Source: Planctomycetaceae bacterium
GTDB lineage: Bacteria; Planctomycetota; Planctomycetia; Pirellulales; Thermoguttaceae
Direction: 5' to 3'
NCBI GenBank assembly: GCA_031277105.1
Contig: JAISLW010000325.1
Span: forward strand, 1 to 33,483
Length of the DNA: 33,483 nt
Shown here: positions 1 through 33,483 of the stretch, in pieces
How positions within the stretch are numbered: the first letter of the stretch is position 1
Layout of the letters: each line of letters opens with the position of its first letter
Notes under the pieces: model-generated
Told to the model about the DNA's origin: nothing
Seen by the model: only the letters and a program-made list of their open reading frames with translations
Databases searched by the model: none
Program-made: the position numbers and the translations under genes

Positions 1-1
1 T

Positions 2-165
2 CTGTCCCGTTAGGGACAACATGTTGGTAGAAAAGCAATGTCAAAAATATATTTGTCCCGCTAGGGACAACATGTCAATACAACCTTAACCTTTATTGCG
101 TCCTTAACGGGACGCTAAAAATTTGTATCATCTTTTCTACCAACATATTGTCCCCAACGGGACAG
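2..165. repeat. Element A copy 1 (MITE-like, 164 bp)
   Basis: Both ends carry inverted copies of CTGTCCCGTTAGGGACAACA continuing to TTGGTAGAAAAG. The inner part has two further TGTCCC/GGGACA hairpins and no coding potential. The right end has two substitutions (CATATTGTCCCCAACGGG). The window begins at this element, so its left flank is not visible. Confidence 0.85.
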
Positions 166-197
166 ATCGGACAAATATTTATTGTTACAAAAAATAC

Positions 198-527
198 CGG
201 ATCGCAAACATTTCGCCTTGTGTTTCTTCAGATTCGCAGGCGGAACGCCTGCACCGCAGGATCGCGGGCGTCTCGCCTGCAAGCGGTTGTACTCAACCGC
301 TAATGAGCGAGGTTTTGATCGTAACCGCTTTATCGGTTGCCTATCGGCAACATGCAGGCGAGACGCCCGCGATCCGTTGGTCTCGCCTGCTTTTCAGAAT
401 CGCAGGCGCTTCAGAATCGCAAAATTTCGTCTTGTGTTTCTTCAGATTCGCAGGCGGAACGCCTGCATCACAGGATCGCGGGCGTCTCGCCTGCATGCGG
501 TTGTACTCAACCGCTAATGAGCGAGCT
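198..527. repeat. Element B cluster 1 (GC-rich hairpin array)
   Basis: This is a run of imperfect palindromes built around GATCGCGGGCGTCTCGCCTG. They are interleaved with the hairpin GCGGTTGTACTCAACCGC and a GTTGCCTATCGGCAAC hairpin. Several overlapping open frames run through it on both strands because the units are stop-poor. The translations repeat the same peptide from frame to frame and are not real proteins. Confidence 0.8.
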
Positions 528-530
528 TGA

Positions 531-590
531 CATCTGGGCGTCTCTAACAATTCATTTCTGTCCCGTTAGGGGCAAATATTTATTGTTACA
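531..590. repeat. Element E end joined to a collapsed element A
   Basis: A GGGCGTCTCTAA..ATTCATTT sequence (the terminus of element E) is followed directly by CTGTCCCGTTAGGGGC and then ATATTTATTGTTACAA. This is the same flank seen right of element A copy 4. It looks like an A element reduced to its two outer tips by internal deletion or imprecise excision. Confidence 0.55.
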
Positions 591-651
591 ATAAATCTAT
601 CCCATGTCCCCTAAATAATTAGTTAAATTTATTGCCGAGAATTTTTCATTT

Positions 652-3408
652 TTAGAATTTATTTTTTGATGCTTTTTCTTCGATTATGTCTAATATTTGG
701 TTTAATAAATCTTGTGATTCTTTTGGTTCGTGTTCGGTTTGATTGTATCTGTCGTAGAGGAATTGTATTTGTTTTCCGCGTAATAAAATTCCGTGTTTTT
801 TAATGCTTGTTTCAAAAGATTGCGCCGCTTTTTTTCTTATTTCTATAGGCAAGGTTGCATCTGCGGCGACGTTATAGACGGCTAGTTGCAAGTTTGGCGA
901 TTTGATTTCTACCGCTATTTCCAAACCTTCAACAACATGAACGCCGCCGTGCATTGCCCGCAAAACAATTTCGTCCAAATTTTCATAATGATAAATTTTT
1001 CGTCCGTTTTTTGTTGCGCTAATAGTTTGTTTTATCCAGTAGAGCGCTTTTTTTGCTTGTTCAATTCTTATACTTGACGGCACAACTTGGGCGCCTGTTT
1101 TTCGCATTAAATCCGCCTCGACAAATTTTGCCGCTTCATCGTTTGCAGGTCGCGGATAAGTTTGTGAAAGCGAAGTCTTGAATGGCGAATACGGCGTCAA
1201 ACGGTCGGCTTCTTGCATAGAATTTAACTCCATCGTGTTTGGATTACCTTGAAAATTTTTTGGTTTCCTTTGCAATCCGCCGCTATAAATTGCAACAGGA
1301 ATATTGTATGTTCTATTGTCCTTTCTCAACAATCGCACAAATTCAGAAACGTCGTTAATATTAAAAATAGAATCCACGACAATAAGTTCAACATCCGGCG
1401 ATTCAGTTGCGAAAATGAATCCTTTTCTACACGTTGTCGCAAGTTCGCCGCTATATCCGAGCGGGATCAATTGCCCCAAAAAACGCGACGCTTCCGATAA
1501 TTTCGGATGCGTTACGACGACTTTTTTTTGACCTTCCGCTTTCGCAAACCAAACAAGCGTATCAACGACATGACTTGAACCTTGAAACGGCGACGACGGA
1601 TTGAGTTTCATTATCGTCTCCAACGCCGCAAAACGTAATCGTCTGTCCGGCGCCGTAATCGCACGAATAAGCGGATGCGGTTGACCGCCCGCAGAACTAA
1701 TAAACGACGCCGTATTGCCAACACGCCCCCAAAGCGCCGCCGCTACACGCGCTACTTCAAAATGCTCCTCCGCTATCGCTTCGGTCATTATACGGTCAAG
1801 TTGCAACAACGGCAACGACGAAACAACGCCATACAAACCGCTAGAATCCAAGTCAAGCATATCGTCAAGACCGTCAATATAAGAAATATACTCAAACAAC
1901 GCCGAAATATAAAACCGCCGAACCATATCAAAATCATCGCCGTTCTTATCGGCGATTTCATACGCTAACTTCGCATAACGATACGCAAATAAACGATACG
2001 CATCCAACACGTTCAACTGAATATACTCCGCCGATTTATTCGACTCGTTCCAATTCCAAAATCTGATTTTGCCGTCTTCGTCCGCCCGCAGATGCCTGTT
2101 GCGCGAATAATAATCTCGCGCCCGTTTGTAAAGAGTTTGAACAGATTTTTTTTGAATATTGTTACGAATATTATTTTTTTTATCGCCGCCTAATTTTGAC
2201 AAAATAATATTGTACGCTTCGTTTTTAATTTCGTCCGGCGTTCCCGCTTTTTGAGAAAACGCGACCGGATACAACAAGAAAATTTCATCTTGCGAAATTG
2301 ACGTTGCCAAACCGCGAACCGCATTTTTCAACAACGTCGTATTGTCGCTGTTGAGCGAAACCGCCAACGCCTCTTTGACGTCGCCGCCTATCGACAACAA
2401 CGCCGCAATTACTTCGTCCGCTTTATCGACGTCGTTAATATTAGCAAGTTTAGTCAACAATTGAGCGGCTGAAACGTGTTCGCCTTTCCAGATTGTTTGC
2501 AACGATTTAAGCGATTCCGGCAAAATTACAGGCGGCGTAAAATTGTCCAAACTTAATCTGTCAGCGCCGCCGCTTCGACGATCAAGTTTTATCGTAAGAT
2601 TATCGGTCGCTTTACGTATAACTTCGGAGTCCTGCCAATATTTTTTCGCTTCATTGAAAATCAACATAACCGCTTTTTCACCGCGCGGCGCAAATTGACG
2701 ATTAACCGAAATCTGCATCAAACGCGCCGCGCCAATTTTATCAACAATATCAGCGCACTCCGCAGGAGTAATTTTCGTATCAAGAAATAATTTCAAATAA
2801 TGACGCGTAAGAGACGCACGCCCCGTAACCGCTAACATGTCAACAACCGTCATTAACTCAATTCCTGTTTTAGGCGAATCCATTATCGCAATCTTCTCCG
2901 CCGCCGTAAGATCGTCGCTCATAAATTTTGCGGCGCCCTTCTTGATAAAATCAATCGAATTTAACCCCGCGCCTTCCCAACCTCCGCCGCCGCCAGACTT
3001 CTTTTGAGGTAACTCCACGTCGTCGCTGAACGATTCAATCTCAACGCTAAAACGATCAACTATATCAAAACATTCAGCCGTCGAAGGATTAAAATATGAA
3101 AAAATTTCACGTAACCGGACTGATATATCTTTTTTATTTTGCTCGCGCAATATTACGGCGGCTTGAATAAGTTCGAGCGGAGTAATTTTTGTACGAAAAA
3201 CCTCTGCAGGAATACTGTCAAAAGATTCCTGCGGCAACGACCGCGCCCATTTAAGAGTCTCTTCCGCCTTAGACAATACAACAACCTTCTCCGCCGCCGT
3301 TATCGCAAAACGATCCTCCAACTCAACGCCAACAACATCGCCCGCAACAAAAAATAAACTAATTCCAAAAAAAATAAAAAACAAAAAATTCCTAACTAAA
3401 ATTCTCAT
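652..3408 (-). CDS. Exported HEAT-repeat protein with a receiver-like domain
   Basis: The protein has about 918 residues. The chosen ATG follows AGGAG at 4-nt spacing and begins a signal peptide (MRILVRNFLFFIFFGISLFF); the frame stays open 22 codons further upstream, but that part is not signal-like. Most of the chain is alpha-helical with HEAT-like pairs, for example around PHPLIRAITAPDRRLRFAAL. Roughly residues 627-715 resemble a response-regulator receiver fold: a KKVVVTH strand, then ELIVVDSIF with a possible phospho-acceptor Asp, then PVAIYSGG. The first-strand acidic pair of true receivers is replaced by THP, so phosphorylation is doubtful. Large helical proteins of this type are common in planctomycetes and lack a known function. 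It stands alone, and both flanks are repeat DNA. A periplasmic or secreted location is inferred from the signal peptide only. Confidence 0.8.
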   Translation of the reverse strand: MRILVRNFLFFIFFGISLFFVAGDVVGVELEDRFAITAAEKVVVLSKAEETLKWARSLPQESFDSIPAEVFRTKITPLELIQAAVILREQNKKDISVRLREIFSYFNPSTAECFDIVDRFSVEIESFSDDVELPQKKSGGGGGWEGAGLNSIDFIKKGAAKFMSDDLTAAEKIAIMDSPKTGIELMTVVDMLAVTGRASLTRHYLKLFLDTKITPAECADIVDKIGAARLMQISVNRQFAPRGEKAVMLIFNEAKKYWQDSEVIRKATDNLTIKLDRRSGGADRLSLDNFTPPVILPESLKSLQTIWKGEHVSAAQLLTKLANINDVDKADEVIAALLSIGGDVKEALAVSLNSDNTTLLKNAVRGLATSISQDEIFLLYPVAFSQKAGTPDEIKNEAYNIILSKLGGDKKNNIRNNIQKKSVQTLYKRARDYYSRNRHLRADEDGKIRFWNWNESNKSAEYIQLNVLDAYRLFAYRYAKLAYEIADKNGDDFDMVRRFYISALFEYISYIDGLDDMLDLDSSGLYGVVSSLPLLQLDRIMTEAIAEEHFEVARVAAALWGRVGNTASFISSAGGQPHPLIRAITAPDRRLRFAALETIMKLNPSSPFQGSSHVVDTLVWFAKAEGQKKVVVTHPKLSEASRFLGQLIPLGYSGELATTCRKGFIFATESPDVELIVVDSIFNINDVSEFVRLLRKDNRTYNIPVAIYSGGLQRKPKNFQGNPNTMELNSMQEADRLTPYSPFKTSLSQTYPRPANDEAAKFVEADLMRKTGAQVVPSSIRIEQAKKALYWIKQTISATKNGRKIYHYENLDEIVLRAMHGGVHVVEGLEIAVEIKSPNLQLAVYNVAADATLPIEIRKKAAQSFETSIKKHGILLRGKQIQFLYDRYNQTEHEPKESQDLLNQILDIIEEKASKNKF

Positions 3409-3486
3409 CTTACTCCTATCATTACTCCTATCAAAAAAATATGCTAAACATTCACGAAAATTAAATAAGAACAATTATAAAAAATC

Positions 3487-3662
3487 ATAACCGTTCACGG
3501 AAATTTTTTTAGCCAATTACGTATTGGCGATTTATTAGGGACAGGGGGGACAATAGGGACAATTTTTTTTTATAAAAAATTTGTTATAAAAAAATTGTCT
3601 CACTTGTCCATCCAAAAATTATCAAAACGTAATTTAATAAACAAATTTCCGTGAACGGTTAC
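3487..3662. repeat. Element C copy 1 (two alpha arms)
   Basis: Terminal inverted repeats read TAACCGTTCACGGAAATTT at both ends. Both arms are of the alpha type (AATTACGT..GG, then GGGACA repeats, then an AT-rich hairpin centre). It fills most of the 613-bp spacer together with copy 2. Confidence 0.75.
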
Positions 3663-3816
3663 CGAATAATAACAATTTATCCAAAATCACAAAAGACCAA
3701 TTTTTAAACTCAACCAGGCTGCAAACGAAAATTCAAGGAAGAATAGTTTAAAAATAGACAGATATATGTTTAGATGGTAAAATGATCGCCTTTTAAAATA
3801 TCCCGTAAAATATTTT

Positions 3817-3952
3817 GTAACTGTTCACGCAATTTTAGAATCGTAGAGTTTTAGGGATATGGCGTCGGCGCTAGATTTATTGTAACAATAAATCTAGCGC
3901 CTAAACCCTATACCCTAAAACTCTATGCTTCTAAAATCTCGTGAACGGTTAC
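3817..3952. repeat. Element C copy 2 (two beta-like arms)
   Basis: The ends are GTAACTGTTCACG and CGTGAACGGTTAC. The arms carry AGAGTTTTAGGGATATGG and its complement around a perfect GCGCTAGATTTATTG/CAATAAATCTAGCGC hairpin. The whole element can fold on itself. Confidence 0.7.
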
Positions 3953-3964
3953 GAATTTTTAGAT

Positions 3965-3990
3965 ATACTCCTCTGTGTTCTCAGTGATTA
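3965..3990. repeat. Element F fragment
   Basis: The stretch CTCCTCTGTGTTCTCAGTGA is a single arm of the CCACAGAGGACACAGAGAA-type repeat seen complete at 7456-7594. Confidence 0.45.
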
Positions 3991-4021
3991 ATAAAAATAA
4001 CTTTGGCGTTTTTTTTGTGGT

Positions 4022-5530
4022 TTATTCGATATATCTTTTTGCGTCGATGAAATTTTGGAATGCTGGTTTTATGGTTCTGTTTGCGTCGATTAGTCCTGCG
4101 TATGGCGCTTCGTAAGGTTCAATAACTTTCGTGTCGTCGCAATCGTCGTTTACATCTTGCAACATACCCCAAAAAACGCCTTGTACTACGCGTCGTCCTA
4201 GCAAGGTATTCAATAATAAATTTACCCAATATTGTTGCATTTCTTCTGACCATTGTTTTATGATTGATTTATCGTTATCGAATGGGTCTGCAGGATTGGC
4301 GCTTGGCGCTGTTATAGATACGTAAACTTTTTTGCCCAAAAAGCCCCATTGATCAACCATATTGCCAATCGTAACCGGATCGCGCGGGAAGGTTGAACGG
4401 TTATCTATTCCAAAATTCATCTCTAACATAATTGCGTCTATCTCCGAACAATTTACCAGCAACTCCGCTAATTGAACTTGATCTAAACCTGTAACATAAT
4501 CCATTGAATATTCGCTCCACGGGCGGTCTATTCCAACAATAATACTCTTATCCATGCCAATCATTCGCATTCGTTGTGCAAGATGCCGCACTAGATTTAC
4601 AGCCCGCAACGCCGGAATAGACGGGATATTGCAAGAGTTAAACCTGCTAGCCAGAATCCAAGCGTCAACTTGCGAACCGAATCGTTCTACAATTGCATGG
4701 ACGAATTTAATTGCGCGACGTTCACAGAAATCATCGTCCCGCAGATGCGGCGTAAGCCACACCGGAATCGCATTAACGTCAAAACAAAGAAGCGGTCCCA
4801 TCACGACCTGAAACCCATACCGCGCCGCTATCGCTAACTTCTGCTCTACTAATTCCCATTGTATTACGTCTTGTTGCGGTTCTACTTCGCGCCACGTCGG
4901 CATCGGCAACACCGCATGAAACGCATCCCGCAAATAATTCGCATAAAGATCAAATTCATAAACCGAATTAATCGGATGAGAATGTAACCCTATGCCAAGA
5001 GTTACGGGCAACTTGTCTATATTACGCATGCGCCATGCAAGAGATTGATCCGTGTAAGATTTAACAACATCTATCGTAAGATCACTCAACTCCGATAACA
5101 CGCCCGACAACTCGCCGTCAATATAGTCAAGACCAAAATCGCCGACAACTATCTTAGAAAATCGACGCGATACGCTTGTCGTCCTAGCCGCAAAATCTGC
5201 CGAAGGACGAAAACCCGTCATCTGCCATTCAAAAACGCGACGCAATAAACGACCAAGCGAACCGCGCACAAGCTCCTTTGTCAATATATACGTCCGTGAT
5301 TGAGGCGGCAACGATTCCGTCGACTCCATTATCATGCCAAGTTTAGAATTTGGCCAAAGTACATGCACTGTGCCGCTGCCGTTAGAATCAGAGCGAACTA
5401 TAAACTCATTGCCGTCAATCGACAAGTCCGTAGGACGCGGTTGTCTGCCCCAACCCGCAAAATAACCCGTCCGCAAAAATGACTCCGAAACTATACCAGG
5501 CGTAAAACGAAATCGTAATTCAACCATCAA
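4022..5530 (-). CDS. GH10-like (endo-xylanase-related) protein, probably not catalytic
   Basis: The protein has 502 residues and no signal peptide. Residues 1-160 form a beta-rich leader. From about residue 175 it resembles a GH10 TIM barrel: LPMPTWREVEPQQDVIQWEL at 208-227 matches the barrel strand before the catalytic site (W..IEP..G...W), and QVVMGPLLCFDVNAIPVWL matches the GH10 H-W-P-W region. In true GH10 enzymes the acid/base Glu sits in a W-x-V-x-N-E motif. Here the equivalent stretch is WILASRFN (291-298), with no Glu. No clear ITELD nucleophile motif is seen either; VYVSITAPSANP stands near that place. Proteins like this are often labelled endo-1,4-beta-xylanase in planctomycete genomes. 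I infer a non-hydrolytic or altered activity. Repeat DNA flanks it on both sides. Confidence 0.75.
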   Translation of the reverse strand: MMVELRFRFTPGIVSESFLRTGYFAGWGRQPRPTDLSIDGNEFIVRSDSNGSGTVHVLWPNSKLGMIMESTESLPPQSRTYILTKELVRGSLGRLLRRVFEWQMTGFRPSADFAARTTSVSRRFSKIVVGDFGLDYIDGELSGVLSELSDLTIDVVKSYTDQSLAWRMRNIDKLPVTLGIGLHSHPINSVYEFDLYANYLRDAFHAVLPMPTWREVEPQQDVIQWELVEQKLAIAARYGFQVVMGPLLCFDVNAIPVWLTPHLRDDDFCERRAIKFVHAIVERFGSQVDAWILASRFNSCNIPSIPALRAVNLVRHLAQRMRMIGMDKSIIVGIDRPWSEYSMDYVTGLDQVQLAELLVNCSEIDAIMLEMNFGIDNRSTFPRDPVTIGNMVDQWGFLGKKVYVSITAPSANPADPFDNDKSIIKQWSEEMQQYWVNLLLNTLLGRRVVQGVFWGMLQDVNDDCDDTKVIEPYEAPYAGLIDANRTIKPAFQNFIDAKRYIE

Positions 5531-5853
5531 TATTAAACGTGCTTTTCAAAAAAACAAAAAATTATACCAGCCACAAAATATGACCAAACAAAATTTACAC
5601 AAAATTATAAAAACAGAAAAAAACGCAACCACAATCAAAGGCGCTGAAAATTTTTTTATAGTAATAGATAGATCGCACAATAAATTAAAAATTTAAGGTT
5701 ACGTATTGTATCAGACGCAATTGATATAAACCAGTATCCACAATTTCAAGCGTAAAAAATTTTGTAACCAACAACGAAAATTAACGAGAGCGTTTTAATT
5801 GCTCGCATAAAAAATCTACGATTTTATATTGCCGAATTTCAAATACGATATGT

Positions 5854-5958
5854 TTAAACTGTTCGCACTTGAGTTTTCGTTTACCGTCGCCTGCCTAGCT
5901 TTCGGACGGCAGGCTTTGATGCTTTTAAATCGCTGAAATTCAAGTACGAGATGTATAT
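5854..5958 (+). repeat. Element D copy 1
   Basis: The element runs from TTAAACTGTTCGCACTTGAG to CAAGTACGAGATGTATATAA. Its core hairpin is GCCTGCC-tagctttcgga-CGGCAGGC, followed by a T-rich stretch. The ends are imperfect inverted repeats (ACTGTTCGCACTTGA against TCAAGTACGA). The remaining spacer at 5531-5853 and 5959-6250 is AT-rich, and I see nothing else in it. Confidence 0.75.
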
Positions 5959-6250
5959 AATTTTTTCATTTGATTTTTTTGTGAAATTATTTGGAATGGT
6001 CTTGCTTTATTTTGCAATTTTATTTATACTGTTCCGTCTTGTTGCAAAACTGAATTTGGATTTTTTGAATTTAGAATTTTTGTAACAAAAAATCGAAAGC
6101 GGCAAATCTGATTTTTAATTTTATGCAAAAGAGTTTTTTGCAAGTTAGATTTGTTTGCGTTTAACGTTGTTTATTGACGCAGAGTAATTTTTGATTTCGT
6201 AAATTGTCAGCGAAAAAAATTAGCGTCAATAATTTTACTAAAACTTATCA

Positions 6251-6275
6251 GTAACCGTTCACGGTATTTTTTTTA
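6251..6275. repeat. Element C terminus, solitary
   Basis: A single GTAACCGTTCACGG end followed by a T-tract, without a matching second end before the 15-G tract. Confidence 0.45.
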
Positions 6276-6335
6276 TTTTTAACTATTCAGTGTTATATTT
6301 TGTTTATTGTTTAATTTTGGTTAATTGCCGCTACC

Positions 6336-6350
6336 GGGGGGGGGGGGGGG
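6336..6350. repeat. 15-nt poly-G tract upstream of the DUF1559 gene
   Basis: Fifteen consecutive G residues sit in an otherwise AT-rich spacer, about 100 bp upstream of the conserved prepilin motif. The frame that reads into the prepilin motif is open through the tract back to a stop at 6312, but has no ATG, GTG or TTG before 6477. In the other two frames short upstream starts (TTG at 6317, GTG at 6290, TTG at 6325) would join only after a change in tract length. It could be a slippage-prone switch or a sequencing artefact. Confidence 0.6.
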
Positions 6351-6449
6351 TATCTGGCTACAGGTACTTACCACGATTGCCGTTACGACGATAGCAATTA
6401 TTGTAACGATAATTCTCTGGGCAAATCTCCCAAACTGTTTAACTTTCTT

Positions 6450-7397
6450 GGTTTTACGCTTGTTGAGCTTCTGGTAGTGATAGCGATTATTGGCGTATTG
6501 ATTGCATTGCTTTTGCCTGCAGTTCAAGCCGCACGCGAAGCCGCAAGAAGGTCTCAATGCGCAAATAATTTAAAACAACTCGCACTAACAATCCACAATT
6601 ACGCAGACGCTAATAAACAAAAAATTCCAGGTCCTGTAGCAAATCATTTAAACGGCGCCTGGAATGAAGCTCGAGCCAATATGTGGGTTGCTTTGTTTCC
6701 TTTTATGGAACTGACGGCTCTTTCAGATGCTTTGAAGAATTACACTAGCGGTATGGATCCTGATCCAAGAGTTACAGGCGATATGGCAAGTTTCTTATGC
6801 CCGTCGTTCACAAAACGACATAGAGAAAATCCTTGGGGACACGGTTCACCTTGCAATTATTTATGGTGTACCGGCGTTTGGAGACCATGCGCCGAAAGTA
6901 CGTTTACATGGCCGTACACATCAAACGAGCGAGCCGGTTATTTCAACTCAACAGGCGAACCATGGGAAAAAGGTGCATGGGATGACATTCACGATCCAGG
7001 CGAACTTGTTGCGCCAGACGGAACGTCCAATACAATGTTATTTTCTGAAGGCAGTTCAGGAAACAAAAATGACAACTGCGGGACAAATGTTTTCTATTAT
7101 GATCCCAATAGCGATCTTGGACGAATGACTCGATTCCACACTGGAACGCGTCCGTGTTCAGCAATAACGGCGCCCGAATCCGGCGCGCTTTATCGACACG
7201 ACCATAATACGTTGCCATCAGGAATTACGCTCAACGACGGCAGTTGTCATAGATGGAGCGCTAATTCGCTTCATACTTCTACAGTCAATGCCGCATTGGG
7301 CGATGGTTCAGTCAAATCCGTAAGTTTTCAAGTAAATCTTGCCGTATGGATGGCTGCCGGAACAACCGATTCAGGCGAAGCAAGCTCATTGCCATAA
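6450..7397 (+). CDS. DUF1559 prepilin-type protein, start codon not identified
   Basis: The frame begins with the prepilin cleavage/methylation motif [20 protein letters not shown], then [20 protein letters not shown], which is diagnostic of planctomycete DUF1559 proteins. Later marks of the family are [10 protein letters not shown] and the C-terminal [14 protein letters not shown] (the DG motif). Such proteins are exported through the type IV pilin/type II pseudopilin route; their role is unknown and genomes often encode many. The given start is the first conserved codon (Gly of GFTLVE). The only canonical initiator in frame is GTG at 6477, which would cut off the motif. Non-standard CTG codons lie at 6354, 6417 and 6435. 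The true 5' end may have been lost or may depend on the length of the poly-G tract at 6336-6350. A lipoprotein gene follows 430 bp downstream. Confidence 0.85.
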
Positions 7398-7455
7398 TAA
7401 TAAGCCGTAGTAATAACATTAGTGAGTTTATAAAAACCACCAAATTTACTCTTAT

Positions 7456-7594
7456 TAACCACAGAGGACACAGAGAACACAGAGGAAATTTTTAATTGGA
7501 ATCAAAACGTTATTTAATATTATAATTGTTGATTTTTTGATTTAAGATATTTTTAAAAAATTCTTCTCTGTGAACTCTGCGTTCTCGGTGGTTT
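7456..7594. repeat. Element F copy 1
   Basis: An inverted pair: AACCACAGAGGACACAGAGA at the left and CTCTGTGAACTCTGCGTTCT..GGTGGTT at the right, with an AT-rich middle. Repeats of this CCACAGAGG-type are widespread in several phyla, from general knowledge. Fragments occur at 3965, 11787 and 18887. Confidence 0.65.
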
Positions 7595-7603
7595 TAAAAA
7601 AAT

Positions 7604-7787
7604 GTAACCGTTCACGGAAATTTAATCGCTAGGTTTTAGGGGATAAGGTGTAGGGAGTAGTTTTTTAGAAAGCTAGAGAACAGATTTTTTGTTACAAAAA
7701 AATTGTCCCAATTGTCCCTCATGTCACACTTGTCCCTCAAAAATTACCAAAACGTAATTTAATAAATAAATTTCCGAGAACGGTTAC
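7604..7787. repeat. Element C copy 4 (beta left, alpha right)
   Basis: It starts GTAACCGTTCACGGAAATTT, continues with the beta arm (GCTAGGTTTTAGGGGATAAG), a TTTTTTGTTACAAAAAAAT centre, the alpha arm with TTGTCCC repeats, and ends CCGAGAACGGTTAC. Confidence 0.75.
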
Positions 7788-7827
7788 ATTAACTTTAACA
7801 TTAACTTTAACTTTAAAATAAATTCCA

Positions 7828-8268
7828 ATGAAAATTAAATATCAGATTTTTTTGTGTTCTTTGCTGTGTGTTTTTTGTTTGCTTGGTTGTGGAGTTCCGA
7901 CGATTTCGGTATCGGGCAAAATAACATTTGAGGACGGCACGCCGTTGACTTCGGGCGAAGTAGTTTTTGCATTAGACGGCTCGGAAGAGTATTTTGCGAA
8001 AGGCAAAATTGGCAGCGATGGAACTTACACGCTTGCCGAACAAGTCATCGGCAAACAATCGGGTAAATCCGGTTGTAAAAAGGGCGATTTCAAGGTATTC
8101 ATTGCCGCTACGTCAAAATATGACATAACAAAAAACAAAACCGAAGTTACTCACATAATCGATCAGGATTATGCCAACAAAGAAAAAACGCCGCTAAAAA
8201 CAAAAGTTCCGGCAGGCGTTTACGATTTTAAAATCCCGCCTTACAAAGAAAAAACCATAAAAAAATAA
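7828..8268 (+). CDS. Small lipoprotein with a carboxypeptidase-regulatory-like fold
   Basis: The protein has 146 residues. A short charged start and hydrophobic core end in the lipobox LLGC, with the lipidated Cys at residue 21. The body reads VSGKITFEDGTPLTSGEVVF followed by KGKIGSDGTYTL, the pattern of the transthyretin-like/carboxypeptidase-regulatory beta-sandwich that planctomycetes often encode beside DUF1559 proteins. The C-terminal part, VPAGVYDFKIPPYKEK, fits the end of that domain. It probably sits as a lipid-anchored protein in the cell envelope. The pairing with the DUF1559 gene upstream supports a shared but unknown envelope role. An element C copy lies directly before it and another starts two bases after its stop codon. 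Confidence 0.8.
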   Translation: MKIKYQIFLCSLLCVFCLLGCGVPTISVSGKITFEDGTPLTSGEVVFALDGSEEYFAKGKIGSDGTYTLAEQVIGKQSGKSGCKKGDFKVFIAATSKYDITKNKTEVTHIIDQDYANKEKTPLKTKVPAGVYDFKIPPYKEKTIKK

Positions 8269-8373
8269 CGTAACCCTTCACGAAAATTTAAACGATAAAT
8301 TTTAGGGGTTAAGGAGTAGGGAGTAGTTTTTTAGAAATTGAGAGAACAGTTTTTTGTTACAAAAAATCGTCAG

Positions 8374-8733
8374 ACGGATCGCAGGCGTCTTGCCTGCATT
8401 CCAGGATCGCAGGCATTTCGCCTGGGTTCCTTCAGATTCGCAGGCGAGATGCCTGCATCACCGGATCGCGGGCGTCTCGCCTGCATGCGGTTGTACTCAA
8501 CCGCTAATGAGAGAGGTTGAATATCTCAACCGCCTTTTTGGTTGCCTATCGGCAACATGCAGGCGGGACGCCCGCGATCCGTTGGTCTCGCCTGCTTTTC
8601 AGAATCGCAGGCATTTCAGGATCACAGGCGTCTCGCCTGGTGTTCCTTCAGATTCGCAGGCGGAATGCCTGCATCCCAGGATCGCGGGCGTCTCGCCTGC
8701 ATGCGGTTGTACTCAACCGCTAATGAGAGAGGT
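8374..8733. repeat. Element B cluster 2
   Basis: The same hairpin units as cluster 1, with GGATCGC(A/G)GGCGTCTCGCCTGC repeated about seven times and two GCGGTTGTACTCAACCGC hairpins. Short open frames through it are by-products of the repeat. Confidence 0.8.
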
Positions 8734-8761
8734 TTAATTCTCTAAAAATTCATTTTTATTT

Positions 8762-8925
8762 TTGTCCCGCTAGGGACAACATGTTGGTAGAAAAGTAAGG
8801 TCAAAAATATATTTGTCCCGCTAGGGACAACATGTAAATACAACATTAACCCTTATTGCGTCCTTAACGGGACGCTAAAAAATTGTATCATCTTTTCTAC
8901 CAACATGTTGTCCCTAACGGGACAG
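8762..8925. repeat. Element A copy 2 (164 bp)
   Basis: The left end is TTGTCCCGCTAGGGACAACA and the right end TGTTGTCCCTAACGGGACAG. Its interior is almost the same as copy 1. Confidence 0.85.
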
Positions 8926-8937
8926 ATCGGATAAATT

Positions 8938-9010
8938 GGAAGGATCCCAGACGTCTCGCCTACAGGCGGTTGTACTCAACCGCCGTTGAGCGAGATTTAG
9001 CTCGCAACCG
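8938..9010. repeat. Element B remnant
   Basis: It holds one degenerate palindrome (AGGATCCCAGACGTCTCGCC) and a GGCGGTTGTACTCAACCGCC hairpin, followed by GAGCGAGATTTAGCTCGC. Confidence 0.65.
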
Positions 9011-9145
9011 ATTTTTTTTGTAACAAAAAACTGTTCCCTAAATTTCTAAAAAAACTACTCCCTACTCCCTAACCCCTACACCCTAAAACCTAGCGCTTAA
9101 AATTTTCATGGACGGTTGCAAAATCTTTAATTCCGAATTTAAAAA

Positions 9146-10345
<1,200 letters not shown>

Positions 10346-10452
10346 AAAATTTTTTAACTAAATAACCAAATTTTAAATTAAATAAATAAATAACAAAATA
10401 AAATATAATCGCTTAATATTTTAATAATTAGGGGATAGGATATAGTTTTTTT

Positions 10453-10792
10453 GTAACCGTTCACGAAATTTTGTTTATTAAATTACGTTTTGGCAATTTT
10501 TTAGGGACAAGTGGGACATAAGGGACAAGTGAGACAATTTTTTTATAACAAAAAATTGAGAAGTAACACAGCCGTCGCGGATGCAAGTTGCCGCAAGGCA
10601 ACCAATAAAACGGTTGAGATCAAAACCTCCATCACTAGCGGTTGATCACAACCGCATGCAGGTAAGACGCCTGCGTTCCTGCTGACGATTTTTTGTAACA
10701 AAAAACTGTTCTCTACATTTCTAAAAAACTACTCGCCACCCCCTACACCCTAACCCCTAAAATCTATCGCTTAAATTTACGTGAACGATTAC
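10453..10792. repeat. Element C copy 6 (alpha left, beta right) with B insert
   Basis: The ends are GTAACCGTTCACG and CGTGAACGATTAC. The left alpha arm has GGGACAAGTGGGACATAAGG. The right beta arm has CTACTCGCCACCCCCTACAC. A degenerate B block (10568-10686, with GTTGCCGCAAGGCAAC) sits at the centre, where uninterrupted copies have TTTTTTGTTACAAAAAA. Confidence 0.7.
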
Positions 10793-10925
10793 AGTTTTTT
10801 AAATTCTGAATTAAAAAGATTAGATTTTTTGTTACAAAAAATCGCCGCTATTCCTCTCGTGTTCTTCCCGTCCCTATCGTCTCTCTTTTGTTAAAACTCG
10901 TTTTGTAATCCTTTAACGTAATTTT

Positions 10926-11624
10926 TTATTTTAAATTATATTTTAGACGTTCGTCTTCTTCATAAATATTCTTTTGTTTTAACAATTTTTCAATTATTTT
11001 TTCTACTTCGTCGTCAGATTTTTTTAATATAGATTTCAAATAGCAAGTTAAACTTTTTTTAGTTTTTGGCATTCTGGTTTCGCCGACTTTATTTAAGATC
11101 CTTTTTAAATTTTGCAAAAGGTCAACTAAATTTTTGTCGTTTGTTTTATTTTGATTTTCTGCGGCGGCTTTATTTAAAATTTCTTTTGGCTTTTTTGTAT
11201 TATCCGCAATCGGCGACGGTAACGGCAACAACTGCCGCTGTTCTTTTGTAACTTTATTTACGTTAATTTGTTTAAATTTGTCAATTCGTCTAACCTTAAT
11301 TTTTTTATTATTTAGAAAATCAATAAGAGGATCATATCCGGTATCTTTTGAATAAATAATATATTCTTTATCCTTGTCGCTAAAAATATAATACCCCAAA
11401 AAATATACAATAAAAAAATCCAGAGCGTTCTTTTTGCCATTACTTTTTATTTGCATCCATTCTATAGAATCGCCCAATGGTTGCGTTTTTTGAATCAGAT
11501 TTATTGGGATTTTATTTTGCGTTTCGCCGACAATTATAACTACTTTGATATTTTTATCGATAATGTCAACATCTATATCCTGAACATTTTCATAATCGAC
11601 AAAAATATATTTATCATAATCCAT
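10926..11624 (-). CDS. PIN/NYN-like ribonuclease-fold protein
   Basis: The protein has 232 residues. The N-terminal half fits a PIN-like nuclease fold: YIFVDYENVQ with D10 and E12, then KKNALDFFIVYFLGY with D69, then IIYSKDTGYDPLIDFL with D94 and D98. These acids are spaced as expected for a metal-dependent RNase site. Residues 115-155 are a polar linker. The C-terminal 70 residues are Lys-rich and helical (LTCYLKSILKKSDDEVEKII), like a small winged-helix or nucleic-acid-binding module. It is more AT-rich and Lys/Asn-rich than RibBA or HslV beside it, which may mean separate ancestry. RNA cleavage is inferred; the target is unknown. It might act alone or in defence, but no partner gene is adjacent. 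Confidence 0.65.
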   Translation of the reverse strand: MDYDKYIFVDYENVQDIDVDIIDKNIKVVIIVGETQNKIPINLIQKTQPLGDSIEWMQIKSNGKKNALDFFIVYFLGYYIFSDKDKEYIIYSKDTGYDPLIDFLNNKKIKVRRIDKFKQINVNKVTKEQRQLLPLPSPIADNTKKPKEILNKAAAENQNKTNDKNLVDLLQNLKRILNKVGETRMPKTKKSLTCYLKSILKKSDDEVEKIIEKLLKQKNIYEEDERLKYNLK

Positions 11625-11660
11625 CTTTTACGCTCCAATTGATTCCAATTTTATAATATT

Positions 11661-11746
11661 GGACATCTCTAAAAAATCATTTGAGCATGTAGGCGACGTT
11701 TCGGCAAAACGTCGCCACTTGTCCAAATGAAATTTTAGAGACGTCC
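11661..11746. repeat. Element E copy 3 (short, near-perfect palindrome)
   Basis: An 86-bp palindrome from GGACATCTCTAAAAAATCAT to its complement ending AGAGACGTCC, with central GGCGACGTTT-cggca-AAACGTCGCC. It looks like an internally deleted form of the 230-bp element E. Confidence 0.7.
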
Positions 11747-11786
11747 AATTTGTCTTTTTGCCTTTTGATCTAAAATAAATTTAAAA

Positions 11787-11823
11787 TTTCCTCTCTGTGA
11801 ACTCTGTGTTCTCTGTGGTTAAA
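11787..11823. repeat. Element F fragment
   Basis: CTCTCTGTGAACTCTGTGTT followed by CTCTGTGGTTAA is one arm of the F repeat; no opposite arm is seen nearby. Confidence 0.5.
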
Positions 11824-11866
11824 TTCTCTTTTTTTAAATAAAAAACTGGTTATTAGAAATGACAGT

Positions 11867-12406
11867 TTATTTTGTATCTAGTTCTTCGATGGCGATATTT
11901 GTGTTTGTGTAGATGTCGATGTCTGCTGCGATTTTTAATGATTCTTTTACGATTTCGGCGGCTGATAAATCGGTATGATTGAATAGCGCTTTTGCCGCAG
12001 ACATTGCGTAATTTCCGCCGCTGCCTATTGCTAAAATTCCGTCCGACGGAACAATCACATCGCCATTGCCCGATAACAACAACGTTGATCCCGCATCCAC
12101 CACAATCATCATTGCCTCCAAACGACGTAACGCCCTGTCCGTCCGCCATTCTTTCGCCAACTCCGTCGCCGCCCGCGGAACATTAGCCGGAAAATCTTTC
12201 AACTTCATCTCAAAACGCTCTAATAACGCAAACGCATCAGCCGTCGAACCCGCAAAACCCGTAACAACACGACCGTCAAGCAACTTGCGTATCTTGTTCG
12301 CATCCGATTTCATTATCGAACTACCAAGCGTTACTTGACCGTCGCCGCCAACGGCTACCTTGTTACCACGACGCACAGTCAATATAGTCGTACTACGCGA
12401 CTTCAT
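11867..12406 (-). CDS. hslV: ATP-dependent protease subunit HslV
   Basis: The proteolytic core of HslUV, a two-ring threonine peptidase fed by the HslU unfoldase. After a few propeptide residues comes [20 protein letters not shown], where the first Thr of the TT pair is the catalytic N-terminal residue after self-processing. [30 protein letters not shown] and [16 protein letters not shown] follow the family closely, and [12 protein letters not shown] ends the domain. The length is normal. Two ATGs are possible, at 12412 and 12406. GGAG lies only 2 nt before the first and 8 nt before the second, so the second was chosen. hslU is not in the window, so the partner must be encoded elsewhere. Confidence 0.97.
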
Positions 12407-12436
12407 ATTCATTACTCCAATTTATTAAAATTATTC

Positions 12437-12577
12437 GTAACAGTTCACAAAAATTTTTGAGGGAAAAGAAGGACAATTTTTTGTTACAAAAAATCTATTT
12501 CCTTAATTCCAAATTAAAAAAATACCTCCTAACTCTTACCCTCTAAATTCTATTTCATCAATTCCATAAACAGTTAC
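12437..12577. repeat. Element C copy 7, degenerate
   Basis: The ends GTAACAGTTCAC and AAACAGTTAC are weakly matched. The centre is TTTTTTGTTACAAAAAAT, and the right arm is beta-like (CCTCCTAACTCTTACCCTCT). Confidence 0.5.
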
Positions 12578-12698
12578 ATTACTCATAACCAAGACGCCGG
12601 CAAAACATCTCAACCTTACACAAACCTTACCCAAAAATAAGAAACTTATTGCCGGTAGTTTCTACTTTACTCTCATAAAAATTGTATCTAAATTTTCA

Positions 12699-13109
12699 TA
12701 ACCGTTTACGGAAATTTGTTTATTAAATTACGTTTTGGCAAGAGCGACAAATGGGACAATTTTTTTATAACAAAAAATCTGTTCTCTAACTTTCTAAAAA
12801 ACTACTCCTTAATCCCTAACTCACTATAGGGTATCTCTAAAAATTCATTTTTTTGCAAAAAGGTAGGCGATGTTTCGCCGAAACGTCGCAATAGAGTTTA
12901 TGCTATCAATAAATTGTAATAATTCATAAAGGCTAAAATATGTTTATTTTAGATGCGTGAAATATTAAAATTTATTGATATTGTAAACCGTAATGCGGCC
13001 CAAAATTAAACACTGGGCGAAACGCCGCCTACCTGGACAAATGAATTTTTAGAGATGCCCTATGCCCTATATTCTAAAACCTATCGTTTAAAATTCCGTG
13101 AACTGTTAC
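12699..13109. repeat. Element C copy 8, split by element E
   Basis: The left end is ATAACCGTTTACGGAAATTT with an alpha arm. The beta arm is interrupted at about 12829 by element E and resumes at about 13063 as CCCTATATTCTAAAACCTAT, ending CGTGAACTGTTAC. Together with copy 7 and E it accounts for most of the 755-bp spacer. Confidence 0.7.
12829..13062. repeat. Element E copy 1 (about 230 bp)
   Basis: The termini are GGGTATCTCTAAAAATTCAT and its complement ATGAATTTTTAGAGATGCCC. Inner arms are GGTAGGCGATGTTTCGCC and GGCGAAACGCCGCCTACC. The middle is AT-rich and shares TAATAATTCATAAAG-like sequence with the copy at 15547. TA dinucleotides border both ends. Confidence 0.75.
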
Positions 13110-13168
13110 AAATTTTCAAACTATTCACACGTTAATTTTCAATTACCACAACTTCAAAATTTCACAAC

Positions 13169-13567
13169 TCATCTGTGCGGCGTCCAAGACGGTAACATCT
13201 CATTCGACGTTCCTTTGAGCGAGTCTGGAACAGTTGTTGATTCTTTACCTTCAGGAATAATAACTTGCGGAAGCGAAATAGGCGGATCGTCAACGTCTAG
13301 TTTAATATTGTTGTTCCTTTGAATTAACGGCAAAGGTATCGAATTATTTTCATTGTTTTCAGCGTTTTCTGCCGTCATTGCTTTCAGCGCTTCGTTTTCC
13401 CGTTTGAGATCGACAAGTTGATTATGCGTAACAACCAACGCTTCCTCCAATCGACGATTCGCTTGCAACAACGAATCCTCCGTATGACTACGCCCAAAAA
13501 AACGATTGGCACAACCGCTTATCGTAACAAAAAATATTAAACCCACAATCATTATCACTCTACACAT
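13169..13567 (-). CDS. Small lipoprotein with coiled coil
   Basis: The protein has 132 residues from the ATG that begins the signal peptide MCRVIMIVGLIFFVTISGC, whose lipobox ISGC gives a lipidated Cys at residue 19. The frame stays open 35 codons further upstream, but that part is read from the GACAAGTGGG tandem repeat and is not coding. Behind the anchor lies a heptad-like helix, ANRRLEEALVVTHNQLVDLK..NEALKAM, followed by a Pro/Asn-rich tail. This layout fits an envelope-anchored structural or accessory protein. I do not recognise a family. It lies upstream of no obvious partner; ClpP is the next gene on the same strand. Confidence 0.7.
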   Translation of the reverse strand: MCRVIMIVGLIFFVTISGCANRFFGRSHTEDSLLQANRRLEEALVVTHNQLVDLKRENEALKAMTAENAENNENNSIPLPLIQRNNNIKLDVDDPPISLPQVIIPEGKESTTVPDSLKGTSNEMLPSWTPHR

Positions 13568-13627
13568 AAAAAACGCCTTTTGAAATTTTTTAAATACTTG
13601 TCTATTCTTTAAGTAATCATCGTATGT

Positions 13628-13690
13628 TAGGGATAAAAGGGACAAGTGGGACAAGTGGGACAAGTGGGACAATTTTTGTTACAAAAAATC
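13628..13690. repeat. Tandem 10-bp repeat GACAAGTGGG and C-element core
   Basis: Four near-perfect copies of a GACAAGTGGG unit are followed by ATTTTTGTTACAAAAAAT. This is the variable part of the alpha arm of element C, here without clear outer ends. Confidence 0.7.
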
Positions 13691-13813
13691 TAATTCACTT
13701 TTTACCTAATTCTTAATTCCTAATCCTAATTTCCCTAATTCCTAATTCCGAATAAAAAAAAGCTCTTTCATAGCCGCTAAATCTCGTCCTAACTTTAACC
13801 GGTTACTTTTTTT

Positions 13814-14425
13814 TTATTTTTCCTTTTTTTCTTTTTCAACTTTTTCCATTTTTTCAATTACTTGATCAATGATACCGTATGATTTTGCTTCTTCCGCTGA
13901 CATGAATCTGTCTCTGTCCGTATCTTTCTCAATTTTTGCGATGTCGTGTCCGGTGTGTTTAATCATTATTTGGTTAAGTTTATTTTTTACGTTTGCAAAT
14001 TCTTTTGCGTGTATCATTATTTCTTCCGCTGTTCCTTCCATTCCTCCGTGCGGTTGGTGTATCATAATTCTTGCGTTTGGCAAAGCAAAACGTTTTCCTT
14101 TTGCGCCTGCCGTCAATAATAACGATCCCATTGACGCCGCTTGCCCGATGCAGTATGTTGCGACGTCGCAATTTATAAATTGCATTGTATCGTAAATAGC
14201 CAGCCCCGCCGTAACACTGCCGCCTGGCGAATTAATATATAAGTGAACGTCCAACTTCGGGTCTTCCGAATTGAGAAACAACAATTGCGCAACTATCGCA
14301 TTGGCAATTTCGTCTGTTACCGCCGTCCCAAGAAATATAATACGGTCTTTAAGCAAACGACTATAAATATCCATAGCCCGCTCTTCACGACCACTCTTCT
14401 CAATAACATAAGGAATCAATGGCAT
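13814..14425 (-). CDS. clpP: ATP-dependent Clp protease proteolytic subunit (first copy)
   Basis: A ClpP serine peptidase of 203 residues, which forms the double-heptamer chamber used with ClpX or ClpA-type unfoldases. The catalytic triad is present: Ser99 in [11 protein letters not shown], His124 in MIHQPHGG, and Asp172 in [13 protein letters not shown]. The N-terminal [20 protein letters not shown] is the usual ClpP start and axial-loop region. The Lys/Glu-rich tail ([13 protein letters not shown]) is longer than usual. A second clpP lies 450 bp upstream on the same strand, separated by an element C copy. ClpX is not in the window. Confidence 0.96.
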
Positions 14426-14566
14426 ACCAATATAAAAAATTTAATTTGTCTAATTGTTAAACCGGAACCGGCAAATGCAATACGTTTCACATTTTAATTA
14501 TTACCGCAACTTACTCGCACAATAACAAAATTAAACCGGCGCCGAATAAAATATAAAATAAATAAG

Positions 14567-14762
14567 CAAACATTCACGGAAATTTTTTTAACCAATTACA
14601 TATTGGCAATTTTTTAGGGACAGGCGGGACAAGCGGAACAATAGAGACAAATCTTTTTGTAACAAAAAACTGTTCTCTAAATTTCTAAAAAAACTACTCC
14701 CTAATCGCTAATCCCTACACCCTAAAACCTAGCGCTGCGCTTAAATTTTTATGAACGGTTAC
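14567..14762. repeat. Element C copy 10 (alpha left, beta right)
   Basis: The left end is CAAACATTCACGGAAATTTT with AATTACATATTGGCAATTTT. The right beta arm is CTACTCCCTAATCGCTAATC, ending ATGAACGGTTAC. It occupies the spacer between the two clpP genes. Confidence 0.75.
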
Positions 14763-14875
14763 AAATATTCTTTTCATTCCGTGAACGCCCTACAATAATA
14801 ATTCGCAATTTTTCGTTACAAAAAATAATTCCGAGTTTCGCAACGCACATTATAAATTGCGTATCCAAAGCGTTG

Positions 14876-15463
14876 TTATTCTTTTTCAGGTTCAACTTCG
14901 CCTTTTCTTAAAATATCATCTACGACTCCGTAAATTTTGGCTTCTTCGGCGTTCAAATAGAAGTCGCGGTCTGTGTCTTTTGCGATTTCTTCAACAGATT
15001 TACCTATATGACTTGCAAGTATTTCGTTTAACATTGCGCGGTCTTTTAGTATCTGTTGCGCTTGGATTTCGATATCCGAAACTTGCCCTCCGACGCCGCC
15101 CCAAGGCTGATGCATCATGATTTTTGCGTGCGGCAATGCAAAACGTTTACCTTTCGTACCGCCCGCAAGCAGAACCGCGCCGCCGCTCGCTGCAAGCCCG
15201 ACGCAATACGTCGCCACCGAACAACTCAGCATCTGCATCGTATCATAAATCGCAAGCGTAGCCGTAACGCTGCCGCCAGGCGAGTTAATATAAAAATGAA
15301 TATCTTTACGCCGGTTTTCGCTCTGAAGATAAAGAAGTTTCATCACAACTTCATTAGCGTTATCGCTTCGTATTTCGCCTTGCAAAAAAATTATCCGGTT
15401 CTCCAAAAGTAAATCGCCCAACGTCATTGAACGTTGACGCTGATAATCTGCATAATGTGCCAT
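14876..15463 (-). CDS. clpP: ATP-dependent Clp protease proteolytic subunit (second copy)
   Basis: A second ClpP, 195 residues and clearly diverged from the first. The triad is kept: Ser93 in GLAASGGAVLL (GG follows the Ser where the other copy has MG), His118 in MMHQPWGG, and Asp167 in DTDRDFYLNAEEA. The N-terminus MAHYADYQRQRSMTLGDLLL lacks the PYVIE processing region of typical ClpP, as expected for the partner subunit in organisms with two ClpPs. It probably forms a mixed ClpP1P2 complex with the first copy, by analogy with other bacteria with paired clpP genes. It is most likely transcribed separately, given the repeat-filled gap. Confidence 0.95.
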   Translation of the reverse strand: MAHYADYQRQRSMTLGDLLLENRIIFLQGEIRSDNANEVVMKLLYLQSENRRKDIHFYINSPGGSVTATLAIYDTMQMLSCSVATYCVGLAASGGAVLLAGGTKGKRFALPHAKIMMHQPWGGVGGQVSDIEIQAQQILKDRAMLNEILASHIGKSVEEIAKDTDRDFYLNAEEAKIYGVVDDILRKGEVEPEKE

Positions 15464-15509
15464 TGAGATATTTTTATTGTTAAATGTTAAATGTTAATGT
15501 TAAATATTT

Positions 15510-15840
15510 GTAACTGTTCACGGAAATTTTTGTCTATTAAATTACGCGTATTTCTAAAAATTCATTTGTCCAGGTAGGCGGCGTTTCGCCGAAACGCCGC
15601 ATTACGCATAAAACGATTATTAAATTTTAATAATTCATAACGTATAAAATAAAATGTATTTTAAAAATTGTGAAGTAATAAAATTTATTAGCGTCGTAAA
15701 CTCTATTGCGGCGTTTCGGCGCTGTGTTTAATTTTTTTAGCCGCCTACCTGGTCAAATGAATTTTTAGAGACGCCCTTACGTGTTAGCAATTTTTGAGGG
15801 ATAAGTGAGACAATTTTTGTTACAAAAAATCTATTCCAAT
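15510..15840. repeat. Element C copy 11, split by element E
   Basis: The left end is GTAACTGTTCACGGAAATTT followed by TTAAATTACG. The alpha arm resumes after element E as TTACGTGTTAGCAATTTTTG, with GATAAGTGAGACAATTTTTG. A TTACG sequence stands on both sides of the insert, a possible target duplication. The far right end is worn. Confidence 0.65.
15547..15776. repeat. Element E copy 2 (about 230 bp)
   Basis: The inner inverted arms are ATTCATTTGTCCAGGTAGGC and GCCTACCTGGTCAAATGAAT, with GGCGTTTCGCCGAAACGCCG beside the left arm. The right terminus is AGAGACGCCC and the left one is altered. Its middle resembles copy 1. Confidence 0.75.
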
Positions 15841-16545
15841 AATTCCGCAGCCGAAATTCCGAATTAAAAAAACTATCATTACCCTCTATTTCCTATTCCC
15901 TAAAATTTTGGGAGGCGTAATTGTGCCTAAAAAATGGTTTTTAATCAATAGCGGTTTGTCAAAAATTCTCGGATTCCTAGAATTTTTCCCGAAAAATTTT
16001 TCTCAAATTGATTTTTATTTTGGCATAATCGTTAAAATCGATTTTAGAATGACAATCTGAATAGGCGTATGAAAGCGTATTTTTGTTATTTATTATCGTT
16101 ATTTTTGGTTTAATTAGTAATTTGAGTTTTGTAGTAATTAATGAATTGCTTGTTATAGTCCGTACTGTTCTGATATTTGTTTTTTTAGCGTTTATTGGAA
16201 TCTTTTACCATTATTCCTATTTTTACTTTTTTGTATTTTTATTTTAACGTGAGTTGTGTTTTTGTGACGAAAACAGATTTGAGTCATGTGATGGCAATGA
16301 AATTTTTGTTAGGATATTTTATAAAACAAATTTGTTTTGTTGCGTATATATGCTAATATAAGTCTGTGGGTTTCAGTTAGATGTGTTGCGAGTTGTAGTG
16401 ATAATTAGCGTTTGATCGGTTGTATTGAATGAAGCGAATTTAGCGAATTAATTTTGTGATGCGTTTTTGATGCGATGGAGTGATAGACGTTAATGTTTGT
16501 ATTGTGGCGCTAGTTTTTTTGTGCGAATAATGAAACGGTTATTTT

Positions 16546-16659
16546 AGACTGTTTTTACTTTAATTTGCGTTTATCGTCGCGTGCCTATTTATTGGATTAT
16601 CGGATTGGATTTCGGACGGACGGCGAAGGTAAACGCAAACTCAAGTGCGATCAGGTTAA
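16546..16659. repeat. Element D-derived long hairpin in the csrA leader
   Basis: The left arm ACTTTAATTTGCGTTTATCG pairs with the right arm GGTAAACGCAAACTCAAGTG. Both arms match the outer half of element D, so this copy is made of two D half-ends in opposition. It ends about 30 nt before the csrA start, just ahead of its Shine-Dalgarno sequence. The spacer from 15841 to 16545 is AT-rich and I see no gene in it. Confidence 0.6.
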
Positions 16660-16690
16660 AAGTAAGAGAATTAAGTATAGGGAGCAAAAA

Positions 16691-17089
16691 ATGTTGGTTT
16701 TGTCAAGATATTGTGATGAGAGCGTTTGTATTGGCGATGATATTGTGATTACTGTTGTCGATGTGCGTAATGACCGCGTGCGGTTAGGAATCAAGGCGCC
16801 GCCAAATGTTTCAGTGCATCGTCAAGAAGTTTACGATGCAATTACGCGCGAAAAAAATAACGCGTCTGGAAATAACCATAACGAACAGATTGTCAATTCC
16901 GCCGGCAACGGGCGTTCTGTACACGGAAGAATTAGCGGTCACGCCGGAACGCAAAACGCCGCAAACCGCCAAAAAACAAGGAAAGCACCGCTCGAAGAAA
17001 AATTGTCAGAACGACGCGGAAAAGCGTTGCCCGTTGAAATCGAAACCCACAACATCAGTTTAGGCGGCATGGCTGGCATCATGGATTGA
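16691..17089 (+). CDS. csrA: Carbon storage regulator CsrA with a long C-terminal tail
   Basis: Translational regulator that binds GGA motifs in mRNA leaders as a dimer. Residues 1-50 are a clean CsrA core: MLVLSRYCDESVCIGDDIVI, VRLGIKAPPNVSVHRQEVYD, with RNA-contact positions Leu4 and Arg44 kept. ATG follows AGGGAG at 6-nt spacing. Typical CsrA has 60-75 residues; this one has 132. The extra 75 are Asn/Gly/Arg/Lys-rich and look disordered (HGRISGHAGTQNAANRQKTR), ending in a hydrophobic ISLGGMAGIMD. The frame is open upstream of the ATG too, but that part is repeat DNA. The AGGGAG itself contains a GGA, so self-repression is possible. The tail's function is unknown. Confidence 0.92.
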   Translation: MLVLSRYCDESVCIGDDIVITVVDVRNDRVRLGIKAPPNVSVHRQEVYDAITREKNNASGNNHNEQIVNSAGNGRSVHGRISGHAGTQNAANRQKTRKAPLEEKLSERRGKALPVEIETHNISLGGMAGIMD

Positions 17090-17130
17090 GCAAATTAAGA
17101 ACACGCAAATTATACTGCCCGTAATTATTG

Positions 17131-17228
17131 CTCGTAATTGAAATTCATTGATTTAAAAGCGTCAAAGCCTGCCGTCCGAAAACGAGGCAGGCGGCGGTAA
17201 ATGAAAATTAAAATGCGAACAGTTTAAA
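17131..17228 (-). repeat. Element D copy 3
   Basis: A minus-oriented copy with core GCCTGCCGTCCGAAAACGAGGCAGGC split by the loop, ending AATGCGAACAGTTT. It starts about 40 bp past the csrA stop, so it could act as a transcript end for csrA. Confidence 0.7.
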
Positions 17229-17260
17229 ATTTTTTTGAGACTTTATAGATCAAGAGAACA

Positions 17261-17571
17261 TTAGGGATAATTTTTGTAACAAAAAATCGTCAGAAGGAAC
17301 GCAGCCGTATCGGTTGCGTTCCTCAATTTTTGTAACAAAAAATCGTTTACAGGATCGCAGGCGTATCGCATGCAATTTGCCGTAAGACAAACAAAAAAAT
17401 CTGTTGAAATATAAACTCGCTCAACGGCGGTTAAGTAAAACTGTATGCAGACGAAATTTCTGCGATCCTTCTGACGACGATTTTTTGTAACAAAAAACTG
17501 TTATCTAGTTTTCTAAAAAACTACTCTCTATTCCTTAAAATCTATCGTTTAAATTTTCGTGAACTGTTATC
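17261..17571. repeat. Element C copy 12 with degenerate B insert
   Basis: The left alpha end is worn (AGAGAACATTAGGGATAATT). The right beta arm is CTACTCTCTATTCCTTAAAA and ends CGTGAACTGTTA. Between two TTTTTGTAACAAAAAATCG sequences lies a decayed B block (17289-17476) with CAGGATCGCAGGCGTATCGC. Confidence 0.6.
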
Positions 17572-17606
17572 AACTTTCTGCGATCTGTTGTAATTTTATC
17601 TAAATT

Positions 17607-18491
17607 TTATCCAATGATTTCTGTTCCTACGCCTGTGCTTGTGAATATTTCCATTAGTAGCGCGTGTCTTAATTTTCCGTTTATGATGTGAATTTTATTT
17701 ACGCCGTGTTCTAATGTTTCAAGGCATGCTTCAATTTTTGGGATCATACCTCCGGCAATACAACCGGAGGCTAACATTTCGCGCGCTTTATCGGCGTTGA
17801 TAGAATCGATCATTGATTTTGGGTCGTTTGGATTTGTTCTTACGCCGTTGACGTCGCTGACGTAAACTAATTTTTCCGCATGTAATTCGCGTGCGATAGC
17901 GGTTGCGGCAGTATCGGCGTTTACATTCAACGCCTGCCCGCTGCCGTCGTTCATTAACGCTATCGACGGAATAACCGGAATAATATAATTGTTACACAAC
18001 ATCTCAATCATATCGACGTTGACGTTTGTAATCTTGCCAACTAAACCAATATCAATTACTTGACCGTTCTCATCGGTCAAAAGAAGTTTTTCGCCAAAAA
18101 GCACATTTGTACCAAGATAAAAATTTATCGATTTTGCTTGACCGCCAAATTTATTTATTTGACCGACAAGATGCTCGTTGATTTCTTTACCTAGCACGCG
18201 TTTGACTATTTCGAGCGACGCTTCATCCGTGTAACGTCGTCCTTGTACAAAACGCGGTTCGATACCCGCCGCCGTCATTGCCAAACTAATCGCAGCGCCG
18301 CCGCCATGAACCAATACCGGCTTCATTCCAACCGATTCCATAAAAACAATGTCAAGCAAAAGATGAGTCATAGCAGTCTCGTCTTCCATAAGACTACCGC
18401 CAATTTTTATCACCGTCTTCTTACCGCGATGCTGACGTATCCATTTCATCGCCTCTATCAACACATCCGCTTTTTCAATTGCACTATTCAT
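17607..18491 (-). CDS. argB: Acetylglutamate kinase
   Basis: Phosphorylates N-acetyl-L-glutamate with ATP, the second step of arginine synthesis. The protein has 294 residues. The kinase core shows VIKIGGSLMED with catalytic Lys29, LVHGGGAAISLAM (61-73) for substrate binding, QGRRYTDEASLEIVKRVLGK, and the C-terminal NVNADTAATAIARELHAEKL for the nucleotide site. The N-terminal helix before the first strand (ADVLIEAMKWIRQHRGK) is the feature of the hexameric, arginine-inhibited type, so feedback inhibition is likely. No other arg gene is in the window; scattered arg genes are usual in this phylum. Confidence 0.97.
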   Translation of the reverse strand: MNSAIEKADVLIEAMKWIRQHRGKKTVIKIGGSLMEDETAMTHLLLDIVFMESVGMKPVLVHGGGAAISLAMTAAGIEPRFVQGRRYTDEASLEIVKRVLGKEINEHLVGQINKFGGQAKSINFYLGTNVLFGEKLLLTDENGQVIDIGLVGKITNVNVDMIEMLCNNYIIPVIPSIALMNDGSGQALNVNADTAATAIARELHAEKLVYVSDVNGVRTNPNDPKSMIDSINADKAREMLASGCIAGGMIPKIEACLETLEHGVNKIHIINGKLRHALLMEIFTSTGVGTEIIG

Positions 18492-18547
18492 AATTATTAT
18501 AGTTATTATTAAGTTTAATTTTTAAAATAAACAATCTCTAAAATTCT

Positions 18548-18870
18548 GTAACCGTTCACGAAAATTTAAGCGCTAGATTTTTAGGGGTTATGGCGTAGGG
18601 TGTAGTTTTTTTGTAATGTTAATTGTAATTATTTTTCGCCCTGTTACGCGCCGCCCATAATGGGGCGAAATTCAATTAAAATTATCGTTACAAAAAATAA
18701 TTACGACTGCTCAATACTTACAAAAAATTACACTTTATATAGTTCGTGCTTGAAATTCATTGATTTAAAAGCGTCAAAACCTGCCGTCCGAAAGCTAGGC
18801 AGGCGAATGTAAAGCAAACTCAAGTACGAACAGTTTAAAACCCAGCGCTTAAATTTTCGTGAACTGTTAC
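18548..18870. repeat. Element C copy 13 containing element D copy 4
   Basis: The left end is GTAACCGTTCACGAAAATTT with a beta arm (GCGCTAGATTTTTAGGGGTT). The right end is CCAGCGCTTAAATTTTCGTG..ACTGTTAC. The middle holds an imperfect inverted pair around GCGCCGCCC and a complete D element. Confidence 0.65.
18734..18839 (-). repeat. Element D copy 4
   Basis: A minus-oriented copy from TTTATATAGTTCGTGCTTGA to CAAGTACGAACAGTTTAAAA, with core CCTGCCGTCCGAAAGCTAGGCAGG. It lies inside element C copy 13. Confidence 0.75.
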
Positions 18871-18886
18871 TAAAATTATTTGTATA

Positions 18887-18912
18887 TTTTTTACCACAGC
18901 GGACACAGATGG
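18887..18912. repeat. Element F fragment
   Basis: TACCACAGCGGACACAGATG matches one arm of element F with changes. Confidence 0.4.
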
Positions 18913-18942
18913 CAAGATACCTGAAAGACAACCTGAATATCT

Positions 18943-19048
18943 CTATACAGCTCGTACTTGAATTTCATTGATTTAAAAGCGTCAAAGCCTGCCGTCCGAA
19001 AGCTAGGCAGGCGAAGGTAAACGAAAACTCAAGTGCGAACAGTTTAAA
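18943..19048 (-). repeat. Element D copy 5
   Basis: A minus-oriented copy, CTATACAGCTCGTACTTGAA to CTCAAGTGCGAACAGTTT, with the full GCCTGCC/GGCAGGC stem. Confidence 0.75.
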
Positions 19049-19055
19049 ACTTATT

Positions 19056-19248
19056 ACAACTGTTCACGAAAATTTAAGCGCTAGGTTTTGGGGTGTAGGG
19101 GTTAGGGAGTAGTTTTTTAGAAATTTAGAGAACAGTTTTTTTGTTACAAAAAAATTATCCTTATTGTCCCATCTGTCCCATCTGTCCCTCATGTCCTTAA
19201 AAATTCGCCAATACGTAATTGGTTAAAAAAATTTCCGTGAACGGTTAC
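19056..19248. repeat. Element C copy 14 (beta left, alpha right)
   Basis: The ends are CAACTGTTCACGAAAATTTA and AATTTCCGTGAACGGTTAC. The left arm is GCGCTAGGTTTTGGGGTGTA and the right arm has TGTCCCATCTGTCCCATCTG and CGCCAATACGTAATTGG. Confidence 0.75.
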
Positions 19249-19276
19249 AAAATTTCTTTACTTTTATTTTTTGAAA

Positions 19277-20020
19277 ATGATAGAGATACTTTTTGAGAGC
19301 GGCTTAATGCTTGCAGTGAACAAGCCTGCGGGTTTGCTTACACAAGCGGCACGTGGTATAGATTCGCTTGAGTTGCGGGTAAAGTCTTATCTTGCTGGCG
19401 TTGGCGATAGCGTTGACGTTGGCGTTAATGTTGACTGTAATGACGAATCTATTTTTAGATATTATCTTGGCGTGCCGCATCGTCTTGATCGTCCTGTTTC
19501 CGGCGTGATTCTTTTTGGCAAAACATCTCGTGCAACACGACAACTTTCAGAACAATTTGAGAATCGGCAAATAGACAAGACGTATTGGTGCGTGGTTTCG
19601 GGGAAGATGGAAGTTGGCGGCAGCGGCACGTGGATTGATTACATGCGAAAAATTCCAAATCATCCCGTCGCCGAAATCGTACAACCAATAAATCCAGACG
19701 CCCGCGAAGCAATTCTACATTACAAAGTCCTGCAACAATTTGAATTTAACAATATGCCGTTGACGCATCTGGAAATCAAACTTGAAACAGGACGAATGCA
19801 CCAAATCAGATTACAAACCGCAACACGCGGATTCCCAATTATCGGCGATGCAACTTATAACTCAACGATACCTTTTGGCGAAAATTTTGACAATGAACGT
19901 TGTAGAGAAATAGCGTTACATGCCCGCTCTATCACTTTCATCGACCCAAGCAACAAAAAACAAATAAACATAATCGCCCCAATCCCAAAACTATGGAACA
20001 CAATCGGGAATTATTTTTAA
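19277..20020 (+). CDS. RluA-family RNA pseudouridine synthase
   Basis: Converts uridine to pseudouridine in rRNA or tRNA. The catalytic signature HRLDRPVSGVILFGKTS is intact, with the essential Asp in HRLD at residue 71. Before it, ESGLMLAVNKPAGLLTQ is the usual first motif. After it come DKTYWCVVSG and LETGRMHQIRLQTATRGFPI, the last being the family's Arg-His-Gln-Ile-Arg motif. The protein is about 247 residues with no N-terminal S4 domain, like the short TruC/RluA-type members. The target site cannot be told from sequence. ATG at 19277 was chosen over TTG at 19271 two codons earlier. Residues 42-58 (VGDSVDVGVNVDCNDES) are a small insertion. Confidence 0.92.
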   Translation: MIEILFESGLMLAVNKPAGLLTQAARGIDSLELRVKSYLAGVGDSVDVGVNVDCNDESIFRYYLGVPHRLDRPVSGVILFGKTSRATRQLSEQFENRQIDKTYWCVVSGKMEVGGSGTWIDYMRKIPNHPVAEIVQPINPDAREAILHYKVLQQFEFNNMPLTHLEIKLETGRMHQIRLQTATRGFPIIGDATYNSTIPFGENFDNERCREIALHARSITFIDPSNKKQINIIAPIPKLWNTIGNYF

Positions 20021-20086
20021 ATTCGGAAGTCGGAATTGAGTCGGAATTGGTGGGATAGGTTTTTGGTTACAAAAATTAAGGAACGC

Positions 20087-20281
20087 CGTTGTCTCGCCTA
20101 CGAACCTGAAGGAACCCAGGCGAAATACCTGCGATCCTGAAGTGCAGGCGAGACCACCGGATCGCGGGCGTCTCGCCTGCATGTTGCCGATAGGCAACCA
20201 AAAAGGCTGTTGAGATTTTAAACCTCGCTCATTAGCGGTTGAGTACAACCGCTCGCAGGCGAGACGGCCTGGGATCCTTCC
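20087..20281 (-). repeat. Element B cluster, minus orientation
   Basis: The complement of the B units: GGATCGCGGGCGTCTCGCCT, GTTGCCGATAGGCAAC, and AGCGGTTGAGTACAACCGCT. Confidence 0.75.
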
Positions 20282-20293
20282 AATTTATCCGAT

Positions 20294-20457
20294 CTGTCCC
20301 GTTAGGGACAACATGTTGGTAGAAAAGATGATACAATTTTTTAGCGTCCCGTTAAGGACGCAATAAAGGTTAAGGTTGTATTGACATGTTGTCCCTAGCG
20401 GGACAAATATATTTTTGACATTGCTTTTCTACCAACATGTTGTCCCTAGCGGGACAG
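20294..20457. repeat. Element A copy 3 (164 bp, inverted)
   Basis: The ends are CTGTCCCGTTAGGGACAACA and TGTTGTCCCTAGCGGGACAG. The interior is the reverse complement of copy 1. Confidence 0.85.
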
Positions 20458-20674
20458 AAATGAATTTTTAGAGACACCCAGATATTAAACCTCTCTCATT
20501 AGCGGTTGAGTACAACCGCATGCAGGCGAGACGCCCGCGATCCTGGGATGCAGGCGAGACGCCTGCGAATCTGAAGGAACACAGGCGAGACGCCTGTGAT
20601 CCTAAAATGCCCGCGATCCTGAAATGCAGGCGAGACCAACGGTTCGCAGGCGTTCCGCCTGCGAACCTTATGAC
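20458..20674 (-). repeat. E terminus plus element B cluster
   Basis: ATGAATTTTTAGAGACACCC (E terminus) joins to a B cluster with CGGTTGAGTACAACCG, GCAGGCGAGACGCCCGCGAT and four further GCAGGCG palindromes. Confidence 0.7.
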
Positions 20675-20928
20675 GGCGATTTTTTGTAACAAAAATTGTC
20701 CCCATTGTCTCGCTTGTCACACACGTCCCTAAAAAATCGCCAATACGTAATTTGCTAAAAAATTTCCGTGAACGGTTACAAAAATTTTAACCCGCCGTGT
20801 TGCGGCGGGCTGTTATGCGTTGCCCATAAAATGGCAAGATTTAACGTAATTTTTTGATCAAAAAATTCTCTACCCAATAGTTATGAGTATTTTTTGAAAA
20901 CCGCAATTTGAAAGTGTGAAAAATATAG

Positions 20929-21705
20929 TTAGTGCATTTCTCTTCCTCCGGTGATATTTATTGCTTGTCCTGTCATGTATGCTGCGCGGTCGCTTGCTAG
21001 AAAACATGCGACGTTTACAACATCTTCAATATGAGCAAGCCGTCCCATTGGTATTTTTGCCGTAAAAGTTTTTACGATTTCTTCGTGTGGCATTTTCATA
21101 TTATTCACGTAATCGGCGGAGACGTGAGTCCATACTCCGGTTGCTTCCGTGATACCTGGGCAAACGCAATTTATCCTAATATTCAATTTTGCGACTTCAT
21201 AAGCGACCGCTTGGGTCAAGGTAATAATTGCGCCTTTTGCCGAGCTATAAGCGCTCATCAACGCCGAACCTGTTTTGCCGGACTTGCTTGAAAAATTTAC
21301 GATTGAGCCGCTTCCTTGTTCTTTCATTATCGGCAACACGTATTTGATAAAAAAGAATGTTCCTTTGACGTTGACCGCATAAATGAAGTCCCATTCTTTT
21401 TCGTCAATATCTTCAATCTTATTGCCTTTGCCCGAAGTTCCGGCGACGTTAACCAGTACGTCAATATTCTTGCCGAATTTTTTCTGGCACGCTTCAACAA
21501 CAGATTTAACCGCATCCGATTTAGTTATATCCGCCGCTAAACCGTCGCAACCGGCGCCTATTTCTTTTGATACTGCGTCAATTTTCGACTGGTCAAGATC
21601 CGTAATAAACGCCTTGCCGCCTTCCGCAACTATACGTTGCGCAATCGCTTTACCTATTGTACCAGTCGCTCCGGTAACCAACGCTACTTTGTTTTTGAAT
21701 TCCAT
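20929..21705 (-). CDS. Short-chain dehydrogenase/reductase (FabG-like)
   Basis: A classical SDR of 258 residues. The cofactor site is VTGATGTIGKAIA, with TGxxxGxG at 11-18, and the second strand ends ITDLD, whose Asp36 favours NAD(H) over NADP(H). NVAG (86-89) and the catalytic Ser139/140 (NFSSKSG), Tyr153 and Lys157 (YSSAK) are all present. The C-terminus, FLASDRAAYMTGQAINITGG, is typical. An extended loop (VWTHVSADYVNNMKMPHEEI) covers the substrate site and differs from fatty-acid FabG, so a sugar or polyol dehydrogenase role is as likely as 3-oxoacyl-ACP reduction. It has no operon partner. Confidence 0.9.
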   Translation of the reverse strand: MEFKNKVALVTGATGTIGKAIAQRIVAEGGKAFITDLDQSKIDAVSKEIGAGCDGLAADITKSDAVKSVVEACQKKFGKNIDVLVNVAGTSGKGNKIEDIDEKEWDFIYAVNVKGTFFFIKYVLPIMKEQGSGSIVNFSSKSGKTGSALMSAYSSAKGAIITLTQAVAYEVAKLNIRINCVCPGITEATGVWTHVSADYVNNMKMPHEEIVKTFTAKIPMGRLAHIEDVVNVACFLASDRAAYMTGQAINITGGREMH

Positions 21706-22005
21706 CGTTTTAAATTAAATTTTAAATTTCCTTTAATTCTATTTTTAATTTCTGATTTTTTGACCGCAAAAAAATTTCTTTACCGCATCCAAAAAAGATA
21801 CAAAAAAATTCATAATAGCAATCACAGAAAATTAACTCTCAACGCAGGCTTGACAAAAAAAGCCAAGAAACAACCCACGCCAATTTAAACAAGTTGAACA
21901 TTCTAATACTTCAAAAAATAATCGCAATATCAACCAAACATTTTTTAAAAATTCGGGATGCTGAATGCGGAATTAAAGACTTTGATTTCAAATTTAGAAA
22001 GAACG

Positions 22006-22092
22006 CAACCGTCGCAACTGTACGTTTTGATCTCAACTGCTTTATCGGTAACCGTTGGCTACTTGCAACCGAGACGGTTACGTTCCTTTTAC
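22006..22092. repeat. Degenerate element B remnant
   Basis: AACGCAACCGTCGCAACTGT..TCAACTG and TTGCAACCGAGACGGTTACG keep the outline of B hairpins with many changes. The rest of the 21706-22131 spacer is AT-rich without visible features. Confidence 0.4.
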
Positions 22093-22131
22093 AATACGTA
22101 TAAAGTAAAAAAATAAGTATCAGTACATACT

Positions 22132-23946
22132 TTATTCTCGTTTTATTTTGTAAAATTTGAGTATTGTCAAAATTTTTTTATTTTTTGTAACATCATTGAT
22201 ATTTGTAAAATCATTTTTTGAAATAATATTTTTTAGTATTTCATCTTGTTCTTTGTTAAGTGAGTTAAATTGTTCCCACCACTGTTTGGTCAAATTATCT
22301 TTATATTTGAAACGGTGAATAATAAACGCTTCCGGCATCCAAAGAATTTTATGAAATTCGTCTAGGTTACGTCCAAATGCTTCTTCAAAAAATGTTTTAC
22401 CTCGTCCGATTTTACCTTTGGTCGCATTGAGAACTGCTTGCACTGCACGGATAAATTTACGATTCCAATACTTGCCAATATAATTCCTATTGTCAAAGTA
22501 TTTTGGATCATCAATTGGATGATATTTCATCGGAAAAGAATAAATTGATACGCCAAGTTCTTCGCATAAATCAACATTAACTCTCATCCGTTGATACAAT
22601 TCATCAGGTTTATCAAGATAATTATATAGTAAATAATTAGAAAGATTTTTGATTCCATATTTCGCCGCTAGTCGAACAGCGTTGCAGTAAATGTCTGCCA
22701 TCGAATAGTGATCAAATGCAATTCGTAATGGTCTTATGTTGAGTTCGGAAAGTTTTTTTATTTTTTCTTCAATAACATGTCGAGCATCAACACCCTGATT
22801 AAAATCAATATACCTTACTTTGGGACTATGTTTAAAATATTTATCATAAAGTGGACGAGCAATTTCATCAAAATTGAGAATGGACTTTACATCCGCATAG
22901 ACTGGATAAAGTAGATTTGCCTTCTCTCTTGTCAAATAAAATTCACCTTGTTCGTTTTCTGGAAGTTTTTCTGCTATGCTATCATAAATTTTTATGATTT
23001 TATTTGTGTAAGCACGGACATTGCGATTTTCTTTCTTACTTGCTCGTAAATGTTTAATTGCAATAGCATACTCGCTAGGCGGAGTATAAGTTGCCCCGCG
23101 ATGAAAACCACAATCTTTTATTTCATTAATGATTTTGTTAAACTTCTTTGAAGCAAATACATTATTATCAAGAAGCAACAAATCTTTTCGTTGTCCGAAA
23201 AGAGCGGTCGTTTCTTCTAGTTGTAGTTTGATTGCAATATAACTACGATATTTTTTTTCCAATCGTGGTACAACACAAAAACTACAACGATTGGGGCAAC
23301 CACGTGTCATATAACCAAAATAGCTATTGCTCGCCGGATACTTATAGTCAATTTCTTCTAAAATAGAATAATCCAATGGTAATGTATCAATTATAACCTT
23401 ACTGTTTTTATCAAATATTCCTGCTTTATTGAGTTGCCCTTGTATCGGTTTTATTTCAGTTGCTTCATAAAATTTTTTCGGTAATAATGTAGCAGCAATT
23501 CCTCCGACATATAATTTTCCATCGGGTTTTAAAAATTTTTTGGCGCCGTTTATTGTATTGACTGTTTCTTTCCAATAAAAAGTAAAGAGAGTAGTAACGC
23601 AAATTATATCAAATTTGGGATAACTTTCCGCTACGTATTGTTGCCGGTATTTTCTTAATACAATATAGTCGTTACTCCAAATAAATTCTGGAATTGTATC
23701 AATATAAATACATTGCCCCGTTTTAATAAATTGTAATATATTTGATTCATATTTTGCAAGAGTTACATTTTTTACTTCACGAAAAAATTCTTCGCTCAGT
23801 AATTTTACCGCAAGATCTCTGAGATTACCCTTAAAAAAACGCAAATCATCACCACATTTACGAAAATATGTTGCGAGTTTCATTAATCCCAATGGAGGAT
23901 ATTTGTTTTTATAATTCGGTTCAAGTAGAAGAGTCTTTCTTCCCAT
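22132..23946 (-). CDS. Radical SAM enzyme with B12-binding-like N-terminus
   Basis: The protein has 604 residues. The N-terminus (EPNYKNKYPPLGLMKLATYF) and later DIICVTTLFTFYW.. with LYVGGIAATLLP have the outline of the B12-binding domain of class B radical SAM enzymes; the DxHxxG cobalamin-binding His motif is not seen, so B12 may be bound base-off or not at all. The [4Fe-4S] motif is TRGCPNRCSFC, giving Cys217, Cys221 and Cys224 in the canonical CxxxCxxC spacing. About 370 further residues carry DFNQGVDARHVIEEKIKKLS and an unrecognised C-terminal part. Its ATG overlaps the stop of the upstream GHKL gene by one base (TAATG), which shows translational coupling. It is the last gene of the NurA-HerA-GHKL-rSAM cassette. 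The product may modify a nucleic acid or make a signalling or protective small molecule; the substrate is unknown. Confidence 0.85.
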   Translation of the reverse strand: MGRKTLLLEPNYKNKYPPLGLMKLATYFRKCGDDLRFFKGNLRDLAVKLLSEEFFREVKNVTLAKYESNILQFIKTGQCIYIDTIPEFIWSNDYIVLRKYRQQYVAESYPKFDIICVTTLFTFYWKETVNTINGAKKFLKPDGKLYVGGIAATLLPKKFYEATEIKPIQGQLNKAGIFDKNSKVIIDTLPLDYSILEEIDYKYPASNSYFGYMTRGCPNRCSFCVVPRLEKKYRSYIAIKLQLEETTALFGQRKDLLLLDNNVFASKKFNKIINEIKDCGFHRGATYTPPSEYAIAIKHLRASKKENRNVRAYTNKIIKIYDSIAEKLPENEQGEFYLTREKANLLYPVYADVKSILNFDEIARPLYDKYFKHSPKVRYIDFNQGVDARHVIEEKIKKLSELNIRPLRIAFDHYSMADIYCNAVRLAAKYGIKNLSNYLLYNYLDKPDELYQRMRVNVDLCEELGVSIYSFPMKYHPIDDPKYFDNRNYIGKYWNRKFIRAVQAVLNATKGKIGRGKTFFEEAFGRNLDEFHKILWMPEAFIIHRFKYKDNLTKQWWEQFNSLNKEQDEILKNIISKNDFTNINDVTKNKKILTILKFYKIKRE

Positions 23947-25523
23947 TATCTAAGTCCCTTCTTAAGTCCTTTCGTTATTTTATCAATTAGTTTGTCTGCT
24001 GTTTCAGTGTCCATTTCCAAATGAATTATCTCAAAAACTCTTTCAATAATTTTTCTTTCTTTACTATTAAATTTTCCTAGTTCATCGGTACGGCGTTTTT
24101 GTATGGGACGTTGTATAGGAAGAGGCGCAGGTTTAAGACAATTTTCTTCTTTAACGACTTTATTAATGACTTGTTCAATAATTTGTCCATAAACGCCGCC
24201 ATTTTCCTTTGCTTTTTCGTTTATTTTTTTTATTTCATTTTGTGCATTTTCAGCTTTTAATCGTTTGTCTTTAAGTTTTTCATATTCGTTCTTTTTTTGC
24301 TCTTCGTTAATAAATATACCTGTCTTTTCCTTTTTATTATATTCTGTTTTATCTTTCTCATAATCGGTAATCTTTTTAACAGAACTATTAATCTTTGATC
24401 CATCGTAATAAATCTTATATAAATCTTTAGAAAAAAAGTTTTGAAGCGAATCTTCAAAATTTCTGCGAGTAGGAGTTTCATTAAAATAATCGCGTTGTGA
24501 ATTAGGAATAAGGTCGGTGGAAACAGCGAATACTTCGCCAACAAAATAATTTTGTCCACGTTCTTCATTGAATAATTTTTGTAAAACATCTTCGTTACCG
24601 ATTTGGATGTTTCCTTTACGGAGCCGAAAACTCCTCATTGGGTTTGTTTTTTTGGGTAAAACCTTGTCAAATTTTGAAAGTCCTAACCACATCCATGCTA
24701 ATAGATTTCCATTTTCGTCTTTGACGTCATAAAATTCAATATCAAAAATCTCATCGGTACATTCACCTTTGTTATCCTTAATTTTATCCGTATAATTTTT
24801 AAAAATTTGTTCTCCGTCAAGTTTAATATTATATTCGTCTATATTATAATTTTTTTCTTGAGCGTATTTTTTTATATTTGTTCTAAATCGGAAAGTATTT
24901 TGATAGGGTACCGGCGCAACAAAAGAAAGATAATTTTTAATTGCTATCTTATCAAGTAAATCGTTATTTTCATCATTGATTCCTTTCAGTTCGACCGTAA
25001 AATAATGATCGTTGTTGTTATCGGTCTGTTCCGTTTCAAAATGAAATATTTGTTTAAGAACAAAACCGGCTTCATGCTTTTTACCTTTGTGATGTTCGGT
25101 TATTAAATTGCGCATTTTTTGGGCGTTACAGATCACTTTTGAAATGATATTTTCTCCTTTTGCTTTAGATTCAAATATGAGTTCACGGCAATAAGCAAGC
25201 CCGCACAGACGACCAATGCCTCGAAAACCTTTATCTTTACTGAAATCTTTGTCTGAATCGGCAATATTTCCTAACACCCGTTGAAAATCTGCGGCGGTAA
25301 TTCCTGTTGCATTATCACGTATTGTTACTGTACGGTTATTCTGATCGAACCAAATTTCAATCTGACCTTCATTTTGTTGCAGGATACCTTCTTCGATTGC
25401 CTTATCGATTTGGTCGCATGCATTTTGAATGTATTCCCGATAAATCACTTTGGAGTCCTGATACATCCCTGTAGTTAGGTTCTCAATTATATTTGCTCCG
25501 AATCTGTATTCTTGTTCTTGCAT
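23946..25523 (-). CDS. GHKL-family ATPase (MORC/Hsp90-like)
   Basis: The protein has 525 residues. The Bergerat ATP-binding fold is clear: YREYIQNACDQID with Glu30, Asn34 and Asp37 (motif N), TIRDNATGIT with Asp70 and Gly74 (motif G1), and KGFRGIGRLCG at 98-108 (motif G2). These suit ATP-dependent dimerisation as in Hsp90, MutL and MORC proteins. A transducer-like middle part follows, with MRSFRLRKGNIQIGNEDVL and GEVFAVSTDLIPNSQRDYF, a pattern seen in Hsp90-like ATPases. The C-terminal third is a Lys/Glu-rich coiled coil (about 385-435) and a basic end. Prokaryotic MORC-like ATPases are known from restriction and defence loci. It lies 102 bp behind herA with element D between, and is coupled to the radical SAM gene. 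Confidence 0.85.
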   Translation of the reverse strand: MQEQEYRFGANIIENLTTGMYQDSKVIYREYIQNACDQIDKAIEEGILQQNEGQIEIWFDQNNRTVTIRDNATGITAADFQRVLGNIADSDKDFSKDKGFRGIGRLCGLAYCRELIFESKAKGENIISKVICNAQKMRNLITEHHKGKKHEAGFVLKQIFHFETEQTDNNNDHYFTVELKGINDENNDLLDKIAIKNYLSFVAPVPYQNTFRFRTNIKKYAQEKNYNIDEYNIKLDGEQIFKNYTDKIKDNKGECTDEIFDIEFYDVKDENGNLLAWMWLGLSKFDKVLPKKTNPMRSFRLRKGNIQIGNEDVLQKLFNEERGQNYFVGEVFAVSTDLIPNSQRDYFNETPTRRNFEDSLQNFFSKDLYKIYYDGSKINSSVKKITDYEKDKTEYNKKEKTGIFINEEQKKNEYEKLKDKRLKAENAQNEIKKINEKAKENGGVYGQIIEQVINKVVKEENCLKPAPLPIQRPIQKRRTDELGKFNSKERKIIERVFEIIHLEMDTETADKLIDKITKGLKKGLR

Positions 25524-25524
25524 T

Positions 25525-25622
25525 GTTTTAAATTGCTTTCACTTGAAATTACGTTTTACAATCGCCTGCCTAGTTTTCGGACGGCGGGCTTTAACGCTGA
25601 AATTCAAGTACAAACTGTATAA
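25525..25622 (+). repeat. Element D copy 6, between the HerA and GHKL genes
   Basis: Plus-oriented, slightly shortened (the TTTAAATCG part is missing), with core GCCTGCC-tagttttcgga-CGGCGGGC. It fills the gap from one base upstream of the GHKL start to three bases after the herA stop. Confidence 0.7.
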
Positions 25623-25625
25623 CAG

Positions 25626-27317
25626 TTACTTAAATTGTTTATAAATTGGTTTAGGAAAATGAATTTTCAACAACGAGCGGAACACTGGATTTTGTATGAG
25701 ATAATCGCCTTGTTCCAACCGTGTAAGCATATTTTTATACGTACTTGGCAAACTGTTATAATCTCTTGTTGAAACTTCTATTGAATTAGTGCGTCCATAA
25801 GCGTGTGTTGCGCAATTACCCGTAACTCTATCATGTATCGCGCTACGGAATTGTTCTGCTCCAAACAATATCACTCCTAATGATCGACCACGTTCTGTTA
25901 CATCAAGTAATTCACGTAATATCGGCGACGTTTTGGGAACATCTTTGGATGCGTATTTATTTAATTCATCAATAAACACTACAATTTTTGACGGTGGATT
26001 AACCCTTTTTTCATTATCAAATTCACCTAGTTTCAAGTTATAAATTGTTCTCACCGCATCGCCAAAAACAAATGCTTGTTTGTCTTCTGGTAGTTTTGCA
26101 ATATCAATTACAAAAACATCATTATTACTGATTTTCTTAATTTCATCTGCAAGCCGACATTCTTTCTTTTGAGGATCAACTCGCTGAGCAAACATTTCAT
26201 CTTGTATCGCTTTACGGACAATTCGTTTAAATTTTCGCCAACTCAATACAGAAATATCACTGTTATTTTTTGAGGAATTTCCTTTTTGGGAATTTTCTGT
26301 AACTTTGTTAATAAATTCATTCCATGTATTGAGACGTCCGAAGTCAGGGTCATCTTTGTCAATAATTTTACTAATAATTGATTCCATTGTTTGTGCCGGA
26401 TCATCAATATTGGAAAACATCATTTCAATACTTTCTTTATCATAAGCATAAACATATTTAAATTTATTCAATTTATTTGATTTTAAGTACAAATCAACAT
26501 CGTCTCTCGATAAGTAGGTACTCTGTTTCGTTGAGTTGTTAGAATAATAGGGAATAAAATATTTTACATTTTTAAACGGTTCCGGTTTTAATTGCAGATT
26601 TTTATAATCTGCAAGAATTTTTTTCTTTTTGGTAGTATCATTTTCGAAATCGCTCATTTCGTCAATTGCCATTAAGTCGCATCCTTTAACATTAAAAATC
26701 ACAAAGGCAACACTGTCGTCAGAATCTTGTTTATTCAAATACTGATCTTGAATTGCTTTCATCAAAAACATTGCATAAGACGTTTTAGATGCAAGCCCGG
26801 AAATACCTGATATGTTTAGATGAGCGCCTTCCGGTCCTAAAATGAATTTTGAATTAAGATGTACAGGTAATACTACTTCATCCGGCGTTCCTTCATACAT
26901 TTTCAACGAACCACAAACAAGCGGATTTTGAATTTTATCAAGCCCCAATGCCAACGTGATTTCTTCGGCGGACGCCAGATACACTTTCGCATTGTTATGA
27001 ACCGGCGTATAAAGATTTTTATTGTTAAATGAAACTTTCACTTCAGCATAATTCATTCCAATCCGCAACGTTGGCTCTTCAACATTAACATTCCCAAAAT
27101 CGCTGGAAATAAAATTTGTTAAAAAACTTTGTGCGTCTGTAATATGCGAAATATTCTCAATAACACCGAAGGTAAATGAACCGTCAATATGTGCAACTTT
27201 CACAATATCAAATGCATGTAACTGTAAATCGGAATTTGTCCAAAAACAAAATTTGTCCATCGTGGTAGGATTTTTTTCTGTTGCTAAAACTCTACCAATA
27301 AGTTTATTATCACTCAT
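25626..27317 (-). CDS. HerA-like DNA-pumping ATPase
   Basis: The protein has 563 residues from the ATG; a TTG five codons earlier (27332) is possible, and neither has a good Shine-Dalgarno sequence. The N-terminal NKLIGRVLATE..DIVKVAHIDGSFTFGVIENI is the small beta-barrel (HAS-barrel) of HerA proteins. The Walker A loop is GISGLASKTS (residues 171-180 in this numbering), a variant of GxxGxGKS with Ala for the second conserved Gly. Walker B is IVVFIDELNKYA, followed by LGVILFGAEQFRSAI, then the arginine-finger-like NCATHAYGRTN. HerA forms a hexamer that moves along DNA and works with the NurA nuclease, which is encoded directly upstream. A long insert (about 225-395, Lys/Asn-rich) sits between the Walker motifs. 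Confidence 0.88.
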   Translation of the reverse strand: MSDNKLIGRVLATEKNPTTMDKFCFWTNSDLQLHAFDIVKVAHIDGSFTFGVIENISHITDAQSFLTNFISSDFGNVNVEEPTLRIGMNYAEVKVSFNNKNLYTPVHNNAKVYLASAEEITLALGLDKIQNPLVCGSLKMYEGTPDEVVLPVHLNSKFILGPEGAHLNISGISGLASKTSYAMFLMKAIQDQYLNKQDSDDSVAFVIFNVKGCDLMAIDEMSDFENDTTKKKKILADYKNLQLKPEPFKNVKYFIPYYSNNSTKQSTYLSRDDVDLYLKSNKLNKFKYVYAYDKESIEMMFSNIDDPAQTMESIISKIIDKDDPDFGRLNTWNEFINKVTENSQKGNSSKNNSDISVLSWRKFKRIVRKAIQDEMFAQRVDPQKKECRLADEIKKISNNDVFVIDIAKLPEDKQAFVFGDAVRTIYNLKLGEFDNEKRVNPPSKIVVFIDELNKYASKDVPKTSPILRELLDVTERGRSLGVILFGAEQFRSAIHDRVTGNCATHAYGRTNSIEVSTRDYNSLPSTYKNMLTRLEQGDYLIQNPVFRSLLKIHFPKPIYKQFK

Positions 27318-27368
27318 TATTGTTTCCGGCAACTCTATTACCGGCTCATAAAAATTAAAAAAACAAAA

Positions 27369-27473
27369 TTATACGTAACGTACTTGAATTTCAGCGATAC
27401 AAGAGTATAAAAGCCTGCCGTCCAATATAGGCAGGCGGCGATAAAACGCAAATTCAATGTGAACAGTTTAAAA
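27369..27473 (-). repeat. Element D copy 7, between the NurA and HerA genes
   Basis: Minus-oriented, ACGTAACGTACTTGAATTTC to AATGTGAACAGTTTAAAA, with core CCTGCCGTCCAATATAGGCAGG. The nurA stop codon and the codon before it lie inside the repeat's terminal TTTAAA. Confidence 0.72.
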
Positions 27474-28646
27474 TAAATGTAAAAAACTTTCAGCGCTGAT
27501 GTATCTTGATTTTACAAACATTTCCGTCATATAAATTGGGTAAAGATGATTCGCCCAACGTATATCCGAACCATAACATACTGGATTACGTTCATTGATA
27601 AGATGGGCGCTCAACATGTCAACAGTATCGCTATTCATTCCATTATCAATTTCATCGTCTGATACTAAAATTTTTTCTACTTTTATTATTCCGTCAAAAG
27701 GAGAACGAGTTTGATTCTGTTCACGTAACCGAATATACCATACCGCAAACTGAATGTCTCCTAAATAGTCTGGATTGTCATAACACGCAACCGGAGTACG
27801 ATGCCGATTCGGTAATTTTGCTATATATCCTGGAGCCGATTTACCATTTAAATCAAGACAAACCTCCGAATTAAAACTTTTTGATACGCCTAATACCCAA
27901 TTGTAATTGTGTTTAAATGTTTGATATTTTCTGAAATCTTTTTTTAGATCAGGCGCTGGTCGATATTCCAAAGAACCATCTTTAATAAGGTAATTATCTT
28001 GTCCTAATTTATTTTCTTTAACCAATTCCGCAACGAGTTCTTTTTCTCGTTCTATCATCTTATCCTGCACGCGTGCTGTTGCTCTGTCTTCAAATTTTGA
28101 ATTGTCGTTTCTTGATGTAGTATAAGACAAAACGTTGCTAAAACTTACTCTAAGCCGTTTTAAGTCTTCACATTCATTAAGTTTTTTTGTTAGCGCCGGA
28201 AAGAACCCTGTTTTACCGTCAGCATCGGCAACATCAGGAACGACAAGAACAATTTCACGATTGAATTTTTCTATAATAATCTTCTTTTTGTCTTTTCGAC
28301 AGCAACAACCGACTCCTATTTGACCGGCGATGATTGGATAAATGACACTACGGTTCCCATTGTAATAGGCAACATCGTCAACTTTGAACACTCTCCGCGA
28401 ACCGTCAAGAAAATAAGTAAGGATTGGTTCATAATTTTTAATAATATTCTCGCAGGCAGAATTTAACTTGACATATTTTTCCTTATGGTTAGTTGTTTCT
28501 GCTATTTTTTTCCACTGAATATTTTCCGTCTCGTAATCAAAGTTTGAGCGTTCTGATACATCCAAACTATATTTATGGGCTTTGTAACTTTCGCCGCCGG
28601 TTTCTTCTATAAGTAAATCTCGGACTTTTCTAGGCTTCTTTGACAT
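27468..28646 (-). CDS. NurA-domain nuclease
   Basis: The protein has 392 residues from ATG at 28646; a TTG 12 codons upstream (28682) also fits, with no Shine-Dalgarno sequence at either. NurA marks, numbered from ATG: TYFLDGSRRVFKVDD with Asp81 (metal site), LIKDGSLEYRP with Asp223 and its Gly-Ser-Leu, and the C-terminal RWANHLYPIYMTEMFVKS with His367. Between them lie an acidic ERE..AEL helix. NurA is a metal-dependent single-strand endo- and 5' to 3' exonuclease that resects DNA ends with HerA. The order nurA-herA here, in one direction, supports the call. The family assignment rests on motif recognition and is less secure than that of HerA. The last codon and the stop overlap element D copy 7. 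The gene leads the four-gene cassette. Confidence 0.75.
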   Translation of the reverse strand: MSKKPRKVRDLLIEETGGESYKAHKYSLDVSERSNFDYETENIQWKKIAETTNHKEKYVKLNSACENIIKNYEPILTYFLDGSRRVFKVDDVAYYNGNRSVIYPIIAGQIGVGCCCRKDKKKIIIEKFNREIVLVVPDVADADGKTGFFPALTKKLNECEDLKRLRVSFSNVLSYTTSRNDNSKFEDRATARVQDKMIEREKELVAELVKENKLGQDNYLIKDGSLEYRPAPDLKKDFRKYQTFKHNYNWVLGVSKSFNSEVCLDLNGKSAPGYIAKLPNRHRTPVACYDNPDYLGDIQFAVWYIRLREQNQTRSPFDGIIKVEKILVSDDEIDNGMNSDTVDMLSAHLINERNPVCYGSDIRWANHLYPIYMTEMFVKSRYISAESFLHLF

Positions 28647-28817
28647 TTTGTATTTATTATTATAGTTTTTGTTTTTTAGCAATTCTCAAAACAAACAACA
28701 CTTCTGGTAATTCTAAATCAAGTAATGAGGTTTGTTTTGTGGATGCTTTTTTGCTAATGAGGTTGTTAAGTTAATAAAAATTAGGTGAAAATGAGGGTTG
28801 GGTTATAAAATAAATAT

Positions 28818-28923
28818 TTTAAACTGTTCATACTTTAATTTACGTTTATATTCGCCTGCCTATCTATCTGATGGCAGGCTTTGATGCTTTTAAATCACGG
28901 AATTGCCAGTACGATCAGTATAA
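28818..28923 (+). repeat. Element D copy 8
   Basis: Plus-oriented copy, TTTAAACTGTTCATACTTTA to TACGATCAGTATAA, core GCCTGCC-tatctatctga-TGGCAGGC. It lies upstream of the nurA cassette. The rest of the 839-bp spacer is AT-rich. Confidence 0.72.
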
Positions 28924-29261
28924 TGATAGTTAAAAAAATAAGTAAAATTACCTCTTTTTTACACATTATTTACGTCGATACTATTTTGTAAATAAATATA
29001 ACAAACTTGTTATCAAAATAAATTGTAAAATCTTAAAAATCCGTTTTAAAACCTAACCTATTTTTAACACCCTACCTTATCGGGACAATAACACAACTTT
29101 TGATCAGAAATTTTCACTAAATAGTTACGAATTTTCAAAGACGCACAATTTTAATCGCATAAATTCCCAATTAAAGTCCCCCCATTCAATCAATAAATTG
29201 AGATACAACATTATGATTAAATTTTTTCCGTATGCAATAAGTACATTTCGCACACAATTAT

Positions 29262-29367
29262 TTTAAACTGTTCACCCTTGAATTTGCGTTTACTTTCGTC
29301 TGCCTAGCTATCGGATGGCAGGCTTTAACGCTCTTACATCGCTGATATTCAAATATGATACGTAATA
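29262..29367 (+). repeat. Element D copy 9
   Basis: Plus-oriented copy with core GTCTGCC-tagctatcgga-TGGCAGGC, ends TTTTAAACTGTTCACCCTTG and CAAATATGATACGTAATAAT. Confidence 0.72.
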
Positions 29368-29377
29368 ATTTCAATAG

Positions 29378-29405
29378 GGCATCTCTAAAAATTCATTTTT
29401 TGCAA
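29378..29405. repeat. Element E terminus, solitary
   Basis: GGGCATCTCTAAAAATTCAT followed by TTTTTGCAAAAA, as in E copy 1, but the rest of the element is missing. Confidence 0.5.
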
Positions 29406-29485
29406 AAAAAATAAAAACAACACACAAAGTATAAAAATTATTAAAAAACACGTCAAGATATATTTTAAAGTAAGAGGAGTATAAT

Positions 29486-30229
29486 ATGTATGATAAAAAT
29501 TTTAGACAACTTTTAAGTGGATATTATTATCCAGTTACTCATCGCTATGGTTTTCTCCAGGCTCCTTTGGATGACGTAGTTGCAGAACATTGGTATTGGA
29601 AAAGTACGAATCCATACCTACGAACTCGGCTAGATTACTATTCGAAACCAGTATTTTTTGAAGGTTCGTTACGAGATGGACTAGATATGTTAAACCCAAT
29701 AGGTTACGAACAAACTCTCTTTGTAGAAACGAAATCAAATTGGACTGCCATATTTGAATCAGGAGGTGAAGTACATTTAAATTATCCAACTCTTAATCTT
29801 GGTTGTCAAGGATTAGGTATAACTCTTATCGAAAACACATATAATGATCTTGATAATACTGGAGAACATGGTTTTGTAGAATTTAACCTTTTGCGAGGAA
29901 TCAACCGCAAGAGTAATTCAGATGGTCAAATACGCCATATCTATGTTGCTAAATCAGATGATAGATGGGTATTTGCATCTGAAGGTGCCCCCCTTTCTTT
30001 TGAAAAAACTGAGAATTATTCGAAAAAGAGAATAAAGGATCGTTTTACATATGATATGCTCATTGAGTACACAGGATTTTTGGGATTACAAATAGTTGAT
30101 GAAGATTTTTATGGTCCTAGAATGGCTTTTGCCGGTTATAGATTAAAAACACCTGGTAAAGGATACGATAAAGACACATATCAAAGTTACCATCAAGAAA
30201 GAGGTTTAAAATATGGTCGAGAATATTAA
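29486..30229 (+). CDS. Hypothetical protein, possible immunity protein of an RHS toxin locus
   Basis: The protein has 247 residues. ATG follows AAGAGGAGT at 5-nt spacing, the strongest ribosome-binding site in the window and unlike its neighbours. No signal peptide or membrane segment is seen. The chain is rich in Tyr, Trp and Phe (GYYYPVTHRYGFLQAPL, EHWYWKSTNPYLRTRLDYY), compatible with a mixed alpha/beta soluble fold. I do not recognise the family. The next gene overlaps it by 17 bp and contains an RHS/YD-repeat fragment. Single soluble genes beside RHS ends are commonly immunity proteins, so that role is inferred from context only. Codon usage and plus-strand orientation differ from the surrounding genes, a sign of acquisition. 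Confidence 0.6.
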   Translation: MYDKNFRQLLSGYYYPVTHRYGFLQAPLDDVVAEHWYWKSTNPYLRTRLDYYSKPVFFEGSLRDGLDMLNPIGYEQTLFVETKSNWTAIFESGGEVHLNYPTLNLGCQGLGITLIENTYNDLDNTGEHGFVEFNLLRGINRKSNSDGQIRHIYVAKSDDRWVFASEGAPLSFEKTENYSKKRIKDRFTYDMLIEYTGFLGLQIVDEDFYGPRMAFAGYRLKTPGKGYDKDTYQSYHQERGLKYGREY

Positions 30230-30578
30230 GGGAATTTCCAAAAAATTATTTGAAATGTCATTTTATGAATTACAACTAGATCGAAAGTCAACAAGATCGT
30301 ATTGGCGATTGTCAAAGCGGCGAGAAAATTGTCTGTCTATTTATGGAGATATTCTTGAAACAAAAATTACTTACGATTACGATACGAAAGGTAATTTAAT
30401 TTCAGCAACGGATCAACTCGGTAATACGATGAAATTTTCTTATCTTGATACGCCGAATGCGCCTGAACATTATCTTGATACGATAATTAATTCGTTTAAT
30501 CAAACCAATGAATTTTACCAAATTCGACAACCGTTAAAAAACCACTCAATACTTCAAACCCACAACATTAAAATATAA
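30213..30578 (+). pseudogene. RHS/YD-repeat remnant fused to a short unrelated N-terminus
   Basis: The frame of 121 residues starts inside the previous gene, after AAGAGG. Residues 1-50 (FYELQLDRKSTRSYWRLSKR) are not recognised. From about residue 50 comes ITYDYDTKGNLISATDQLGN followed by TMKFSYLDT and EHYLDTI, the YD-repeat pattern of RHS proteins. RHS proteins are usually over 1000 residues, with dozens of such repeats forming a shell around a C-terminal toxin; here only about one and a half repeats remain and the frame then drifts into non-repeat sequence. It may be a leftover of recombination between RHS tips, with the preceding gene and the N-terminal part belonging to an older toxin or immunity module. 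Confidence 0.65.
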
Positions 30579-30581
30579 GTA

Positions 30582-30667
30582 AACGTTCACAGAAATTCGA
30601 TTATTAAGTTAGTATCCAAATTTTGATGGATAAGTGGGACAAGAGGGACAATTTTTGTAACAAAAAA
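30582..30667. repeat. Element C copy 16, left half
   Basis: GTAAACGTTCACAGAAATTC, then AAGTGGGACAAGAGGGACAA and TTTTTGTAACAAAAAATCGT. The right half is absent or worn beyond the following B-A-B block. Confidence 0.6.
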
Positions 30668-31058
30668 TCGTCAGACGGATCGCAGGCGTCCCGCATGCAT
30701 TTCAGGATCGCAGGCGCTTTAGGATCGCAAACATTTCGCCTGGTGTTTCTTCAGATTCGCAGGCGGAACGCCTGCATCACAGGATCGCGGGCGTCTCGCC
30801 TGCATGCGGTTGTACTCAACCGCTAATGAGCAAGGTTTAACATCTCAACCGCCTTTTTGTTTGCCTATCGGCAAAGTGCAGGCGGGATGCCCGCGATCCG
30901 TTGGTCTCGCCTATACTTCAGGATCGCAGGCGCTTCAGGATCGCAAACATTTCGCCTGGTGTTTATTCAGGTTCGCAGGCGAAACGCCTGCATCACAGGA
31001 TCGCGGGCGTCTCGCCTGCAGGCGGTTGTACTCAACCGCCGATGAGCGAGGTTTAATA
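30668..31058. repeat. Element B cluster
   Basis: About ten GCAGGCG-type palindromes, two GCGGTTGTACTCAACCGC-type hairpins and GCCTATCGGC. This is followed by the E terminus GGGCGTCTCTAAAAATTCAT at 31063-31083. Confidence 0.8.
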
Positions 31059-31083
31059 TCTGGGCGTCTCTAAAAATTCATTT

Positions 31084-31247
31084 CTGTCCCATTAGGGACA
31101 ACATGTTGGTAGAAAATCAATGTCAAAAATATATTTGTCCCGCTAGGGACAACATGTCAATACAACCTTAACCTTTATTGCGTCCTTAACGGGACGCTAA
31201 AATTTGTATCATTTTTTTCTACCAACATGCTGTCCCTAGCGGGACAA
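31084..31247. repeat. Element A copy 4 (164 bp)
   Basis: The left end is CTGTCCCATTAGGGACAACA and the right end TGCTGTCCCTAGCGGGACAA. The interior is nearly identical to copy 1. Confidence 0.85.
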
Positions 31248-31261
31248 ATATTTATTGTTAC

Positions 31262-31735
31262 AAAAAATACCGGATCGCGGGCGAGACGCCTGTATTCCAG
31301 GATCGCGGGTGTCTCGCCTGCATGCGGTTGTACTCAACCGCTAATGAGAGAGTTTTTGATCTCAACCGCCTTTTTGTTTGCCTTGCGGCAAAGTGCAGGC
31401 GAGACGCCCGCGATCCGGTGGTCTCGCCTACTTTTCAGGATCGCATATATTTCAGGATCGCAAACATTTCGCATGGTGTTTCGTCAGATTCGCAGGCGGA
31501 ACGCCTGCATTTCAGGATCGCGGGCGTCTCGCCTGCAAGCGGTTGTACTCAACCGCTAATGAGAGAGGTTTTGATCTCAACCGCCTTTTTGTTTGCCTAT
31601 AGGCAAAGTGCAGGCGGGACGCCCGCGATCCGGTGGTCTCGCCTGCATTTCAGGATAGCAGGCATTTCGCCTGCAAGCGGTTGTACTCAACCGCAAATGA
31701 GCGAGGTTATATCTCAACCGATTTCTTTGTTTGCC
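31262..31735. repeat. Element B cluster, longest
   Basis: The unit order palindrome, GCGGTTGTACTCAACCGC hairpin, GCCTTTTTGTTTGCCT..GGCAAAGTGCAGGCG repeats three times with small changes. It runs up to 17 bp before the stop of the next gene. Confidence 0.8.
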
Positions 31736-31751
31736 TATGAATAGTTACAAG

Positions 31752-33122
31752 TTAAAAGCAGCTTTTGATTTTTTTGATTGTGATTCTGGCGTCTTGACGT
31801 ACCAATGGTTTGAGGTTTTCATTTGATTGGATGTTTTCTAAAAATTTTAATGTATTTTTATCGCCGATTGTTGATAAGCTGTTAATAATCGCTCGTTGAG
31901 TTATAGAATCTGTTTCAGTCTCAAATAATTTTTCAAGTATTCTTGCCGCATCCGGCGCTTGTGATAATGTAATAAACGATATGCCGTATCGACGGATTTC
32001 TATATTGTCGGATTTTAGCAATTCGTGAATTTTGTTTAATTCTTTTTCGCGAATTTTTTTTGCATTATTGCGAAAATAATTTTCGAGAGCAAGCCTAGCC
32101 AAATTCTCATAATCATGCCAAGTCGTCTTGCTCAATGAATCGATTAATTGTAATCGACCTGATTCTGTTTTGATTAACTCTTGTATTTCCTTTTCAGCAT
32201 TTATAATTTTGTTGTTGTATTCTGTTATAGTTTTTGTTGTTGCGTTTGCGGGCGAGGGCGGAGATTTGACCGGATTACTTTGCGCAATTTTTTGTTTTTC
32301 TTCTTCAAGACGTTTAGCCGAAACCGGAACAAGATTTTCCATCGTTATATTTTTTGAGAAACGAGAATATGTGTTGGCGTCAATATTATCGGGAATATTT
32401 TTTTCGCAATGAAAAAATACTGTTGTCAAGTTATCGGAACATAGCGTAAAGTTACCGGCTAGTCCCCATGACGTTTTTTTATCGCGTTCGTTATCCATAA
32501 TCGGACGTTTATAATAAGCGGCAACTTGCGACGGCGCTCGTGAAAAAACTTTTTCATCAAGAAAAAATTCTTCAATATCGAATGTGCGGTTGAATGATTC
32601 GTTAAAAACCGGTTTAACTAATTCGTAATCTCTATCAGGATTGTAAGTTTTCGGGTTCGATTTGATTCCAAGTACGACGCATTTTGCCGTGTCAATATAA
32701 AGAAAACTGAATTGCCAATTACTCCACGATGCAATAAAACCGTCGTTGCAAGGTTCGGGTTTATTTGTCATAAAATTTGGCAACATGATAATTGGTTTTT
32801 CGTTTGTGTTTTTAAACGCAATTAAATTTGTATTGAGTTCTTTAGGGATTAGCGTTGATTTTAGAAAAACGGACAGTATTTTGACGGAATCGTCGCGATA
32901 AACTTTTTCGACTTCGATTGTATTTTTTGCGACAATATTTTTTGCGGGTAATGTTGGCAAAAAGATTTTCGACGCAGTTGTTTTAACCGATTCGCGAAAA
33001 GACGGCGTAGCGTCGTAATTCCATTTGATTTCAGAATTGACCAATTGTTGCGCAAACAACGCAACAACAAAATTCTGAAATAAAAAAATTATAAAAGCAA
33101 AAAACATAATTTGCTTTAACAT
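31752..33122 (-). CDS. Exported protein with C-terminal HEAT-like repeats
   Basis: The protein has 456 residues. ATG follows AAGGAG at 6-nt spacing. A signal peptide (MLKQIMFFAFIIFLFQNFVV..ALFAQQ) suggests export, probably with cleavage after ALFA. Residues 30-270 are beta-rich and of unknown type. Residues 270-300 are a Lys/Glu and Pro-rich linker (SNPVKSPPSPANATTKT). From 310 on it is helical with HEAT-like pairs: IRRYGISFITLSQAPDAARI, and TQRAIINSLSTIGDKNTLKF. HEAT repeats usually bind partner proteins. No family was recognised. It sits between repeat clusters, with D copy 10 just upstream. Confidence 0.75.
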   Translation of the reverse strand: MLKQIMFFAFIIFLFQNFVVALFAQQLVNSEIKWNYDATPSFRESVKTTASKIFLPTLPAKNIVAKNTIEVEKVYRDDSVKILSVFLKSTLIPKELNTNLIAFKNTNEKPIIMLPNFMTNKPEPCNDGFIASWSNWQFSFLYIDTAKCVVLGIKSNPKTYNPDRDYELVKPVFNESFNRTFDIEEFFLDEKVFSRAPSQVAAYYKRPIMDNERDKKTSWGLAGNFTLCSDNLTTVFFHCEKNIPDNIDANTYSRFSKNITMENLVPVSAKRLEEEKQKIAQSNPVKSPPSPANATTKTITEYNNKIINAEKEIQELIKTESGRLQLIDSLSKTTWHDYENLARLALENYFRNNAKKIREKELNKIHELLKSDNIEIRRYGISFITLSQAPDAARILEKLFETETDSITQRAIINSLSTIGDKNTLKFLENIQSNENLKPLVRQDARITIKKIKSCF

Positions 33123-33169
33123 AAAAATCTCCTTTGGGGTTAATAGGAAAAAAATTTTTATCTGACTAT

Positions 33170-33274
33170 TTTAAACTGTTCGCACTTGAGTTTTCGTTTA
33201 CCTTCGCCTGCCTAGATTTCGTGCGGCAGGCTTTGACGCTTTTTAATCGCTGAATTTCAAGTACGATCTGTATA
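33170..33274 (+). repeat. Element D copy 10
   Basis: Plus-oriented, TTTAAACTGTTCGCACTTGA to CAAGTACGATCTGTATA, core GCCTGCC-tagatttcgtg-CGGCAGGC. It lies in the promoter region of the gene at 31752-33122. Confidence 0.75.
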
Positions 33275-33292
33275 CATGTTGTCCCTAAGGGC
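33275..33292. repeat. Truncated element A tip at a probable IS boundary
   Basis: ACATGTTGTCCCTAAGGG follows D copy 10. It matches the inner part of the A terminal repeat (ACATGTTGTCCCTAACGGG) but is cut short where GCTTGTGCGCAAAC, probably the IS end, begins. Confidence 0.4.
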
Positions 33293-33324
33293 TTGTGCGC
33301 AAACAAAGTATCTATTTTGTTGTG

Positions 33325-33483
33325 TTAAAATTTTTGTTTTTTTATTGTGTAATTCCATTCGCTTTGAAATTTGTGTGGTGTGATATTGAGTTTTTCTAGT
33401 TCGATATTATTTACGATAATTCCTTTTTTGTATTTTTTTTCATCAATTACGCATTTAATTTTTAGTCCGTTTTTTGTAGTGGT
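33325..33483 (-). CDS. ISAzo13-type transposase, C-terminal fragment (runs off the window)
   Basis: The last 52 codons of a gene that continues beyond the right edge. The visible sequence, TTTKNGLKIKCVIDEKKYKK, then GIIVNNIELEKLNITPHKFQ and SEWNYTIKK, matches the conserved C-terminus of ISAzo13-family DDE transposases (TGL-x-V..LD...Y..G..V....-x-LN..RH.FH..WNYTI). The rest of the element, including its catalytic acids, is outside the window, so integrity is unknown. The IS end probably lies near 33289 (GGGCTTGTGCGCAAAC), next to element A and D sequences. Confidence 0.75.
   Translation of the reverse strand, partial: TTTKNGLKIKCVIDEKKYKKGIIVNNIELEKLNITPHKFQSEWNYTIKKQKF

Follow-up and report, generated by a model that had tools for sequence, protein, structure and literature searches.

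A conserved NurA-HerA-GHKL-radical SAM cassette, candidate for a mobile DNA-marking defence operon

The genes for a NurA-like nuclease, a HerA ATPase, a GHKL ATPase and a radical SAM (rSAM) enzyme are almost certainly one inherited unit, which is found in several phyla. We analysed the copy carried by the window (the whole stretch of DNA under analysis, 33,483 nucleotides). Its function is probably defence, and NurA-HerA is rather likely to be its destroying arm. More tentatively, at a little under even chances, we propose a mobile, restriction-modification-like operon: GHKL-rSAM would label host DNA, and NurA-HerA would break down DNA that carries no such mark. The GHKL ATPase and rSAM pair would put the mark on the cell's own DNA, with the variable C-terminus of the GHKL protein as the target-recognition part, and would do so by radical chemistry of the cobalamin-enzyme type instead of an ordinary methyltransferase. 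The HerA hexamer would pump mark-free DNA into the NurA nuclease, whose degradation of unmarked DNA would destroy incoming phage or plasmid DNA.

If this proposal is right, a radical-SAM DNA-marking enzyme joins the small set of self-marking chemistries of bacterial immunity, and NurA-HerA gains a second job beyond repair, its best-known role. Even without a DNA mark, a conserved four-gene unit in several phyla, with an enzyme family of about 530 relatives, deserves a name.

Gene layout and composition

An earlier note on this DNA had described the four genes on one strand at 22132-28646, and the open reading frames were found there, on the minus strand. The features are as follows.

27468-28646, minus strand (transcribed 28646 to 27468): NurA-like nuclease, cassette gene 1, 392 aa
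25626-27317, minus strand (transcribed 27317 to 25626): HerA ATPase/translocase, 563 aa counted from ATG, with an alternative TTG start at 27332
26781-26807, minus strand: HerA Walker A motif GISGLASKT, from alignment with the Walker A of drHerA; K and T invariant
25965-25976, minus strand: HerA Walker B motif FIDE; D455 and E456 invariant
23946-25523, minus strand (transcribed 25523 to 23946): GHKL ATPase, 525 aa, N-terminal Hsp90/MORC-type ATPase and variable C-terminus
23944-23948, minus strand: TAATG stop/start, read in the sequence
22132-23946, minus strand (transcribed 23946 to 22132): rSAM enzyme, 604 aa, with an N-terminal B12-binding-type Rossmann domain predicted from the model
23275-23298, minus strand: rSAM CxxxCxxC [4Fe-4S] motif, residues 217-224; all three Cys invariant in 42 relatives

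The TAATG that had been taken to couple the GHKL and rSAM genes is a one-base overlap of the two. A dispersed repeat of about 100 nt has one copy in the NurA-HerA gap and another in the HerA-GHKL gap.

The cassette genes have 31-36% GC (GC3 22-28%), compared with 40-47% GC for most genes on the left. The AT-richness noted earlier is real, but it does not set the cassette apart from all nearby genes, as AT-richness extends to the flank on the right (29486-33122) and to a single gene on the left (10926-11624, 27% GC). Composition alone therefore cannot delimit the cassette, and low GC was discarded as a marker of its boundaries.

Predicted activities of the four proteins

NurA and rSAM were placed by structure models, HerA and the GHKL protein by sequence profile. 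For the AlphaFold2 model of the 392-residue protein (pLDDT 87.6), the sole Foldseek matches at E≤0.001 were NurA-type nucleases, Deinococcus NurA (7f6d_G, 1.3e-10) and Thermotoga TM1739 (1zup, 8.7e-8), in agreement with the NurA/RNase H-like fold first suggested for it. The motifs F-L-D81-G, K222-D223-G224 and H367-x-Y369-P370 were invariant or nearly so among relatives, with D81, K222, D223, K256, H367 and Y369 invariant in the alignment. With its conserved Asp and its gene adjoining herA, the protein is predicted, with near certainty, to have the NurA RNase H-like nuclease fold.

The HerA family profile matched the solved D. radiodurans HerA (7f6d_B) with an E value of 2.8e-50, spanning both ends. 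G176..G179..K183-T184 and D455-E456 were invariant or nearly so, and K183/T184 and D455/E456 were invariant. The protein is almost certainly a HerA-type ATPase of the Deinococcus resection-complex type, predicted to form a hexamer. The GHKL protein matched Pfam HATPase_c_3 (2.4e-10, 41 bits against a cut-off of 25); its best PDB matches were Hsp90/HtpG chains covering the ATPase part only, and its GFRGIG and DN motifs were invariant or nearly so. Judged from its sequence, it is with near certainty a GHKL/MORC-like HATPase_c_3 ATPase with N-box and G-motifs. Among the long stretches of the cassette, residues 351-525 are conserved least, and this variable C-terminus would fit a recognition part in a protein that, as the earlier note proposed, may sense or clamp DNA.

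For the rSAM protein, the Pfam matches to Radical_SAM (5.7e-5) and B12-binding (0.0012) were both under the cut-off, the latter with 19.1 bits against 32.1. Its model (pLDDT 91.8) best matched AprD4, MgmA, MiaB, TsrM, CysS and OxsB, with a top Z of 14.8 against rSAM enzymes, and the matches to AprD4, MgmA, TsrM, CysS and OxsB cover ranges with the N-terminal part. The only invariant Cys in 42 relatives are C217, C221 and C224, those of the motif located in the earlier note, whose NurA, HerA and rSAM motifs all proved invariant or nearly so among relatives. The CxxxCxxC motif and the TIM-barrel core of the model almost certainly place the protein in the radical SAM superfamily. The model further suggests a cobalamin-enzyme fold, the Pfam B12-binding score being below cut-off.

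Its substrate could be RNA, a protein or a small molecule. rSAM-GHKL might regulate the nuclease by acting on a tRNA or on a protein, for instance HerA or NurA; MiaB and RimO are among the nearest folds, and RNA- and protein-modifying rSAM enzymes are common. However, MiaB-type tRNA modification is disfavoured, since the N-terminal cysteines of the second [4Fe-4S] cluster of MiaB/RimO are missing, C217, C221 and C224 alone being invariant, and NCBIfam scores were far under cut-off. As the partners of rSAM are DNA-acting proteins throughout, we regard a non-DNA substrate as quite improbable.

Defence might also operate without a self mark, with GHKL as sensor, rSAM as the source of a signal or poisoned metabolite, and NurA-HerA as DNA-degrading effector. 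A precedent is given by viperins, which make ddhCTP and whose prokaryotic members are rSAM defence enzymes; viperin structures are among the fold matches (Z about 10), and the one-base overlap of the GHKL and rSAM genes is compatible with such a system. Nevertheless, viperin lies well under the B12-type enzymes (Z 13-15), and its alignment is confined to the barrel. rSAM is moreover found in loci that would be expected to involve marked DNA (Pbe, ParB/DndB) and is retained alone under purifying selection (both described below), which makes this alternative unlikely.

Inheritance, transfer and chromosomal sites

A scan anchored on rSAM and covering one genome for each species yielded 527 relatives, of which the best 80 were examined for gene order. 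NurA-HerA-GHKL-rSAM occurred in identical order and strand in 57 of these 80 loci, 13 were cut by a contig end and part was missing in 10. rSAM and GHKL thus co-occurred with nurA-herA, as the earlier note anticipated, in 57 of the 67 loci with enough flanking sequence. This set, being anchored on rSAM, cannot reveal NurA-HerA of the subfamily without rSAM; in a HerA-anchored survey of the family, each HerA of the cassette subfamily was accompanied by rSAM or an rSAM remnant. The distance matrices of the four proteins correlated with r 0.85-0.91, whereas 999 permutations gave at most 0.22. The conserved order of the four genes in 57/80 loci, together with the matrix correlations, excludes a chance neighbourhood. 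Within this unit rSAM, as the putative modification gene, is co-inherited with the nuclease gene, as a restriction-modification-like system would require. An HNH ORF seen in decayed relatives is a recurrent extra gene and not a decay artefact.

The window cassette is closest to those of Desulfosporosinus/Syntrophomonadaceae (HerA 82%, NurA 69%, rSAM 67% identity), while the two intact copies of its own family are far more distant (HerA 60%, NurA 48-49%, rSAM 52-53%). The window copy thus resembles the cassettes of Bacillota more closely than those of its own family. These identities indicate that it was acquired by horizontal, cross-phylum transfer, as its base composition had first suggested. 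In a sample of 119 genomes of the family, rSAM was present in 10 and HerA in 6, and four further genomes of its genus contained cassette remnants. No close HerA homologue was found on plasmids (best identity 24%), and viral scans with a two-row HerA alignment or with the GHKL protein alone gave no matches.

The cassettes of Selenomonadaceae and Synergistaceae occupy constant positions within housekeeping operons (by rbfA-nrnA-truB, clpB or argB/argD), unlike a typical defence island. Such sites would suit a DNA repair operon in which rSAM reverses or processes a lesion, as does spore photoproduct lyase, GHKL is MutL-like and NurA-HerA resects the broken end, as it does in Deinococcus and archaea (PMC9960219). 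Yet the distribution is very patchy, with HerA in 6/119 family genomes, and the cross-phylum transfer, the remnants within the genus, the defence-system neighbours and a spore photoproduct lyase match of just Z 9.5 all argue against repair, which we consider rather improbable.

One Synergistaceae site, which follows clpB, carries all four genes in L071 and L078 and a full-length rSAM alone in L067 and L070. The lone rSAM keeps the Cys motif (dN 0.22, dS saturated), which suggests purifying selection and a persistence like that of lone modification genes.

Gene partners and comparison with known systems

The rSAM gene, mostly with GHKL, also adjoins Pbe, DISARM-like, ParB/DndB-like, PD-Lambda-5-like and type IV CRISPR genes. 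In L046, PbeA (4.9e-219) and PbeC/DndD (2.9e-131) are followed by rSAM-GHKL, and in L152 PbeA/PbeC by rSAM. L151 has in line DrmB, a NERD-helicase, rSAM, GHKL and a DNA methylase; in L015 and L168, rSAM occurs together with PD-Lambda-5_A. On alphaproteobacterial plasmids and viral-labelled contigs, the companions of rSAM-GHKL are ParB, SNF2 and, in many cases, DndB/DpdB-like DGQHR genes. Pbe defence depends on DNA being marked, and of 320 Pbe loci lacking the phosphorothioation genes, 155 have other genes for base modification in their vicinity (PMC6459918). Partner exchange with Pbe, DndB-like, methylase and DISARM-like genes points to DNA marking. The idea that rSAM marks self DNA, already put forward in the earlier note, holds as far as context goes, as rSAM occupies the positions of modification genes and outlasts the loss of the others; from this context, we give a self mark on DNA somewhat less than an even chance. 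More speculative still is that a GHKL-guided, cobalamin-type rSAM writes a new host-DNA mark. On this view rSAM would be a portable writer, in most cases accompanied by GHKL, that has been combined with five or more arms for destruction or sensing (NurA-HerA, Pbe, DISARM-like, ParB/SNF2/DndB-like and type IV CRISPR).

No published description of the four-gene cassette was found in the open-access literature, within which the earlier statement that no described system has all four holds. Nor does any PADLOC or NCBIfam model cover it, PDC-M51A (0.0015) and mad8 (2.9e-8) being single-protein hits; the latter is HerA alone, and the other three proteins match no model of MADS mad1-mad8. The Deinococcus radiodurans NurA-HerA resection complex (7f6d, PMC9960219) shares clear HerA homology, the unusual Walker A and the NurA fold, but the cassette pair is in an operon with GHKL and rSAM, patchy and transferred, and its context gives no indication of repair. 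HerA-nuclease defence systems (DUF4297-HerA, PMC11291478; HerA/FtsK capture systems, PMC10853773) likewise combine a HerA motor and a nuclease; in the cassette the nuclease is NurA, with GHKL and rSAM in addition, and PMC10853773 does not mention GHKL or rSAM with HerA. No DUF4297 or SIR2 effector beside herA was matched by Pfam or PADLOC among the cassette proteins.

DndCDEA-PbeABCD and further mark-dependent systems (PMC6459918, PMC10853773) are approached by L046 (with GHKL) and L152, where rSAM directly follows PbeA-PbeC-like genes, although the stretches read hold no dndC/dndA phosphorothioation genes. The window has NurA-HerA as its effector pair instead of Pbe or DndFGH, and PADLOC detected no dndC-dndD-dndE or pbeA-pbeC genes among the cassette and adjacent proteins, only in L046 and L152. 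MORC/paraMORC GHKL ATPases of restriction-modification loci (PMC2292703) also lie amid DNA-modification and nuclease genes, in a study that mentions neither NurA, HerA nor radical SAM.

The alphaproteobacterial ParB-SNF2-ParB-DGQHR-rSAM-GHKL cluster (L005, L010, L011, L173-L178, L181) has homologous rSAM (~40%) and GHKL (~27%), with ParB-like, SNF2, often DndB/DpdB-like and sometimes PIN-GHKL genes in place of NurA-HerA. To our knowledge, this cluster too lacks a published name. In L162, a NurA-HerA cousin whose HerA is of another subfamily (35% identity) is flanked by a type IIG methylase-nuclease and an N4/N6 methylase.

The defence-gene neighbourhoods predicted for such loci were also found. 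Lamassu LmuB and PDC-S06 are among the neighbours of relatives, and AbiE, type I and type IV restriction, Pbe and PD-Lambda-5 are present in the flanks of mobile copies. PADLOC models hit in flanks numbered 100 for mobile and 20 for chromosomally fixed copies, in 104 proteins each, in sets unmatched for species or genome region.

Organization of the cassette and its proteins

The cassette consists of four genes on the minus strand. The coordinates and motifs assigned to it in the earlier note proved correct when checked against the window sequence:

28646-27468, minus strand: NurA gene, first in transcription order
27317-25626, minus strand: HerA gene, second in transcription order
25523-23946, minus strand: GHKL ATPase gene, third in transcription order
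23946-22132, minus strand: radical SAM (rSAM) enzyme gene, fourth in transcription order

The GHKL and rSAM genes share one base in a TAATG overlap. The enzyme classes and the four-gene unit are established. NurA matched no Pfam or PADLOC defence-gene model, and a profile search of the PDB gave a mere hint (7f6d_H, E 0.85). When its predicted structure (mean pLDDT 87.6) was searched with Foldseek, only two matches reached E<=0.001, the NurA of the Deinococcus HerA-NurA complex (E 1.3e-10) and TM1739, an RNase H-like nuclease of Thermotoga (E 8.7e-8). A HerA profile of 34 relatives matched the solved Deinococcus radiodurans HerA (entry 7f6d, E 2.8e-50), the alignment spanning both the N-terminal/Walker A and Walker B parts. 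In the GHKL protein, a HATPase_c_3 domain scores above the Pfam cut-off, and the match to Hsp90/HtpG is confined to the ATPase part. Among long stretches of the cassette, the final 175 residues of this protein show the lowest conservation, with a mean majority-residue share of 0.38-0.48 compared with 0.55-0.76 upstream. In the rSAM protein, CxxxCxxC is invariant among relatives, and the N-terminal cysteines typical of MiaB/RimO are missing. The structures nearest to its model (pLDDT 91.8) were AprD4 (Z 14.8), MgmA (14.0), MiaB (13.6) and TsrM (12.7), then CysS and OxsB; most of them have the cobalamin-binding rSAM architecture.

Conservation, transfer and decay

The first relatives found with the full cassette were a gut 'phage' scaffold (L008; 45/56/40/52% identity) and an IMG/VR contig (L014; 66/76/55/59%), in both of which the gene order matches that of the window. 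Scanning the rSAM alignment against one genome per species yielded 527 relatives. The best 80 loci span Bacillota, Synergistota, Planctomycetota, Bacteroidota, Chlorobiota, Chloroflexota, Cloacimonadota, Fibrobacterota and Melainabacteria. Among them, 57 carried the complete cassette in the same order and strand, and 10 had parts missing despite enough flanking room; as contig ends interrupted the cassette in the other 13, complete cassettes represent 57 of the 67 loci that could be tested. Across 49 cassettes, the pairwise-distance matrices for the four proteins correlated with r 0.85-0.91, the maximum of 999 permutations being 0.22. The cassette is one unit.

The cassette also moves. The nearest copies of all four window genes are in Bacillota (Desulfosporosinus, Syntrophomonadaceae), equalled in closeness for GHKL by a copy on a viral-labelled contig or in Chlorobiota, whereas intact copies of the window's own family are much more distant (HerA, 60% versus 82% for the nearest copies). 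Two relatives' loci, L128 and L130, come from 'Thermoguttaceae' genomes, the same family as the window's planctomycete; one of the two records was recognised in a genome assigned to that family (G393) by the exact position of its rSAM match. Among 119 genomes of the family, HerA was found in 6 and rSAM in 10, and in the HerA-anchored survey of the family every HerA of the cassette's subfamily was accompanied by rSAM or its remnant. Family copies include remnants in four genomes of the window's genus (G002, G011, G015 and G019) and in G028; within the genus sample, only the window's copy is intact.

A gene for an HNH endonuclease of ~280 residues, whose N-terminal domain is conserved, turns up repeatedly within the cassette or next to it; the loci concerned (L077, L082, L084, L102, L129, L154, L155, L156, L158 and L048) belong to Bacillota/Synergistota and the planctomycete phylum. 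It lies between HerA and GHKL or between GHKL and rSAM, or it replaces GHKL. Within the window's genus, the HNH gene is found with decayed cassettes; in both G011 and G028, rSAM remains only from residue 246. Four of the five family genomes with the HNH gene have it within the cassette, and the remaining copy (G401, L189) is next to a cysteine desulfurase and genes resembling BREX-type ones. The HNH gene may be mobile, or it may be a fifth component that is optional.

Partners, losses and proposed function

The L014 cassette is directly flanked on one side by a Lamassu LmuB gene (1e-232) and on the other by a candidate-defence gene, PDC-S06. Flanks of copies outside Selenomonadaceae and Synergistaceae matched 100 PADLOC models (104 proteins), including AbiE, type I and type IV restriction, Pbe and PD-Lambda-5, versus 20 in flanks from those two families (104 proteins); because the samples are unmatched by species, this difference is a tendency, not a test. 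We consider that the cassette probably acts in defence, DNA repair being a rival role.

The rSAM gene, alone or with GHKL, also occurs with other partners, and so does NurA-HerA. The gene order is PbeA-PbeC-rSAM-GHKL in L046 and PbeA-PbeC-rSAM in L152, and L151 combines DrmB, a NERD helicase, rSAM, GHKL and a DNA methylase. On rhizobial, Novosphingobium and Roseomonas plasmids, and likewise on seven viral-labelled contigs, rSAM-GHKL accompanies ParB, SNF2 and ParB, often with a DndB/DpdB-like DGQHR gene. In two loci (L015, L168), rSAM occurs with a PD-Lambda-5_A-like ParB protein. A temperate phage, Marinitoga camini virus 1 (L164, 5951-9777), carries a distant NurA-HerA (26 and 33% identity) beside a convergent 360-residue rSAM of the cassette's family and has no GHKL, indicating that the association is partly phage-borne and old. 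In L162, a NurA-HerA cousin (29 and 35%) has a type IIG methylase-nuclease on one side and an N4/N6 DNA methylase on the other; no rSAM match was found in that genome, and ordinary DNA methylases take the position of GHKL-rSAM.

On alphaproteobacterial plasmids (L005, L007, L010-L013), a second GHKL paralogue and a PIN_8-domain protein adjoin the DGQHR-rSAM-GHKL trio. The pair resembles a nuclease arm equipped with a separate GHKL, and the group is apparently another undescribed defence cluster.

On two viral-labelled contigs (L179 and L180, about 5080-10600), type IV CRISPR effector genes (Cas8/Csf1, Cas11, Cas7 and Cas5; PADLOC, up to 2e-89) come immediately before an rSAM of the cassette's family, accompanied by a second rSAM/B12-like protein. 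Since type IV-B loci usually have at that place cysH, of the DndC superfamily, one modification enzyme may have been swapped for another.

In Synergistaceae the cassette is located after clpB; at this site the cassette is complete in L071 and L078, and L067 and L070 keep rSAM alone, full length and with its Cys motif intact (dN 0.22, synonymous sites saturated). L094 and L104 have the GHKL-rSAM pair without NurA-HerA, inside Selenomonadaceae arginine operons. In restriction systems, lone methyltransferases persist after nuclease loss, and retention of rSAM without the nuclease resembles that pattern. Persistence of rSAM alone also fits any function that gives the enzyme an independent role; RNA or protein are rival substrates.

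DNA marking by rSAM is suggested mainly by genomic context, namely the Pbe partners and the methylases replacing GHKL-rSAM in L162, and we propose DNA as the substrate only tentatively. The published Pbe system requires a DNA mark for its activity, and other base-modifying genes are often near Pbe loci that have no phosphorothioation genes (PMC6459918). GHKL-rSAM would write a self mark, and HerA-NurA would act as reader and destroyer, translocating and degrading mark-free DNA; defence by a signal is a rival mechanism. Among nuclease-motor defences that resemble restriction-modification, we regard the cassette as a new variant; DNA marking by an rSAM enzyme would be new in category if demonstrated. 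Papers on HerA/FtsK capture systems (PMC10853773) and MORC ATPases in restriction loci (PMC2292703) do not mention the four-gene combination. A search of open-access full text, apart from preprints and from defence catalogues later than 2023, found no paper joining HerA, NurA, radical SAM and defence; within that literature only, the cassette is undescribed.

Repeats and an AT-rich gene in the window

Repeats occur in and around the cassette:

25555-25598: copy of a ~100-nt REP/MITE-like repeat, GCCTGCC...GGCAGGC hairpin
27365-27480: copy of the same repeat and hairpin, inverted
28812-28920: copy of the same repeat and hairpin
29256-29364: copy of the same repeat and hairpin
20095-20720 and 30629-31000: short GC-rich repeat arrays (GGATCGCAGGCG types), either side of the cassette

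The host genome contains at least 46 matches to the REP/MITE-like repeat. Two copies lie in intergenic gaps of the cassette and one is terminator-like, so they could influence read-through. The GC-rich arrays form long inverted pairs (142 nt, 90% complementarity, 10.5 kb apart) and are possible recombination sites bracketing an AT-rich block. Elsewhere in the window, an ORF encoding 232 residues (10926-11624) with 27% GC and a very high Lys+Asn share (0.25) lies amid genes of 40-47% GC and is probably a recent import.
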